Source: Saprospiraceae bacterium
GTDB lineage: Bacteria > Bacteroidota > Bacteroidia > Chitinophagales > Saprospiraceae
DNA length: 64,000 nucleotides
Direction: 5' to 3'
Assembly (NCBI GenBank): GCA_013001595.1
Contig: JABDMH010000094.1
Span: 1-64,000 of the forward strand
The position numbers were made by a program, and so were the translations under genes. Each line of letters opens with the position of its first letter. Positions within the stretch are counted from its first letter, which is position 1. Below, in pieces: positions 1 through 64,000 of the stretch. The notes under the pieces are model-generated. The model saw only the letters and a list, made by a program, of their open reading frames with translations. It was not told the DNA's origin and did no database searches.

Positions 1-2098
1 GGCGCCTCATCACTTAGCATCTTTAACCTGGCTCCAGGCAGCTATCAAGTGACCGCGACCGATGCCAATGGTTGCAACAATGGTGCAACATTTACCATCA
101 ACGAAGCACCTGTTCTAACATCCTCCGTCGCCACCACTAAAGAATCCGCTCCTGGCACCAATGACGGCGGCGTTGATCTTAGCGTAATGGGTGGTAGTGG
201 TCCCTACACGTACAACTGGTCTACAGGAGCCACTACTCAAAACATCAATGGACTAGCTGGCAACGGAACGGTCTATTATGTGACCACAACTGATGCCAAA
301 AACTGTAGCAAACCAGATTCCGCCATTATCGATACCAACTGCTCGAGTCTTGGCACTCCCTGCGATGATGGAGATCCTAACACCTATAATGATCAGGAAG
401 ATGGAAACTGCAATTGCCTGGGCACACCTTGCCCCATCATCGATCTAAACCTAAGCACTGCAGACATTACCTGCTTTGGTGCCAATGATGGTACAGCCAC
501 TGTCAACCCTTCCAACGGTACTGCCCCATACTCCATCGCCTGGTCTACCGATGCCTCATCACTCAGCATATCCAACCTAGCTCCAGGTAACTATCAAGTG
601 ACCGTGACCGATGCCAATGGTTGCAACAATGATGCACCCTTTTCCGGAAGCGAACCACTCCTACTTAGCTCCTTCGTCGCCAGCACTAATGAATCTGCAG
701 TTGGTGCCAATGATGGTGCTGCCAATCTCAGCGTAATGGGTGGTAGTGGTCCTTACACGTACAACTGGTCTACAGGAGCCACCACTCAAAACATCAATGG
801 ACTAGCTGGCAATGGATCGGTCTATTATGTGACCATAACCGATGCCAACAACTGTAGTAAAACAGATTCTGCCATTATCGAGACCAACTGCCCGAGTCTT
901 GGCACTCCCTGCGATGATGGAGATGCTGACACCTATAATGATCAGGAAGATGGAAACTGTAACTGCCTTGGTACACCCTGCCCCATCATCGATCTAAACC
1001 TAAGCACTGCAGACATTACCTGCTTTGGTGCCAATGATGGTACAGCCACTGTCAACCCTTCCAACGGTACTGCCCCATACTCAATTACCTGGTCTACCAG
1101 TGCTTCGTCGACCAACATCTCTAACCTGGCACCAGGCAACTATCAAGTGACCGTGACCGATGACCATGGCTGTTCTGCTGTTGAGGAGGCCCTCTCCATT
1201 AATGAGCCGGGTGTGCTCATGATTTCTGCCAAAGTCAGAGATGAGTCACTGGAAGGGTCTAAAGATGGGTTTATTGACCTAAGCGTTTTCGGTGGTACTG
1301 CCCCTTACAGCTACCTTTGGTCGAATGGTGTGGTCTCTCAAGACTTAGGTAATCTATCGAGTGAAGATTCACCGTTTTTCATCCAGGTAATCGATGCAAC
1401 GGGATGTTCTGATACTGCTAGCTTCATAGTGAATACCGGTTGTCAACCCAGTGGTGAATTGTGTGATGATGGTGATGCGAATACATTCGATGACCAAGAA
1501 GATGGAGATTGTTCTTGCGCAGGAATTCCTTGCCCCAGCCTAACTTTTACACTCTCTGTAGCTCAGATCTCATGTAATGGTTTGTCTGATGGCACGGCTA
1601 ACCTTCTTGCGGAAGGGGGAACTCCTCCCTATGTATACAAGTGGTCGAATGGAGCCGAAGGTAATGCGATTTCTGGGCTTAGTGCTGGATATTATTTCGC
1701 AGTTGTAACTGATTCGGGGGGTTGCTCTGACTCAAGTACTACCTTTCTAATAAAAGAGCCTTCTCCACTATCGTTAAGTTTTCATATAACAAGAGAGTCA
1801 GGTCAAGGGAAATTAGATGGGGCTGTTGAGGCTATTGCTACCGGCGGTTTAGGTCCTTATATGTATATCTGGTCAACTGGTGATTCGACTAGTGCCATTC
1901 GTAATCTAGCAGGTGAAGGCAATCTCTACCTCACGTCAGTGACAGATGCCAATGGATGCACGATTAGTGATTCTGCTGTCCTTGAAACTGATTGCCCACG
2001 ACAGGGAACAAGTTGTGATGATGGCAATCCCCTGACTTTCGCTGATACAACGGACGGAAATTGTCTGTGCATAGGCACACCCTGTGATTCCAGTCTGA
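1..2098 (+). repeat. 549-bp in-frame tandem repeat inside the SprB-like gene
   Basis: Matching landmarks recur exactly 549 bp (183 codons) apart: the codons for the CDDGD linker follow positions 352, 901, 1450 and 1999, and the segment at 4-60 recurs at 553. The copies around 205-540 and 754-1089 are almost identical in DNA, including silent positions, while the third and fourth copies have diverged strongly. This pattern suggests a recent duplication or ongoing gene conversion at the 5' side. Confidence 0.85.
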
Positions 2099-4494
2099 TC
2101 CAAGTGAAAGTAATGCACAGAGGCTGTAAAGCAGATTTGGGATCCGCTACCGTCATCGATTCACAGAACGCCGTTAGTCTTATTCATTGGTCAAACGGTG
2201 GTGAAGATACAAGTGTAGGAAATTTGGAACCAGGAATCTATGAGGTGACTCTAACATATAGAAATGGTTGCGTATCCGTGCCCAAATTTGAGATTCTTTC
2301 TCTACCGAATCTATCGGTGACTTCAATGGTCACAGACATATCTGCCCCAGGACTGAGTGATGGAGACATTACTCTTGAAATCGAGGGAGGAAAACCACCT
2401 TACAAGATTTCATGGAGCACAGGTGATACGACCAAGTCTGTGAGTGGTTTGGCACCTGGTACATATGGGGTTTCTGTAGAGGACGCTGCCGGTTGTGGAT
2501 ACATTGATTCCTTTCATCTGCTAGATATTTCCTGTGAGGTCCATCTTGCATACCTCGACCAAGATCTGATGATCCAGATAGATACTCTGGAATGGTGCAC
2601 GGATCTGGGGACCATTAGTGTATTTGGGGTATCTGATAAGCCTTTGGTATGGAGCATTGATGAGGGATTGGGCTTTCAAGAACAAGGTACATTCACAGAC
2701 TTACCAGCAGGTACATATGAACTCTATGTCAGGGATACGTTGACTTATTGCCAAGATTTGGCTGGAAGGATACAATTGGGTCCAGACCTACTAAGCTCGT
2801 CGGATTTATATACTGGCAGGCCTAGTGATTGTTCCATTGAAGATGGGTATATCTCTATAACCCAACCTAGTGGTCAGATGGAGATCTCGTTACATGATTC
2901 AGGCCCCTGGTTCAGTGATCGAATTCCTGATCTAAAGTCCGGCATATACACTGTTTTCGCTCGAGATCTGTCGGATTCGTGCATATACCAGGCTAGCAAA
3001 GAAATAATAGTTGGCGATCCCACTGAATTTCGATTTGACATAAAGATCGACCATGTAGACCCATGTCTGTCCGACCTAGGGAAAATCTCTTTAAGTCCAG
3101 CGGCCAGCACCATCCTTTACAGCATAGATGAAGGCACTACTTGGTACCGAAATCAGCAAACCTTTAAGGTGAGTCCCGGAATTTATCCTTTACTAGTACA
3201 AGATAGCCTCGGCTGTGAATATGATACAAATATTGACTTGCAAGTCGATATCCTGACGTACTATCCGCCGGCTATCGAAGTGAGTTTGGTACATCCATCG
3301 GCTTGTTACTCAATGGATGGTGCAATTGAGTTTGCAACAATAGATGAATCTGTAGAACTTAGCTATGACAATGGCGTTACCTGGACCAGGGATTTAGTGC
3401 GCCCATTCTTGCCAGCAGGGTTATATCAGGTGTTGATAAGAGAAGAAGGATCCCTATGTTTAGATACGTTGTCTCTAGAACTGGAAGGTGAACTACAGCA
3501 CATCAATCTGGACACAATGGTGCTACCTCCAACTTGTCATGGTAGCAAAGATGGATTTATCCGTGTAGCTGTCATAGACCCAGTGACAAATTATGACTAT
3601 TTATGGAACACTGGCGATACCGCTTCACATATTAGTTCCCTCCAGGCTGGGGTGTATAATCTAACCATCACGGATGGACGCTCAGGATGTTCACGTGGAT
3701 TATCCTATGAATTGAGCAATGCAAGTGAGTTGAACTTCAATCTCCCGACTGATGATTCGGTAGTATTATGTCAAGGCGAGTCACTACAACTTGATCTCGA
3801 TGATTCTTTGTACAGATTCTTATGGTACAAAGATGAAGATCTACTTGGTGATGGAGCTCAGAGGGAAGTAACAACACCCGGCAAATATATAGTCACGGCA
3901 ATAGATTCTCTAGGTTGTGAGAAGTCTGACACCATGCTATTGTCTAATAGTTTGGAAGTGTTTCATGCCAATTTTTTAATGGCCTCTCAAGCAGTTGTTG
4001 GTGAGCTGGTTTCTGCGATCGAAATATCCTGGCCTGTACCTGAAGTAGTGGAATGGGAAGTCTTGGGTGGCGAAATTGTAGATCAAGACCTAAATCAGGC
4101 CATTATACAATTCTCTGAAATGGGCGTTTTCTCTGTACTACTCAAAGCCAATAATGGTGGATGCATGTCGATCCTTGAAAAGTCGATTCAAATAGTAGAA
4201 GATAATAACCAACTTGATTCCAACTTAGTACTCAATCCCACATCCATCAATAGTGCTACCCTATTCCCTAATCCAAACACGGGCAATTTTAATCTGCTAG
4301 TAGAACTCAATGAACCTTCTACCCTTCAAATAAGGATTTATGACGAACAGGGAATCTTGCATTTTGCCGATCAAGTTGGAGAAAGCGATTCCTATGCTAC
4401 CAACATTGATTTAGGTGCAGTATCTCCGGGGGTTTATACCGTTTTGATCCAATCCGAGGTGGCATGGACAAGTCATAATGTCGTTATTGAGTAA
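1..4494 (+). CDS. SprB-repeat surface adhesin with T9SS sorting domain, 5' end outside window
   Basis: The reading frame is open from base 1, so the gene begins upstream; only the last 1,497 codons are seen. The protein is built of SprB-type repeats (consensus features: an N-terminal ITCFGxNDG stretch, a GTAPY turn, a YxW strand and a closing NLAPGxYxVTVTDxxGC). These alternate with a Cys-rich CDDGDxxT...DGNCxC linker in 183-residue super-units. Later repeats are more divergent. The last 80 or so residues (LFPNPNTGNF onward, ending NVVIE) form a type A T9SS C-terminal sorting domain, so the protein is exported across the outer membrane and probably attached to the surface. SprB repeats are known from the Flavobacterium gliding adhesin; a role in adhesion or gliding here is inference. 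It converges on the minus-strand gene that ends at 4501. Confidence 0.9.
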   Translation, partial: GASSLSIFNLAPGSYQVTATDANGCNNGATFTINEAPVLTSSVATTKESAPGTNDGGVDLSVMGGSGPYTYNWSTGATTQNINGLAGNGTVYYVTTTDAKNCSKPDSAIIDTNCSSLGTPCDDGDPNTYNDQEDGNCNCLGTPCPIIDLNLSTADITCFGANDGTATVNPSNGTAPYSIAWSTDASSLSISNLAPGNYQVTVTDANGCNNDAPFSGSEPLLLSSFVASTNESAVGANDGAANLSVMGGSGPYTYNWSTGATTQNINGLAGNGSVYYVTITDANNCSKTDSAIIETNCPSLGTPCDDGDADTYNDQEDGNCNCLGTPCPIIDLNLSTADITCFGANDGTATVNPSNGTAPYSITWSTSASSTNISNLAPGNYQVTVTDDHGCSAVEEALSINEPGVLMISAKVRDESLEGSKDGFIDLSVFGGTAPYSYLWSNGVVSQDLGNLSSEDSPFFIQVIDATGCSDTASFIVNTGCQPSGELCDDGDANTFDDQEDGDCSCAGIPCPSLTFTLSVAQISCNGLSDGTANLLAEGGTPPYVYKWSNGAEGNAISGLSAGYYFAVVTDSGGCSDSSTTFLIKEPSPLSLSFHITRESGQGKLDGAVEAIATGGLGPYMYIWSTGDSTSAIRNLAGEGNLYLTSVTDANGCTISDSAVLETDCPRQGTSCDDGNPLTFADTTDGNCLCIGTPCDSSLIQVKVMHRGCKADLGSATVIDSQNAVSLIHWSNGGEDTSVGNLEPGIYEVTLTYRNGCVSVPKFEILSLPNLSVTSMVTDISAPGLSDGDITLEIEGGKPPYKISWSTGDTTKSVSGLAPGTYGVSVEDAAGCGYIDSFHLLDISCEVHLAYLDQDLMIQIDTLEWCTDLGTISVFGVSDKPLVWSIDEGLGFQEQGTFTDLPAGTYELYVRDTLTYCQDLAGRIQLGPDLLSSSDLYTGRPSDCSIEDGYISITQPSGQMEISLHDSGPWFSDRIPDLKSGIYTVFARDLSDSCIYQASKEIIVGDPTEFRFDIKIDHVDPCLSDLGKISLSPAASTILYSIDEGTTWYRNQQTFKVSPGIYPLLVQDSLGCEYDTNIDLQVDILTYYPPAIEVSLVHPSACYSMDGAIEFATIDESVELSYDNGVTWTRDLVRPFLPAGLYQVLIREEGSLCLDTLSLELEGELQHINLDTMVLPPTCHGSKDGFIRVAVIDPVTNYDYLWNTGDTASHISSLQAGVYNLTITDGRSGCSRGLSYELSNASELNFNLPTDDSVVLCQGESLQLDLDDSLYRFLWYKDEDLLGDGAQREVTTPGKYIVTAIDSLGCEKSDTMLLSNSLEVFHANFLMASQAVVGELVSAIEISWPVPEVVEWEVLGGEIVDQDLNQAIIQFSEMGVFSVLLKANNGGCMSILEKSIQIVEDNNQLDSNLVLNPTSINSATLFPNPNTGNFNLLVELNEPSTLQIRIYDEQGILHFADQVGESDSYATNIDLGAVSPGVYTVLIQSEVAWTSHNVVIE

Positions 4495-4500
4495 GACTGA

Positions 4501-5097
4501 TCAAGATGTTCGCTGCTTCGTCTCTCTAGACTTCGAGTTTTTCCTTCTTTGCTTTCTTTTGCGCTCTCTCAGTCGATTACGTTTATTCTTTGTTCGCTTT
4601 TCGTTGGAGAAAATTCCCTCCTTCTTTTTTCGACGGTTACTCTTTTTAACCAAGACGTAGCGCAAGCTAATAGCAGTCTCCGTCTCGTATTCGTTTTCGG
4701 CTACATTGAGGTGGTAGGTGGGTTTAAAATCCCATGCGAGATTGATGCGACCGATTGTCAACTCTGCTCCAGCGATACCTGTTATGCCGCGCAAGGCGAG
4801 CTGGCTTTTTTCATCAACATGTATCCATCGATTGTGAAACCCTCCGCCAATGTAAAAATTCAGACTCTTTCTAATTAATGGGTTGTGTAGTTGCAGTAAA
4901 ACCGTCCCAGTTGAAATATTGGTCACAGCACTGGTCGTAAATATGCCTTCAATAGTCGTGTGAGACAATATTCGTTGCTGCAGGGTGATGCCCATATCCG
5001 TACCCATTCGGATCCCCATCGCAGTGATGTATCGCTGACCATGACCCAATGAAAATGTGGCCACCAGAATTGTAAAAACCAACAGGAGATCTTTCAT
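4501..5097 (-). CDS. Small outer-membrane-type protein with a highly basic tail
   Basis: I chose the ATG at 5097, six codons inside the longest frame, because it gives a normal signal peptide (MKDLLLVFTILVATFSLGHG, then Q). Residues 21-150 have alternating amphipathic strands with Gly-rich turns (YIGGGFHNRW, GITGIAGAEL, ISLRYVLV), as in small Bacteroidota outer-membrane beta-barrels. Residues 151-198 are almost wholly Lys, Arg, Asn, Ser and Glu and have no resemblance to a barrel. The final RYVLV strand would be a natural barrel end, so the tail is an appendage. No enzymatic motif is visible and I do not recognise a named family. It could be a porin-like or peptidoglycan/LPS-contacting protein; function is unknown. 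Confidence 0.65.
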   Translation of the reverse strand: MKDLLLVFTILVATFSLGHGQRYITAMGIRMGTDMGITLQQRILSHTTIEGIFTTSAVTNISTGTVLLQLHNPLIRKSLNFYIGGGFHNRWIHVDEKSQLALRGITGIAGAELTIGRINLAWDFKPTYHLNVAENEYETETAISLRYVLVKKSNRRKKKEGIFSNEKRTKNKRNRLRERKRKQRRKNSKSRETKQRTS

Positions 5098-5231
5098 ATT
5101 CCAAGATATTTGCATGTAAACTGCCCCATCTGCCTATTTATTACATAGTTATTCCATATTGGGAAAGGTTTAACGGAGTCAAATTTGCCCACCGTCGTCT
5201 TTATGAAGGCAATTGCTACCTTGGTCGATCT

Positions 5232-6056
5232 ATGTCACATTTTTTTAAGATTCGATCCCTATGGAAGTATTATCGCCAGGCACGAACCCGATACGATGTG
5301 CATTCTCCATACCTCTCCGATCTAGTCGAATCTGTGATCCGAAATCGTAAGCATGCACCAATTTTTGATAGTATAGAAGCACAACGCAAGATGTTTCTCC
5401 GTGATCAGGAGTTAATTCGGAAACAACCCTTTGGTGCAGGTTCTCATGCATTTGAGAGGCCATTGGTTAAGGTTTCCAAAGTAGCGGAAATGTCGCTGGC
5501 ACCCAGATGTCACGGAATGTTGTATCATCACCTGGCCAGCATGTTAAGACCCAGAAATGTATTAGAGCTTGGAACCAGCCTGGGTATATCCACCGCCTAT
5601 CTCTTTTCAGGATGGCCTCATGCTAACTTGGTCAGCTTAGAAGGTGATGAAAATCTAGTCTCCAGGGCTGCTGCATCTCTGCAAACACTATTCTCTGAAC
5701 AACGACCTAAGATCGTTCTTGGAGCGTTTTCTCAAAACCTGCCTTGGGTGCTTGCAGAGCTTAGAGAATTAGACCTTGTCTTGATCGATGGAGATCATCG
5801 CTACCAGGCTACGTTGGATTACTATCAACAAATCAAACCATATTTATCGAAACATGCGATTGTGGTCATACATGATATTCATTGGTCGGCAGGAATGTCC
5901 AAGGCATGGAGTGAATTGCAAAAGGATAAGGAAGTAAAACTATCTGTAGATTTATATAAAATGGGTTTACTCTGCAGATCAGAGGCACTTACCGTGAAGC
6001 AATCCTACACTTACCTTCCCTGGATGTTCAAGCCCTGGCGGGTAGGACTATTCTAG
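5232..6056 (+). CDS. Class I SAM-dependent methyltransferase (O-methyltransferase-like)
   Basis: This 274-residue protein has a Rossmann-type methyltransferase core. Motif I is VLELGTSLGIS at residues 110-120 (SAM-binding Gly-rich loop), followed by an acidic LVSLEGDE strand at 133-140 and LDLVLIDGDHRY at about 180-191, which resembles the metal/SAM region of catechol-type O-methyltransferases (Methyltransf_24 group). The N-terminal 80 residues are basic and helical with no signal peptide, so it is cytoplasmic. Its substrate cannot be told from sequence. The last 9 bases overlap the end of the convergent CAP-domain gene. Nothing in the neighbourhood suggests a pathway. Confidence 0.8.
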   Translation: MSHFFKIRSLWKYYRQARTRYDVHSPYLSDLVESVIRNRKHAPIFDSIEAQRKMFLRDQELIRKQPFGAGSHAFERPLVKVSKVAEMSLAPRCHGMLYHHLASMLRPRNVLELGTSLGISTAYLFSGWPHANLVSLEGDENLVSRAAASLQTLFSEQRPKIVLGAFSQNLPWVLAELRELDLVLIDGDHRYQATLDYYQQIKPYLSKHAIVVIHDIHWSAGMSKAWSELQKDKEVKLSVDLYKMGLLCRSEALTVKQSYTYLPWMFKPWRVGLF

Positions 6057-7151
6057 AGCATTTAGTTTATCCAAATTCGCTTGATGTCCACCTGAAAGTT
6101 GGGGACTTCCCATTTTGAAGGTGGGCGTATGTGGCAGAGCGTGTTGTTGTGGAAGTACTGATAATAGACTGGCGATCGTACAATCATCGATCGTGATAAT
6201 CAGTTCTGCACCACTCTGTGTGGTAAAATTATTCTCTAGAGTGATCGACGCACCCGCTTGAAAATCAACAGTGGCACCTGACATGACTGTACCATCTGAA
6301 GCCAGTGTCTGATCTGCCATAAATGTGCCAGAAACAATCATCCCATCCACATCGACATGAATGGGGCAACCTCCGCCAGAGCCAGCCCCATAATTAGTGA
6401 CGTCGTAGCTGCAGGAGGGAATAGGATCGAGGTAGTCCATCACAAAATAGTCTCCGTTACTCCCAGTGGCTCTGCCAAAACCCACCAATCCCAGTTTATT
6501 GGGATCTCCATAATTGTTATTGCTGAATTGACCTAGGCAGAGTGTTCTATGGCCCCAAGAATGAAAGGAGTCATCATAAATGAAGCCATAAATAGCGAGT
6601 GGTATGCCAAGGATAAAACCTCCCCCAGTCATACTGTTCCAAGCGATGTTTTCACCGGTGCCTTCGGTACACATTGGAAAAGCTCCATTGATTCTGCTGG
6701 AAGAAGAGGATCCCCCAGAACCTGCATGACCGAAATTTCCAGTGGAACTCATCCAATCGGCATGTCCCTGCGCCACTGTATTCAGATTTAGTTCGACACC
6801 TTCTAATGGCAACACCGTCAAAGCTCCAGACCCATAATTGACTCCATTTCTACATGCGCGCTCAGCAGTTATCAATAATAGTGCCTGCTCTGGAGTAGTG
6901 AGCGAAAGGAAGTTAGAAGGCAAGGCGAGGTTATCCAAAGTTCCGCTTATCAGTCCTCGCTGAGATTCCTCATTGCGGCGAGCCGCATTAAATTCATCTT
7001 CTACGTCACTCACACTATTGTCATACCACCAGGAGCTCCAAGGCCGATCCGCAGTCGGATTAGGTGGAGTTTGGGACCATAATAAAAATGTATGAAAAAC
7101 AGTGCCTATAGAAAGGCACAGCCTGCATAAATGTAAGGAGGAAAACACCAT
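6048..7151 (-). CDS. Secreted CAP (SCP/PR-1) domain protein
   Basis: A hydrophobic start (about residues 8-26, ending LLWSQ) is a signal peptide. The centre (roughly residues 80-250) is a CAP domain: it has the N-terminal helix AEQALLLI/ERACR region, VAQGHADWM, the FGHAG His motif, TGENIAWNS with the conserved Glu, and DDSFHSWGHRTLCLGQ followed by GLVGFGRA. These match the four CAP signatures and the His/Glu cavity residues. The C-terminal 90 residues (SGTFMADQTLASDG...FTTQSGAEL) form short Gly/Thr-rich strands like a three-sided beta-solenoid or polymer-forming cap. CAP proteins are secreted and of diverse, often unclear, function. No T9SS sorting domain is obvious. Confidence 0.8.
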   Translation of the reverse strand: MVFSSLHLCRLCLSIGTVFHTFLLWSQTPPNPTADRPWSSWWYDNSVSDVEDEFNAARRNEESQRGLISGTLDNLALPSNFLSLTTPEQALLLITAERACRNGVNYGSGALTVLPLEGVELNLNTVAQGHADWMSSTGNFGHAGSGGSSSSSRINGAFPMCTEGTGENIAWNSMTGGGFILGIPLAIYGFIYDDSFHSWGHRTLCLGQFSNNNYGDPNKLGLVGFGRATGSNGDYFVMDYLDPIPSCSYDVTNYGAGSGGGCPIHVDVDGMIVSGTFMADQTLASDGTVMSGATVDFQAGASITLENNFTTQSGAELIITIDDCTIASLLSVLPQQHALPHTPTFKMGSPQLSGGHQANLDKLNALE

Positions 7152-7582
7152 TGATAAACTGTTGTAGGGGATGTGATTTCATCGCAGTGTTTGCTAACTT
7201 GTCAATGAAAATCAGCACATTCTGAGCACTCTCTCATAGATCTGGCTGCAAATATAAGGCCAATAATGAATAATCTATTGATAGATTTAAACAGTCCAAA
7301 ACACCTATACTCTCTTATCCATACCACCCATCGTCAAGACGGAAATTTCCTTATCATTTTCTCGAGCAATGATTCAGATCAGGACCCATCAGTTGTGGTC
7401 ACGATATGTGAAATGTACTCCGGATCTGCAGCAGCATTCGGATCCAGGATGGCTCAAACTACCTTGAAATCTTCTCGTGATCTTCACCCCAGCGAAGGAC
7501 ATCATCAAGTAGCCACTGAGTGCACCAAGTAAAGCTGCCCTGACACTACTGTTTTTGACTTTGCATCTTAGAGTAGTATTGG
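7152..7582. other. Intergenic stretch, no gene recognised
   Basis: This lies upstream of the CAP-domain gene and downstream of the Dabb gene (both minus strand). Open frames of 69 to 88 codons cross it on both strands, but none has a recognisable family, signal peptide or good start. It may be the leader of the CAP gene plus 3' untranslated sequence of the Dabb gene. Confidence 0.4.
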
Positions 7583-7972
7583 TTATTCCTTCACCCAATA
7601 ATCCACCACGGTTACTTTATCAAGATGAGGGCCAAGCATCTTGCCAAACTTCTTATGATCCGGATGGATGAGATAAGCATCTCTGCCGTCCTCACTATCA
7701 AAGGTCAGAAAGAAACAGTGAGTCAATCCTTGGTTCAGGCCTTCCGGGCTATTGTTGGTTCCCCATTCAAAGCTCTTTATCTCTGAAATCTGCTCCGGTA
7801 AGGACTTAAATGCCTCCTCCACCATTTTTACATCCTTATCAGAAGATGAGTCCTTAAATTTAAACAGCACTACATGTCGCAACTTAGTCTTTTCCATACC
7901 TGATTCCTGTGCACTTACCATTCCTGCCATCATCAACAGCAACGGGAAGACACTCCATTTTATACTATTCAT
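7583..7972 (-). CDS. Secreted Dabb (stress-responsive A/B barrel) domain protein
   Basis: The 129-residue product starts with a clear signal peptide (MNSIKWSVFPLLLMMAGMVSA, cut before QES). Residues 30-129 match the Dabb fold: LRHVVLFKFKD first strand, a helical stretch with VEEAFKSLPEQI, SFEWGTNNSPEGL, the THCFFLTFDSEDGRDAYLIHPDHKKF segment, and a closing strand KVTVVDYWV. Dabb proteins are small ferredoxin-like dimers; exported versions are common in Bacteroidota and their role is poorly defined. It stands alone on the minus strand. Confidence 0.85.
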   Translation of the reverse strand: MNSIKWSVFPLLLMMAGMVSAQESGMEKTKLRHVVLFKFKDSSSDKDVKMVEEAFKSLPEQISEIKSFEWGTNNSPEGLNQGLTHCFFLTFDSEDGRDAYLIHPDHKKFGKMLGPHLDKVTVVDYWVKE

Positions 7973-8348
7973 AATTATCAGGGCTTTATTGTGCCCACAA
8001 TGGCAATATAGTAAGAATCCATTTTAACAGCAGCTAGAGGTTTGCTGGCTTTATGCATGTGCACTAAATCTTAAGTAGATAAAGATCGGTAATTGGCTCA
8101 GCACTGACAGCAAGTGAGGTAGTTTCTGACCAATCATACATTGCACTCGCTGAGCTAAATAGAACAAATTGGATTTTTTCCCGCTTGTGGATAATGCGGG
8201 CATAGCATCTGTCTACCTGGTTGTTGCGAAGGAAATCTTAAGTAGTATTGAAGGTTTGAAATTTCGAATACATAATAATGCATTGCAAAATTCGTCTAAT
8301 CTAATCTAAGAGCTTCGTCCCCCTGAGCTTAGTTAGAGAAATAAACCT
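7973..8348. other. Divergent intergenic region between Dabb and DUF3078 genes
   Basis: This must hold the promoters of both flanking genes. I see a 13-bp direct repeat (see separate entry) and a small inverted repeat CCCGC/GCGGG at 8180-8184 and 8196-8200. No RNA gene or coding frame is convincing. Confidence 0.4.
8066..8245. repeat. 13-bp direct repeat AAATCTTAAGTAG in the divergent region
   Basis: The sequence AAATCTTAAGTAG occurs at 8066-8078 and again at 8233-8245, each containing the palindrome CTTAAG. The spacing is 167 bp. It may be a paired binding site for a regulator or chance; nothing else supports a role. Confidence 0.35.
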
Positions 8349-9284
8349 ATGAACACACAATTGGCAATATCTTGGGGCTTTACCATACTTTTTGTGGTAT
8401 TCTACGGACAAGCTTCTTTAGCAACATCACAACAAACCGATCTAGATACTTCCCACTGGCGGACGAAGCCTACTTTAGGACTCTTTTTTTCCCAACATAG
8501 TTTTAGTCCATACTACAAAGGTGGCGGTGTAAATTCAATGGCCTTGGGTAGTCATTTAGATCTTTCTTCAAATTTTGAGCGAGGAAAAAACCGATGGGAA
8601 AATCGTTTAATAGTTCGTTATGGTGTAATAAAGGTGGCAGATCAAGCCATGCAGAAAAATGAAGATCATCTTGAAATTAATTCTAAATATGGGCACTCAT
8701 TTTCAGAACATCTTCAGGTAACGGGAATGCTTAACTTCAGTAGCCGCATTCACGATGTGTATGAGTTGAATAAGAAGAATGTCAAGGGCAAGCGAAGTGG
8801 CAACTTCCTTTCTCCAGCTTATATCAATGTAGGCACTGGTTTAGACTACCGGACTAAGGACAAAGCCATCAGCATTTTTTATACACCGGTCAATAGCAAA
8901 ATTACCATCGTGACGGACCAAGATCTTGCAGCGCAGTACCTAGGCGGAGAAACGGATCGGATGGCTCGCTATGAATTGGGATCTCTTTTAAAATTCGAGG
9001 TAAAGAAGGAGATTATGGAAAACATCACCGTACATGCCGTCGGTACTCTCTTTACCAATCACTTGCATCATTTTGGCAAGATCGATGTGAACCTGGAAAA
9101 CTCTCTAAAGTTTAGAGTCAACAAGTTCTTCAGCATCAATCTGCTTACCCACTTGGCATATGATGAAGATGTGCTATTTGATATCATCAAAGAAGACATA
9201 GGAGAGGATGTAAGCACTCCCCGTAAAGGGCCACGCACACAATTCAAGGAAGTCCTAAATATTGGATTGTCTCATACATTTTAA
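8349..9284 (+). CDS. DUF3078-type outer-membrane protein
   Basis: The 311-residue protein has an N-terminal hydrophobic signal (residues about 5-26). It then shows the typical DUF3078 layout: an initial FSQHSFSPYYKGGGVNSMALGSHLDL segment (family hallmark is a GG-N-S turn), FERGKNRWENRLIVRYGV, and successive amphipathic strands such as EINSKYGHSFSEHLQVTGMLNFSS and FFSINLLTHLAYD, ending with Phe (GLSHTF), a usual outer-membrane barrel end. Proteins of this family are restricted to Bacteroidota and have no established function. It converges on tspO with 5 bp between stops. Confidence 0.8.
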   Translation: MNTQLAISWGFTILFVVFYGQASLATSQQTDLDTSHWRTKPTLGLFFSQHSFSPYYKGGGVNSMALGSHLDLSSNFERGKNRWENRLIVRYGVIKVADQAMQKNEDHLEINSKYGHSFSEHLQVTGMLNFSSRIHDVYELNKKNVKGKRSGNFLSPAYINVGTGLDYRTKDKAISIFYTPVNSKITIVTDQDLAAQYLGGETDRMARYELGSLLKFEVKKEIMENITVHAVGTLFTNHLHHFGKIDVNLENSLKFRVNKFFSINLLTHLAYDEDVLFDIIKEDIGEDVSTPRKGPRTQFKEVLNIGLSHTF

Positions 9285-9289
9285 TCCCT

Positions 9290-9769
9290 TTAATTGAGGT
9301 AGACGATCGATGCATTGAGGATGGTCGCAAAAGATACCCATAAAAAATAGGGCAACAGAAGAACTGTAGCCCACCTGTTTATCGGTCGCAAACGTCTCAT
9401 ACAAAGCCAAATCAAGATTAGGAGTGCTAGAATAATCACCAGCGCAGCTATGGGGCTTTGTGTGCCGAAAAAAACGACCGACCAAGTTGCGTTCAATATG
9501 AGTTGAGCAAGAAACAACATAATGGCGTTTTGGACGGGCTTGTTTTTCCAGCCGGCATCCCAAATCAATCCAGCGGAAATACCCATCAGGGCGTATAGTA
9601 CTGTCCAAACAGGTGCAAAGATCCAATTTGGAGGATTAAAACTGGGCTTCTCTAGATTTGCATACCAACTTTGTAAGCTCTCTTGTGTTGAAAGACCACT
9701 TATGAAGCCTACCATCAGGCATACAGAAATTCCGATCATTACTTTCGCCCAAATGTTCAATTTTATCAT
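9290..9769 (-). CDS. tspO: TspO/MBR family membrane protein
   Basis: The 159-residue protein is the normal TspO length with five hydrophobic helices. Family motifs are visible: SWYANLEKPSFNPPNWIFAPVWTVLY (the conserved W-Y-x-x-L-x-K-P-x-F-x-P-P ... P-V-W-T loop and helix 2), LMGISAGLIW, LNATWSVVFF in helix 3 to 4, and WVSFATILNASIVYLN at the end. TspO binds tetrapyrroles and is linked in bacteria to stress and porphyrin handling. It is in the inner membrane. It is followed upstream on the same strand by a GNAT gene, 56 bp away; a link between them is not evident. Confidence 0.92.
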   Translation of the reverse strand: MIKLNIWAKVMIGISVCLMVGFISGLSTQESLQSWYANLEKPSFNPPNWIFAPVWTVLYALMGISAGLIWDAGWKNKPVQNAIMLFLAQLILNATWSVVFFGTQSPIAALVIILALLILIWLCMRRLRPINRWATVLLLPYFLWVSFATILNASIVYLN

Positions 9770-9825
9770 AACCTATATTTGTTTTCACTTGCTGTTTTAC
9801 ATATATCCAAATTCCTAGCCTTTCA

Positions 9826-10332
9826 TCAACCCTCATATAGATAGATACGGTCCAAGCATCCTTCCTCATGATTAGGGACTAGTTCAACAAAGTTCATCCA
9901 TTTGTCGAGCACTTTCACTGAGGCTTCATTATCTGCATCAACGGATGCCATGACTTGTTTGGCCCTCAATTCTGACAATGCATATTGAAGCAAGTAAGGA
10001 GTAAGTTCAGAGGCTATGCCTTGATTCCAGGATGCAGGCAGAAGTCGGAATCCAATCTCTATCTCATTGCGGTCACGGCCTTGTACACAAGCAACTGTTC
10101 CGATGAATCGATCGGTTTCTTTGCTTTCCGCTGCCCAGATGAACCAGAGGTCGTCCGCACTATTTTGATTGGCCTCCGTGCAGGAACGGAAATCGCTAAT
10201 GGCCTCCTCACTTGACTGTGGTCCACCTACATAACGCATGACTACAGGATCGGTCTGTAATTCGACAAAAGCCAAAAGATCATCCTCAATGAGGTTTCTT
10301 ATCTTCAATCTATCTGTTTCGAAAATCAACAA
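9826..10332 (-). CDS. GNAT family N-acetyltransferase (RimJ/RimL type)
   Basis: The 168-residue protein opens with ETDRLKIRNLIEDDLLAFVEL, the usual start of RimJ/RimL-like GNAT enzymes, and carries RFIGTVACV, EIEIGFRLLPASWNQGIASE (motif A, acetyl-CoA binding region, with the Q/G-x-A pattern) and MASVDADNEASVKVLDKWMNFVE (motif B). It would transfer an acetyl group from acetyl-CoA to an amine; the acceptor is unknown. The frame has a TTG start; an in-frame stop lies just upstream and the next ATG would remove the first strand, so a non-ATG start is likely. It is divergent from the AI-2E permease gene, 37 bp away. Confidence 0.85.
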   Translation of the reverse strand: MLIFETDRLKIRNLIEDDLLAFVELQTDPVVMRYVGGPQSSEEAISDFRSCTEANQNSADDLWFIWAAESKETDRFIGTVACVQGRDRNEIEIGFRLLPASWNQGIASELTPYLLQYALSELRAKQVMASVDADNEASVKVLDKWMNFVELVPNHEEGCLDRIYLYEG

Positions 10333-10369
10333 TTCTCATCATTTTTGCATAGCAAAATTGACCAATTTT

Positions 10370-11410
10370 ATGACCACCAGAAATGTTCCTTCCTTTTTTT
10401 TCCTCTTGCTGGTATTTCTGATAACCGCAGCTTTCTTCGGGCTGATTATAGATTATCTGTTTTCGGTCTTTTGGGCAGTCGTGCTGTCTCTCCTATTCTA
10501 TCAGGCACAAAACCGGATTGCAGCACAGCTACCTGGTCGTAATAATCTGGCTGCTGGTCTAACCTTGACTCTGATTATCTTAATCGTAATCGTTCCATTT
10601 CTGCTTGTCTCGATGGCTATTGTCTCTCAGGGGATCTCGATCTATGAACAAATTGAAACCGATGAAATAAATATTCAGGGCCAACTAGAGTCCTTTAGAA
10701 GTCGAATACCTGCCATCGAAAGCTTTTTTCAGCGCTTTGATATTGATATCGATGAAATCAGGGAAAATATTAGCAAAGGCTTGACTTCCATCACGAAGAA
10801 CTTGGCAGGGAAACTACTAGGCATAACACAAAATATATTCTCATTCTTGGTTCTCTTTTTTCTCATGCTCTATATCTTATTTTTTTTCCTGCGTGATGGA
10901 AGGAAGATCGTTGATAAATTAGTTTGGGTGCTACCCATTGGTGATCAGAAGGAGTGGCAGCTACTGCATCGCTTTGATAGTGTGGCGCGAGCCACGGTAA
11001 AAGGAAGTCTGGTGGTGGCGATTCTTCAGGGTAGCATTGGAGGTCTTTTATTTTGGGTCGTTGGCATACCTGCACCTGCCCTCTGGGGAGTCCTGATGAC
11101 TTTCCTCTCACTTCTTCCATTGGGTAGTGGCATCGTATGGATTCCAGCCGCCATCATCTTTTTCATCCAGGCTGACTATGGCCGTAGTATCGTGGTGCTC
11201 GCTGTAGGCTCTCTAATTATTGGCCTATTGGATAATTTTCTTCGGCCGCGGCTTGTCGGGAATGACACGAAGATGCCAGATTACCTGATTCTCCTATCTA
11301 CGCTCGGAGGACTCAACTGGTTTGGAATCAGTGGTTTTGTTTTGGGTCCGATTATTGCCGCCTTCTTCATCACTTGCTGGGAAATGCTGGGAAAGGAGTT
11401 TGGAGAATGA
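10370..11410 (+). CDS. AI-2E family (PerM-like) inner-membrane transporter
   Basis: I set the start at the ATG at 10370 (MTTRNVPSFFF), because the longer frame runs back across the divergent GNAT gene and adds a polar, non-family leader. The 346-residue protein has about eight membrane helices, with two N-terminal helices, one after a helical soluble part (SQGISIYEQIETDEIN...FDIDIDEIRENI), and a conserved C-terminal set: ATVKGSLVVAILQGSIGGLLFWVVGIPAPALWGVLMTFLSLLPLGSG, then PRLVGNDTKMPDYLILLSTLGGLNWFGISGFVLGPIIAAFF. These are signatures of PF01594. Members export or exchange small solutes or Na+; the specific substrate is not predictable. Confidence 0.88.
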   Translation: MTTRNVPSFFFLLLVFLITAAFFGLIIDYLFSVFWAVVLSLLFYQAQNRIAAQLPGRNNLAAGLTLTLIILIVIVPFLLVSMAIVSQGISIYEQIETDEINIQGQLESFRSRIPAIESFFQRFDIDIDEIRENISKGLTSITKNLAGKLLGITQNIFSFLVLFFLMLYILFFFLRDGRKIVDKLVWVLPIGDQKEWQLLHRFDSVARATVKGSLVVAILQGSIGGLLFWVVGIPAPALWGVLMTFLSLLPLGSGIVWIPAAIIFFIQADYGRSIVVLAVGSLIIGLLDNFLRPRLVGNDTKMPDYLILLSTLGGLNWFGISGFVLGPIIAAFFITCWEMLGKEFGE

Positions 11411-11419
11411 AGTAAGGTC

Positions 11420-13438
11420 TCAATCCAAAGCTCTTCTGCCAAACCTCGTGATCACCATCAAAAATATGGCAACTGAAATAGCTAGGAGTAGTAAACTGAT
11501 CAACCATCCGCCCCCCAAGTATGTGGACAGCCCTGCACAGAGGAGGCTGATACCTCCTACGATCAAGGCATAGGGAAGCTGTGTGCGTACATGATCAATG
11601 TGATTGCAATCGGATGCCAATGACGATAAAATCGTAGTATCTGAGATCGGACTGCAATGATCACCAAGTACTGATGCCCCCATTACTATGGAAATTACGT
11701 TTAGTAAAATCTCCAAGCTGATGCCTTCACTCAGTCCCGACAATTGACATATCGCCCAGGAGGTAGGTATCACAATGGGATATAAAATGGCCATGGTACT
11801 CCAACTGGATCCAGTGGAAAATGCAATCAAAGCTGCTAGCACAAATACCAGCATGGGAAGTAAATATGGGTTGATGGCGTTTTCAAGCGCCGAGCTAAGA
11901 AAGGTGGCTGTTTGTAGCTCTTCGGTCGTATGAGCGAGGGCCCATGCCAAGGTCAAAATTATTAATGCGGGCATCATTGTCTTAAATCCAGTAACCATCG
12001 TATGCATGGTGTGTGTAACGTTCATGATCTTCCGATAAAGTGTAATCACGATACCACAAACCAAACCGATCAACGATGCCCATAGCAGTGCGACGTATGA
12101 ATCTGCAGATCCAATCAGGATACCCAATTTGCGGAAAAAGCCAATTTGTTCGCTCCCTTGCAGTACATGCATGTTTTGCCAGGTGGCATTCCAAGTAGCT
12201 GCATATTGATCTGAAGTGAGCTCAGATAGCTCTTGTTGTACAGATTCCATACCCGTACTTACTAGGCCAACAATAGTCATGAAAATTACTGACAAAACGG
12301 GATAAACAGCATGCTGCCAGGCCATAGGAGCGTTGGCCACTGGTCTGAGATCCTCCATGTCTGGTTCATCTTCAGATACTGTCATTGCACTAGATACTTG
12401 TCCTGTTTTTCTGGCTCGCTTTTCAGCGGCCATCATGGGTCCAAAGTCTTTACCAACGTAGATCAACAAGAGGATAAATGCCAGCGTAAGTAAAGGATAA
12501 AAAGAATACTTAAGCGAAGCAATGAAGATTGCATATGGGGTCATATCAAAACTGAAATCCTGAATTTGTGCAATCCCGCCATCGATATACCCCAATTCTG
12601 CACCAATCCAAGTCGTAATAAAAGCAATCGAGGCCACAGGTGCAGCTGTGCTATCTACCAGATAAGCAAGTTTCTCCCGAGAAATGGAAAAACGATCCGT
12701 TACTGAGCGCATCGTATTGCCGACAATCAAAGTATTCGCATAGTCATCAAAGAAGATGGCAACACCCAATAACCAAGTAATGAATTGTGCACTTCGAGCT
12801 GTTTTGGCAAAACGCGATAACGATGTCACCACTCCTGCCATCCCACCATTACGGCTAATGATTGCCACCATCCCACCAATTAGCAGAGAAAATATAATCA
12901 CACTCAGGTGCCCCGCATCATTCAGTGCATGGATGACATACTTTTCGACCACCTGCAAAAACGACATAATGAAGTAGTAAAATGAATCAAGCCTCATACC
13001 CCCGACAATAAATGCTCCAGTCCAAATGCCAGCAAATAGAGAAATGGATACTTCTTTTAGTATTAGTGCAAGAAGAATCGCCACAAGCGGTGGCAAGATT
13101 GAATACCACAAGGGAATCCGCAACAGCCGTGCACTGCCATCCTTTCTGCGTGAAACATGAAACAATAAGAGTTTGTCAGTTGTGGCATGATCTATCGACA
13201 CTAATGTGCCTTTAGGGGTCGGAGCAAACTGCCATGTGGCTACGCCATCAGTAACCATCAGATCCTGTTTTTGCCCATCCACATGTACTGAGGTGCTGCT
13301 ACCTCCATCTCCTACTGAGAGTATAAAAACTTGACCTTGATCATCATATCTCAGGACCTCTTGGATATCAGACTGGCTGTAGCTGGGATCTATGAAAAAC
13401 ACTAAAGTAATCCACACAATAAATGTCTTCCATAGCAT
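11420..13438 (-). CDS. NhaC-family Na+/H+ antiporter with an exported N-terminal domain
   Basis: The C-terminal ~560 residues form an NhaC-type antiporter with many helices and typical segments such as FAGIWTGAFIVGG, GHLSVIIFSLLIGGMVAIISRNGGMAG, GVAIFFDDYANTLIVGNTMRSVTD, KLAYLVDSTAAPVASIAFITTWIGAE, SWSTMAILYPIVIP and VLGDHCSPISDTTILSS. The paired Asp in FFDDYAN and the DHCSPISDTT motif are conserved ion-path features. Unusually, it begins with a signal-like helix (residues 4-21) and about 90 soluble residues rich in beta-strand (GQVFILSVGDGGSSTSVHVDG) before the first antiporter helix. It converges on the AI-2E permease gene, 9 bp apart. It would exchange Na+ (or an organic substrate) for protons. 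Confidence 0.85.
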   Translation of the reverse strand: MLWKTFIVWITLVFFIDPSYSQSDIQEVLRYDDQGQVFILSVGDGGSSTSVHVDGQKQDLMVTDGVATWQFAPTPKGTLVSIDHATTDKLLLFHVSRRKDGSARLLRIPLWYSILPPLVAILLALILKEVSISLFAGIWTGAFIVGGMRLDSFYYFIMSFLQVVEKYVIHALNDAGHLSVIIFSLLIGGMVAIISRNGGMAGVVTSLSRFAKTARSAQFITWLLGVAIFFDDYANTLIVGNTMRSVTDRFSISREKLAYLVDSTAAPVASIAFITTWIGAELGYIDGGIAQIQDFSFDMTPYAIFIASLKYSFYPLLTLAFILLLIYVGKDFGPMMAAEKRARKTGQVSSAMTVSEDEPDMEDLRPVANAPMAWQHAVYPVLSVIFMTIVGLVSTGMESVQQELSELTSDQYAATWNATWQNMHVLQGSEQIGFFRKLGILIGSADSYVALLWASLIGLVCGIVITLYRKIMNVTHTMHTMVTGFKTMMPALIILTLAWALAHTTEELQTATFLSSALENAINPYLLPMLVFVLAALIAFSTGSSWSTMAILYPIVIPTSWAICQLSGLSEGISLEILLNVISIVMGASVLGDHCSPISDTTILSSLASDCNHIDHVRTQLPYALIVGGISLLCAGLSTYLGGGWLISLLLLAISVAIFLMVITRFGRRALD

Positions 13439-13501
13439 ATATTCAGATATCTTTCGTTATGATCAAGAAACAAATTATTTCCAGCATAACCACCCGATTG
13501 T

Positions 13502-15736
13502 ATGAAAAGATTTTGCCTGCTGATTTGTAACCTTGCAGTCATATATTGTTCGGTATTCAGCCAACAAGTTCAGCGATGGCAGATTCCCATCACGCATAGT
13601 GATCACGAACTTGACCATGCTTTAGTCGGTGGTTTAAATGCTCCCCAATTTTCGACTATAGATCTAAACAGGGACTCGCTAGTAGATCTATTTATTTTTG
13701 ATCGAAGTGGCCATAAGGTACTTACCTTCATTAGAAATGATGTTGGGAGTATTGATGCTTTGTCATATGCACCAAGTTATCAGACATCGTTTCCGGAGAT
13801 GAGGGAATGGGCTTTGATTCGTGACTTTAACCGTGATTCTATTCCCGATATATTTACATTCGCCACCAATGGCATACCCGGTATAGATGTATATCGAGGA
13901 ATATCTGCAGAAACAGGATATGGTTTTGAAAAGGTGTTTTTTGATAATCCACTTCAGGTGCTGGGTTATCCTACTTCTAGTGGTGCAATTGCTAATATAT
14001 ATGTGTCAACTATTGACATACCTGATATTGCAGATTTAGATGGTGATGGTGATCTTGACATCCTCAGTTTCCAATCAGACGGGACCAAGATTCACTACTA
14101 TCGTAATATGCAAGAGGAACGTGGATTGGATCCTGATAGTCTGATTTATGTTTTACAAGACAAATGTTGGGGAAAAGTCGTTGAGAGTTTCAACACAAAT
14201 GATGTGATCATCTCTTCCGATTCTACTACTTGTCCAACGGTAGTGATGACAAAGAGAGCACACAGTGGATCTACCATCGCATCTTTTGATCCTGACAAAG
14301 ATGGTCTTCAAGACATTCTGCTAGGAGATTTTACCTATGAGACCTTATTGTTTCTGCAAAACAAAGGCAGCAAAGAAAATGCCTTTATTGTAGATCAAGA
14401 GCAGATGTATCCTTCGTATGATCGTCCAGTTTCAATCCCCTTTTTTCCCGCAGCTTATATGGGAGATTACGATGGTGACGGTTTCAAGGACTTTATTGCC
14501 AGTCCTAATCAAGTTGACGCACGGCAAAACGTTGCTGTATCCTGGTACTATGAGGCAATTGATGATGGATCTTTTATCCGATACCGATTTCTTGATTCCG
14601 CTTTTCTCGTATCAGAAATGCTCGACTTTGGTTTGGATGCAGCACCAATGTTTATTGATTACAACGCGGACGGAATGAAGGATCTGGTGGTTGCTAGTCG
14701 ATTTCACGCAGACTTTGATCCTGACCATCCCTCACAGCTTTTCCTTTATCTAAATACTGGTTCTAAGTCTGCCCCTTCTTTCACTTTGATTGATAGCAAT
14801 TGGCTGGATATGCCTGGTAACATCGATGAAGCTGACATGCTTTATCCGACTTGTGCTGATATGGATGGAGATGGTGATGATGATCTGATCATTGGCAACA
14901 AACGTGGTAAGCTAACCTATGTAGAGAACGTGGGCATTGCTGATGGCCCTTTTGAAATAGGCAGTATAGTCCATCCATGGTTTGACATCGACGTTGGATT
15001 CAGCAGTGCACCAGCGGTTGCGGATGTGGATGGCAATGGCATCTTGGACTTACTCATTGGTGAAGAGCGAGGAAACATCAACTTATTTCGGAACATCGGG
15101 ACCGTCAACAATCCTCAGTTTGATATTGACGGGAGCTCTGTCACCAATGATGAAGATTTTGGACAGATAGATGCGCGTCAAAATCTAGCGGTGTTTGGTC
15201 TGGCTAGTCCGACTACCTTCGTCAGCAACGATTCCCTTTTTCTACTTGTTGGAAGTGCTATTGGCAACTTCCTCACCTACCACCTGGCTGGGAACTATGA
15301 GAACGGTAGTACATTAAGTCCGCTCGAACATGCCATTGGGTCTATTGCTGAAGGCGAGCGCTCTAAGATGGCAATTGCAGATCTTGACGAAAATGGATAC
15401 TTCGATGTGATGGTTGGCAATGGCCGCGGTGGTCTTGGTCTGTTTCGCAGTAACTTCCGTTCAGAAGCTATTGTACCTATCGCATCCTACCAAGATCTAG
15501 AACTTGATGCCGCGGTGTATCCCATCCCTACGGCGGATCAACTCAACGTTCAAATAGATCTCAGCGGCACCCGTCACATTAGGGTCTTATCGACATCTGG
15601 TGCCACCCTTGCTGAATGGACTGGCGAAGAGCGTATGAAGACATTTGATGTCAATGGTTTTGCCAATGGTGTATATTATATCTGGGCAAAGTTAGGACGC
15701 CAGACCTGTCTTAGATCCTGGATAAAGGCAGAATAG
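13502..15736 (+). CDS. VCBS/FG-GAP repeat protein with T9SS sorting domain
   Basis: After a signal peptide (MKRFCLLICNLAVIYCSVFS) the 744-residue protein has at least nine calcium-binding-loop-like motifs of the VCBS/FG-GAP type: DLNRDSLVD, DFNRDSIPD, DLDGDGDLD, DPDKDGLQD, DYDGDGFKD, DYNADGMKD, DMDGDGDDD, DVDGNGILD and DLDENGYFD, spaced about 50-90 residues as in a seven-bladed integrin-like propeller. The C-terminal 75 residues (AVYPIPTADQLNV... NGVYYIWAKLGRQTCLRSWIKAE) are a T9SS type A sorting domain. It is thus a secreted or surface-held propeller, probably for adhesion or carbohydrate contact; no catalytic motif is seen. It is transcribed away from the antiporter. Confidence 0.88.
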   Translation: MKRFCLLICNLAVIYCSVFSQQVQRWQIPITHSDHELDHALVGGLNAPQFSTIDLNRDSLVDLFIFDRSGHKVLTFIRNDVGSIDALSYAPSYQTSFPEMREWALIRDFNRDSIPDIFTFATNGIPGIDVYRGISAETGYGFEKVFFDNPLQVLGYPTSSGAIANIYVSTIDIPDIADLDGDGDLDILSFQSDGTKIHYYRNMQEERGLDPDSLIYVLQDKCWGKVVESFNTNDVIISSDSTTCPTVVMTKRAHSGSTIASFDPDKDGLQDILLGDFTYETLLFLQNKGSKENAFIVDQEQMYPSYDRPVSIPFFPAAYMGDYDGDGFKDFIASPNQVDARQNVAVSWYYEAIDDGSFIRYRFLDSAFLVSEMLDFGLDAAPMFIDYNADGMKDLVVASRFHADFDPDHPSQLFLYLNTGSKSAPSFTLIDSNWLDMPGNIDEADMLYPTCADMDGDGDDDLIIGNKRGKLTYVENVGIADGPFEIGSIVHPWFDIDVGFSSAPAVADVDGNGILDLLIGEERGNINLFRNIGTVNNPQFDIDGSSVTNDEDFGQIDARQNLAVFGLASPTTFVSNDSLFLLVGSAIGNFLTYHLAGNYENGSTLSPLEHAIGSIAEGERSKMAIADLDENGYFDVMVGNGRGGLGLFRSNFRSEAIVPIASYQDLELDAAVYPIPTADQLNVQIDLSGTRHIRVLSTSGATLAEWTGEERMKTFDVNGFANGVYYIWAKLGRQTCLRSWIKAE

Positions 15737-15745
15737 TAATGTGCT

Positions 15746-15783
15746 GTAGATAGTTGCCAGTGTACCGTCTGGCAAATAACTAC
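15746..15783 (+). terminator. Stem-loop after the VCBS protein gene
   Basis: Ten bases past the stop codon, GTAGATAGTTGCCAG (15746-15760) pairs with CTGGCAAATAACTAC (15769-15783) at 12 of 15 positions with an 8-base loop, and TTGCCAG/CTGGCAA is perfect. A T-rich stretch follows only later, so this may be a terminator or an RNA-stabilising hairpin. Confidence 0.5.
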
Positions 15784-16063
15784 ACAGTTTGGCGTCTTCT
15801 TTTGCACCAACTCTTCATCACCAGAATCCTTACGTAGCACAGGCTATGCTCGGTTTTGTTTCTTCAACCTGCACAAAATAACTACCCCAACTATACATTT
15901 ACTTACAAGACGACACACTAGTCAACATCCATCACCATTCAGAGAAATTCCCCTTCATTAACCAAAGCTATACTCTTGTTCCCAATTCCGGGCATCAAAT
16001 TGGCAGCAGTCAAATTCTTAATGTCATAATTCCCCATCTCATTGATTAAATAAAATTGGACTA
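15784..16063. other. Intergenic region between VCBS gene and first sulfatase
   Basis: The two flanking genes converge here. A short minus-strand frame overlapping the sulfatase end reads plausibly as protein near 15940-16030 but has no start of its own and no family I recognise. Otherwise nothing is seen. Confidence 0.35.
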
Positions 16064-17488
16064 CTATAAATTTTGTCTCTCTTTGGAGAAAAGTTTCGTA
16101 CTTGCCCCCCCCGGAAGGGTATTTTTCCAACCTCGAATTTGCTCGATCAAATTACTAACGGTGAAGGTGTTCTCCTCTTTTAGGTCATTTTCCTCGTATA
16201 CATCCTGAGTAATATCATAGAGCTCTACATAGCTCAAATCTCTATTGGCAACCAGTTTCCAGTTTTCATCGACAACAGCATATGAGACCCAGTGGTCAGG
16301 TTTTCTCTCATTGATGGGCCAATTACCGCCCATTTTCCAGAATAGCGGTTTAGTCCGAGATGGATAAGGATTGCCTTTCAAGGTGGAAACCTGACTGACG
16401 CCATCAGGCTTATAAGTCCCGGGAAGTTCTACTTCCGCAATTTCGCAGAAGGTAGGTAATAAATCCACTGCCGACAGCAATGAAACAGTATCGATGGCTC
16501 CTGCTTTGATTTTTCCCGGCCACCGTGCAATGAAGGGAACACCTATCCCACCTTCAAAAAGTGCTGCTTTGTAGCCTCTTCTCCCTCCAGTGGTGCCTTT
16601 AGAGCCCGCAATATTGTAACCTACTCCTGTAGCGGTATCATGATACGTTTTCAGTTGAGCAGTACCAACTGCTCTGGCCGGTCCATTATCTGAACTAAAA
16701 ATCACAACGGTATTATCTACCAAATTCATTCGATCCAAAGTATCCAGCACCCGACCGATGCGATGATCAGCGTGCGACAACACTGACGCGTAGATATTGT
16801 CAGTTTCCTCCAAATCACGAAATGCCCATTGATACTTCGGGATAACATGATGCGGGGTGTGTGGTTCATGTACCCATAGGTTGATAAAGAATGGTTTGTT
16901 TTCCCTTTGAGATTCTTCGATAAAGGCGACTGCATTTTCTGCATCCTTATAGAATGGCATTTGTTCTCCAGAGCAGTTAAATGCGCCATAGACGTCATAC
17001 CCATATTTGGCCGGTGTAGGAGAGTCTGAGATCATGTCATTTGAAAGATGCCATTTACCAAAGTGGGCTGTCGCATATCCGTTTTGCTGAAGTAGTCGAG
17101 GTAACAGCGTAACTTCATAATCTAGCCAATCCGGCATGTTTCGCCGCGCGTTTTGCGGCACCCATGCAAAATGCCCATCAATATTGTATCTAGCTGGAAA
17201 TTGGCCCGTCATCACAGCTGTTCGGCTGGGAGAACATACACCACTTGCCACCGTAAACCTCTGAAAATCTGTTCCTTCCGCCACCAGTCGATCAATATTA
17301 GGGGTCTTGACATAAGGATGTCCATGAGCACTTATATCACCCCAACCCCAATCGTCTGCAAAGATGAAGAGAATATTGGTCTTTGTCTGCTCCCCTTTTT
17401 TATTCGGTGGACTGCTAACATCTTCTACACAACCTAGAAAACCAAGAACAATGATGTTCGAAATAATAATCCTGAATATTCTCTTCAT
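16064..17488 (-). CDS. Type I formylglycine-dependent sulfatase (lipoprotein)
   Basis: This 474-residue enzyme begins with a lipoprotein signal ending LGFLGC (Cys20). Metal-binding Asp45-Asp46 lie in FIFADDWGWGD; the formylglycine motif is C85-S-P-S-R; K145 and H147 occur in HFGKWHLS; and D267-N268 lie in FSSDNGPA. All hallmarks of family S1 sulfatases are therefore intact. It would hydrolyse sulfate esters from a polysaccharide or oligosaccharide in the periplasm or at the surface. The Cys must be converted to formylglycine by a maturase not present in this window. It lies at the 3' end of the minus-strand polysaccharide block. The S1 subfamily (possibly S1_16-like) is not certain. Confidence 0.92.
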   Translation of the reverse strand: MKRIFRIIISNIIVLGFLGCVEDVSSPPNKKGEQTKTNILFIFADDWGWGDISAHGHPYVKTPNIDRLVAEGTDFQRFTVASGVCSPSRTAVMTGQFPARYNIDGHFAWVPQNARRNMPDWLDYEVTLLPRLLQQNGYATAHFGKWHLSNDMISDSPTPAKYGYDVYGAFNCSGEQMPFYKDAENAVAFIEESQRENKPFFINLWVHEPHTPHHVIPKYQWAFRDLEETDNIYASVLSHADHRIGRVLDTLDRMNLVDNTVVIFSSDNGPARAVGTAQLKTYHDTATGVGYNIAGSKGTTGGRRGYKAALFEGGIGVPFIARWPGKIKAGAIDTVSLLSAVDLLPTFCEIAEVELPGTYKPDGVSQVSTLKGNPYPSRTKPLFWKMGGNWPINERKPDHWVSYAVVDENWKLVANRDLSYVELYDITQDVYEENDLKEENTFTVSNLIEQIRGWKNTLPGGASTKLFSKERQNL

Positions 17489-17501
17489 CTGTGATTAAGT
17501 T

Positions 17502-17773
17502 TCACTTTTTATTTGCTTTTGCTCCTTCCATGTCCATCAGTTGATCCAAGTTAGTCTTCACTTGATCCTGCGGCATAGCTGAAAGATCTACAATTCTCTG
17601 CGAGATTGTTGGACTTCACTCCAATCTGCTTTCCAATCACGAAGCCCTGGGTTGTTGTTCTCATCCTGAGCGTCAGCCAAGAAAGCGTTCTAGTGATTAT
17701 ACTGAACCCCACGACAATTGCCTTTCCGACTATTAACAGAATTGAAATCCACCTCAATGAAGCAAAATTTAAA
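17502..17773 (-). pseudogene. 3' relic of an unidentified gene, frameshifted
   Basis: On the minus strand a protein-like stretch runs EVDFNSVNSRKGNCRGVQYNH, a stop, NAFLADAQDENNNPGLRDWK, ADWSEVQQSRRE, then shifts frame by one base at about 17590 and continues VDLSAMPQDQVKTNLDQL to an end at 17502 (MDMEGAKANKK). Composition and the smooth sense across the stop and shift show a decayed C-terminus. I do not recognise the family. It sits just upstream of the intact sulfatase and downstream of the GH29 pseudogene. Confidence 0.6.
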
Positions 17774-17927
17774 CTAAAATTTGGATCTTCGATTTATTCA
17801 TTGTTGCCTTCCGATTGACAGGTTCTCCTGTTCCTCCTCTTCTTCATTATGTCAACAGCCTGCTTTACTGTTATCGACCAACTTTTATCGATATAAATCG
17901 ATCAGATCATTTTTTTGCATTTGATAT

Positions 17928-19008
17928 TTACTCTAAAGTTCCTAATGGTGTGAATTTGATCTCTTTTAGGCTCACGGCTTTTGAATCTCCTTCAATGAAA
18001 GAAACGGAGACGATATGGTTTCCTGCCCGGTTAAATTCTAGCAACCCCATTTCGAAATATTGATAAACTGCCGATGAATTTTGCTGATTTTGCACAAATT
18101 CGCCCTCATTATTTTCAATTCTCCACACCAGGCGACTGTTATCGGTATAGTTCAGATCCACCTGGTAATAACCAGGCTCCATCACTTCCACCTCCCATGA
18201 CACTTTGCTGTCCAAAGTCCAGTCTTGAGCTTGGACAATGTGTTTCCATTCTCCAAATTTTTCCATCCATTTTTATTCAGTTATCTGGCAAGATGTTGCT
18301 TTGGCAAATGCGACAGGATTGGAGGTGCGATACACCGGGTCGATGCTTAAACTTTCGTCGACTTCCGATGGCCCTTCTACTTCCAGTTCCACTACTGAAA
18401 TTAGTTTCTCTGGCCGTCTTGATGGCATACTTATTTTAGTCCAATATCCTAATTTACTGGTCTCTACTTTTTGCTTTCGGCCGTCTACCCATAAGTGGGC
18501 TATTTTAATATTGTTCTTCAAGCCGGGAAGGAATATTTCACCACCTATAGGCCAATGGTAAATCAGCAGGTTTAATTTTTTGCCTGAGACCGTAACATCT
18601 CCCCATGGCATCATTCTGCCCCAGGGCGAGGGCCCTGCTTTATAGATTGTTTGTGGGTACCTTTTTACCACTGTCCAGAAGTGCGAAGCGCATTTTGAGC
18701 TTCTATCGGAATGGTGCCATCAGGTTTTGGCCCTACATTGAGCATGTAAGTTCCTCCGCGTGCGACCGTCGATAATACACTCTTCAAAATGCGTTTTGGA
18801 CTTTTCCAGTTTTTGTCATACCAGGCATAACCCCAGGAATCATTGGTCACATCGACCGTCTCCCAAAGCCCTTCCACATTTTTTATTGGAATATTCATGT
18901 CACTTAGGGAAACATAGTCTCCCAGTCCATGACCCGCTCTGCCTGAAATCAATGCGTTAGGTTCAAGCAGCAACTTATTTCCAAGTGCAGGAAAAAATCC
19001 TCAATAGA
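17928..19008 (-). pseudogene. GH29 alpha-L-fucosidase pseudogene, N-terminal half missing
   Basis: Three consecutive minus-strand pieces rebuild the back half of a GH29 fucosidase. The first (18665-19008) has LLEPNALISGRAGHGLGDY, EGLWETVDVTNDSWGYAWYD, NWKSPKRIL and GGTYMLNVGPKPDGTIP, all strong GH29 signatures. At about 18668 a one-base loss in a G run (CAGTGGTAAAA; GTGGGTAAAA expected) shifts into VKRYPQTIYKAGPSPWG of the C-terminal beta-sandwich. That frame meets an in-frame TAA at 18273 and then continues as a carbohydrate-binding-like domain (EPGYYQVDLNYTDNSRLVWR) to 17928. About 200 N-terminal residues with the catalytic nucleophile are absent. The gene cannot make an active enzyme. Confidence 0.88.
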
Positions 19009-19468
19009 AATTCATGACGATTTACCCAAAAGAGATGTAGATTTAATTGCCGTTAGCACAGATTGGCAAGAGCTACTGACAAAAAATATACGCATTCTGC
19101 ACCAGTATGCAACAAGAGCATGGATTGCTTCATTGAAAGCTGCTATCATCTATTGAATCCAAAGCGCTTTCATATTAGGTTCGACAGATTTTATTCAGGT
19201 ATATGCCGCCGTTGATCTCTTTCCGGTCATTTGTTGCAACGCTCTAGGTCATCCATGCTAAAATATAAAGCTCTTTCTTCGTTCGCTGCATTCGTGACTG
19301 TAACAATAGGTCAATACCAATTTGAATGACAGCTTAGACTACTCATAGGACTTTTTATTATCATGATATGCCTAAGCTACTAAAGCAAGGCAATTGCTCA
19401 TTCAAGTTGAAGCCACCAAGCTCTTAGAAAAGACACCGGCGTTATATATCAATACAATTGCTAATAAA
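19009..19468. other. Gap between GH29 relic and second sulfatase
   Basis: No gene is recognised. On the plus strand an open, protein-like stretch (about 18980-19156, containing DVDLIAVSTDWQELLTKNI) lacks a start and matches no family I know; it could be another relic. The rest is AT-rich and full of stops. Confidence 0.35.
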
Positions 19469-21124
19469 TCATTTAGCATGATTTATGATTCTTTCTTTTT
19501 CTGAACTTTTAACGGCCTCTTTATTGATCCATCCCAGCTTAGGGTATGGGCCAATTTTCTTTCTGTACTCGGCTAAAATTAGCTGAAGTTCGTATTTGAT
19601 TTGTGGTTCTTGCCCTACTACATTTTCTGATTGATAGGGATCTTTTTCTAAATCATACAGTTGCTCAGTCGGGGCATCTTCCTTGACTTTATTATCGACT
19701 ACATCGCTGTTTTTTTGTCTGGTCAGTGCAAATGCAGCAGCACCTGCCAATAGGTGATCTCCAACCTGCTTGCCTTGAAAACCACCCGCATCTTGCCCGG
19801 GGATGTAGACCCATTTCCCTTTTCTGATGACCAAATGTCCTGGATTGTTGGGTGAAATAACCAGTACCTCTCTTTGAGGGGCTTCTGCCTTCCCTGTGAG
19901 TTCGAGCAATTGATCTACACTGTCGTGCTCCTTATCTCCGCCTAAAGGTTGATTGGCGATCGAGGCAAATGTAGCAAGGAGGTCTATCTGACTGATCAGA
20001 TGGTCAGACTGACTGTTGGCAGGGATCTTACCTGGCCACTTGGCGATAAAGGGGACGCGATGACCGCCCTCCCAAGCACCAAACTTAAATCCCAACAAAT
20101 CTCCGTTGAGTTTGTGTCCAGCCTTCCATGCATCCTGCCCACCGTGATTTAACATGCCACCATTGTCACTGGTGAAAATCACAAGCGTATTCTCTTCCTG
20201 TCCCATCTCTCTGACCGTGCGCAGAATCTCCCCCACAATCCAGTCTAGTTCATGGATAAAGTCGCCATAGCGTCCTGCTTCGCTCGTACCTTTGAATTGT
20301 GGAGCGGGCGTAAAGGGATGATGGATATTAGTGGTGGCCAGGTAAAGAAAGAAGGGATTTTCTTTGTTTGAAGAATGCGTTTTTTTTAGCCATTCGAGCG
20401 CCTTATTTCTTAGGGTTGTCCCTACTTTTTCATCCTCATAAAACAAATGTGCTTTTTCAGCACCACCTATTTGGCTATATCCTCCTTTTGCCGGCCATTT
20501 TTGTGTGGCAGCCTCCGTATTCATCACAAAGGGATCGGTGGGGTCATAGCCTACAACTGCATGATTCTCTACATATACGAAAGGAGGACCGCTATTCACC
20601 GTGGGTATACCGAAGTAATAATCGAACCCTAACTCTAATGGTCCGGGTTTTAGCTCCTCATCCCAGTTCGGTCCTTCTTCCTGACCAAAGCCCAAATGCC
20701 ATTTGCCCACACAAGCGGTAGCATACCCAGCTTGTTGCAAAACATTGGCAATGGTCGGACTTTTCGTGTCTATGGTCAGCCCCTCGGTAACACCTGGAAT
20801 TGGTCCCCAAAAATTACGTCTCAAAGGGTACCTGCCTGTCAACAAACCATAGCGTGAAGGTGAGCATACCGCTGAGGAGGTGTGTGCGTCTGTAAATCGT
20901 CTTCCGTCTCTAGCCAGTTGATCGATGTTGGGTGTTTGGACAAGCGAAGCTCCATAGCAGCTTAGGTCACCGTATCCCAAATCATCAGCGTTGATAAGTA
21001 TGATATTGGGTCGCTTTTGCATGCTTTCTTTCTCTCCCTTTGAAGTGCAACCTATGCTTATTGTCGCAAGAAGCACTACTGCAATACTTGTTAATACTCC
21101 ACTTATTGTATTTATGAATGACAT
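19469..21124 (-). CDS. Type I sulfatase, arylsulfatase/GalNAc-6-sulfatase-like lipoprotein
   Basis: The 551-residue enzyme starts with a lipoprotein signal ending SIGC (Cys26). It keeps the metal ligands Asp47-Asp48 (NADDLGYGD), the formylglycine motif C87-S-P-S-R, K141 and H143 in GKWHLGFG, and a late TSDNGG Asp-Asn pair. The long insert GFDYYFGIP...PPFVYVEN and the tail QLYDLEKDPYQSENVV are usual for arylsulfatase A/N-acetylgalactosamine-6-sulfatase-like members (S1_15 or a near subfamily, inferred). It would remove sulfate from galactose- or fucose-type sugars. It lies 106 bp from the GH172 gene on the same strand, consistent with one transcription unit. Confidence 0.92.
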   Translation of the reverse strand: MSFINTISGVLTSIAVVLLATISIGCTSKGEKESMQKRPNIILINADDLGYGDLSCYGASLVQTPNIDQLARDGRRFTDAHTSSAVCSPSRYGLLTGRYPLRRNFWGPIPGVTEGLTIDTKSPTIANVLQQAGYATACVGKWHLGFGQEEGPNWDEELKPGPLELGFDYYFGIPTVNSGPPFVYVENHAVVGYDPTDPFVMNTEAATQKWPAKGGYSQIGGAEKAHLFYEDEKVGTTLRNKALEWLKKTHSSNKENPFFLYLATTNIHHPFTPAPQFKGTSEAGRYGDFIHELDWIVGEILRTVREMGQEENTLVIFTSDNGGMLNHGGQDAWKAGHKLNGDLLGFKFGAWEGGHRVPFIAKWPGKIPANSQSDHLISQIDLLATFASIANQPLGGDKEHDSVDQLLELTGKAEAPQREVLVISPNNPGHLVIRKGKWVYIPGQDAGGFQGKQVGDHLLAGAAAFALTRQKNSDVVDNKVKEDAPTEQLYDLEKDPYQSENVVGQEPQIKYELQLILAEYRKKIGPYPKLGWINKEAVKSSEKERIINHAK

Positions 21125-21229
21125 TATATCTTGCTTTGGTTTTCTTCTTCTAATTCCAATTATATACCACCACTTCTGGGCTTGAATCGTACTTAAATGG
21201 GGTAATGATGGTATTTCTGATCCTCAATG

Positions 21230-22888
21230 TTAGTTGATTATTTCCTTAGTAGCGGTCATCAAATTTAGCACACCCGTTGGATTCGGTGTACGATTAGAGG
21301 TAGTAGTCGCATCTCCATACCAGTACACACCTACTCCGTATTCCATATCGCACTCCGTCCAGCTCCACACTTCCATATCTAATTGCATTGAGCTGCCAAA
21401 AGGCATTACATCCAAAGAACGGGTACGTGTTTCGGTACTGTAATTTTGCGTGTTCCGTGTAGCGAATTCAGCTTCGGTTTTCCTATTGTGCATATTATAA
21501 ATAGCACTGGTCGGTTGAGCGTGAAATGGATGTTCGTAAAAATCGTTGCTCATTCCACCCCAGGAATATCCGTAATAATCTTCCGTGCCAGTTCCGAAAA
21601 TGGATGGAAAATCTTCGCCATCGACCCAAATTTTTTCATCGCCTTCACCCCACCATCTTCTAACAGGATTCCAAATGGTCAGTGCATCACCCACATACAC
21701 TCCTCTTCCTTTAATGGTCACATAGTTCCAGTCTGAAAATGGTCTGGTGAGCACTGGGTATTGCCCTCTCCAGGCGGCATGGAAGTATAGGCTCTTTTCT
21801 TCCCAATCGTAGTCTCCTACCACTGCTTTGAGCTCAACTTCAACAGGTTGATCTCCAAGGTTGATGACAGATATTTTTCCTGATTCTTGATAAGGCATTA
21901 CCCATCGACTAGACATGACACCATCATCGGCTACTGTTCTGTACCAACCTTGAAATGGATTGAGGCCAATGCCACTCCCAAAGAAATCCTCAACAGGACA
22001 CCATACGCTTTCCTTACCATCAAACTCCATTTTCAGCACCACAGCTCGTGTGACTATATCATCCTCGTAACTTCCCAATTTCAGTGAAAGGGTACGAACC
22101 GCTGATGTTCCTTCAGGTAGGGCAACTGTTTTCTCATCGCCCCGAATCAAAGTCTGCTTTAACTCCAGTATTTTACCTGTTGTTATGTTTTGGGGTGAAA
22201 GCAAGGTTTTACCTACTTCTTTCACAAGAGCAGTTGCTTGATTAAAGTCTTCCATGGTAAACGTTTTAATAGCAGTTCCTTCGGTATACTCGCGGAAAGT
22301 AAATTGGTAGAAAAATGGTAGCTCGGTGACGGTAATCTTGCAGCTTTCTGCGTAGGGAATCGGAAAAAATGAGACGGAGGAACGTAAAGACTTATGAGCA
22401 AATGGGAAAGGAAACAAACCTGTCCCATTTAGGAGTCCAAGCATATTGCCTTCCACGACAGGCTCAGTTGCCCCATCCAAATAGATCTTAATAATATTTG
22501 TTGTACTTGGGTCTCTCGGATTCAGGTATGGCATCCAGGTGCGAACAATTGCCCCTGGACTTTGATGATCCATGAGTACCCATTCCTTATCTCCATTATG
22601 TTCTTCGATACGGATAAAATTATGGTCATCTTCTTTTCTATTGTAATCCTTGTTGGCAAACCATCCCACTGTATCCTCAGGAGTTTTGGAAGCCCTATTG
22701 TAGCTACTCTCTTGTCTCAAGCGAAAATCTTTTTCTGGAAACCGTGAAACAACGTCCCGATCTATCATTTCATTGAGAAGAAACTCCATACTAATCTCTC
22801 TTTCTTGGTGGCAACATGAAACTAAAAGTGCCATGACAATCAAAAGTAAATTGTTTCTTAATCCTCTAATTTTTGAGCTGGTTTTCAT
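21230..22888 (-). CDS. DUF2961/GH172 family glycosidase, lipoprotein
   Basis: The 552-residue product has a lipoprotein signal (LLLIVMALLVSC, Cys25/26). Family features include SPGAIVRTWMPY, an IKIYLDG beta-strand, GLFPFPFAHKSLRSSVSFFPIPYAESCKI, DFFGSGIGLNPFQGWYR, EDFPSIFGTGTEDYYGYSWGG and FYEHPFHAQPTS, which match the two-jelly-roll DUF2961 fold now classed as GH172 (characterised members act on fructofuranose and arabinofuranose linkages). The acidic residues in GTGTEDYYG are the expected catalytic region. The substrate here is unknown. Its start overlaps by one base the stop of a 40-codon relic of a second GH172 gene directly upstream. Confidence 0.85.
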   Translation of the reverse strand: MKTSSKIRGLRNNLLLIVMALLVSCCHQEREISMEFLLNEMIDRDVVSRFPEKDFRLRQESSYNRASKTPEDTVGWFANKDYNRKEDDHNFIRIEEHNGDKEWVLMDHQSPGAIVRTWMPYLNPRDPSTTNIIKIYLDGATEPVVEGNMLGLLNGTGLFPFPFAHKSLRSSVSFFPIPYAESCKITVTELPFFYQFTFREYTEGTAIKTFTMEDFNQATALVKEVGKTLLSPQNITTGKILELKQTLIRGDEKTVALPEGTSAVRTLSLKLGSYEDDIVTRAVVLKMEFDGKESVWCPVEDFFGSGIGLNPFQGWYRTVADDGVMSSRWVMPYQESGKISVINLGDQPVEVELKAVVGDYDWEEKSLYFHAAWRGQYPVLTRPFSDWNYVTIKGRGVYVGDALTIWNPVRRWWGEGDEKIWVDGEDFPSIFGTGTEDYYGYSWGGMSNDFYEHPFHAQPTSAIYNMHNRKTEAEFATRNTQNYSTETRTRSLDVMPFGSSMQLDMEVWSWTECDMEYGVGVYWYGDATTTSNRTPNPTGVLNLMTATKEIIN

Positions 22889-23008
22889 TAAAGTATTCTG
22901 CTTCTTAAATTATTGATTGACAAATTTGTTTTGATTTCTCTAATAGATACGGGGTTGAACAAATTTCCGTGAGTAGAGGTAGGAGCGGCATCTCCATAGC
23001 AGTACCAG
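22888..23008 (-). pseudogene. C-terminal relic of a second GH172/DUF2961 gene
   Basis: The minus strand reads VCWYCYGDAAPTSTHGNLFN then PVSIREIKTNLSINN and ends at a TAA whose last base-pair is shared with the ATG of the intact GH172 gene. The intact gene ends with VYWYGDATTTSNRTPNPTGV followed by LNLMTATKEI, so this is the same C-terminus in diverged form. Nothing upstream of 23008 remains recognisable. Confidence 0.75.
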
Positions 23009-23200
23009 CATACACTTTTTATCGATATTGGTGAACATAGCAAGAATCCGACAACAATATATCGATTATCAAATTCGCTTTAAGTGCACTAGTGAATGTA
23101 CTCCGGAAAGTGCCAACCTCATAAAATGAATCTATTTTGGATAAGATTTGCACGTTTTCGAGATTAGGTGATACATGAGTATCAGCTGATTGAGAAAAAT

Positions 23201-23244
23201 GGAAAGGTTACCAAAAGGGCCATTTTTGATCTGGTGACCTTTTC
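23201..23244 (-). terminator. Stem-loop downstream of the GH117-like gene
   Basis: GGAAAGGTTACC (23201-23212) pairs with GGTGACCTTTTC (23233-23244) at 10 of 12 positions. It lies 21 bp past the stop of the minus-strand gene ending at 23265 and could terminate or stabilise its mRNA. The loop of 20 bases is long and no T-run follows closely, so this is tentative. Confidence 0.35.
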
Positions 23245-23264
23245 GGAGTGGATTCACAAGTTGG

Positions 23265-24293
23265 CTATTTCTTAATATTCATTTCATAGCGAAGCAAATA
23301 AGTCAGCCCTTTTCTGCCTTTCATAGCAATTCCCCATCCGGGAATTCCGACGTTAGGATTTCCATGCTCCAAATGCGGACGATATAAGCCTGGTGCTTTA
23401 GGGATGGCTTTCAAACTGTCATACCGCATGCTGAATTGGAGCCCATCTTCGGCATAATTTATTGACTGACTTAGGGAAGCAAGACAAGCCACTCCTTCAC
23501 CTTCCCTCCATATAAGTACCTCATGCCCCCTGTCCAAGAGATTGCCCATTTTCACAAATGGACCGTCCGGCGTATTTGCCAGGGCTACTCCCATTTCAGT
23601 AAGCCGTGGGCCTTCTTTGCCATGTTCTATGCATCTGCCTTTGTAATAGAGCCATATTTTACCATCGCGCACCAACATACTGGCATCATCTGCACGATAG
23701 CTATCAAAATCTGACGAGACCTCACTATGAGCAATTACCGGATTGTTTCGTATCCGCCTGAAGGGACCATCGGGACTGTCTGCCACGGAAACTCCAATAG
23801 CTGTGAAATCATTTGTGCTGTTGTTTTCAAATTTTTTATTAAGATTTCCAGGAGTAGGCTTTACCGCAGTATAATACAGATAGTACTTCCCATTATGGGC
23901 CAATATGTTTGGCGTAAATACGGAGTGACTGTCAAAAGCACCCTCTTCACCAAGCCCAAGCGCCATACCTTGTTCTTTCCAGGTATGTCCTTCATCTTCA
24001 CTTGTAGCGTACCAGATGGTGGCCCAATAACCAGGTGTGATAGGGCTATCCATTCGACTATACCACACGTAGTACATGTTTCCTACTTTAATCACGTCAC
24101 TAGGGTCTCTTCTATTATATACGGAATCTACCCCAATCCCTGAGATGTCAGAATAGGAAAAGCTCCTATGTTCCAAATTTTCCTCCCCAATAGTTTCCTT
24201 CTTGGAGTTCCCTAAAGAGCAAGACTTCATCAGAAAAATGGATATAACAAGGAGGCCAAATGCTTGAAATTTATTTGTTGATTTTTTTATCAT
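23265..24293 (-). CDS. GH117/GH43-like five-bladed propeller glycosidase, lipoprotein
   Basis: The 342-residue protein has a lipoprotein signal ending LMKSC (Cys25). The propeller opens with NRRDPSDVIKVGNMYYVWYSR (Asp63 or Asp66 as candidate base), continues with WYATSEDEGHTWKEQG, SVFTPNILAHNGKYYLYY, FDSYRADDASMLVRDGKIWLYYKG and closes with APGLYRPHLEHGNPNVGIPGWG. This order and spacing recall GH117 (alpha-1,3-L-neoagarooligosaccharide hydrolases), which acts on 3,6-anhydro-L-galactose; related GH43/GH32 clan enzymes are the alternative. The N-terminal helix-turn-helix dimerisation arm known in GH117 is short or absent. Cleavage of an alpha-L-galactose-type end is inference. Confidence 0.75.
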   Translation of the reverse strand: MIKKSTNKFQAFGLLVISIFLMKSCSLGNSKKETIGEENLEHRSFSYSDISGIGVDSVYNRRDPSDVIKVGNMYYVWYSRMDSPITPGYWATIWYATSEDEGHTWKEQGMALGLGEEGAFDSHSVFTPNILAHNGKYYLYYTAVKPTPGNLNKKFENNSTNDFTAIGVSVADSPDGPFRRIRNNPVIAHSEVSSDFDSYRADDASMLVRDGKIWLYYKGRCIEHGKEGPRLTEMGVALANTPDGPFVKMGNLLDRGHEVLIWREGEGVACLASLSQSINYAEDGLQFSMRYDSLKAIPKAPGLYRPHLEHGNPNVGIPGWGIAMKGRKGLTYLLRYEMNIKK

Positions 24294-24484
24294 GTCAATG
24301 TACTTAGATTAGATCTTATCGAGTTCGCCGTTGAACTCGACAACTTCATAGTTTTTCAGACATCTTGTTTGATTCCAGATTGAAAATAGGAACTAACTGT
24401 TCCTGGTAACATTGGAATTGCCACTCCAACAATTCTTTTCACTTTATTGAACATAGCTAAGGAATTGGGAATCAGTTCTCAAAC

Positions 24485-25508
24485 ATGATGACCACTTTGT
24501 CCAGAATTGGTTTTGATTCGATGATGATATGCCCTTTCATAGATGGGCCTGAAGCGTCCCCTGACCTCTAGCGGATATTTCTGTATGCTTATAACTTCCT
24601 CCTATGCTAGTGTAGGGCTCAAAGGGAACATCATAACCCAAGTTGTATTTGGCGGTGTATTCAAACCCACGGGCTAGGCGGTTATCATATGCACCATAAA
24701 GATCAACGCCCTGCTTCCAGGCCGCTCCCAAAAATCCGATGCCCATCTGAACATACAACTGATCCCGGCCGCTTTCCTGACACTGTCCAAAATCATTGAA
24801 ATAATTGAGGATGGCTCCATTGCCATCCCCCTCCAGGAAATAATTAGTGGCTCTATCGAAGATCTCTTGGTTGTCGACAAAAACACCGATACTGAGCATG
24901 GTCTGTATCATCGACGCATCCCAATTGCCATTGGCCCAGTCAAAGAAATCCTTTATGACCTCATAATGGACATCCAGCAACATCTTTTCAAACTGTGCAA
25001 TGTCCTCTTCCCGCCAAAGATCAGAAGTATGTCGGATGATTTCAGCACCATTGATCATACTGACTCCTGTCATTCCTACTAGGGGTTTTGCATCGTGCTC
25101 GCCTATGGATTTTAAGGTAGACGACCAATTATTGAGCATGTCTATCGATTTTTGGGCATGTCGGGCATCTCCCGTTACTACCCACTGTATGGCTTGAGAA
25201 TAAACTGCGGCAGCATCCAACTCTAAATCGCTGGCTCCAATGTCTGGCTTATTATAAGCTCCTCGTAGCACATTGGTACTGGCCTTCGACTGCCAGTCCA
25301 TATCTGAAATATCGGCCTCTAGCAACATCTTCCATCCACTAAACCAAGGTTCTTCTTTAGCCAGAACCCTTTGCTTAATAAAGTCGAGTTCTGCTTGACT
25401 GTGCAGTAAACCTGGGTGGATGAAATTTGATGGATCTGAGGATTCTTGAGCATGGGAATGTGCCACCACTTGCACCAGAACTGCAAAGATTATCAGAATA
25501 TATTTCAT
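24485..25508 (-). pseudogene. Alginate-lyase-like (alpha/alpha) toroid gene, frameshifted and 3'-truncated
   Basis: The frame from 25508 encodes 323 residues: signal peptide (MKYILIIFAVLVQVVAHSHA), FIHPGLLHSQAELDFIKQRV, NNWSSTLKSIGEHD, GVSMINGAEIIRH, GNWDASMIQTMLSIGVF, ECQ-like QCQESGRDQLYVQMGIGFLG and EISARGQG, all typical of the alginate lyase (PF05426) family. It stops early at 24537. Removing one base at about 24557 restores RFRPIYERAYHHRIK, the expected continuation, which then ends at 24485, still roughly 80 residues short of usual length. The catalytic toroid is thus mostly present but the C-terminal part is lost. Activity of the truncated product is doubtful. Confidence 0.75.
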
Positions 25509-25996
25509 ATTTATATAGTTAGACGTTCAGACCCTTTCACTCCTGTGGCAGATCATCGATATTCCAATCTTTGTTTAAGCTATTATTCTTATTGGCCTTG
25601 TCAATTTTCCCATGGGCATATGGCACTTTATCCACTTATTGAATACGAGCACAACCAGGCAAACTCATCAAGCTCTCGAAGTTCATCATTTCTTTGCATC
25701 TGTTACGCTTAATTTCAAGAGGTGTTTTGGAAGTGAAGCTGGCAACTTGTCTATCACAAAGGTTTTCTTCTTCAACTTTCAATCGAATATTCAAGTCTCC
25801 CCTTTATCGTTTATCCAGCATTTTAAGTATTTACCTATAAAATGGCTGCCAGGTGAGCCACCTTGGCCCATAATGCATTGGAGGACATTTCCACTACGGT
25901 CTGATCAATGATCTCAATTTTACTATCAATTTCTGCGTTTTCTACGCTCGGTAATTATGATCCACATTTTCCAGCTTTTCATTTATCCATGTAACA
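25509..25996 (-). pseudogene. Relic zone: pieces of a six-hairpin protein and of a beta-helix enzyme
   Basis: Two vestiges are visible on the minus strand. At about 25655-25712 the reading KEMMNFESLMSLPG matches KEIMSFESSMGLPG of the intact six-hairpin gene (33090-34976), then breaks at a stop. At 25840-25890 the reading PPMHYGPRWLTWQPFYR matches the extreme C-terminus (PPMHYGPRWLPWQPFYR) of the beta-helix gene ending at 39437; its stop is lost or altered. The remaining bases show scattered stops in all frames. So this gap is a graveyard of copies of genes still intact further along the block. Confidence 0.7.
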
Positions 25997-28171
25997 TTAT
26001 TTTTCCCTTGCAATTTCGACGTCCATAGTTGTGAAATCTATGGCTTTCATCCAATCCACATGACCGACCCTGTTGGTCCAAATCGGATTAACGTTTTGAG
26101 CATTGGCAGTTTCTGCATAATCTATCCAGTACTCTTTTGCAGTGCGTAGATGCGCCACAGCTTTCTCCTGATAGTACCCTTCGTCTGTGGCACGATATAA
26201 AGCCAGCTGTGTTGCTCCATCAATTTTATTAGCATAATACTTGCCCAAGTATGCGATAGTCTTAATATCATGAAGCGTTGCTTTGAGTTCTATACCTTCC
26301 GCACTTATGCTCAGTCCCCCTGCTAGCTTAAGTGCATTATCTGCATATGCATGTAGCATCTGCGATACCTCCAAGGGGGTTTTCAATTCAGTATTACTAT
26401 CTGCCAAGACCATTTGCACATAGTCAGGAATGGATTGAAATCCAGAATTTTTATGGGGCTTTACATTGATAAATGAGTTTACATCATGAAAATCAGTTTC
26501 TGTCTTGGTAAACCGCTCACGACCTTTGCAACCCTCGATATACCACATAAAATCAAGCCACCCCCAGTGAAAACCGGTGGTAGTAGGGTACACCATACTG
26601 GCATCTTGCCAGGCTGTAAATAATTTCTGAGCGTCTGTTTCAGGAAAACGAGCTTGGAGTATTCCAATGATTCTTTCATTTGGCACATCAGGATCATAGG
26701 CAAAACGTCCCCAAAGCATCCAGTGGTACCAATGTTTCGTCAGTTCTATTTCCCTCGGTCCATCAGGATTCTTAGTAGTAAATTCTCGACCCCAGACCCA
26801 CTGGTCAGATCCATAATAATAACCTTGTGAGACCTCATGAGGAATGTTTTTCACAAATTGCCTTACAAAATCTGGCGCACCCCATCGAAAATAGAAAGCA
26901 TCATCATTGCGCAAGGTCCAAATGGTTTTGATGTCGTTCGCTTTGATATCTTCCACAAATTCATAATGATATGGTTGATCCACCGCGCTCATCACATGTG
27001 CCTTTGCATATTTGAAGCTGAAGATGAAATCTATATTTTCGTTATCAATCAATGGTTTAAATCTCTCAGAAATATCTTTAGCCGCAGCCATATGCTGGCG
27101 GTGAATAAATCTGATTTTCCTATCAGGCATTTCGGCCGCTGCATCAAGGACTCCTTGACCATACGTTTCGAAAGCCCAATCTTCTTTCTCTTGAAAAGTA
27201 TTGCCGTACATGTTTTCTCCAGTCGTGAGGCCAATTCCTGCTAGATCAGGATATGTCACAAACATCTGCTTTACGCTTTTTCTAAAATAATCCCGGGTAA
27301 CAGCGTTGTCTATCTGGTCTGTAATTCCATACTTATCTTTGGCCCCATGTACGAAAATATTCCAGGTGATCACATAAAAATCGACATTCCGGCTTTTTCC
27401 ATAGGCCATGACCTTCCTCCAAAACTCAATTTTCTCCTCAATCGTAATGTTCTTTATGATTTCCGGGTTGGCCAAGATCTCCGGCGAACAAAAGCCCCAA
27501 CCATTGGTATTGTAATGTTCATCAAACTGATGGGTAGACCTCTGTACATCGTCCAGGGCAACATCTTCATAACCGGGGACTTTCACCAGAGAGGGAAACG
27601 GATGTAAATTCCATAGAGAAATATAATTATACCGATGAAGGGCAAGGTTATCGATATACTCCTTCCAGAAATCGAAGTTCCACATCTCCGGAATATTTTT
27701 CTGAGCCACATCCGATACATCCGTATAGCTTGGCGTTCGCACATCAAGCGGAATGTTAAACTTGGTACCCCGCATTTGCATGTAAGGATTGTTTACAGCT
27801 GACTGGACGCCTTCCAAGCCAGAAATACTAATCTGTTCCGCCAACTCAAGGCCACCGTACATGACGCCGGCAGCATCTTGACCAGAAACCTGAATTTTAC
27901 CTTGATTGTTGGAGAGTTGAAAACCTTCAGTCCCGATGCTTGCATTTTCAGTTAATGATAGCACTATGTCTGCACCTTCTTCCCCTGCTGTTAAAACTTT
28001 AAGTCCTTTGGCCTGAAGCTTGGCTCTGATTTCATCGACTGCAAACTGAATTTGAGGATGATCTCTTTCAGCAAACAATCTTACCGTATTCTCATTATCA
28101 CATCCCATGCTTGACCAAAGGCAAATCACCATCAAGATTACAGCCGGTAATTCAAAATATTTCGATTTCAT
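25997..28171 (-). CDS. GH20/GH67-like TIM-barrel glycosidase, lipoprotein (paralogue A)
   Basis: I chose the ATG at 28171, which gives a lipoprotein signal ending SSMGC (Cys24); the longer frame adds 47 residues overlapping the upstream gene. Residues 25-140 resemble the N-terminal domain found before GH20 and GH67 catalytic barrels (VRLFAERDHPQIQFAVDEIR, AAGVMYGGLELAEQI). The barrel follows, with ALHRYNYISLWNLHPFPSLVKVPGYE, VDFYVITWNIFVHG, YPDLAGIGLTTGENM (Glu is a candidate catalytic residue) and TIWTLRNDDAFYFRWG. The C-terminal 200 residues are helical. Such proteins occur in Bacteroidota glycan clusters; a proven activity is not known to me. It is a paralogue of the gene at 29294-31402. 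Confidence 0.7.
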   Translation of the reverse strand: MKSKYFELPAVILMVICLWSSMGCDNENTVRLFAERDHPQIQFAVDEIRAKLQAKGLKVLTAGEEGADIVLSLTENASIGTEGFQLSNNQGKIQVSGQDAAGVMYGGLELAEQISISGLEGVQSAVNNPYMQMRGTKFNIPLDVRTPSYTDVSDVAQKNIPEMWNFDFWKEYIDNLALHRYNYISLWNLHPFPSLVKVPGYEDVALDDVQRSTHQFDEHYNTNGWGFCSPEILANPEIIKNITIEEKIEFWRKVMAYGKSRNVDFYVITWNIFVHGAKDKYGITDQIDNAVTRDYFRKSVKQMFVTYPDLAGIGLTTGENMYGNTFQEKEDWAFETYGQGVLDAAAEMPDRKIRFIHRQHMAAAKDISERFKPLIDNENIDFIFSFKYAKAHVMSAVDQPYHYEFVEDIKANDIKTIWTLRNDDAFYFRWGAPDFVRQFVKNIPHEVSQGYYYGSDQWVWGREFTTKNPDGPREIELTKHWYHWMLWGRFAYDPDVPNERIIGILQARFPETDAQKLFTAWQDASMVYPTTTGFHWGWLDFMWYIEGCKGRERFTKTETDFHDVNSFINVKPHKNSGFQSIPDYVQMVLADSNTELKTPLEVSQMLHAYADNALKLAGGLSISAEGIELKATLHDIKTIAYLGKYYANKIDGATQLALYRATDEGYYQEKAVAHLRTAKEYWIDYAETANAQNVNPIWTNRVGHVDWMKAIDFTTMDVEIAREK

Positions 28172-28193
28172 ATATATTGGGTTAACATTGAGA

Positions 28194-29234
28194 TTAAAGT
28201 TGAGTGGTGTTTTGTTTGAACTTTTCCAGGTCAAGCAAATACAACCCACATCCCTGACCTGCTGCTGCCTTTGCATAGGCCGATTGAAAAGCGATATATT
28301 TTCCATCATCACTAACTACGGGATTCGATCCTTTGTATCCTTCGATATCGTTAAAATGAGTTAATCGCTCCATTATTTCCCCACTTCCATCCAGCTTCAT
28401 TCTGTAGATATCAATTTGCTTTATTCCCAAATGACAATGGGCATCGCATTCTATGAGTGTTGACTTACCATCGGGAAATATTCCTTCTGGCTCGCTGTAT
28501 TCCGTTGGTGATTTGGAGTGGTTGGTGATTACACCTGTCTCAAGATTATAAGTCATCACCTCACTGGTAAATAATCCTGCCTCAGTATTTCCATATTGTG
28601 TCCAGGTAAATTCTACTTCTTCCGGTCGAATAAAATTCTGCGACTCCAGGATACCTTCGTATTTAATACCATCAACCACAACCGAATCGTTATCGATGAT
28701 CAAGGTTTTATCGATGATGTTCGAAGAATCCTCATTAATCACAATCATTCCAGAATAGATCACTTGCTGATCGGGCGTCCAGACAATTTTCATATCGGTA
28801 CGTGAAATGGTTGGTCCTTCGTCCATTTTTTCGTTCAGATTGTGAATTTTTCCAGTCCCCTTTTTCATGATCTGAGCATAGGCATCGTGGCGTTCTGGTC
28901 CGCAGGTAAACAGTAAATCGCCATTTGACAAGGCAAATACACGGTAATATCCATATTCTTTCGGATGCATGGTTGAATCGGTTATCTGGGTGATTTCTTT
29001 GGTAGCGATATCGGAGTAGAAAACATTTCCACCGGCTTTATCTACAAAGTAAACTCCTTTATTGTCGAGTGCCCACTCAACACGTTGGCCATATGGTGTT
29101 AAGGGAGTAATGTATTCAGGAAGATGTTCCGCGGGAAAGCATCCAATGATCTCAGTTCTATTTGCATTCTTACAGGACGAAACTCCTAGCAAAAGAAGGA
29201 GTATCCATGCAGTAATCGATAAAATTGATTTCAT
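28194..29234 (-). CDS. PD40/TolB-like beta-propeller lipoprotein
   Basis: Start set at the ATG at 29234 because it gives a lipoprotein signal (MKSILSITAWILLLLLGVSSC, Cys21); the longer frame reaches back into the neighbouring gene. The 346 residues have WD40-like (PD40) blades: RVEWALDNKGVYFVDKAGGNVFYSDIATKEITQITD, GPTISRTDMKIVWTPDQQVIYSG, SEPEGIFPDGKSTLIEC and SNPVVSDDGKYIAFQSAYAK. Similar blades occur in oligogalacturonate lyase (PL22) and TolB. It lies between two paralogous GH20/67-like genes with gaps of only 22 and 59 bp, so it is almost certainly co-transcribed and works on the same glycan as a lyase-like or binding protein. Confidence 0.75.
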   Translation of the reverse strand: MKSILSITAWILLLLLGVSSCKNANRTEIIGCFPAEHLPEYITPLTPYGQRVEWALDNKGVYFVDKAGGNVFYSDIATKEITQITDSTMHPKEYGYYRVFALSNGDLLFTCGPERHDAYAQIMKKGTGKIHNLNEKMDEGPTISRTDMKIVWTPDQQVIYSGMIVINEDSSNIIDKTLIIDNDSVVVDGIKYEGILESQNFIRPEEVEFTWTQYGNTEAGLFTSEVMTYNLETGVITNHSKSPTEYSEPEGIFPDGKSTLIECDAHCHLGIKQIDIYRMKLDGSGEIMERLTHFNDIEGYKGSNPVVSDDGKYIAFQSAYAKAAAGQGCGLYLLDLEKFKQNTTQL

Positions 29235-29293
29235 AGATAAATTATCTTTAGTTGGTTTAGTAGCACCAATGCAAATTGTCAAAAGACTATCAA

Positions 29294-31402
29294 TCATTCT
29301 TTCACGGACTCCATGGCTATTGTAATGTCCTTCTCCACATCTTCTAGATGCTCTCTCCATGAAAATTCATCGTCAAACTGATGAGGCATAACTGCAACAT
29401 TATATATTTCCACCAGATCGACCATTTTTTGCCAGTAGTTTTTGCTTGTCTCCAAGTGTTGGACAGCTTTATCAAGCGAATCAATCTTACCTTTCCTGAA
29501 CTGCTCCAGTGCCACGCCCCCTCCTACTTTCGAAGCAAAATACAATCCGAAGTTGGCCCAGAACTCCAGATCAGTGAGCTCGATCTCAAGTTCGGCAGAT
29601 ACACCCTGCTTTCTTAGATTTTCAACAATTTCTAGAATTCGCGTTGATTGTTCTTCCGTCTCATCAGCCAATGCAAGTGGTGTAGTATGGGCGGTTTTGT
29701 CGTAATTACCAGCAACAAAATCAGAGATATTTACATACGATGAATCAAGCACATTCCGGGAAATAAACTTGTCAATATCGATGAAGGTACCGTGGTTGGT
29801 TGTAAATCCCTCGGAGTACAGGGTACCATCCCAGGTACTTCCAAAAAAAGAGGCCAATCGATTCGGGTTTTTGGATGCTAGTTTCCACGCTTCCAACAAA
29901 TCTGTACCATCCGGGAGATCAAACTTTTTTGCCAATGATTCTGCAAAATATTCATCTGGAACCTTCTTGTTATACATAAGGTTTCCCCAAACCTTATAAA
30001 ACAGCCATTGCCTTTGGAAAGCATAATCCCATGTACGATGTTCGTCTTTGGTAAAGTAATCTTTTGCCGGAATGTATGTCTCAGAACCGATGATGCATCC
30101 ACCGATATATTGCTGACTATTCAGATCCAGAAAATCCCGTATGAAATCAGGATCTCCCCATCGCAGGACAAAGAAGTCTTCATTACGCATGGTCCAGAGG
30201 CCTTTATATTTTTCAGAATATGGTTCCCAATAGGTGTTGGTGAGCATTCCGCCATGGACAATGGATAATTTTGGAGATGAGTGGGCATGTGACCAATTGA
30301 ACTTGAATGAAATCCAGACATCCTCATCAAAGCCCATGTTTTCTACCGCTTGTCGGGTTAACTTTTCAGCCGGTACACTGACAGAGCCCGCACTTCGCTT
30401 ATCTGCAGAGAGTGGTGCCCGGTAGAGCAACCTGGCTTTGCGGTTGGCCGCCTTCAAACCTGCGATCATGGTCTGATCCGCCCATTTGCTTCTCTCCTCG
30501 GAGGTCATGCCTCCCATGCGTTCACCCAGTGTAATACCAATACCAGTCAGGTCTTTATATGTATCGATCGTTGTGGTGACCACCTCGCGCATATACCCTT
30601 CAATATGCTCATTGCTGATACCTTCACCAATGAAACCACCACCATCTTCTGACATATAATTCCCTGCCCCATATTTCTCAGTAAAACCTTGCGGCAGGAA
30701 GATATTCCAGTTTACCACAAAGGTCTGAACGCCACGCGCTTGCGCCATGCCAAAAAGTCCCTTCCAAAAGGCTTCCCATTCCGCCATTTCTTCATCACTG
30801 AATGGTGAAACATCTGCGTACGATGGAGCTTTCACCATATACATATAAGGATGCATGTTCCAAAGGGTGAGTGCATTGAATTTGTTCTCCACCATCATAT
30901 CCAGGTAAGACTCCCAATACTTCAGATCTCTACAAGTCTCCATGTGCAAAGCGAGGTGCTCACCACTTCGGTACGAATACCAGGGCAGGTTGAATTTGAT
31001 GGCCCGAAAGTCGTGATGCGACCGGATGGTTTTTTCTTCGATTTGAGACCATGAACTGCCGTTTGAGAGTTGCGTATTAATGTCAAGCAATCCATACAAT
31101 AATCCTCGAGCACATTCAGAATTAAGGATGAATGTTTCTCTAGTTCTTGAAATAGAAAATCCATCATTTTTTTCTGAGTCCCTATCGGCTTGAGGTACCA
31201 GCTCTAAGCTAAGATTAGCATCCCGTGCATCTTCAGCAAATGATATCTTTCCACCTGATGCTGATCTTTGATTTTCCAGTTTTTCAATGGCATAGTTGAG
31301 TTCTTCCAGAACAATCGGATCAGCATAAATTATTATATCGATCGACTTATTCTGACATCCCAAAATGAGAATCAAAGGCAGGAAATAGATTATTCTTTTC
31401 AT
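29294..31402 (-). CDS. GH20/GH67-like TIM-barrel glycosidase, lipoprotein (paralogue B)
   Basis: Start at the ATG at 31402 gives the lipoprotein signal MKRIIYFLPLILILGC (Cys16). The layout matches paralogue A: an N-terminal alpha/beta domain (IYADPIVLEELNYAIEKLENQ, CARGLLYGLLDINTQL), then the barrel with ENKFNALTLWNMHPYMYMVKAPSY, VQTFVVNWNIFLPQG, YKDLTGIGITLGERM, and GLWTMRNEDFFVLRWGDPDFI, then a helical tail. Conserved Glu/Arg in LGERM and the Asn-Glu/Asp pair in RNEDFF (RNDDAF in A) mark the likely active site. The two are clearly homologous yet well diverged, so they probably act on different linkages of one glycan. Specific activity unknown. Confidence 0.7.
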   Translation of the reverse strand: MKRIIYFLPLILILGCQNKSIDIIIYADPIVLEELNYAIEKLENQRSASGGKISFAEDARDANLSLELVPQADRDSEKNDGFSISRTRETFILNSECARGLLYGLLDINTQLSNGSSWSQIEEKTIRSHHDFRAIKFNLPWYSYRSGEHLALHMETCRDLKYWESYLDMMVENKFNALTLWNMHPYMYMVKAPSYADVSPFSDEEMAEWEAFWKGLFGMAQARGVQTFVVNWNIFLPQGFTEKYGAGNYMSEDGGGFIGEGISNEHIEGYMREVVTTTIDTYKDLTGIGITLGERMGGMTSEERSKWADQTMIAGLKAANRKARLLYRAPLSADKRSAGSVSVPAEKLTRQAVENMGFDEDVWISFKFNWSHAHSSPKLSIVHGGMLTNTYWEPYSEKYKGLWTMRNEDFFVLRWGDPDFIRDFLDLNSQQYIGGCIIGSETYIPAKDYFTKDEHRTWDYAFQRQWLFYKVWGNLMYNKKVPDEYFAESLAKKFDLPDGTDLLEAWKLASKNPNRLASFFGSTWDGTLYSEGFTTNHGTFIDIDKFISRNVLDSSYVNISDFVAGNYDKTAHTTPLALADETEEQSTRILEIVENLRKQGVSAELEIELTDLEFWANFGLYFASKVGGGVALEQFRKGKIDSLDKAVQHLETSKNYWQKMVDLVEIYNVAVMPHQFDDEFSWREHLEDVEKDITIAMESVKE

Positions 31403-31554
31403 ATTCATCATGATTTCTTCAAGTTCATTGTAGAAACACTACCTGTAATGGGCGCTATTCCTAAAACTTTCTACGATTTGATTTCATACGTAAACTTTGA
31501 TAATTCGTAAGGTTTTGGCTTAATTTCTATATTGAAATTCATTCCACAGATCAA

Positions 31555-32574
31555 TTATGGAGCTAGTTTGGGACGATAATATTCTAGTCGCTCAGTTTTG
31601 ACAAACTTCAGTAGTTTCTTCACGATCTTTTCTTGGTCATCCATGCTTAATTTTGCAAACCGATTAACAGCCTCAATATTCCGGTCCAGATGCTCCACGC
31701 TCTCGGTCCCGCAAACCATGGAGGTGATGGGTTGGGAAAGATTGAACCAGATCACGTCTTCGAGGGTGAGGTAATTGGGGATGATGGGATCATCTGTTTC
31801 CCACCCGTATTCGTTTCCAGTAAAAAATCCCCCTCCTGCCAAGGGTTTCATTCCCATTACTCCGTATGCTCTTTGGTGCAACTCCGGAATTAATGCAGTG
31901 GTGAAACTATCGGGCTTCGCGACATCAAGGGGATTGACGGGGATCTGCACTGCCACAAAAGGATCTTTCCCTGCCACTCGCTCCATTAGTCTTCTCTGGG
32001 CCGACGTCATACGGTGCCCGGTAAATCCCAGGTATTTTACTTGTCCTTTCTGTTGTGCCTCAAGCATAACTTCGAGCACGCCAGCGGCGATACGGCCATC
32101 CACATCCGATGGATCTCTGACGGCATGCATATAAAGCAAATCTATCTGGTCACAATTCATGCGACGTAAGGAGTCCTCAATCTGCTTCTTAGAGCCTGCG
32201 GCAGTCTTTGCATTGGTCTTCGTTGCCAGAAAGATCTGATCACGGTACTTAGGGGTTAGGTATTTCCCAAAGAGTTCCTCAGAATAGCCATCATGATAGA
32301 TCCAAGCGGTTTCATAGTACCGGCATCCCAGTTCCATACCGCGCTCAATCATAGCCTGTGAAACTTTCTCATTTTTCGCACGCCCAACATGATAGCCACC
32401 TAAACAGTATATACTCAATTCTACACCAGTTTTTCCCATTGGGCGGGTAGGCAGTAAATCACCTAATTTATCAGATTTACCAGTAGTTAAGGGTGCAGCC
32501 AATAATCTTGGGACCGATAGCGCTGCAAGACTTCCCGCAGCAATTTGCTTAATAAAATTTCGTCTTTTTACCAT
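31555..32574 (-). CDS. Tat-exported aldo/keto reductase
   Basis: The 339-residue protein starts with a twin-arginine signal (VKRRNFIKQIAAGSLAALSVPRLLAA). The rest is an AKR barrel: RPMGKTGVELSIYCLGGYHVG, GCRYYETAWIYHDGYSEELFGKYL, FLATKTNAKT, LRRMNCDQIDLLYMHAV and VKYLGFTGH. The catalytic tetrad reads Glu88, Tyr93, Lys119 and His150; the usual Asp of the D-T-A motif is Glu here. It would reduce or oxidise a sugar or other carbonyl with NAD(P)H, presumably taking up its cofactor before Tat export. Placed 10 bp from a beta-helix fragment and within the glycan block, it could act on a released sugar; this is inference. Confidence 0.82.
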   Translation of the reverse strand: MVKRRNFIKQIAAGSLAALSVPRLLAAPLTTGKSDKLGDLLPTRPMGKTGVELSIYCLGGYHVGRAKNEKVSQAMIERGMELGCRYYETAWIYHDGYSEELFGKYLTPKYRDQIFLATKTNAKTAAGSKKQIEDSLRRMNCDQIDLLYMHAVRDPSDVDGRIAAGVLEVMLEAQQKGQVKYLGFTGHRMTSAQRRLMERVAGKDPFVAVQIPVNPLDVAKPDSFTTALIPELHQRAYGVMGMKPLAGGGFFTGNEYGWETDDPIIPNYLTLEDVIWFNLSQPITSMVCGTESVEHLDRNIEAVNRFAKLSMDDQEKIVKKLLKFVKTERLEYYRPKLAP

Positions 32575-32583
32575 ATCAATTAG

Positions 32584-33102
32584 TTATTTATAGATTGGAA
32601 GGTGAGGCGGAAACCAAGAATGTAGTGAGCATATTCTCAGTACACTAATTAAAGATGGCACAGTAGCCACTATTTCGGTCTCACCTTCTAGGGGATAATA
32701 ATATAATTTATCTTCATTCCTATCGAGATACCACTCACCAGGTTGATCTAACGTAATCCGACCTCCCTCCAAATAATAAGCATCATCGCCTTCAATGACC
32801 CGGCCTCCCATTCTTGTAGAAATAATCTTCTGATTTTTACGGTCAATCTGTTCTATGGGCATGTGATACTCCAACCATTTATTAAAGACAACAACAACCC
32901 CGTCTTCAACACTTTCTAAATAAGATTTGTCTTCATCATTATAATAAAAATCAAACGATCTTCCGCGACGCACTTCTTGAGTATCCGCTCCTTGATTCTC
33001 GGGAACTCGCAAATGTCCACTGCTGAGTGTACGAGCTGGGATCGCTCGAAGGTCGTTGACCCAAACATTGAATCTTAGATTAGTCCTGGTCATTCCTTCC
33101 AT
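32584..33102 (-). pseudogene. Fragment of a GH141-like parallel beta-helix enzyme
   Basis: The frame encodes 172 residues without signal peptide and begins inside a domain. FNVWVNDLRAIPARTLSSGH and GEWYLDRNEDKLYYYPLEGE are signature segments from the N-terminal region of large right-handed beta-helix glycosidases (GH141 and relatives, usually 600 residues or more). The preceding residues and the whole beta-helix are missing, and the last 20 residues read as out-of-frame nonsense. Its apparent ATG overlaps the 3' end of the upstream six-hairpin gene by 13 bp, which looks like a deletion junction and not a true start. Confidence 0.7.
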
Positions 33103-34976
33103 TCATCTAGACTGAGTGCCTCCAAAAGTGAGTTGCCAAAGAATGAAACAGTATAGGTTACAATCACGTCAAACCAGTGCCGAAAAGTTATTCCAGACGG
33201 CCACGACCGACCTACTATACCTCCCCTGGCCGAAACATCCTCGCCGAAGTACTGGTGGTCCATGCACCATTCCAATGACTTCATACCGGCAGTAAAGTAT
33301 GTTTTGTTTCCAGTCAATTTGTATAACCGAATAAGTAGACCAGACCAGAGTGCTGTCGCCTTCTCTCCCACACCGACAAACTCAACAGATCTGTCAAAGC
33401 GCACAGCGAAAGATCCGTCAGGTGCCTGAGTTGCCAGCACTTGTTCTGTGATTCTTATCACTTTTTTCAAATAGCCTTTGTCAGGTGCCACCTTATGCGC
33501 TTCGATCAAGCCATCGATGATATATCCAAATGCTTTAGTCCAGTAGTTGACAGAACTGGATTTTTTAGTTTTCCCTTTAAAGAACACACCCCAGAGACCG
33601 TTTTCCTTTTCGAAAGCTCTTATCAACAAGTCAGCCAGCCGAATAGTAGTGTCCAGATAATAATTATCACCCGTTTCCATATATAGGCCTGCAAGGCCCG
33701 GCAAACCCATCGAGCTCTCGAAGCTCATTATCTCTTTCCAGTCCTCACGCTCAAATACATATGCTTGCGGAATCCAAACATCCTCGTGCTCATCCATGAG
33801 TCGATTGATTGTTTCGGCTACTTTTTCACCAGCTTCAATGTATCTACGATCACCAGTAGCTCTGTAAAGGGGCATCCATCCCCAACCAACGAGAAACAAG
33901 GAATCAACCGTACTTGCTTCACCTGCACTGGTTCGGATTGCACCATAGGCAGGATGTGTGGGATCAATGATTTGCCTTCTTAACGTATTATGACCTATGT
34001 CAACAGCTCTTTGTCGCAGCGCTGTACTACTTATGCCTGCATCCACACCTTTAATAGCAGAAGATTCCAACAGCATTTTTGCTGATGGGCCCCAGGCCCA
34101 GCACCAGGCAGAACGCAAACGGGTTTTAGCTGACATATCATATATTAGGAATTCCCCTCCGTACGTATCACTTTTAGGATTGGTATTTTGGCAGTCAAGA
34201 ACAAATCTTGTTGCCCAGGATAAGGATCTAATCATGCGCTGCCGAGACAAGCCAGTTCCAGTAGACACTTCTGATAATTTGGCATCCCATAGCACATCAG
34301 TACTGGCAATGAGCTCCTTAGTGTCGGCATTATGAACAGATATTAAACCCACCCAATCATCGCGAAGTGTGTCGAATTCAAAGTTTACCATGGAATCAAC
34401 AACTATTACCCCTGATGAGAGATAAAAACTCTCAATTGAATTTGTTTTCGGATCTAAAATCAATGAATTCCCCCAATACTCAATCTGTTCTTTAGGGATG
34501 CGTATCTCTTCGGCGATAACCTTCATCCCCTGATCATTGAAACTATATTCCCCTGATTGCTTCAAGTCAAATTCTATTACTGCTTCCATTCCTTCCTTCA
34601 ATACGACATCCACCACTGGAAAGCGTTGTTCACGGCTGGATTGCCTCCTGGCAGCAGCCATTTCATCATAGCCTGGCATCCAAACATCTTTGGTTTGTTC
34701 ATTCTCCACTTTAGGGGCATGGGGTGACACATCATCATACTCGAAAATATATCTGTTAGCGCCGCTAAAAAGTCTAATGTCAACTAGATTTACAGTATCC
34801 GACAAGGATAGACTAATTGATATCGACCGACCATATCTTTTCAATTTGATGTTACCTGAGTTTCCGACATTCCCAGCTGCACAGCCTGCATTGAGAGCTG
34901 AGACACTGACAGCTAAACCTGCAGTCATTGTAGCTGTTTTAGCTATAAAACTTCTTCTTCCATCATACTTGATCAT
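33090..34976 (-). CDS. Exported six-hairpin (alpha/alpha) barrel protein, Tat/lipoprotein signal
   Basis: The 628-residue protein opens with a Tat-like signal (GRRSFIAKTATMTAGLAVSV) ending in a possible lipobox LNAGC (Cys32). Residues 40-230 are beta-rich. From about residue 240 the chain is repeated helix hairpins: WATRFVLDCQN, SAWCWAWGPSAKMLLE, TVDSLFLVGWGWMPLYRATGDRRYIEAGEKV, MSFESSMGLPGLAGLYMETGDNYYLD, VNYWTKAFGYIIDGLIEAHK and ATALWSGLLIRLYKLTGNKTYF. This is the toroid of GH88/GH105, heparinase-like or GH127-type enzymes, but I cannot place the family. It likely acts on uronic acid or methyl-sugar ends of the same glycan. A short relic of a homologue lies near 25.7 kb. Confidence 0.65.
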   Translation of the reverse strand: MIKYDGRRSFIAKTATMTAGLAVSVSALNAGCAAGNVGNSGNIKLKRYGRSISISLSLSDTVNLVDIRLFSGANRYIFEYDDVSPHAPKVENEQTKDVWMPGYDEMAAARRQSSREQRFPVVDVVLKEGMEAVIEFDLKQSGEYSFNDQGMKVIAEEIRIPKEQIEYWGNSLILDPKTNSIESFYLSSGVIVVDSMVNFEFDTLRDDWVGLISVHNADTKELIASTDVLWDAKLSEVSTGTGLSRQRMIRSLSWATRFVLDCQNTNPKSDTYGGEFLIYDMSAKTRLRSAWCWAWGPSAKMLLESSAIKGVDAGISSTALRQRAVDIGHNTLRRQIIDPTHPAYGAIRTSAGEASTVDSLFLVGWGWMPLYRATGDRRYIEAGEKVAETINRLMDEHEDVWIPQAYVFEREDWKEIMSFESSMGLPGLAGLYMETGDNYYLDTTIRLADLLIRAFEKENGLWGVFFKGKTKKSSSVNYWTKAFGYIIDGLIEAHKVAPDKGYLKKVIRITEQVLATQAPDGSFAVRFDRSVEFVGVGEKATALWSGLLIRLYKLTGNKTYFTAGMKSLEWCMDHQYFGEDVSARGGIVGRSWPSGITFRHWFDVIVTYTVSFFGNSLLEALSLDEWKE

Positions 34977-35316
34977 CGCCTTAGCTTTATAGATGTTTTT
35001 AAATCCTTCATATTCAGTAAAAGCAGCATTGGTGCACCGGGATTAATCACCGGTTATTGCATAAAACCGGGTAATTTTCACTCAAGTATATTATACTCCT
35101 GAACATTTCCTGTTTCTGACTTTCCTGAGCAGCTCTTGGAGAATCTCTAAGGGCTGTATTTTTATGGGTATCTCATAGGAATCATCGTATCGAAAAAAGC
35201 CCCCTTAATGCTCTGTTCGCCAATATTCTTCTATTCATTTTTGGCCCTATTTGATCTTATCCAATGGTGAGACAAGGAGCTATACATTCTCGGATTTGAC
35301 CAGGAGAGGGTGCAAT
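34977..35316. other. Promoter-bearing gap upstream of the six-hairpin gene
   Basis: About 340 bp with no coding frame. It holds three ACCGG-type motifs close to the minus-strand start (see separate entry). The left half is the leader of the six-hairpin gene; the right half is the 3' flank of the ROK kinase gene. Confidence 0.4.
35036..35071 (-). promoter_or_regulatory. Candidate operator: ACCGG repeats and inverted repeat
   Basis: ACCGG occurs three times within 36 bp (starting 35036, 35049, 35066). Two of these form the inverted repeat CCGGTT-9 bp-AACCGG (35050-35055 and 35065-35070). It lies about 60-95 bp upstream of the six-hairpin start codon, a plausible place for a regulator site at the head of the transcription unit running to lower coordinates. 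Confidence 0.35.
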
Positions 35317-36474
35317 TCAAAAATCGGCATGTTCGTCAAGTTTTTGCAAGGCAAAGGCGTAAGCTCCCATAGCGATGGCTTTGGGAGCCCCAAGTCTGGA
35401 AAGCGCTATACCCACCCGGGCCATATCATCATAATGTATGACCTTTTGGCTGCCCGGCACGGTGAGTTCTTTGTATCCACCTTTGGCGTAGACGTTGAAG
35501 CTGCTAGTATCCTGCAGGTTGAATACTTTGTATGAAAGCCGATTGAAGTTGGTACCGTCCACCCCATGATATTGTCTATTGATTTCGGACAGCATGGCAG
35601 GACCAAACAATTCCCAGGCTCCAGTTATTCCTCCTCCAAGCACCATTAAACCATCAACTAAGGCCACCACATTGGCTATAGAGCTACCCAGATTCTCACC
35701 ATATTGTCGATATGCTTCGATGGCTGCATTCTGGTCCCCCTCCTTCTTTTTCATTGCAATATTGAAAATATCTGCCGGCATTAATTCCCTATCAAATGGC
35801 TGATTGGACCTTTCGGCATATACTCTTTGGATGGCCCTAGTGCATGCACTCTCTTCGGCGTACCAATCAGGATGATACTTGTTGAGCGTATTGTGGATTT
35901 CAGCTGCACATGAATTGTCTCCCTGCAACATTTGACCATTTAGCACAATGCCACAACCAATTCCGGTTCCCAGAGTAAACCCTATTAGATTTTTATGTCT
36001 TTTACTACTCCCGGCGGCCTCTAGCCTATTATTAATTTCCGGTAACAACCCAAACAGAGCTTCGCCATGGGCGAATAGATCCCCATCATTATTTATAAAG
36101 ACCGGTATACCAAATTGCTCCCTGAGCATGGGTCCTAGGGCTATTCCTCCTCTAAATGAGGGGAAATTCGGCAAATCCCCAATGATCCCATTTTCATAAT
36201 CAGCAGGTCCTGGAAAGGCAAAACTTATTGCATCAGCATTGGCTGGCAGTTTAGACATTACGTTTTCAAACCCGCCAGTAATTACAGCTAGGCATGCCTC
36301 TAAATTATCGGCCTTCGAAGGAAATCTAATTGGCTCAACAATCTCTTTATTCCCCTGAATTGCAGAGAAGATAAAATTCGTGCCTCCAGCGTCCAAGGTC
36401 AGCACTATTCTTTGACAGTTTTTGATTTCGGATTTCTGCCCTGGTTCGGATAATCTTTGGTGGTTATTTGTCAT
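35317..36474 (-). CDS. ROK family sugar kinase
   Basis: I placed the start at the ATG at 36474 (MTNNHQRLSEPG), which still leaves 25 residues before the ROK domain; an upstream in-frame start at 36516 is possible. The phosphate-binding start is VLTLDAGGTNFIFSA, followed by ISFAFPGPADYENGIIGDLPNFPSF, FINNDGDLFAHGEALFG, IGFTLGTGIGCGIVLNG and VALVDGLMVLGGGITGAWELF, all ROK/actin-ATPase signatures. The catalytic Asp lies in INNDGD. The usual Cys-rich zinc motif of ROK is not intact (only HNTLNKYHPDWYAEESACT). It would phosphorylate a hexose released by the surrounding glycosidases in the cytoplasm. It has no DNA-binding domain, so it is a kinase and not a repressor. Confidence 0.88.
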   Translation of the reverse strand: MTNNHQRLSEPGQKSEIKNCQRIVLTLDAGGTNFIFSAIQGNKEIVEPIRFPSKADNLEACLAVITGGFENVMSKLPANADAISFAFPGPADYENGIIGDLPNFPSFRGGIALGPMLREQFGIPVFINNDGDLFAHGEALFGLLPEINNRLEAAGSSKRHKNLIGFTLGTGIGCGIVLNGQMLQGDNSCAAEIHNTLNKYHPDWYAEESACTRAIQRVYAERSNQPFDRELMPADIFNIAMKKKEGDQNAAIEAYRQYGENLGSSIANVVALVDGLMVLGGGITGAWELFGPAMLSEINRQYHGVDGTNFNRLSYKVFNLQDTSSFNVYAKGGYKELTVPGSQKVIHYDDMARVGIALSRLGAPKAIAMGAYAFALQKLDEHADF

Positions 36475-36764
36475 TTTCTTACACTTTTGCGATTCCCAAA
36501 TCAAACATTCCATCAATTATTTAGTGGCATTCTTTTGAACCAATACCGTTGCAAAGTTTAGAACCGCAAAGGATAGGATAATTGATTTTCTACACAATTG
36601 ACATCATTAATTCACTAGAAATCTACTTCGTAATATTTACTGCAGAGCCAAAGTATGTTTAGGTAATTCTTGTAATTTTTCTGGACATTCCTCCCATCTT
36701 CGTTGCTATACCCGTAGTACTTAAATTCAAGCCGTGCAACTCGTGTTTTCGATTTCATAGTTAT
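36475..36764. other. Gap between ROK kinase and GH95 genes
   Basis: About 290 bp, AT-rich, no coding frame or relic recognised. It probably holds the ROK gene promoter and the 3' flank of the GH95 gene. Confidence 0.4.
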
Positions 36765-39293
36765 TTATTGTCGAATCAAAACAAACGCTTCTCCTTCCTT
36801 AGTTTTCATGTCATATAAATAACATTCCTTTAGAGCATATTGCTTTGAGTCTGCTCCTTTAGAAATTATTGGTTCTCTGGTTTCCGTGGTTTGATAGAGA
36901 GTATGCTCATTCTCACTTTTGGCCTTTTGAAGCTGTGCATCTCCAACTAATTCAAGTTGGCCGTAGGATCGAATCCTACACTTACCACCTAATATGGATT
37001 TGATTTCGATTCTTGCTAGCTCTCCATCTTTCCACTCCATTGATTCGATAAGAAATCCACCACGCGCACGCAGTCCGGTAATGCTTCCGTTGGGCCAAGC
37101 TTCAGGAAGTGCCGGTAGTAGATGAATTTCATCATTATGACTTTGCAGTAACATCTCAGCTATTCCTGCTGTAGCACCAAAGTTGGCATCGATTTGAAAT
37201 ACCCTTCTGCCATTAAATAGGTTTGGGTTAAGTCCATGCATCACATGATTACTGAGTGCGGTATAGGCTTGATCGCCATTACCAACTCGAGCCCACAGAG
37301 AAATTCTCCACGCACCAGGCCAGCCACCTGTTTGCCCCCTTTGAATTAGTGATGTATGCGCTGCGTCAAACAACTTGGGAGTATCGTAGCGATTAATTTG
37401 ACTACTGGGATATAGTCCATAAAGATGTGAAACATGAGAATGGGGATTGGTCGGGTTATCCCAATCTAATTGCCATTCTTGAAGCTGACCATGACGACCA
37501 ATTTTCATGGGTGCTAGTAGTGCCTTAGTTTCTTTTAATTGAGACTGAAAATCTTTGTCGAGATCTAGTATTTCAGATGCATTTATGCAATTTGCAAATA
37601 GATCGCGTATGATTTGTGCATCCATAGTAGGTCCGGCACAAAGTGAAGCTCCGCTGCGATTTGAACTCATTCCATCTCTGTTTGTACCGCCATGGCTGTG
37701 CTCAGGAGAAATGGAAGGCGAGGTCATCAGGTATCCTTCATCATTCTCAACTAGCACGTCCAGGAAAAATTCTGCAGCCCCTTTCATAACAGGGTACGAT
37801 TTTTTCAGGAATTGGGTGTCCCTGGTATATAAATAATGCTCCCAAAGGTGTTGACAAAGCCATGCACCACCCGTAGGCCACATTCCCCAGTGTGCCCCAT
37901 CAACAGGAGCAGTGCCACGCCACAAATCGGTATTGTGATGCGTCACCCAACCGTTGGCATTGTAGTGAACTTTCGCCGTATTCCTTCCGGGTGTTTGCAA
38001 CTCAGTAGCCATTTGCAGAAACGGTTCGTGACATTCACTCAGGTTACAGACTTCTGCAACCCAGTAATTCATCTGAATATTGATATTGATCGTGTACTTA
38101 CTTGCCCAGGGTGGGTTGATTTCGCTATTCCATATACCCTGCAGGTTTAATGGTTGCGTACCGGGCCGCGAACCGGAAATCATCAAATAACGACCATACT
38201 GGAAGAGTTGCTGTGCTAAAAGCGGATCACTGGCCCCCTTCCTAATGTTACTAAGCCTTTCATCTGTAGGTCTATCATCATCTGATATTTTACCACCGAG
38301 ATCGATTGACACTCGTTCAAACAATTTTGAATAATCGTCGATATGGTTTTGATAGAGTCCTTGGAAGGATTTTTTCTGCACTAATTCCAAATATTTCTCC
38401 ACCTTTTTCAAAGGATCTCCACTCACATCATCATATTTTTCAAAACTGGTGGCCGCCACATAAACAATGGTAACAGCATCGGCATTTTTTACAGAAATTT
38501 GATCTCTTTGCGACAACACCGCTCCCCCTTTAGCCACCACCTTGGCCTCAGCCGCAAATCTGGTTCCTTCTTTCTCCCATGGTCCGATTAATCTTCTTGC
38601 ACCACTGCCTTCACCACCCTTACGCGGTGCAACCTCACCTGTCATCGTCAATATGTTTGAATTATTCGATTTTGATTCCGAGGGGTGCGGGCTTGTTAGA
38701 GACAGATCGAAATTGATTTGCCCCGGCTTATCGCACTCTATCTGCATAACAAGCGCCTGATCGGGATGAGAAGCAAATATGGTCCGGGTAAAATGTGCCC
38801 CATCTACTGTATAAGTGACTTTGCTTACGGCATGTTGCAAGTCGAGCTCGCGCACATAATCAGTTGATTTCGCCCCATTGGAAAAGGTGATAAAAAGATC
38901 ACAAAATGGTTGATAAGCCATTTGATATTTGGGAACACCCAACATTTTTTCTGCCAATTCTTCTGCCGCTATGTATTCCCCCTGTTCGAGTAATTTTCGG
39001 ACCCGTGAAAGGTGACCGTAAGCTTCTGGATTATCGTAGGAATGCGGACCTCCACTCCATAATGTTTCTTCGTTCAGCTGTAGGTGTTCCTCATCAACCC
39101 CACCATAAACCATAGCTCCGAGCCGGCCATTTCCTATTGGTAATGCCTCCGACCATTCAGTGGCCGGTTGTTTATACCAAAGCACTAAATCCCTACTATT
39201 CTGGACGTCTTGTTGTTGGTCACTGCAATTTATCTGGGTTGCAAGTAAAATCGCGACCAGGATGATTTTTAAGAGATCGAGTATGATTCTCAT
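36765..39293 (-). CDS. GH95 family alpha-L-fucosidase/alpha-L-galactosidase
   Basis: The 842-residue length is normal for GH95. After a signal sequence (possible lipobox near Cys23) the N-terminal beta-sandwich carries WYKQPATEWSEALPIGNGRLGAMVYGGV and LQLNEETLWSGGP, the most recognisable GH95 start. The (alpha/alpha) catalytic barrel shows LNLQGIWNSEINPPWASKYTININIQMNYW (Asn cluster at the active site), GAHWGMWPTGGAWLCQHLWEHY, SPSISPEHSH, GPTMDAQIIRDLF and GGWPGAWRISLWARVGNGDQAY, then NLFNGRRVFQIDANFGATAGIAEMLLQSH. GH95 enzymes cut terminal alpha-L-fucose or alpha-L-galactose by inversion. With four sulfatases nearby this points to a fucose- or L-galactose-containing sulfated glycan. Confidence 0.93.
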   Translation of the reverse strand: MRIILDLLKIILVAILLATQINCSDQQQDVQNSRDLVLWYKQPATEWSEALPIGNGRLGAMVYGGVDEEHLQLNEETLWSGGPHSYDNPEAYGHLSRVRKLLEQGEYIAAEELAEKMLGVPKYQMAYQPFCDLFITFSNGAKSTDYVRELDLQHAVSKVTYTVDGAHFTRTIFASHPDQALVMQIECDKPGQINFDLSLTSPHPSESKSNNSNILTMTGEVAPRKGGEGSGARRLIGPWEKEGTRFAAEAKVVAKGGAVLSQRDQISVKNADAVTIVYVAATSFEKYDDVSGDPLKKVEKYLELVQKKSFQGLYQNHIDDYSKLFERVSIDLGGKISDDDRPTDERLSNIRKGASDPLLAQQLFQYGRYLMISGSRPGTQPLNLQGIWNSEINPPWASKYTININIQMNYWVAEVCNLSECHEPFLQMATELQTPGRNTAKVHYNANGWVTHHNTDLWRGTAPVDGAHWGMWPTGGAWLCQHLWEHYLYTRDTQFLKKSYPVMKGAAEFFLDVLVENDEGYLMTSPSISPEHSHGGTNRDGMSSNRSGASLCAGPTMDAQIIRDLFANCINASEILDLDKDFQSQLKETKALLAPMKIGRHGQLQEWQLDWDNPTNPHSHVSHLYGLYPSSQINRYDTPKLFDAAHTSLIQRGQTGGWPGAWRISLWARVGNGDQAYTALSNHVMHGLNPNLFNGRRVFQIDANFGATAGIAEMLLQSHNDEIHLLPALPEAWPNGSITGLRARGGFLIESMEWKDGELARIEIKSILGGKCRIRSYGQLELVGDAQLQKAKSENEHTLYQTTETREPIISKGADSKQYALKECYLYDMKTKEGEAFVLIRQ

Positions 39294-39436
39294 CTGTTCA
39301 AAGCTGTCTATTTTTATCTTATCCCAATCTGTTGTGAGCGTCTTGATGAGTATAGCTCATTATCGCCTCTTTGAGGCTCATTACCAAATTTCTCATTTGC
39401 TTTCTGATTTGATGATTGGCTTAGTAGAGATTTTGT

Positions 39437-41410
39437 TTAGCGATAAAAGGGTTGCCAGGGCAGCCATCTAGGGCCATAATGCATCGGTGGAGCACCCACC
39501 TCAATCGCACCCAAATCTGGAGCCTCCCCTTTAAAATTCTCGTTGAGTGTGGGAATCACTACTCCTGCATCTACTGGTTTGCTATCCGGTTTTAAGTTAA
39601 AATTCAGATCCATTGCATGATGAACAGCATATTCATTATTGGGATTGGGGGCGGCTAAATGTTCAAAAATGTCGTAATCAACCTCCATACCGTGTGTTTC
39701 ATGTCCCGTTGCATCACTCATATCTGTGAGCGTTTCAAAGGTTTGCCATTCTTCTGGCTTAGGACGCTCGTACATGGTACTTCCCTTAGCTGGTGCGAAC
39801 CATTTGTATTGGGTCTTGACTCCCTTATTGGGTCTAAATCCATTATAATCTGAACTATAGGCTTCCGTTGCATTAGGCCAGATCATTATTTCTCGACCTG
39901 GCATGTCTCGACCTAGAAACAGGTTATTTCGCCAGTGAGCATTGGAATATGGTTCAGTCCTCGCTTGTTCACAAATGAGCGTATTGTTGAATACAAATAG
40001 GCCGGCCGGTTTGGCAGAAAACTTAAAAGAGATGCCACTGGGAACATTATAAGCAATGTTTCTGTAGAAATAAATAGGACCACCAAAGACAGGCTGAGCG
40101 CTAAACCCCCCTCTTTTGGCATTGACACCGCGATTTCTGAATACACGTACATTGTGCACACTTCCATCTGTCTCAATGAAGTCGTCGTTCATCATGTGCA
40201 TGTCATTCCCATAGATATCAATGGACGAAGCCCTGCGCTTTGGATCGCTTTCAGGAGAACCATAGGTAGAGACGCCAATGGCATCATGGAAATAGGCGAT
40301 TGAATTATGAGCGATGACATGTCCGGGTCCATAGACTTTAATCCCATAGTAGCTTACCATGAGATGAGATTTGTACAGCGGATTTCCAAAGCTTATCTTA
40401 TCTGGAGTACGGGGTCTTCCACCCCATCCTATTAGTCGGAATCGATCATCTCGCCCTATGATCAGGTTATCGGCAATATAGAAATCAGATGATCCTGCAT
40501 ATTCCGTCCACACAGCAGCCCCCACATTCTCGAAACGACAGTTTTTGACGGTCAGACCAATGGCTCCTGCTACTTCTTTCTGACCTGCATAAATGGCTAT
40601 ATCCGTATTGCGAAAAGTTAGATTTTCAAAGATGTGGTGTTCGGATGCCATTACATCCAGCAGTCGGTGATTGTTATCTCCATCAATTATCACCTCTCCA
40701 TCACCGGCTGCTTTTATAGTGATCGGTTTTTCAGGTGTTCCCTTCAGCGTAAGAGACATTAATCCGTCAAAAGGCGTCATCATGGGATCCACATAGTCCA
40801 ACCTTTCCACCCGATACAAACCTGCATGCAGCAACAATATGTCACCTGGTTTAATCCTTTTTTCCCAAACAACGGACCAATCACCCAATCCAGCGCCATA
40901 ATATGCTTGTAATATTCCGGTTGCGTTTGGCTCCTCCCTTGGGCCAAAGAAATCAGCAGGATAAACATGTATGGTATCACCCCCGGTATAAGACTTAGGC
41001 ACTGTACGTGTGGTTACCTTTACCGTTTGGCTGGCCTTTCCCTGTACACCGTCGGGATCCGACATTTCAAATTTGCACTCGTATTCAGTCCCTGGTTGTA
41101 CATTAAGAATGCTACCTGCAAAGCCATCAGGTACGGTATAATCAAGATGCTCTCTGGTACGAAAAATACGTTCGCCCCCAATACGTACCAATGGCATTGC
41201 ACCTCGCCAGGTACTTTCGCCGACTGCTCGAAATTGAACTTCCACCGTAGCATTTCGGTTTTCATCACCTGAAATCGACCATTCGAAGCCGAGATTTAGC
41301 AAAGTGGGATGCTCAACTGTGAATGTACCGGCATTGGTGTCATTCTTTTGAGCCAGACCCGCTCCAAAGCTCAGGATGGTAAAGCTTAATATAAATAATT
41401 GCTTAGACAT
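39437..41410 (-). CDS. Secreted right-handed parallel beta-helix enzyme with Fn3-like domain (paralogue 1)
   Basis: Signal peptide at residues 1-20 (MSKQLFILSFTILSFGAGLA). Residues 30-135 form a fibronectin-III-like domain (NLGFEWSISGDENRNATVEVQFR, TEYECKFEMSDPDGV). Residues 150-560 are a parallel beta-helix: KPGDILLLHAGLYRV, KPITIKAAGDGEVIIDG, HHIFENLTFRN, GLTVKNCRFENVG, GHVIAHNSIAYFHDAIGVSTYG, DDFIETDGSVHNVRVFRNRGVN and NNTLICEQAR. The tail reads DLGAIEVGAPPMHYG with a Trp-rich end. The fold is shared by PL6, GH28, GH110 and GH141; no family is certain. It likely cuts or debranches the polysaccharide outside the cell. It is a paralogue of the next gene and of a tail relic at 25.8 kb. Confidence 0.75.
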   Translation of the reverse strand: MSKQLFILSFTILSFGAGLAQKNDTNAGTFTVEHPTLLNLGFEWSISGDENRNATVEVQFRAVGESTWRGAMPLVRIGGERIFRTREHLDYTVPDGFAGSILNVQPGTEYECKFEMSDPDGVQGKASQTVKVTTRTVPKSYTGGDTIHVYPADFFGPREEPNATGILQAYYGAGLGDWSVVWEKRIKPGDILLLHAGLYRVERLDYVDPMMTPFDGLMSLTLKGTPEKPITIKAAGDGEVIIDGDNNHRLLDVMASEHHIFENLTFRNTDIAIYAGQKEVAGAIGLTVKNCRFENVGAAVWTEYAGSSDFYIADNLIIGRDDRFRLIGWGGRPRTPDKISFGNPLYKSHLMVSYYGIKVYGPGHVIAHNSIAYFHDAIGVSTYGSPESDPKRRASSIDIYGNDMHMMNDDFIETDGSVHNVRVFRNRGVNAKRGGFSAQPVFGGPIYFYRNIAYNVPSGISFKFSAKPAGLFVFNNTLICEQARTEPYSNAHWRNNLFLGRDMPGREIMIWPNATEAYSSDYNGFRPNKGVKTQYKWFAPAKGSTMYERPKPEEWQTFETLTDMSDATGHETHGMEVDYDIFEHLAAPNPNNEYAVHHAMDLNFNLKPDSKPVDAGVVIPTLNENFKGEAPDLGAIEVGAPPMHYGPRWLPWQPFYR

Positions 41411-41467
41411 ATTTAGGTCATTAGAGATCTACTTCGTTTATTCAAATGGCTTTTTCATTTTGCCTGA

Positions 41468-43450
41468 TCAGCGATAAAACTCCTTATCCGGATCAAGGTC
41501 GCGTGCTCCGTATATCACGGCAGGTCTACCGACTTCGAGTGCGCCCAGATCCGGTGCATTTCCATGGTAGTTGTCATTAATGTTTGGAATAATTACTCCC
41601 GCGTCTACCGCCTTTCCATTAGGATTTAGCTTAAAATTGAGATCTACTGCGTGATAAACAGGGCCAGGCATTTCACCCAACGATGTACCTACCGGCCCTT
41701 GAATCGGTTTCTGGAGATCCTCAAAAACATCATAGTCAACTGAGATTCCGTGAGCTTCAAGGCCGCTCGCTTCTCTCAAACTCTGTAATGTCTCAAATTC
41801 CTCCCACTCCCCAGTAGGTAACAGCCACCGAAATTGGTTTGCAGGACTTTCAGGACCTTGATTTGGCCGATATCCATTATAATCAGCAATTGAATAGGTG
41901 GTTGTATACGGAAATTTCGCAACATATGTTGGCCCGTCCGCACCAAGAATCAAATTATTCCGGTAGTTCGAATTTGGGTGCCCGCCCCCACCGTTGTTTT
42001 CGGCAATGAAAGTATTGTGATAAGCTGTGAGACCCGGAACCCCACCATGAATTTTAAGCGCTCCTCCCTTCTGCACATTGTAAAGTATGTTCCTAATATA
42101 ATAGGCAGGGCCACCAAATACCGGCTGCGCACTTATTCCACTCTGTGCAGTATTTACGCCTCTGTTCCGCATAATACGAATATTGTGCACGCCACCATCC
42201 GCTTCTACAAAGTCATCGACTTGCAGGTGTAGGTCATTGTTGTATATGTCGATTGAGACCGCTTTTAATTCCTGCTCCTTTTCAGGGGTTCCGTAGGTAG
42301 AAATACCAATGGCATCATGGAAGTATGCGATGGAATTGTGGGCAATTACATGCCCTGAACCATACACTTTGACGCCATAGTAAGAATCCAATAGATGTGT
42401 CCCATACGGAATTAAACCTTCCCGGTGAGCAGCCCAACCGTACACTCTGTAGCGATCATCGCGACCGATAATGACATTATCCTGGATCAGAAAGTTCTTT
42501 GAGCCGGCATATTCCGTGCGAATACCTTCACCAACCATCTCAAAGCGACACTTTCGCACCGTCAAATTACTTGCTCCTGTCAGGTGCTTCCTGCCTGCAT
42601 CGAAAACCCTGTCGACATTCCTAAAAGTGAGATTTTGGAAAATATGATGATCTGTGGCCATCACATTAAATAGATTGGCTGCTCCTGCACCATCAAAGAT
42701 AACTTCTCCATCCCCAGCTGCCTCGATGACGATCGGTCGCTCCGCAGTGCCCTTAGCCGTAAACCAGTAGGTACCATCGAATGGAATATTGTGCCAATCA
42801 GGATAGTTAAGAAGAACCCCCTGATAGAGTCCTCCATGGATTTTAATAATATCTCCTGGTTGAACCTTATCTTCACTTATCACATACCAATCTCCTTTGG
42901 TGTTTTTTGAACCGTTATAGGCAGAAACTAAACCTGGGTAATGCGGCTCTTCTTTTTCACCCGTGTAATATTGGGAGTATACATGTCTTACCCTTCCTTC
43001 ACGGTAAGCCTTAGGCTCAGCTCTAGTGGAAACAGTAACGACTTTAATCGCTTCTCCTTCCACGCCATCAGGATCTGCCAAGGTGAATCGGGTCTCATAT
43101 TCAGTATTCTGATTGAGATCTAAAATGCTTCCAGCAAACATATGTGGAGTGGTGTAATCAATACCTGCTCTTTCGATATGCTCGTCACCAATTCTTAGGA
43201 GCGACATTCCCTGCTTCCATTCATCACCAGAATTGGCTAGTCGGTACTCGACATTTACGGTGGCATTGCGGTTGTCATCGCCATCGATGTACCATTCGAA
43301 CCCCAAGTTGTTAAGTGTTGGAGGCTCTATAATAAAATCTCCTGGCTGAACTTTGTCCTGGGCATGTGAAAATTGCGGAAGAAGAAAACATAGAAATAGA
43401 AAGGCGCCATTCTTTAGCGTATCCAATGTGAGACTGCTTGTTTTTATCAT
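41468..43450 (-). CDS. Secreted right-handed parallel beta-helix enzyme with Fn3-like domain (paralogue 2)
   Basis: Start placed at the ATG at 43450, which has AAGAAGG just upstream and gives a signal peptide (TLKNGAFLFLCFLLPQFSHA); a start at 43480 adds ten residues. The architecture equals paralogue 1: an Fn3-like part (NLGFEWYIDGDDNRNATVNVEYR, TRFTLADPDGVEGEA), then beta-helix coils (QPGDIIKIHGGLYQG, RPIVIEAAGDGEVIFDG, HHIFQNLTFRNVDRV, GHVIAHNSIAYFHDAIGIST, DDFVEADGGVHNIRIMRNRGVN, YHNTFIAENNGGGG) and the ending DLGALEVGRPAVIYG. The conserved His/Asp-rich coil AYFHDAIG and the DDF(I/V)E segment are probably near the active site. The two genes lie 57 bp apart and look like an ancient tandem duplication. 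Confidence 0.75.
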   Translation of the reverse strand: MIKTSSLTLDTLKNGAFLFLCFLLPQFSHAQDKVQPGDFIIEPPTLNNLGFEWYIDGDDNRNATVNVEYRLANSGDEWKQGMSLLRIGDEHIERAGIDYTTPHMFAGSILDLNQNTEYETRFTLADPDGVEGEAIKVVTVSTRAEPKAYREGRVRHVYSQYYTGEKEEPHYPGLVSAYNGSKNTKGDWYVISEDKVQPGDIIKIHGGLYQGVLLNYPDWHNIPFDGTYWFTAKGTAERPIVIEAAGDGEVIFDGAGAANLFNVMATDHHIFQNLTFRNVDRVFDAGRKHLTGASNLTVRKCRFEMVGEGIRTEYAGSKNFLIQDNVIIGRDDRYRVYGWAAHREGLIPYGTHLLDSYYGVKVYGSGHVIAHNSIAYFHDAIGISTYGTPEKEQELKAVSIDIYNNDLHLQVDDFVEADGGVHNIRIMRNRGVNTAQSGISAQPVFGGPAYYIRNILYNVQKGGALKIHGGVPGLTAYHNTFIAENNGGGGHPNSNYRNNLILGADGPTYVAKFPYTTTYSIADYNGYRPNQGPESPANQFRWLLPTGEWEEFETLQSLREASGLEAHGISVDYDVFEDLQKPIQGPVGTSLGEMPGPVYHAVDLNFKLNPNGKAVDAGVIIPNINDNYHGNAPDLGALEVGRPAVIYGARDLDPDKEFYR

Positions 43451-43621
43451 GCCCTTCTTTAGAGATTTATACCTTTCCATTTTGTCTGATTTTGTTTTGA
43501 AATTAGAAAATCATGCTGCGATGAAGAAGAAATTCCAATAGTTAACTTAAGCTTTTCTCATTGACCATCTAAGAAATAAATGGTGCTTCTATTTTCCAAT
43601 AAGTATTTGATAATATTAATA

Positions 43622-45001
43622 TTAGTCTTCACTAAACTCATGCTTGAAGGCAAGCTCCAATTCCTTCCGGATTTTCCTACTGATTGGTGAATCATTTTCA
43701 GCTAAAATCGGCGCTTCTTCGAACCGATCATTTTTCATGTCAAATAACTTTCCATCATTATACAGCTTCCAGTCCACATTGCGTATGTATTTCATCCCGG
43801 AGCTTTTTCCTGAGGGCTCTGTTCCCCCAGGTTTTGGCAGCACGGACTCCTCTGCGTACGTCCAGGTGCGCTTCGATTTTCCTTTGTGAAATAGTACATG
43901 GGAAAAACTCAATCCATCAATATCCCTGCTGATTGCCTCGGGTGCTTGGGCCAAATCAAGAAAAGTTGGTAAGAAATCAGTGAAATCTATTAGATCATCC
44001 ACCACCTGTCTTTCTTCGATCATACCAGGCCAATTGGCAATCATCGGTACTCGGGTCCCTCCATCGGTAAGGGTAGCTTTACCTCCAGGAATTTTAAGAC
44101 CATTTTGCATGGAGAAAAGTGGTTCTTTGATTAATTCCCTTCCTTCGGCTCTAACAATTAAATTTTGTGGAGTGCCATTGTCTGCCACAAAAAGTATCAA
44201 CGTTTTCTCTCTCAGCTGCAATGCATTAAGTGCCGCGATCAAGCGACCAACAGCTCGATCCATTTCTGCAACCATCTCTGGGTAATTATCGTAGCGATCA
44301 AACGGACTATGTGGTACAGGTGTCTCCAGATCATCGGTAACTTCGTGGCATAGTGCCATCGAGTAATAGGCGATAAATGGAGTTTCTCGATTTGTCTCCA
44401 TAAACTCAATTAAGCTTCTCGTGTACAAATCAGGGCCGTAATGCAGCTTTGTATCCGTTCTTACCTGACCATTTCGGTAAATCAATGGTTCGTAATATCT
44501 CGAACCTTCGTGCCATCCAAAAAGGTCGGAATGTTGAAAACCAAGTCTGGTTGGATGTTGAGGATCATCTCTAAGTAAGGTGAGTTGCCATTTTCCGGCA
44601 ATGCCTGTCGCATACCCATTGGCGTGCATTAAACTGGAAAACGTATGCTTCTCCTCCGATTTTGGGAAGTCACCCCAACTAACATCACCAAAACGAGTTG
44701 GATATTTACCAGTCATGATCGTAAGCCTGGAAGGTACACATGTTGGCATACTATATGTATGCAGGAACTTCATTCCCGTTCGCGCCAATTCGTCGATATG
44801 GGGTGTCTTATAGGATTCTCCTCCATAGCAACCAAGTACTTCCTGTCCAACATCATCTGCGAGAATAAATAGGATGTTTGGTTTATCTCTGTTGTCATGT
44901 TCAAATTCATTTTGCTGGGCAAATGTCTGTGGTTGGCAGGACATGCATATCGCGCTTATTAGGACAGTTACTACAATAGGAATTACCTTTCCTAATCTCA
45001 T
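43622..45001 (-). CDS. Type I sulfatase with C-V-P-S-R motif, lipoprotein
   Basis: I use the ATG at 45001 ([22 protein letters not shown], Cys22 lipobox). Asp49-Asp50 lie in [14 protein letters not shown], the formylglycine motif is C88-V-P-S-R, Lys occurs in [11 protein letters not shown] (the His usual two residues later is Gln here), and Asp-Asn occurs in [10 protein letters not shown]. The rest, including [21 protein letters not shown], is ordinary for S1 sulfatases. The GKW-Q in place of GKWH is a real deviation at a residue that normally contacts the sulfate. It is followed at 31 bp by another sulfatase on the same strand, so the pair is probably one operon. Confidence 0.9.
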
Positions 45002-45032
45002 ATATATCATTAGAATTAATTTACAAAATGCT

Positions 45033-46529
45033 CTATTCTTCTAGGAGACCAAGGTTCCTTTCCCAGAATATTAGGTATTCCTCTGGCGAAATACTAGGGG
45101 ATAGTCCCCGTTTTTCCCAAAGCCCTTCGTACCGTATCTTCCGCGCAATTGCTTCGTTATTAAGAACTTCCATGTCTTCTGGTTCCCCACCTTTATCGCC
45201 GGTCTCCTCCATCCACATGTCAAGTTTACCACGAAGGCCGGCTAGCACTTCACTCAAGGCCGGATCATCTGCAATGTTGTTGATCTCGTATGGATCACCT
45301 TCAAGGTCATACAATTCCTCAATAGGTTTGGTCTTCGCAATATGATACTGTTGAGCGGTGGTTAGCTCGCCTCGCTTGCCAAGTACCGTCATCAGGTTCT
45401 GCATTGGATAGAAAAAATCTTTGTACCGGCTAAATTGGTTGTACGGTTTGTCGGGGTTAAAATTTCGGATGTACTTGTATTTTTCAGTTCTCACACACCG
45501 AATCCGGTCAATGGTCATGTCGCACCGATCACGGGCAGCGATAACATACCCTCGTGTAATAGCATTCGGTCCTAAGACCGGCTGTCCCTGCATAGATTTC
45601 GGAACCGGTATCCCCGCAAGTGCCATAGCAGTGGGCCCCAGGTCAATAAGGCTCACTAAACCGTTCTCAACAGATCCTGCTCCGATCTTTTCCGGCCAAC
45701 GAATGATAAGTGGTACATGGATGCCGCTATCATATAGCCACTGTTTACCTCGTACGTGCGGACGACCATGGTCACCGAAATAAAATATGATTGTGTTATC
45801 GAGAAGATCATCCTGTGCAAGACGAGTGAGTACATTTCCAATGCGGCGATCGACCACTTGGACCGACTCGAGGTAATCTGTCCAATCTCGACGTGCAATT
45901 GGGTGGTCCGGATAGTACGGCGGGAGGTTGACGGTCTCAGGATCGATTGGACGCTCCTCGTCACGTTCGAATAGACGATGAGTGAGGTGGAAATTGATCT
46001 GGGCGAAGAATGGCTGTCCCGGAGCGCGGTCTCGCCAGTCAGTGCCGTCAAACGGCTGGTCTGTACCTGGATCAAAATTCCAATCGGATTTACCTTTTCG
46101 ATCATAGTCTAGTGCCGAGCAGTTTGTCAGGAAATACCCTGCTTCACGGAATTCTTCGGTAATGAGTCTAACTCCCGAGGGCAGTGGCACTTTCGGATTC
46201 GTGCGGTGCTGATGGGCGCCGATGGTGGTCTGGTACATACCTGTCATAAATGCAGAACGGCTTGCTGAACAGACGGGGCTGGATGCAAACGCCCGTGTGA
46301 ACATTCTGCCTTCCCTAGCAATACGATCTATGTTTGGGGTGACGACATCTGGATGACCGTAACAACCAAAGTCCGGGCATGTATCCTCAGTAATGATCCA
46401 TAGGATGTTCGGTCGAGCCGGCGATTCACTTGTGGCACAGCCCATAAGTGCAAGGATTAGCAATGCACTTGCTCCAGCGACGAAGGTTCTTAGGAATTCC
46501 CAGCGATTTGTGTAGTCTAGTATAATCAA
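45033..46529 (-). CDS. Type I sulfatase with C-S-A-S-R motif (heparan-sulfatase-like), lipoprotein
   Basis: The 498-residue protein has [18 protein letters not shown] (Glu48-Asp49 where most sulfatases have Asp-Asp), the formylglycine motif C87-S-A-S-R, an N-terminal lipobox (LALMGC, Cys31), [14 protein letters not shown] and [31 protein letters not shown]. This set is typical of the S1_8 heparan N-sulfatase-like group. The only usable start is TTG; there is no in-frame ATG before the signal, and [17 protein letters not shown] looks like a twin-arginine signal (NRREFLRT) with one Arg changed to Trp. It may have lost its original start. The target is an exo-linked sulfated sugar. Confidence 0.88.
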
Positions 46530-47001
46530 TATTCTGCTTGTACCTTTTGTATTCTTTTCTTATTGCCGCAATAGCAGTTGGTATTACCCGATCCTTCTTA
46601 GGCCTAAGCATCAAAAAATCCAGCAATTTTTGTTTGCCTTGTACCATTGGGTCAGCAAAAGTCACTTCTCAACTTAAGGTACTGAAAATAATAGAAGATT
46701 AATTGGCTTGGAGCACCATAAAAAACTAAGTTGATTTCTCTGTCATTTACCGGCGTAAAACCCTTCATGAAGTTGACACTTTTCCGATTGCATTCACTAG
46801 CTCTTGCTGCAAATAGGGTCATTGGTTTTATTGTAGATGGTCGCCAGTTAGGATTTCTCAAACATAATAGCATTTTTTGAGTGCTCACTCTTGGGAGATA
46901 AATCGTATTGATGGAAAATTTTATATCATACAGTACTTATGACCTCTATTTCGCTTTTGGTTTGTTGGTGAGAATGAACATTAATCATCTTCAATTGAAA
47001 T
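46530..47001. other. Divergent intergenic region at the end of the glycan block
   Basis: About 470 bp between the minus-strand sulfatase pair and the plus-strand unknown gene, so both promoters should lie here. A minus-strand open stretch (46652-46888) reads somewhat like protein (NFMKGFTPVNDREINLVFYG) but has no start context or family match; it may be one more relic. Nothing else is recognised. Confidence 0.4.
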
Positions 47002-48948
47002 ATGCTTATGAAGTTTATCAAGCGCACTCTTGTTTCTACAGTGTTGATCTGGTCTTGTCTTAGCTCATTCGGCCAACATACAGATTCGTCGATTGATCAA
47101 CTTGAAATTATTCATTGCGACGTTCGAATGGAGCCACCGGAATGGGCATTACTGGAGCGGCATCTGATTGATCTCCTCAATGGAGCGGGCATTGCCTTTT
47201 ATAATACATACGTGCAGAAGGACGGTACGATGAGGTTTAAGGAACGATATGAAGGGGGCATGAATTCTTCAGATGATATATACGAGGCCTTCAAAGGATT
47301 CTCCTTGCACACTGCCTTAGGCGGAACCGAGGAGTTGGATCGGCTTCATCGGCATGCTTGGGAAGGTATTACACAGCAATTTACCCGATACGGACAAATC
47401 TACAGGGAATTCGATTCGAATTGGGATTGGATGCACCATGGAGAAGGTTACCTCGATTTCTACACCTTGGGAATGATTAAACCAGCAGATTCCCTTTTCC
47501 GTGACCGTTCAATTCGCTTTGCAGCCATGTATGTTGGCGATGATCCGGAGGCCATAAATTACGATCCTGATTTGCGAATGATGCGGGCATCAATGACTGG
47601 TAGCCGTGGGCCTAAAATGGAATGGACCAAACGCGATTGGATTCCGACCAATGCCAATCTTGTTTACTACGGTTTGCCATTAGACGATATACCGGGCATA
47701 CATACAACATCGGCCTGGATCAATGATCATCCGGATAATGACTTGTTTGCAAAGCTGGTCAAGGGCATGAGTGACCGCATGGCAAAAGGCGATGTCCCAT
47801 TAAACCTTACCTCCACACCCCTGATAGCTACTGCATATTTGTACACGAGTGATCCTCGATACACAAAATGGGTGAAAGAATATGTAGGTGCTTGGGAAGA
47901 GAGAACGGAGAGAAATAATGGCATTACTCCAGACAATGTTGGTCTGTCTGGGGAAATCGGCGAATATACAGGGCACTGGTGGGGTGGCTATTACGGTTGG
48001 ATGTGGGTCGGTTCAGGTCTTCATATCATTCGTGCCGAACTGACTTCTGCCAAAGTAACTACCTTATTAACTGGAGATACTAGATGGATGGAGTTGCCTA
48101 GAAGCCAACTTGCCATGCTACGTGAAAAGGGTAAAGTGATAGACGGAACGTTCCTAATACCAACCCGTCATAACGAAAATGGTTGGCATCATTTTAATCG
48201 TGAACGGCCATCTGACTATGTCCATTTGTGGTTTCCTTCGCAGGATCAACGAGACTGGAATCAGATTGAACGCTTGGCGGAAGCTCAAAGAGAGCATAGT
48301 GGTCAGATTACTGATACGGACCTAGCGTGGGCATATTTTGTCAAAGGTCGCAATCCTGGATTTGCAGAACGTGCGCTCAGCAGTGATATCAAAACCGTCA
48401 TTCGAAAAGTCGAATTTATCCAGAAAGAACATGGTGACCCAGAGACCTGGGTTGACAACAAATGGATCCTGTCAGATCCCATGATGGTTGATAATCTCAC
48501 TAGATTGTCTATTGGAGGCCTTCCCATTAGAGTTCAAGGTGAAATGTTGTATTCGCAGGTTCGCTATTTTGACGGTGATAATCAACATGCCGGTTTACCG
48601 CCAGATGTAGCTGCGTTAGTCACCCGGATTGATCAAGATTGCATCGAAATCGAAGTGATCAACCTCAATGCTTTTAGGTCCCGAAAACTAATTATCCAGG
48701 GTGGAGCCTACGGTGAACACCAATTTCTTTCCGTGGAATATCAGCACGTTGCTGATATTCAACCTCCGGCCAGGAACTTGAGAAATCCGAGAAACGGAGT
48801 GGTAGACCAAGCGGTTTCTCTAAGTAATCGAACCCTGAATGCGACCGCATTTGCTGTTGACTTAGCGCCAGGATCAGGTTCAAAACTTAAGGTTTCGATC
48901 CGACGAAATGCCAGTCAGCCCACCTACCATTTCCCTTGGAATCGCTAA
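47002..48948 (+). CDS. Large exported protein of unrecognised family
   Basis: The 648-residue product has a signal peptide (about residues 3-25, ending SSFGQ). It is rich in Trp, Tyr and His with segments such as HCDVRMEPPEWALLERHLIDLLN, YIYEAFKGFSLHTALGG, GQIYREFDSNWDWMHHGEGY, DRSIRFAAMYVGDDPEAINYDP, EYTGHWWGGYYGWMWVGSG, TRHNENGWHHFN and SDPMMVDNLTRLSIGG. Helical hairpin spacing in the middle (SDPRYTKWVKEYVGAWEER, TGDTRWMELPRSQLAML) suggests an (alpha/alpha) toroid, and the last 120 residues look like a beta-sandwich. That pairing is common in glycosidases and lyases, but I do not recognise this family. Its place beside the sulfatases suggests a role on the same glycan. Confidence 0.6.
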   Translation: MLMKFIKRTLVSTVLIWSCLSSFGQHTDSSIDQLEIIHCDVRMEPPEWALLERHLIDLLNGAGIAFYNTYVQKDGTMRFKERYEGGMNSSDDIYEAFKGFSLHTALGGTEELDRLHRHAWEGITQQFTRYGQIYREFDSNWDWMHHGEGYLDFYTLGMIKPADSLFRDRSIRFAAMYVGDDPEAINYDPDLRMMRASMTGSRGPKMEWTKRDWIPTNANLVYYGLPLDDIPGIHTTSAWINDHPDNDLFAKLVKGMSDRMAKGDVPLNLTSTPLIATAYLYTSDPRYTKWVKEYVGAWEERTERNNGITPDNVGLSGEIGEYTGHWWGGYYGWMWVGSGLHIIRAELTSAKVTTLLTGDTRWMELPRSQLAMLREKGKVIDGTFLIPTRHNENGWHHFNRERPSDYVHLWFPSQDQRDWNQIERLAEAQREHSGQITDTDLAWAYFVKGRNPGFAERALSSDIKTVIRKVEFIQKEHGDPETWVDNKWILSDPMMVDNLTRLSIGGLPIRVQGEMLYSQVRYFDGDNQHAGLPPDVAALVTRIDQDCIEIEVINLNAFRSRKLIIQGGAYGEHQFLSVEYQHVADIQPPARNLRNPRNGVVDQAVSLSNRTLNATAFAVDLAPGSGSKLKVSIRRNASQPTYHFPWNR

Positions 48949-48984
48949 TTCTCTTTATGAAAGATCCAGAAAATCTACACTAAT

Positions 48985-49971
48985 ATGAAGCCATATTTCC
49001 TTACTATTTTCGCTACGTTTCTGATTAGTTACTCCCCATGGGCACAAATGGCTTCACCCGGTCATGGAGAGACTCAGAGCATAGCTCTACATCCCACAAA
49101 TCCGCAGATTATTTATGCCGGTTGTGCCAAAGGTCTGTGTAAAACAAAGAATGGTGGATTGGACAATTGGCCCGTATATGGTCTAGACACACATTCACCT
49201 CGAACCATAATCATCAGCTCAACTAATCCTGATCTACTTTACACAGGCACCTATGAAATGGGTGTCTACAGGTCTGACAATGCTGCCAGCAGTTGGAAGC
49301 CGGTAAACAGAGGCATAAGTGATCTTAGGATTCGAACATTGGTCATTCATCCGCATAACGATCAAATTGTTTATGCCGGCACTGAAGGTACAGGTATTTT
49401 CAAAACCATTGACGGTGGACAATCCTGGAAAGAGATGAACGTCGGTTTACTCGATAAAGTGGTCCGATCACTGGTGATAAATCCGCAAGACCCGAACATA
49501 CTCTATGCAGGCACGTGGCACGGAGTTTACATATCGAGGGATGGTGCTCAAAACTGGTCTGCTGATCCTGAAGGGATCTACGATGTAGATGTCAGGGCGC
49601 TGGCTATTGATCCAACCAACCCTAAGATTATTTACGCGTGTACGCAGCCACGAGGTGTCTTTCGTAGCATGGACGGAGGCATTACCTGGGATGCCGGAGT
49701 GGAACCGCTGACCGAAAAACTGGAGTCCATTGCAATCGATCCGTCAAATCCCGGCCATGTCTACGTTGGAACTAGAGCCGGTGTATTTTTAAGCCCCGAC
49801 CAGGGAGATCACTTCAGATCTGCTGGATTGCGCTGGTCCAATCATGTTTGGTGCCTGGTGTTTGACCCAAAAACATCTCCTCCAACGCTTTACTATGGAG
49901 GTGTTGGTGGAGTATTGAAAACGACCAACAAAGGCTATTGGTGGGAAGTGACTGGGCCAAAACGTCAATAA
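48985..49971 (+). CDS. Secreted BNR/Ycf48-like beta-propeller
   Basis: Signal peptide at residues 1-21 (MKPYFLTIFATFLISYSPWA). The 328 residues hold six or seven repeats with the pattern A-I-x-P-x-N-P-x-I-I-Y-A-G-T followed by G-V-[FY]-[RK]-S-x-D-G-G-x-x-W: IALHPTNPQIIYAGCAKG, LLYTGTYEMGVYRSDNAASSW, LVIHPHNDQIVYAGTEGTG, FKTIDGGQSWKEM, ILYAGTWHGVYISRDGAQNW and IDPSNPGHVYVGTRAGVF. The Asp-box (S/T-x-D-x-G-x-T/S-W) is typical of sialidase-like and photosystem-assembly-like propellers. No sialidase Arg triad is visible. It is only 36 bp after the unknown gene, so they are likely co-transcribed and may act together. Confidence 0.85.
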   Translation: MKPYFLTIFATFLISYSPWAQMASPGHGETQSIALHPTNPQIIYAGCAKGLCKTKNGGLDNWPVYGLDTHSPRTIIISSTNPDLLYTGTYEMGVYRSDNAASSWKPVNRGISDLRIRTLVIHPHNDQIVYAGTEGTGIFKTIDGGQSWKEMNVGLLDKVVRSLVINPQDPNILYAGTWHGVYISRDGAQNWSADPEGIYDVDVRALAIDPTNPKIIYACTQPRGVFRSMDGGITWDAGVEPLTEKLESIAIDPSNPGHVYVGTRAGVFLSPDQGDHFRSAGLRWSNHVWCLVFDPKTSPPTLYYGGVGGVLKTTNKGYWWEVTGPKRQ

Positions 49972-49994
49972 TTTTATCTCGCCTAAAATTATTG
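49966..49994 (+). terminator. AT-rich perfect hairpin at the end of the BNR propeller gene
   Basis: CAATAATTTTA (49966-49976) and TAAAATTATTG (49984-49994) form a perfect 11-bp stem with a 7-base loop, overlapping the TAA stop. It lies between convergent genes and would suit a bidirectional terminator. Confidence 0.55.
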
Positions 49995-50060
49995 CGGTGT
50001 CTGTGCATACGATAGATGGTATGGATGACCGAATTGTCCAAAGTAGGAAAGCAAATCAGA

Positions 50061-51167
50061 CTAAAAATCAAACATGAGCTGTTGCTGCCTCCTCCGCTTG
50101 TATAATTCGCTATTTAAGCTGCTGAGTTCGTTCTGGCCAAAATATTTCGAAACGGCCAGTTTGAATTGATCTTTAATAATCTGCGCATAGGTACCTTCGC
50201 CCGTCATTCTTTTTCCAAATCGACTATCGCGCACCAACCCACCATGACATTCGGCTATCCTGCTCATGACTTTCTCATATCTATCGGGATATGCTTTTGA
50301 CATCCAGTCTCTAAATATCTTCTCCACATCTCCATTCAGTCGTACAATGGTATAGCCAGCTTTTGTGGCACCCATCAAGCTGGAGACCCGAATGATCTCC
50401 ATGATCTCATGATCGTTAAGGCCTGGAATAATCGGCGCCACCATCACACCGACTGGTATCCCCTCCTTTGCTAAGAGGGCCAAAGTTTGCAGTCGTTGTT
50501 TTACACTGGCGGTCCTAGGCTCTAACTTTCGTCTGAGGGCATCATCTAAAGTGGTGATCGAAATAATAACCTTTACCAGATTCTCAGCTGCCAATGACCT
50601 CAATATATCCAAATCACTTTGGATAAGGCTGTTCTTCGTGATAATGCCAACCGGGTGATCAAAGTCTCTAAAGGTTTGCAGTAGGGCTCTAGTTATACCG
50701 AGCTTACGTTCAATCGGCTGATAGCAGTCCGTATTTCCAGATAAGACAATCGGAGTTCCTTCCCAAGATTGATCTTGCAAGAATCTACGCAATAGAACAG
50801 GAGCGTTCTTCTTCACCATGATTTTTGATTCGAAATCTAGCCCTGCACTATAGCCCCAATAGGGATGTGTATTGCGAGCATAGCAATAGACACATCCATG
50901 CTCACACCCTTGGTACGGGTTTATGGAATACTCCATACCTACATCAGGACTGGTCACCTTATTGACGATGCTTTTTGGGTGCACGGTGACAAAAGAAGTA
51001 TCATATCGTCCATCACCATACTCCTCTGGTGTGATTTGATCCTCCATTCTGTTCAATTTACTGAACGGATCTGCTGGATTGATTTGTGCTCCCCTTCCTT
51101 TATGCAATTCCAAAATGTCGAATATTTCGTCTAATATATGACTATTTAATCGACATTGTGTAAACAA
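50061..51167 (-). CDS. PA0069-family radical SAM protein
   Basis: Residues 88-95 (QGCEHGCVYCYAR) carry the radical-SAM Cys-x3-Cys-x2-Cys motif (C88, C92, C95). The N-terminal KGRGAQINPADPF and the segments IVLSGNTDCYQPIER, VGIITKNSLIQSDLDIL, RKLEPRTASVKQRLQTLALL and GVMVAPIIPGLND are hallmarks of the PA0069/SplB-like family, whose reaction is unknown. It binds a [4Fe-4S] cluster and SAM in the cytoplasm. The frame begins with TTG at 51167; the first ATG falls after the conserved KGRGAQ block, so a non-ATG start (51167, or TTG at 51113 or 51107) must be used. It is not a sulfatase-maturing enzyme: the extra Cys clusters of anSMEs are absent. Confidence 0.88.
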   Translation of the reverse strand: MFTQCRLNSHILDEIFDILELHKGRGAQINPADPFSKLNRMEDQITPEEYGDGRYDTSFVTVHPKSIVNKVTSPDVGMEYSINPYQGCEHGCVYCYARNTHPYWGYSAGLDFESKIMVKKNAPVLLRRFLQDQSWEGTPIVLSGNTDCYQPIERKLGITRALLQTFRDFDHPVGIITKNSLIQSDLDILRSLAAENLVKVIISITTLDDALRRKLEPRTASVKQRLQTLALLAKEGIPVGVMVAPIIPGLNDHEIMEIIRVSSLMGATKAGYTIVRLNGDVEKIFRDWMSKAYPDRYEKVMSRIAECHGGLVRDSRFGKRMTGEGTYAQIIKDQFKLAVSKYFGQNELSSLNSELYKRRRQQQLMFDF

Positions 51168-51427
51168 ATCCTAATTGATGCTGTCGTGCTCTCTAAGAAA
51201 TCCCTAAGGAGAGGCTATCAAAATTCATTAGAGGTGACTGAGATAACTCTTTCTTTATTAGATTTGCACAATTCATAATATGTTTTCCTCGATCATGAGG
51301 CAGTGGAATCACACTAAATTTAGCGCATTCTTCGTTGAACAATATTAAATCCAGAGAATTACAGCTGCTCTTTGCAGTAAGATTTTTAGCAGCGTATGAA
51401 CATACTTGTAGATATAAACTATAGAAA

Positions 51428-52483
51428 ATGTTAATGATTAGAAACAGCACATTGTTTAGCCTATTACTTTTATTGATCTTGAGTTGTGGAACATCCACTC
51501 CTGAAGGAGTAGTCTTGAAAGGCAAGATTGATGCTGCAGAAGATATGCAGTTGTTTTTTGATGAAATGGTGATGAAGAAGACGCAAGTGATTGCGAAAGC
51601 TCCAATTGGATCGGATGGTTCATTTGAAGTGGTTTTAAAGGAAGCTCCTGATCCAGGAATTTATCGGATCCGAGTGGGTTCTCAACGTGCGATTATTTTT
51701 CTTGACGGTACTGAGAATAAGATTGAGCTGAGGACACATCTTGACAAGATCGGTGATTATGATTTTAGCCTTGAGGGTGCTCCAGCAGCCAATGAACTCG
51801 TGGCTAATGTTAAAAAGATTAGGGAGCGCCAAATCGATGCGGAAGGCATCAAGGGCTTGATCAATGATGCCAAAGATCCCATTTTAGCGATGCACTATGC
51901 TGCAGCGCTGCCTCCAGATCCAGGCAATCTCAGCGTCATGCAAAAGGTGGGCAGTAGACTATCCTCCTCTTATCCTGAAAGTGAGTATACCATCATGTAT
52001 AATGAGCAGATAGCAAACATTGAGAAGCAGATTGCCCGAAGTCAAGCTCAGGAATTGATAAAGGTAGGCCAGCCGGCACCAGATATTAGCTTACCCAATC
52101 CCGACGGCAAAGTAATGCGCTTATCTGATCTCAAAGGTCAAGTTGTCTTACTAGATTTTTGGGCCAGTTGGTGTGGACCCTGCAGGAGAGCAAATCCTCA
52201 TGTAGTGAAGACCTATGACAAATACAAGGACAAGGGATTCACTGTTTACAGCGTATCTCTAGACAGACCTGGCCAAAAAGAGCGCTGGGTTCAGGCTATT
52301 GAACGAGATAAGCTATCATGGCCTTATCATGTAAGTGATCTTAAATACTGGAGTTCGGCACCGGCCAGCACGTATGGTGTGCGTGGCATTCCAAAGACAT
52401 TCTTGATTGATAAAGAAGGGAAAATCGCTTCCACCAGTGTCAGCCCTTATCAACTTGATGCCGAGCTAGAAAAGCTACTTTAA
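51428..52483 (+). CDS. TlpA-like thiol-disulfide oxidoreductase lipoprotein
   Basis: The 351-residue protein has a lipoprotein signal (LFSLLLLLILSC, Cys20). Residues 25-125 resemble DUF4369 (VVLKGKIDAAEDMQLFFDEM, GIYRIRVGSQRAIIFLDG), a helical linker follows, and residues 212-351 form a thioredoxin domain with VGQPAPDISLPNPDG, VVLLDFWASWCGPCRRANPHVV (active-site Cys249 and Cys252) and the cis-Pro segment GVRGIPKTFLIDKEG. It would reduce or shuffle disulfides on the periplasmic side, as in cytochrome c or oxidative-stress pathways. It converges on the TrmH gene with 3 bp between stops. Confidence 0.9.
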   Translation: MLMIRNSTLFSLLLLLILSCGTSTPEGVVLKGKIDAAEDMQLFFDEMVMKKTQVIAKAPIGSDGSFEVVLKEAPDPGIYRIRVGSQRAIIFLDGTENKIELRTHLDKIGDYDFSLEGAPAANELVANVKKIRERQIDAEGIKGLINDAKDPILAMHYAAALPPDPGNLSVMQKVGSRLSSSYPESEYTIMYNEQIANIEKQIARSQAQELIKVGQPAPDISLPNPDGKVMRLSDLKGQVVLLDFWASWCGPCRRANPHVVKTYDKYKDKGFTVYSVSLDRPGQKERWVQAIERDKLSWPYHVSDLKYWSSAPASTYGVRGIPKTFLIDKEGKIASTSVSPYQLDAELEKLL

Positions 52484-52486
52484 TCA

Positions 52487-53251
52487 TTACGAGGTCAATT
52501 GATTCAATATTATGGCCGTAGCCAGCGCCGCATTTAGCGACTCTGCTGCGGCTCCTGGACGCTTGGGTATCGTGATTCCGATGTGGGGTATGGCCCTCAC
52601 TTCATTAGTTATGCCGTGACTTTCACTGCCTATGGCTATAATACCTCCTGATGCAGGTGGAACTATGGAGTTTACCGGCTTACCTTCTAGCTCAGCTAGG
52701 TACCAAACTTTACCATCTGCCTTGGCATGTAATTCAAAGGCACTAATGGATACAGCTGGCACATGAGCAAAACTGCCCATTGTTGCTTGCAAACTCTTGG
52801 GGTTGTACAGATCTGCACAACCTGCTCCAAAACACACGGCCTTCACGCCAAACCAATCAGCGGCACGAATTATGGTACCCAAATTGCCAGGATCCGAAAT
52901 TCCATCCAAGTACAGGAGCCAACCATCCACACTAAGCGGCGTCTGGTCTGCATCTATCATCTGCACCTCGGCACATACTTGATCTGCATTATTCAATGAA
53001 CTAATTTTTTTCAGTTCTGGTGCAGAAACTGCACATACATGTATATCTAAATTTCTTAATATATCTTGATGCGTATCAATCCATCTGTTCTCCGCATATA
53101 AAGACTTTATTTTCAGATTGTTATCCTTTAATATTTCAAGTATCACTTTTCTTCCTTCTACCAAGAAAGTCTGGTACTTTTGTCTATACTTTTTTAGTTT
53201 TAAAGATTGTAAAAACTTAAGCTTACTTTTTGAGAATTCCTGGCTTATCAT
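52487..53251 (-). CDS. SpoU/TrmH-family RNA 2'-O-methyltransferase
   Basis: The 254-residue enzyme has the N-terminal substrate-binding domain (KLKKYRQKYQTFLVEGRKVILEIL) and the SPOUT knot: LDGISDPGNLGTIIRAADWFGV (motif 1 with the catalytic Asn-x-G-x-I-x-R-x-A), IIAIGSESHGI (motif 2, SAM-binding) and ITIPKRPGAAAESLNAALATAIIL (motif 3). It methylates a ribose in rRNA or tRNA in the cytoplasm. It is divergent from tamL, and their 5' ends overlap by 22 bp, so the two may share a compact regulatory region. Neighbouring trmH-like and tamL genes are often seen together in Bacteroidota. Confidence 0.92.
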   Translation of the reverse strand: MISQEFSKSKLKFLQSLKLKKYRQKYQTFLVEGRKVILEILKDNNLKIKSLYAENRWIDTHQDILRNLDIHVCAVSAPELKKISSLNNADQVCAEVQMIDADQTPLSVDGWLLYLDGISDPGNLGTIIRAADWFGVKAVCFGAGCADLYNPKSLQATMGSFAHVPAVSISAFELHAKADGKVWYLAELEGKPVNSIVPPASGGIIAIGSESHGITNEVRAIPHIGITIPKRPGAAAESLNAALATAIILNQLTS

Positions 53252-55611
53252 ATCTAAGTTTCTGCTGCCAAATCAAATGTAAGCATTCCCATCAGCTGTT
53301 GATAGCTGGCTTCCTGCTCGGCATCTTATCTTCTTGTAACACCTCAAAATATTTAGGTGAAAATGAAACCCTTCTAGTCAAAAACAAGATTACGATCTTA
53401 TCAGATCTTCCTGCGAGTGAAAAGAATGCCTTGCGCTATGAGCTGGGTACCCAGTTTGAGCAAGTACCTAATGACAAAACCTTTATCATTTTTAAGCCCA
53501 GGTTATGGTTCTATTACCGACAAGAAGAAAAGGGGGACTCCACAGATTTTGACAAATTCGTGCAGCGAAAACTGGTAGAGCCACCCAGTCTGTACGATCC
53601 AGAGAAAACACAGGAGACCCTTCAGAAAATGGAGGATTTACTATTTAATAAAGGTTATCTAGAGGCTGAGGTTTGGTATGAAGACACCATTGTCAATCAA
53701 CACGCAAGGGTCCACTATTTCGTGCAACCAAGTAGAATTTTTACTGTCGAGAGTTTTGAGGTCGACGTTCAAGACACAATGGTCTATGAAATCATTGATC
53801 AGGTAGCAGATGAGACACTGATGACACCCGGCGCACCAGTCTCCAGTGCTCGCTTGGGTATGGAAAAACAGCGCATTATTAATGCTATGCAAGATAAAGG
53901 GTTTGCCAACTTTACCTTTGGAAATTTTGGTGCACTGGAAGCGACCGATACAACAAATGCCCAAGTTAAGTCCAGGCTCCCAATCATTCCCGGGCAGGAG
54001 GGTCTGTTCCGACGCAAGTATGTAGGCGATGTCGTGATTAATAACCTCTTTCTTTCAGACAAACCTTCCTTTTCGCAAGTGATGCGATACGACTCCATGA
54101 CCTTCGTAAACTTTAATCGAAAGAACAGAATTAGACCGAGCGTACTGTTGAATTACATCAAATTACGACCAGATCAATTGTTTCGTAAATCTGATTTAAA
54201 TGAGACCAGGGTACAACTGCAACTGCCTGCCGTGAGATTTGCTGATATCAAAACGCTACCGCGATTTATTAACTCCGATACCGTGGATTTTGAAATTGAT
54301 CTTTATGCCGCCAAGAGATTCGAAACCAATGCTGAATTTGAAATCAATCGTACAACTGTCAGTAATCTATCATTTATTGGCCTCGGAACGAATCTAAGTC
54401 TTATCAACAATAATTTTTTCGGCGGATCTGAACGATTCTCCAACGGTTTGGACATCAGTTTTGAGGTGGACACAAAGTTGAAAGGTATTTTTAATGCTGC
54501 GAATGTCAATTTTCATAACACCTTAGAAATACCGAGATTCACTGGCTTTCTGGGGCTGTACACTGCCTTGAACAATAGCAATATATTAGGAGATGAACGC
54601 ATCGAGACGCTAGAGTCTTCAGCAAATACGGTGCTAGATCTGGCTTATGAATATGTGGATCTCTTCAAATTCTTTAACTATCATTCGGTTACAGCGGAAT
54701 ATGGATTCAGGTCGGTTTTTAATGGTATAAACCTGCGTAAGCGCTTCCAGATTACTCATCCGTCACTCACTTATTTCAATCCAACTATTCGCGAACAATT
54801 TGACTCTCTATATAACGATGAGACCTTCGCACGAAAGTCATTTGCTCCACAATTGTTTACCAGCATTTTCTTTAATAAGTTCGTCTACACTCTAGAGCGG
54901 TTTCAGGGAGTTCGTGGTTTTTCTTCTGCACTGATTGGTAGTTTTGAACTGACAGGAGGAGAAATGTATCTGGCCAATTTGATTATTAATGGGCTGAAAG
55001 AGCCCCTTTCAATTGGTGAACTGACCTTTGCAAACTTCGTAAAGCTTGAGGTCGATGGCAGGCTCTACAAGCAATTTAATCCTGAACAAGTGTTGGCGTT
55101 ACGTGCTAATCTAGGCATCGCTGCACCGTTCGGTACCAGTGACATCATACCCTTCGTCAAACAGTTTTATTTAGGGGGACCTTTAAGCATGCGTGCTTGG
55201 CGGATCAGGGAGCTAGGACCAGGGAGTTATAATAATGAAAGCATAACGAGAGCGAGTGGAAATCCGTTTTTTCAAACGGGAGATTTAAAATTATTACTAA
55301 ATGCGGAATATCGTTTTGATGTTTTTTGGCGTATTGAAGGGGCTCTTTTTGTAGATGCCGGCAATATATGGACGCTCAGAAAAGATGATCGTCCGGGAGC
55401 CATGTTTACCTCAGAATTCTTAGATCAAATTGCCGTAGGTTCTGGAATGGGTATAAGGTTCGACGCAGATTATTTTAAGGTGGTCCTAGACATCGGGCTC
55501 AAAGTGAGAAACCCCTACCCTGATGATGAAGGAAGCCATCTCGCACTCAAGTCAGGATTGCCTACGCGTGAAGTAGTCAATTGGAATTTTGCTATCAACT
55601 ATCCCTTCTAA
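53230..55611 (+). CDS. tamL: BamA/TamA-family outer-membrane lipoprotein TamL
   Basis: The 793-residue protein begins with a signal peptide and lipobox (LLIAGFLLGILSSC, Cys36), then CNTSKYLGENETLLVKNKI, the signature start of Bacteroidota TamL proteins. POTRA-like domains span about residues 50-370, and the C-terminal Omp85 barrel about 380-793, with FQGVRGFSSALIG and FYLGGPLSMRAWRIRELGPG (the conserved R-x-W/R-G-[FY]-like lid-loop region) and an ending WNFAINYPF. TamL works with TamB in outer-membrane assembly. The only start before the signal is TTG at 53230 (an in-frame stop lies at 53218), and it lies inside the divergent trmH start; a shorter TTG start at 53299 would lose the positive n-region. 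It converges on nth, overlapping by 4 bp. Confidence 0.88.
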   Translation: MRIPGLSYLSFCCQIKCKHSHQLLIAGFLLGILSSCNTSKYLGENETLLVKNKITILSDLPASEKNALRYELGTQFEQVPNDKTFIIFKPRLWFYYRQEEKGDSTDFDKFVQRKLVEPPSLYDPEKTQETLQKMEDLLFNKGYLEAEVWYEDTIVNQHARVHYFVQPSRIFTVESFEVDVQDTMVYEIIDQVADETLMTPGAPVSSARLGMEKQRIINAMQDKGFANFTFGNFGALEATDTTNAQVKSRLPIIPGQEGLFRRKYVGDVVINNLFLSDKPSFSQVMRYDSMTFVNFNRKNRIRPSVLLNYIKLRPDQLFRKSDLNETRVQLQLPAVRFADIKTLPRFINSDTVDFEIDLYAAKRFETNAEFEINRTTVSNLSFIGLGTNLSLINNNFFGGSERFSNGLDISFEVDTKLKGIFNAANVNFHNTLEIPRFTGFLGLYTALNNSNILGDERIETLESSANTVLDLAYEYVDLFKFFNYHSVTAEYGFRSVFNGINLRKRFQITHPSLTYFNPTIREQFDSLYNDETFARKSFAPQLFTSIFFNKFVYTLERFQGVRGFSSALIGSFELTGGEMYLANLIINGLKEPLSIGELTFANFVKLEVDGRLYKQFNPEQVLALRANLGIAAPFGTSDIIPFVKQFYLGGPLSMRAWRIRELGPGSYNNESITRASGNPFFQTGDLKLLLNAEYRFDVFWRIEGALFVDAGNIWTLRKDDRPGAMFTSEFLDQIAVGSGMGIRFDADYFKVVLDIGLKVRNPYPDDEGSHLALKSGLPTREVVNWNFAINYPF

Positions 55612-56258
55612 TCTGCTGAAGATTTGGTGAACATACTTCGTCTCCCGTAATCCTTGCATATCGGACAAACCTCAGGCTGATGTCCACGCGCTGGACAATG
55701 CGCTCGACCAAAATAGATAATTTGCAGGTGCAGACGATTCCAGCTCTCAGATGGGAATAGTCGCTTCAGATCTTTTTCCGTCTGTACTACGTTTTTGCCG
55801 GTACTTAGTTTCCATCGCCATGCCAGTCTATGTATATGCGTATCTACTGGAAATGCCGGTTTGTTGAATGCCTGGCTCATTACCACGCTTGCAGTCTTAT
55901 GGCCAACTCCAGGCAATGCTTCCAATGCTTTCATATCTGCTGGTACTTTGCCGTCGTACTTTTCGACTAAGATCTTTGAAAGTCCGCTTATACCTTTCGA
56001 TTTCATGGGTGATAGTCCGCAAGGGCGGATAATATCCTGGATTTCCTCTCGTGACATGGTACTCATGGTGTATGGATCATCCGCACGCTCAAACAAGATC
56101 GGTGTGATCTTATTGACTCTTTCATCTGTACATTGCGCAGACAACAAAACAGCCACCAACAAAGTGTATGGATCCTGGTGCTTTAGGGGAATGGGAGGAT
56201 CGGGATAATATTCATTGAGTCGCCTGGCAATTTCATTTGCGATTTCTTGCTTTTTCAT
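55608..56258 (-). CDS. nth: Endonuclease III (DNA glycosylase/AP lyase) with reduced iron-sulfur motif
   Basis: Start placed at the ATG at 56258 (MKKQEIANEI), giving the usual 216 residues; the longer frame adds 13. The helix-hairpin-helix LPGVGHKTA holds catalytic Lys121 and Asp139 lies in FPVDTHIHRLAWR, matching E. coli Lys120 and Asp138. Leading residues LLVAVLLSAQCTDERVN are also conserved. The C-terminal cluster is unusual: Cys-x9-Cys-x2-Cys (HCPARGHQPEVCPIC) with no fourth Cys, whereas the classical [4Fe-4S] motif is C-x6-C-x2-C-x5-C. The cluster may be absent or altered. It repairs oxidised pyrimidines by base excision. Confidence 0.9.
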   Translation of the reverse strand: MKKQEIANEIARRLNEYYPDPPIPLKHQDPYTLLVAVLLSAQCTDERVNKITPILFERADDPYTMSTMSREEIQDIIRPCGLSPMKSKGISGLSKILVEKYDGKVPADMKALEALPGVGHKTASVVMSQAFNKPAFPVDTHIHRLAWRWKLSTGKNVVQTEKDLKRLFPSESWNRLHLQIIYFGRAHCPARGHQPEVCPICKDYGRRSMFTKSSAD

Positions 56259-56342
56259 TTGTTCGATTACTGAAGGACAATTTATGCACACGATCATTCA
56301 TATGGACCCTGACAGGACTGCATCGTGCAAAAAAGGTGTCTG

Positions 56343-57359
56343 CTACAAGTTTAACAAGAATTCCATGGTATCCACTCCATCTGCATACTGATTCAGCTCC
56401 GGTTTTTGAGTAGATCCAAACGGAATCAGATCATGCTCTGGGAGTTCATTATTTCCTACAATACACTGGATCTGATCATTGTGTGCCGATAAGGTCTCCG
56501 ACAGGGACGCCAAATCCTTGTAATATGCATAGTGAGTTATACCAATTCTGGAAGCAATGTTATCATCCTCAATCAACACTGCAGATTCAGTACCAAAATG
56601 GGGTTTTCGATTGATGATGATGGTAGCCAAGTTGAAATCCACATTATTCTTATACTTCTGATGCCGCATCTTGTTTTCATACAGGCGAAAAGCTTGCAAG
56701 AGCTGCTTGAAGTCATAGTCTAGCGGCACATACAATTTGGAAACGTTGCGACAGCCAAGTCCAAAATAACTAAACACATCATTTCCCAATGCGATAAGTT
56801 GATCTTCACTTTCTTTGCCGATCAAAATAGCGACTGCGCTGCGGTTCTTCCGAATGATGTGGGGATATCGACTGAAATACTTTTTAAAATAAACTGCCGA
56901 TTGGTTACTTCCGGTGGCTACTACTGCATCTATCTCAGCCAAATTTTCTACCCATGTGATGGGTATCTGAAGAGATGGTGCCGTATATTTTAGCTCACCG
57001 AATATGAAGGGAAGGAGTACTTTATCTTTCTCAGAAAGTTTAATCACTGCCCGATGACCTGCAGCTAGAATGCATATGATGTCATGAGCTCCAACCATGG
57101 GAATATTGCCTGCTAAGACCGCCCCTATACGCCTAGTAATTCGAGGGCCAGAACATTCGTATTTAGCAAGCCAAAGCCTTAGTTTTTCTTCGTCGAGAAA
57201 TTGATTGATGATCGCATCTAGCGCATGCCTAATGTTCTCCTGCGTGAACCACGGATTCTTCATGGAGGCATACTTGATTGCTGCATCAAGTCTTTCTCCT
57301 CCCAAGACTAGGTGATTTCCTAGGTCTCCCAGAATCTTTGCCCAATCTAGCTTGCTCAT
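56343..57359 (-). CDS. LuxC-like acyl-CoA reductase
   Basis: Start at the ATG at 57359, whose ATGA overlaps the stop of the pseudouridine synthase gene; the longer frame would run inside that gene. The 338 residues match the acyl-CoA reductase (LuxC, PF05893) family: VLAGNIPMVGAHDIICILAAGHRAVIKLSEKD, DAVVATGSNQSAVYFKKYFS, HIIRKNRSAVAILIG, NDVFSYFGLGCRNVSKLYVP (Cys in GLGCRNVS is the expected catalytic thiol) and NRKPHFGTESAVLIEDD. Members reduce acyl-CoA to aldehyde with NADPH. Bacteroidota carry this gene without lux operon partners; here it is co-transcribed with rluD and its physiological substrate is not known. Confidence 0.88.
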   Translation of the reverse strand: MSKLDWAKILGDLGNHLVLGGERLDAAIKYASMKNPWFTQENIRHALDAIINQFLDEEKLRLWLAKYECSGPRITRRIGAVLAGNIPMVGAHDIICILAAGHRAVIKLSEKDKVLLPFIFGELKYTAPSLQIPITWVENLAEIDAVVATGSNQSAVYFKKYFSRYPHIIRKNRSAVAILIGKESEDQLIALGNDVFSYFGLGCRNVSKLYVPLDYDFKQLLQAFRLYENKMRHQKYKNNVDFNLATIIINRKPHFGTESAVLIEDDNIASRIGITHYAYYKDLASLSETLSAHNDQIQCIVGNNELPEHDLIPFGSTQKPELNQYADGVDTMEFLLNL

Positions 57360-58414
57360 AACAGATCTCTTTTGTCCCTTCGTGTCGACACGTACTGTCT
57401 CCATTTTTTCAGCACATTCGTAAAGTTTTCCGGTGGGGGGACCTCAAATTGCAGTCGTTTGCCAGAAATGGGATGATCGAACGCTAAATACGTAGCATGT
57501 AGTGCTTGATGTGGCATCATGCGAAGACAATTTTGCACAAACTGGCGATACTTCTGAAAAATGGTCCCTTTCATAATTCGGTCACCTCCGTACTTTTCAT
57601 CACCGAACAGGGGATGTCCGAGTGATTTAAAGTGAATTCTAATCTGATGCGTACGACCCGTCTCTAGCCAACATCTTACTAAGCTCACATAGTATAAAGG
57701 TTCAACGATGTGATAGTGCGTGATTGCCCTTTTACCGGATTCCCCATCTTCGAATACCGTCTGCCTGGTTGGGTCTTTGGGATCACGGCCAAGAAAACGG
57801 TCAATAGTGCCCTCTTCTTGTTGTGGTTGACCCCATACCAAGGCAAGATATTGCCTATCTATGGTGTGATCAAAAAACTGTTTTGCCAAATGCGTCAAAG
57901 ACTCGGCATCCTTAGCAATAACAAGGAGACCTGATGTGTTTTTGTCTATGCGGTGTACTAATCCGGGGCGATTTGGTGGATTGCCTTCGAGCGAAGGTAT
58001 GACACGATGACCAACATGATGCAGCAAGCCATTGACCAATGTACCCCTCCAATTGCTTATCCCTGGATGCACTACAAGGCCTACTGGTTTATTGACAACG
58101 AGCAGGTGCTCGTCTTCATAGGCAATATCTAGGTCCATCGCTTCAGGCACCAATTCCTTTTCTGAATCATCATAACGTGGATACCTGACGATGATGTCAT
58201 CAGCGGGTTGTACTTTATAGTTTGCTTTGACTACCTGGCCATTAACCTTGATCAGGCCCTGGGCTATACCCTTCTGTATCTTACTACGTGATAATTTAGT
58301 GATGCGATACATCAAGTATCTGTCAATCCGTAATGGAGCTTGACCTGGATCTACTGTGATGAGTTGTTCATCAAAAAGCTCGTCCGTATCTTCTATCTCG
58401 ACTCCCTCATCCAT
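57356..58414 (-). CDS. RluD-type 23S rRNA pseudouridine synthase
   Basis: The 352-residue enzyme has an N-terminal S4 RNA-binding domain (LRIDRYLMYRITKLSRSKIQKGIAQGLIKVNGQ) and the RluA/RluD catalytic domain with LLVVNKPVGLVVHPG, LVHRIDKNTSGLLVIAK (catalytic Asp in HRID), KRAITHYHIVE and CWLETGRTHQIRIHFKSLGHPLFGDEKYG. It isomerises uridines in large-subunit rRNA. Acidic N-terminal residues precede the S4 domain. It is the first gene of a two-gene unit with the acyl-CoA reductase (4-bp overlap). Confidence 0.93.
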   Translation of the reverse strand: MDEGVEIEDTDELFDEQLITVDPGQAPLRIDRYLMYRITKLSRSKIQKGIAQGLIKVNGQVVKANYKVQPADDIIVRYPRYDDSEKELVPEAMDLDIAYEDEHLLVVNKPVGLVVHPGISNWRGTLVNGLLHHVGHRVIPSLEGNPPNRPGLVHRIDKNTSGLLVIAKDAESLTHLAKQFFDHTIDRQYLALVWGQPQQEEGTIDRFLGRDPKDPTRQTVFEDGESGKRAITHYHIVEPLYYVSLVRCWLETGRTHQIRIHFKSLGHPLFGDEKYGGDRIMKGTIFQKYRQFVQNCLRMMPHQALHATYLAFDHPISGKRLQFEVPPPENFTNVLKKWRQYVSTRRDKRDLL

Positions 58415-58561
58415 CGTCCAAAATTAGTCAACTCTCGTCGCCATTCAAACAAAAGATGGTGCCCTCTTTTTGGATATTGCATCACGGGTATTGCATTGGA
58501 GACCACACATATTATTTGAAATGCATAGTCAAAATCACAACGGCGATGTAATGGCAAAATT

Positions 58562-58598
58562 AAGAGAGCAGAACTCGGGAAGCGAATTCTGCTCTCTT
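58562..58598 (-). terminator. Rho-independent terminator of the giant T9SS protein gene
   Basis: AAGAGAGCAGAA (58562-58573) is a perfect 12-bp reverse complement of TTCTGCTCTCTT (58587-58598), with a 13-base loop. On the minus strand, the direction of the giant gene that ends at 58633, it is followed by TTAATTTTG. It is a convincing intrinsic terminator 35 bp past the stop. Confidence 0.8.
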
Positions 58599-58632
58599 TG
58601 GTTACCCACTAATGACCCTATCTAGCTGTGTT

Positions 58633-61600
58633 CTACTCCATTAAAATCATCTTGCGCACCGCACTCTCTTCTTCAGATTTTAGTTGGTAGTAGAATACAC
58701 CGTGACCTTTCAAATTTGACTTACTGATCTGCCATTCATGGTATCCTTTACTAAAGGTACCCTCCTTCACTTTGATCACTTTACCTGTGATGTCAAAAAT
58801 GGTCAAGGTTGCTGGGGTCGCATCCGGTACAGCAAAACCTATAGCAGTATGCGACTTCCACGGATTCGGTCTATTTTGGTAGAGACTCAATTGATCTGCA
58901 TCTATTCCTCCAGTGAATCGTAGGGCCACATCTGCCTCTTCCCCATTCAGATGATAGGCTTCAGCCTTTGTTTGCCTACTCGTAATTGAGATGGCATCAC
59001 TAAGCTGCACCTCGTCTTTGCCTTCGACAAGTAGATAAAATAAAACAGCATCTTCATCGAGAGATCTTGCCTTGCCCTTGCGATCATTCCAAGATGCGCT
59101 GATCCAGCCTTCGCCGGTATTTTGTAGATTAAAATGCTGCACTCCCACGCCCAGAGCAGTTCCTTCCTCGATAGATCGTATCTCTAATTTAGATTGATCA
59201 AATTCCATCGTAAATTGAAAGCCTTCCACTTCTTTGAAGTTACTTGCCCGAATTGGAATTTGATAAGTGCCTGATGACAACCGCTGATCATCGGCAGTCA
59301 ATACTAATGCATCGGAAGACCTTGCAGCACTGCGGCTTGGATTATTGTCCAGATTAACATCTCCAATCTTCACACCTACGAAGTTTGCCTCCAACGCAGG
59401 TGATAGTGCATTGACTTCATAAGTACTCAGTCTTGAATCTGGACTAAAGAACCGCCAGCTAGGACTACTCGGTAGCTCCTTATGCATACCTAGGATTAGC
59501 TTGCGAAGTTGGACCAAATCCAGCGGAGAGACTTTGCTATCCATATTGGCATCTGCCGCCTGAATTTTATACCAAGAATCAAGATCATCTCTTCCCAACA
59601 CGTGCTTTTGGATATCAATGAGATCTCTGGTGGATACACCATTTAGGTGATCTGTATTTTTTACTGGTCTGATGATGGCTTCTCTACCGACCGTCATATC
59701 CACCTCATAAAAGCCATTTATTTGCGAGACTTTCTCGAGAAGATTACCGGCACCATCTTCAACCAGGATATCCACCAATTCCACATTGTCGTCTAATTCA
59801 GTTTTGATGGACCCATGGATTCTAGCAGTACCAGCACTGATGTCTCCACAACCTCCCATCTTATTCTGAACGATCAACAGTACTGCGCAGTAGTCCCAGC
59901 TTCCACTTTCATCAACCACATACATTCTCACTGATTTCGGACCAACATCCTCACAGCCTAAGTACAAGGTTGTCTCAGAACTTTCTGGTAATTCAGCATC
60001 TCCTTCACCATCATCGATTCGGAATTGAAGATCGGCATTATCCTTTCCACATGCAGCAGCGCTGCTGATATCAAACTGATCAGCATCGATCTCCGCCATG
60101 GCCGTATCAATGGTCCCATCATTGTCGGAATCCATCGGTGTCAGTTCGATGGTCAAACTGCTAATGCACACAGGCGAAGGCTTCTTAGCCGCATTGACTA
60201 CAAACGGCACATCACAAATGCTTTCGTTTTGACATTCGTCCGTAACTATCACTTTAAGCTTATATGTTCCAGTACCCAGACCTTCTGCAACCACTGGGAA
60301 CCCACCACTAGTAGAACTATTGAACTCATCATCATCCTGATCAATTACTTCTGAGGTCTTAGTGTCTACCACTTGCCAAGAATAGCGAAGGATCCCACAT
60401 TCATCTTCTACTTCAACCGTAGTATTGAGATCATAGAAGCATCCGATGGCATCTACCTCTGGAGGTATGCTATTAACCCTGCAGATCGGTGGCGTAGAAT
60501 CTAACATCATGATCTTTTGCGTAAAGCTCAGGAATTTGCCTTCATAAGCTTTATTAAACCACCAATCTGTATCTAAAGGAGCTGTACCTAGATAGCACCA
60601 ATCAGCAAAGCACCAAGTACGCACTATCTTATAGCAGGCTTCGTCACCACCTACAATCTTGAAGACTTTATCGTAATAACCAATGCCTACCAATCGACAA
60701 TCATTGTCAAAGGTATAGACTCCTTCGCCGGTGTAAGCTGGACTTACTACTCCGGCCACATTGCCACTTCCGTCATCTGCATACTCGATTCCACAGGCAT
60801 AAACGATGGTATCTTTCGGTACTTCAAACATGGCTGGAGAGATCTCACAGTCATTTGTCACCCAAATGGTCTGGGTTCGCACAATAGTATCTGCAGTGTG
60901 TCCACTACCATCCGTAGAACATTGTCCCACAAATTTGAATACCCGTTTAATATAGCCATTGCCACAGTGATCAAGATTCACCCACGGTTTTTCCTCAATA
61001 CAAACCAGTCCGCAGTTATCTGCAATTTGACCATTGTACCTTTCAGACTTAATCGTATCATATTCTGCACGATAATAGCTATACTCTTTCCAGATGTAAC
61101 CCAGGTGCTCATCATAAAACAAACTATCCTTGGTCACTAAATTCGAGTCACAACGCAGGTCGTACAGTTCAAAAGCTGTTTTATCAGCTACATTATCATA
61201 CTGGTCAAACTGGACCTTATCATATCTACCCAGTACATTTTGTAAACTATCGAATTCGCCTTCCAGCGCTAGGTCAACTGCACCGGCATAGTAGGTCTTA
61301 TAACTTGAACAAGTGACAGTGACATCGTAGAGTTCACAAACGACCTTTGGAGGTGTTTTATCCTCCACACGAACTGTGGTCCAGCACTTACTCCAATTAC
61401 ACCAGTAGTCCATTACTAGGAGCTCCACCGTTACATCCTGACAGGCATCTTCACAACAGAATGGTACTTCTTCACTCCAGCCGCCTCCAAGCTGAGCTCC
61501 AATGTCTCGGACAAAACTATCGGTAAAGGCACCATCTTTAAGGTACTGACCTAGCACTAACTTCGCATAATCAAAAGCGTAGTTCACTCCCTCAATGCCA

Positions 61601-64000
61601 TAACCAGCCTTGCCACATGGCAATAAGATGTCCAGATCATCTAAATCACACTCATCTAATAGCGCCTTGAAGTAAGCATCATCAACCTCATATGGATGAT
61701 CTTTACAATGCAACGTAGCATATTTCATTAGATCATATGCCCAGCCCGCCAGGAGCAAACTGCTGCATGCAGATTTATCCGAACACAACCACTCCAACTG
61801 CTTGGCATAATGCGCCTCAATGGGATTTATGTGTTTGTCCTGCTCCAGCGTACTGCACCAAACGGTATCATAATGTTCTGTATAGCATACAGGAACAATC
61901 GTGTCGCATAGATCTACGCCGCAAGCCTCGTACCAGTCGCTTCTCCTCGCCAGGACTAAGACTTCGCCACAATTATCCCAACTTCCTTCATCTATCGATG
62001 TTGCATGAATCCAGACAGTGGTATCTGACACGGTCACATTAAGCCCCTTGTCGCACACCGCTACTGGCCGAGTTCCATCTGTTACTATGATGGTATCTCG
62101 AGCTATCGTATCATTATGGCAGAAATCCAACGCTTCGTACAATACTTCGTAGAACTGGACTGCAAGACCATCAGGCAGTTCAATGATCTCACCCAATGGT
62201 AGCTTGAATTGCTTGTGACTTTCGTATAGACCTGTGGCCGGATTGTATTCCATTACTGCAGTACCATAGTTCGGAATGGTTGCCTTCACCATCTTAACCC
62301 CTGTACAAGTATCAGTCACTCTTACCGGAGGTACATATACATGAGCATAACAATCGTGGCTTCCTGTCGGTACAGATATTAAAGTATCTGCCATCTCTAT
62401 AGTCGGTGGCACTGTATCAAACACCATAATCCATTGTACACAGCTATCAAAGGTGCCCTCGCATCCATTCTTAATGAACCACTCTCTTCGAATAGTTGTG
62501 GGACATTGATCCTCAAATGCCAGATCCTTGTAGGTCACCAAGATGTCACAGATCTTGTTTGGTTGTGGCCACAATGGTATAGAATCAGCATATGGCACTC
62601 CCGTCACCAGTGGTGAGGGATGTCCATTTTCGTCTTTCAGATACCCGGTATGGCAGTACACACTGTCTCTTTCTGGAGGACAAATGATGGTATCTGGCAA
62701 GCCCCTGACCGCAATCGTATCCATACAAAAGATCTCTGTCTTATTATATTCAATGCGAAACGTCCTTTTAATTTGCTTCACAATGTCTTCATCGCAATCA
62801 CCTAATAAGATGTCGTAATCGTATATCTCACCGACTATGGTATCATAGCAGCCCACCACCATTCGGCAGCCAGGGAAAGTGTCATTTACTAATTGATTAT
62901 CAACAAAGGGGTGGGTGCAATCGATGGTATCGGTCTGTCCCGGCAACAACATCGGAGCGCCATCTTGAATCGTAACCACCAGAGAATCTGTAGGATTCAT
63001 ACACGGATCATCTAAAACTGTCAAATAAAGTACCACTTCACCATTAAGCAGATCGGCACTATCGGGACAATACAGACGGGCCCCTGCAAAAGTATTGTCT
63101 TCAAGGAAGGAGCCTCCGCCTATTGTCGACCACATGGCTTGCGTAGCTCCTGATCCATTTGCCATGAAGACGGCATTGACAGCAGTCAGATCAACACACT
63201 CCAATCCACACACGGTCACTGAATCACCAGCATCAACGAATGAGGGTGTCAATGCCTCATACAACATCGATCCCATGATCACGCAACCACCTGCGCCACC
63301 AGTAGCCAGCATTGCACTAAAATAGATGGGTGTGCCAATTGTTGGTGTGTAGTTCATCGGATCTCCCATCAAAGGTATTGTCTTATCCACATCCATGAAA
63401 AACATGGCTGACCCCGGCATGTAGTTTAATCCGAAGTTGATTAGTTCGAGATTGAGATTTAGCACTTCTGAGACACAAATAAAGCGCTCATACATAGGCA
63501 TGGTCATTCCATCTGGATCGATGACCTGCAGCGTAATCTCTGAAATCGCAAAGCACATGGTATCTCCCGGTATGCTGACCCTCGCATAGACCGTGGAATC
63601 TGGACCACAGACTTCAATCATGCCCGGTGCAATCTCATTTCTTAAGCTATCATTGACGAGATCTGCATATATCTGTACTACATTCAGGCCGGAAGGGTCA
63701 GCACAGGCTGCGATACTGTCGGTATCGAAGAAAGCACATCCCATATCTGCACATTCTACCAATATACAGTCATCGGCTACTGGACCTAGGAAGGCAAAAT
63801 CAATGCTGTGGTCATTACTTCCTACTGGACCAGTGCAAAACATAGCCACACTAAATCCAGGAATCATATCAGGATCTCCATTGCTATCTACCAGCGTATC
63901 ACCCCCCTGTAATGGTGGAGGTACGAGGCCTGAAAATCCAAGTGTAACCAATTGCGACAGATCTATCCTGATCGAGTAACAATGATTTGGCAGTACATTA
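58633..64000 (-). CDS. Giant secreted protein with HYR-like, dockerin-like and cohesin-like parts and T9SS sorting domain, 5' end outside window
   Basis: The frame stays open to the window edge (NVLPNHCYSIRIDLSQ before the first possible start), so the protein exceeds 1,788 residues. Repeated segments of HYR/SprB-like type appear, such as RPVAVCDKGLNVTV...SWDNCGEVLVLARR and KTPPKVVCELYDVTVTC, rich in Cys and Asp-Asn. About 330 to 270 residues from the end a dockerin-like pair of EF-hand motifs is visible (TRDLIDIQKHVLGRDDLD and DANMDSKVSPLDLVQLRKLI). A cohesin-like beta-domain follows (IPIRASNFKEVEGFQFTMEF... GWISASWND). The last 85 residues (SLYQNRPNPWKSHTAIGF ... AVRKMILME) are a T9SS type A sorting domain. 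It is probably a surface or matrix protein; function is not established. Confidence 0.88.
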   Translation of the reverse strand, partial: NVLPNHCYSIRIDLSQLVTLGFSGLVPPPLQGGDTLVDSNGDPDMIPGFSVAMFCTGPVGSNDHSIDFAFLGPVADDCILVECADMGCAFFDTDSIAACADPSGLNVVQIYADLVNDSLRNEIAPGMIEVCGPDSTVYARVSIPGDTMCFAISEITLQVIDPDGMTMPMYERFICVSEVLNLNLELINFGLNYMPGSAMFFMDVDKTIPLMGDPMNYTPTIGTPIYFSAMLATGGAGGCVIMGSMLYEALTPSFVDAGDSVTVCGLECVDLTAVNAVFMANGSGATQAMWSTIGGGSFLEDNTFAGARLYCPDSADLLNGEVVLYLTVLDDPCMNPTDSLVVTIQDGAPMLLPGQTDTIDCTHPFVDNQLVNDTFPGCRMVVGCYDTIVGEIYDYDILLGDCDEDIVKQIKRTFRIEYNKTEIFCMDTIAVRGLPDTIICPPERDSVYCHTGYLKDENGHPSPLVTGVPYADSIPLWPQPNKICDILVTYKDLAFEDQCPTTIRREWFIKNGCEGTFDSCVQWIMVFDTVPPTIEMADTLISVPTGSHDCYAHVYVPPVRVTDTCTGVKMVKATIPNYGTAVMEYNPATGLYESHKQFKLPLGEIIELPDGLAVQFYEVLYEALDFCHNDTIARDTIIVTDGTRPVAVCDKGLNVTVSDTTVWIHATSIDEGSWDNCGEVLVLARRSDWYEACGVDLCDTIVPVCYTEHYDTVWCSTLEQDKHINPIEAHYAKQLEWLCSDKSACSSLLLAGWAYDLMKYATLHCKDHPYEVDDAYFKALLDECDLDDLDILLPCGKAGYGIEGVNYAFDYAKLVLGQYLKDGAFTDSFVRDIGAQLGGGWSEEVPFCCEDACQDVTVELLVMDYWCNWSKCWTTVRVEDKTPPKVVCELYDVTVTCSSYKTYYAGAVDLALEGEFDSLQNVLGRYDKVQFDQYDNVADKTAFELYDLRCDSNLVTKDSLFYDEHLGYIWKEYSYYRAEYDTIKSERYNGQIADNCGLVCIEEKPWVNLDHCGNGYIKRVFKFVGQCSTDGSGHTADTIVRTQTIWVTNDCEISPAMFEVPKDTIVYACGIEYADDGSGNVAGVVSPAYTGEGVYTFDNDCRLVGIGYYDKVFKIVGGDEACYKIVRTWCFADWCYLGTAPLDTDWWFNKAYEGKFLSFTQKIMMLDSTPPICRVNSIPPEVDAIGCFYDLNTTVEVEDECGILRYSWQVVDTKTSEVIDQDDDEFNSSTSGGFPVVAEGLGTGTYKLKVIVTDECQNESICDVPFVVNAAKKPSPVCISSLTIELTPMDSDNDGTIDTAMAEIDADQFDISSAAACGKDNADLQFRIDDGEGDAELPESSETTLYLGCEDVGPKSVRMYVVDESGSWDYCAVLLIVQNKMGGCGDISAGTARIHGSIKTELDDNVELVDILVEDGAGNLLEKVSQINGFYEVDMTVGREAIIRPVKNTDHLNGVSTRDLIDIQKHVLGRDDLDSWYKIQAADANMDSKVSPLDLVQLRKLILGMHKELPSSPSWRFFSPDSRLSTYEVNALSPALEANFVGVKIGDVNLDNNPSRSAARSSDALVLTADDQRLSSGTYQIPIRASNFKEVEGFQFTMEFDQSKLEIRSIEEGTALGVGVQHFNLQNTGEGWISASWNDRKGKARSLDEDAVLFYLLVEGKDEVQLSDAISITSRQTKAEAYHLNGEEADVALRFTGGIDADQLSLYQNRPNPWKSHTAIGFAVPDATPATLTIFDITGKVIKVKEGTFSKGYHEWQISKSNLKGHGVFYYQLKSEEESAVRKMILME

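Follow-up and report, generated by a model that had tools for sequence, protein, structure and literature searches.

The carbohydrate gene block at 16.06-46.53 kb of the window (the whole stretch of 64,000 nucleotides that was analysed) is, in our assessment, quite likely a mosaic island, in which genes of different origin were assembled by transfer and duplication and which is now shedding genes one by one. The block of this marine-type bacterium spans about 30 kb on one strand, with intact-looking enzymes interspersed with gene remnants. Pfam analysis identified four sulfatases together with GH95, GH29, and GH141 sequences, of which the GH29 and GH141 sequences were broken. On genes only, this is the content by which fucoidan clusters are recognised (sulfatases with GH29/GH95/GH141), and the target of the block is probably a sulfated algal polysaccharide containing fucose and uronate.

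All intact genes of the block are on the minus strand. The left end is formed by sulfatase S1 (16064..17488; PF00884, 3.3e-49), with 76% amino acid identity to its counterpart in genome G061, which directly adjoins a beta-helix gene there. It is followed by sulfatase S2 (19469..21124; PF00884, 6.5e-59), a DUF2961 gene (21230..22888; PF11175, 1.4e-65, with similar PDB chains) that we take to be of family GH172, and an anhydrogalactosidase-like gene (23265..24293; phmmer 5.4e-38 to PDB 4ak5), presumably of family GH117. GH138-like gene b (29294..31411) matched PDB 6hzf, BPa0997, over query residues 8-322 (phmmer 6.4e-21), an enzyme which we assume to represent GH138, while GH138-like gene a (25997..28312; PF02838, 5.2e-08) was assigned by paralogy to gene b, with 25.7% identity between the two. 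Gene a was 60% identical to same-genus G001 and 61% identical to a portion of a relative in G061, and its true start probably lies further inside its ORF. A lipoprotein-like gene, recognised by eye, lies at 28194..29360, and no family was found for it. The overlapping ORFs at 28.2-29.4 kb were considered as frameshifts and rejected; signal-peptide-like starts were seen by eye inside the ORFs, so that the overlap looks like a matter of start codons. The remaining intact genes were an aldo/keto reductase (31555..32574; PF00248, 5.2e-32), a six-hairpin (GH88-like) gene (33090..34976; homologue in Pelagicoccus), a ROK-family gene (35317..36516; PF00480, 2.6e-24), a GH95 gene (36765..39293; PF22124, 8.3e-175), a beta-helix gene that is the closest paralogue of the beta-helix scraps (39437..41410), a second beta-helix gene (41468..43480; 83% to G061), and two sulfatases (43622..45010; PF00884, 2.9e-43, and 45033..46529, the right end of the block; PF00884, 1.1e-40). 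None of the 17 block ORFs of at least 150 aa matched SusC or SusD in the Pfam scan. For the alginate-lyase-domain and lipoprotein-like genes and for one of the beta-helix genes, PDB sequence searches returned nothing, and no Rfam family was matched in 16-36 kb at E 0.5.

Nine gene pairs, which involve six of the 15 intact genes in the block, were compared by codon position. Identity was 33-47% at third positions and 54-92% at first and second positions; dS values were saturated, so the codon-position identities alone were used. These six genes have kept their protein sequence while their third codon positions became nearly saturated, and the enzymes that survive are probably still active on the polysaccharide.

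A preliminary description had listed seven broken pieces alternating with intact-looking genes. The alternation was seen within the block, and six pieces (GH29, GH172, alginate-lyase-domain, six-hairpin, beta-helix, and GH141) proved homologous to longer intact genes while lacking part of the sequence or having lost the frame. The seventh, a relic proposed at 17.5 kb, was dropped: the candidate at 17489..17925 (-) showed nothing convincing by Pfam, homology, or coding score. Its 17.5-17.8 kb piece had no Pfam match and no homologue below E 0.1 among the loci compared, and its coding score was 0.13-0.33 in six scoring windows, against background 90th and 95th percentiles of 0.31 and 0.34. The same description had missed a GH141 bit (25563-25655), a beta-helix head (36521-36631), and the dispersed repeats. 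In a shuffle control at the DNA level, none of 200 shuffles was as good in three of the four gaps tested, and the fourth gap (17.5-19.5 kb) failed. The scraps differed from their paralogues at 14-32% of bases. Several were 11 to 31 codons long, and their ancestry is uncertain because they are so short. They had no DNA-level match in five same-genus genomes or in 60 other genomes of the family, the latter searched at limited depth (four candidates scored per genome).

The gap that failed contained a GH29 pseudogene represented by its C-terminal part only (about 17926..18979, -), in which the frame shifts near 18.67 kb and a single in-frame stop occurs. One piece of it matched Pfam Alpha_L_fucos at 2.8e-19. 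The remnant begins at residue 258 of an intact 614-aa homologue and shifts frame later, and about 257 N-terminal residues are absent. Against the GH29 proteins compared, no N-terminal remains were found from the remnant upstream to 19480, and coding scores at 18.98-19.47 kb, upstream of the GH29 half, were 0.11-0.29, inside background. When the whole gap (17489-19468, including the GH29 half) was shuffled, 54 of 200 shuffles were equally good at the DNA level, so the GH29 half rests on protein similarity. It was 27-36% identical to the other GH29 genes matched in its own genome, which holds seven other GH29 matches without stops.

The tail of a second GH172-type gene (22908..23028, -, approximate limits) sits directly upstream of the intact one. 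A stretch of 35 nt was 86% identical to 21292-21326, the end of the intact neighbour, a longer gapped alignment reached the gene end, and none of 200 shuffles of the region 22889-23086 scored equally high against block genes. The alginate-lyase-domain gene (24537..25508, -), matching positions 54-268 of 275 of the PF05426 profile, is frameshifted near its C-terminus: the frame is lost after HTEISARGQG, and a 415-aa homologue extends about 60 residues more. No second match to it was found in its own genome at E 1e-15, and at the same threshold it occurred in 7 of 345 genomes of the class, its own included.

Three adjacent scraps on the minus strand share their gene order with the block. The first, a beta-helix tail (25830..25885), holds the final codons, with the stop, of a third beta-helix gene and was 80% identical over 56 nt to 39436-39491, with 16 of 18 residues shared with gene 39437-41410. 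The two intact beta-helix genes are 56% identical to each other along their full length, whereas the 80% of the tail comes from a best local stretch and is therefore biased. The tail differed from its paralogue by nine synonymous and two nonsynonymous changes, and none of 20,000 neutral simulations was as silent. As the changes are mostly silent, this copy did not start out as junk and seems to have stayed functional for a long time after the copies diverged. The second, a six-hairpin scrap (25655..25717), was 76% identical over 63 nt to 33697-33759, and 84% over the best 44 nt to the intact gene 33090-34976. It adjoins the third, a GH141-like scrap (25563..25655) of 31 aa with 45% identity to residues 69-99 of the GH141 fragment, and six-hairpin and GH141 sequences are neighbours in the other copy too. 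The changes in the GH172 and six-hairpin scraps look neutral. Three relics had been said at the outset to match intact genes of the same block, and this was borne out for the beta-helix, six-hairpin, and GH172 pieces; for the scraps and the block genes, true paralogy was indistinguishable from import of a related cluster. The GH141 middle fragment (32584..33102, -; GH141_M 3.5e-08; PDB 9rx2 and 5mqp), with both ends missing, is a 172-codon open frame with coding composition, and its best alignments cover residues 251-288 of BT_1002 (624 residues) and residues 142-303 of a homologue of 706 aa; the homologues compared had at least 617 aa. A 35-nt match of this fragment to 7.56 kb was discarded, as the stretch matched there holds a small ORF unrelated to it. 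A further scrap (36521..36631, -) holds the start of a beta-helix gene and its upstream region, the rest being absent; it was 68% identical over 111 nt to 41334-41437, a score reached by none of 200 shuffles.

Dispersed repeats lie within the block and at both of its edges. R1 (23087..23266, +), a near-palindromic element abutting the stop of the GH117-like gene, had 50 matches in its own genome, itself included, and a fold of -66.8 kcal/mol. It is MITE-like in being short and multi-copy with terminal inverted repeats. TA, which may be a target-site duplication, was seen by eye at both ends of several aligned copies. R2 (15759..15923, +), at the left edge, had 14 other matches in its own genome and matches also in same-genus G001, G002, G003, and G005. 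A solo R1 end (46764..46800, -; 81% of 37 nt) marks the right edge.

The syntenic comparison proposed with the preliminary description was made in same-genus genomes, which are fragmented and 85-97% complete, and different genes adjoined the flanks of the site. Beside the radical-SAM flank gene, other genes were found in all five same-genus genomes, and beside the FG-GAP flank gene in the three compared, the G001 match being left out; the window's pairing of the FG-GAP gene with the antiporter gene recurs in G002 only, so the G003 and G004 copies could be paralogues. An intact ancestral block was not found in any of the relatives compared, and the order of events is for that reason inferred. 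The six-hairpin gene 33090-34976 was found in 1 of 298 genomes of the order (its own) at E 1e-20, and showed 56% identity over residues 1-627 to a gene of Pelagicoccus, a member of another phylum (Verrucomicrobiota).

The genome contained 118 sulfatase matches, merged by eye into about 110 loci, and broken sulfatases occurred on contigs C160 (three), C44, and C117. Their presence at three other places suggests that decay is not special to the block. A rough relic survey of 40 other stretches gave nine hits in 364,335 bp of carbohydrate-gene stretches and eight in 346,785 bp of controls; the block gave three, and one 20-kb stretch of the same contig gave none. The plain hit numbers are thus alike (9 vs 8), the protein set favours carbohydrate genes, and the hits are uncurated, some being small or end-cut genes. 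By automatic count, hits split between frames made up 5 of 9 in carbohydrate-gene stretches against 0 of 8 in controls, although 3 of the 20 controls hold sulfatases, one of them broken (control hit L225, among the eight, is this frame-broken sulfatase).

A stronger form of the interpretation first offered, a single tandem expansion of one cluster followed by deletion and neutral point decay of the extra copies as the diet of the organism changed, appears unlikely as a whole. Duplication with later deletion and point decay agrees with the GH172 tail directly upstream of the intact gene, with the beta-helix, six-hairpin, and GH141 scraps in block gene order, and with the neutral-looking change of the six-hairpin and GH172 scraps. 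However, no close paralogue was found for the GH29 half or the lyase-domain gene, the divergence of the beta-helix tail is mostly silent, and sulfatases at other loci are also decaying. The diet change finds no footing, as the lost functions are partly still present: beta-helix, six-hairpin, and GH172 each keep an intact copy in the block, besides the seven other stop-free GH29 matches. Equally doubtful is the reading in which the beta-helix head (36.52-36.63 kb) and tail (25.83-25.89 kb) are the ends of one third beta-helix gene, whose middle (about 610 codons) gave way to a 10.6-kb cassette with the ROK, six-hairpin, aldo/keto reductase, and lipoprotein-like genes, the GH141 fragment, and both GH138-like genes. 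If true, the island would grow by cassette insertion into its own genes, and the relics would be by-products of growth and loss.

That the frameshifts and joins are draft errors is very improbable. The assembly is a draft of 161 contigs and some junctions have repeats nearby, but base-call errors cannot make missing halves, as had been argued from the start, or scraps of 11-31 codons; the scraps are too divergent from their paralogues to be mis-joined copies, and the excess of frame-split hits in carbohydrate-gene stretches (by automatic count, with L225 a broken sulfatase) also speaks, weakly, against error. A role for the fragments as short working genes or as regulatory leaders is scarcely credible, for although the GH141 frame has coding composition, the beta-helix tail changed mostly silently, and the lyase-domain gene retains most of its Pfam domain, the GH141 fragment is the middle part only of homologues of 617 aa or more, the other scraps carry stops and frame changes, and none has a DNA match in the same-genus genomes or, at limited depth, in the rest of the family.

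In the mosaic island, the copies would stem from duplications within the block or from related clusters that were imported more than once. Deletions may have taken most of each dead copy, with point mutations following, and the dispersed repeats may have aided rearrangement of the site. Redundant copies seem to have been lost first, and the GH141 and lyase-domain genes may be real losses of function. The pattern is ordinary turnover, with several steps visible in one locus, and no new system or mechanism is needed.

GH141 members are described as present in most identified fucoidan PULs (PMC12786026). Fucoidan clusters of marine bacteria likewise combine sulfatases with GH95, GH29, and GH141 sequences; in the block, however, GH29 and GH141 are broken, and a polymer of more mixed composition is suggested by the GH117-like, GH138-like, and lyase-domain genes. 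The block shares co-directional enzymes for one glycan class with the canonical Bacteroidota PUL but lacks SusC and SusD among its 17 ORFs of at least 150 aa. In Tenacibaculum maritimum, an island is described with intact PUL genes beside an island end of mainly pseudogenes; the scars named in that account are transposase, Vgr, and Rhs genes, whereas those of the block are carbohydrate enzymes (PMC5561996). The locus of Pelagicoccus sp. SDUM812005 holds a six-hairpin gene 56% identical to that of the block, then a sulfatase, and within 10 kb a GH95-like gene (30%) as well as a beta-helix gene whose GH141_M match is weak and below the cut-off; it differs in belonging to Verrucomicrobiota, in its upstream TonB receptor gene, and in gene order. 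Pseudogenes beside such loci thus have precedents, and this relic pattern was not found in the open-licence literature searched.

How genes for algal polysaccharides come and go is usually deduced by comparing which genomes have them; here, several steps can be read in one locus, namely redundant copies at varied decay, at least one copy that was still functional when it began to diverge, and enzymes without backup that may have been lost. With about 110 sulfatase loci, and broken ones elsewhere, this genome could serve for measuring the turnover of such families.

The window spans positions 1-64000 of a contig of 155,589 bases in a draft genome of 6.2 Mb (161 contigs), and the SprB repeats and secretion sorting domains detected in the sequence suggest a member of Bacteroidota. 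The carbohydrate-gene block contained 17 ORFs of at least 150 aa (16064-46529), all on the minus strand and flanked by genes of other kinds. Pfam and PDB sequence searches identified four sulfatases, a GH95, a DUF2961 (GH172-type) gene, an anhydrogalactosidase-like (GH117) gene, two GH138-like paralogues, an alginate-lyase-domain gene, a six-hairpin (GH88-like) gene, two beta-helix genes, a ROK gene, an aldo/keto reductase, a lipoprotein-like gene and a GH141 fragment; GH117, GH138 and GH172 are putative family numbers, based on what the matched entries are called. Neither SusC nor SusD was found among these 17 ORFs. The substrate would be a glycan that is sulfated and contains fucose, perhaps together with uronic acid. 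In nine pairs covering six of the 15 intact block genes, third codon positions were 33-47% identical as against 54-92% at first and second positions, a contrast that indicates past purifying selection on those six genes. Outside the block, a small ORF of 129 aa at 7583-7972 (minus strand) had coding composition and resembled a stress-responsive Dabb protein by eye.

The decaying gene pieces in the block are real, and three that had been described as a GH29 pseudogene, a GH141-like fragment and a frameshifted lyase-like gene were broken relative to longer homologues. The GH29 remnant, one piece of which matched Alpha_L_fucos (2.8e-19), began at residue 258 of an intact 614-aa homologue and was traceable to residue 555, with a frame change near 18.67 kb and one stop; no match to the N-terminal part was obtained between 18.99 and 19.48 kb. 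Its identity to those other GH29 genes in its own genome that it matched was 27-36%, so it did not arise by recent duplication of any of these. For the GH141 fragment, a 172-codon ORF, the best alignment to BT_1002 (624 residues) fell on residues 251-288 and that to a homologue of 706 aa on residues 142-303; both ends of the gene are lost. Over 316 residues the lyase-domain gene was 36% identical to a homologue of 415 aa, relative to which a frame change removed about the last 60 residues; since most of the Pfam domain is retained, the protein may keep some activity. An assembly or sequencing artefact behind the frameshifts and joins is very improbable. The preliminary description also placed a relic at 17.5-17.8 kb, which found no support: it had no family match and no homologue, and its coding scores (0.13-0.33) lay below the background 95th percentile (0.34).

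Three shorter scraps (76-86% DNA identity) matched intact paralogues in the block as originally proposed, the beta-helix tail matching 39437-41410, the six-hairpin bit 33090-34976 and the GH172 tail 21230-22888. Two additional scraps were found, the head of a beta-helix gene (36521-36631) and a GH141 bit (25563-25655) following the six-hairpin bit, the same order as that of the GH141 fragment after the intact six-hairpin gene. When 200 dinucleotide shuffles per gap were searched against the block's genes, none equalled the real score at the 22.9, 25.5 and 36.5 kb gaps; at 17.5-19.5 kb the real score was reached by 54 of 200, and the GH29 half there is supported by protein similarity. Silent and replacement changes stood at 9:2 in the beta-helix tail (equally silent in 0 of 20,000 neutral simulations), 2.2:12.8 in the six-hairpin bit and 1:4 in the GH172 bit. 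By these counts, a hint and not a clock because the stretches span 11-20 codons, the beta-helix copy apparently stayed functional while it diverged and became inactive late, and the other two scraps look to have changed neutrally.

A near-palindromic element of about 175 bp (23087-23266; fold -66.8 kcal/mol, inverted ends, conserved apex) directly adjoined the GH117-like gene's stop codon at 23.27 kb. It had 50 matches in its own genome, itself included (about 37 places after halves were merged by eye), together with versions spanning 300-500 bp; relatives occurred in two same-genus genomes (G001, G002) and, at 74-77%, in three of other genera (G014, G057, G075). No Rfam match was found for it. 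A solo end of the element lay at the right block edge (46764-46800), and the left edge (15759-15923) carried a second dispersed repeat of about 165 bp, for which the genome held 14 further matches. Four of five same-genus genomes also contained matches to it. Such repeats may have aided rearrangement of the block.

In G061, from another genus, a relative of S1, the sulfatase at the left end of the block (16064-17488, minus strand; 76% aa), adjoined a beta-helix relative (83% aa). At this locus (L039, G061:C306, 13106-16537) the two homologues were direct neighbours, as against 24 kb apart in the window, so the greater part of the block may have been inserted later. Further relatives were those of S1 in G004 and of one GH138-like gene (25997-28312, minus strand) in G001 and G002; none of the contigs examined held more than such single block-gene relatives or pairs. 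The six-hairpin gene (33090-34976) was detected in one of 298 genomes of the order, its own (E 1e-20). Its closest relative found, 56% identical over its length, was in Pelagicoccus (Verrucomicrobiota); transfer between phyla is possible. There it was accompanied, within 10 kb, by a GH95-like gene, a sulfatase and a beta-helix gene that matched GH141_M weakly. In the same-genus genomes, the flanking radical-SAM gene had a non-block neighbour in five of five, and the flanking FG-GAP gene in all three fetched contigs (G002, G003, G004; a G001 match lay outside this count), an absence that concerns the compared sites only and is unproven elsewhere because these assemblies are fragmented and 85-97% complete.

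The sulfatase model gave 118 matches in the genome (about 111 loci after neighbouring pieces were merged by eye), and no internal stops lay inside the matches of the block's four sulfatases. Five sulfatases outside the window were clearly broken: contig C160 carried three within 9 kb, and C44 and C117 had one each. This count excludes a further partial C47 match and the matches at the edges of contigs C61, C103 and C147. On C160 (L270, G000:C160:10001-30000, at 8749-16929), the three were consecutive and lay between longer ORFs, which makes this a second sulfatase locus in decay. A relic survey returned four relic-like matches in the window, one being a real gene missed by gene calling, nine in 20 other carbohydrate-gene stretches (364,335 bp; five frame-split by automatic count) and eight in 20 control stretches (346,785 bp; none frame-split by the same count). 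Because three of the 20 controls contained sulfatases, and one control match (L225) was the broken C117 sulfatase with its second half called as a gene, the survey suggests more frequent decay in carbohydrate islands but falls short of proof.

Pseudogenes beside such loci are already known from a Tenacibaculum island (PMC5561996), and a Maribacter genome is described as rich in pseudogenes, though without a tie to such loci there (PMC10942906). A single tandem expansion and a change of diet, as earlier envisaged, both go beyond the evidence; the block is probably best read as turnover in a mosaic island.
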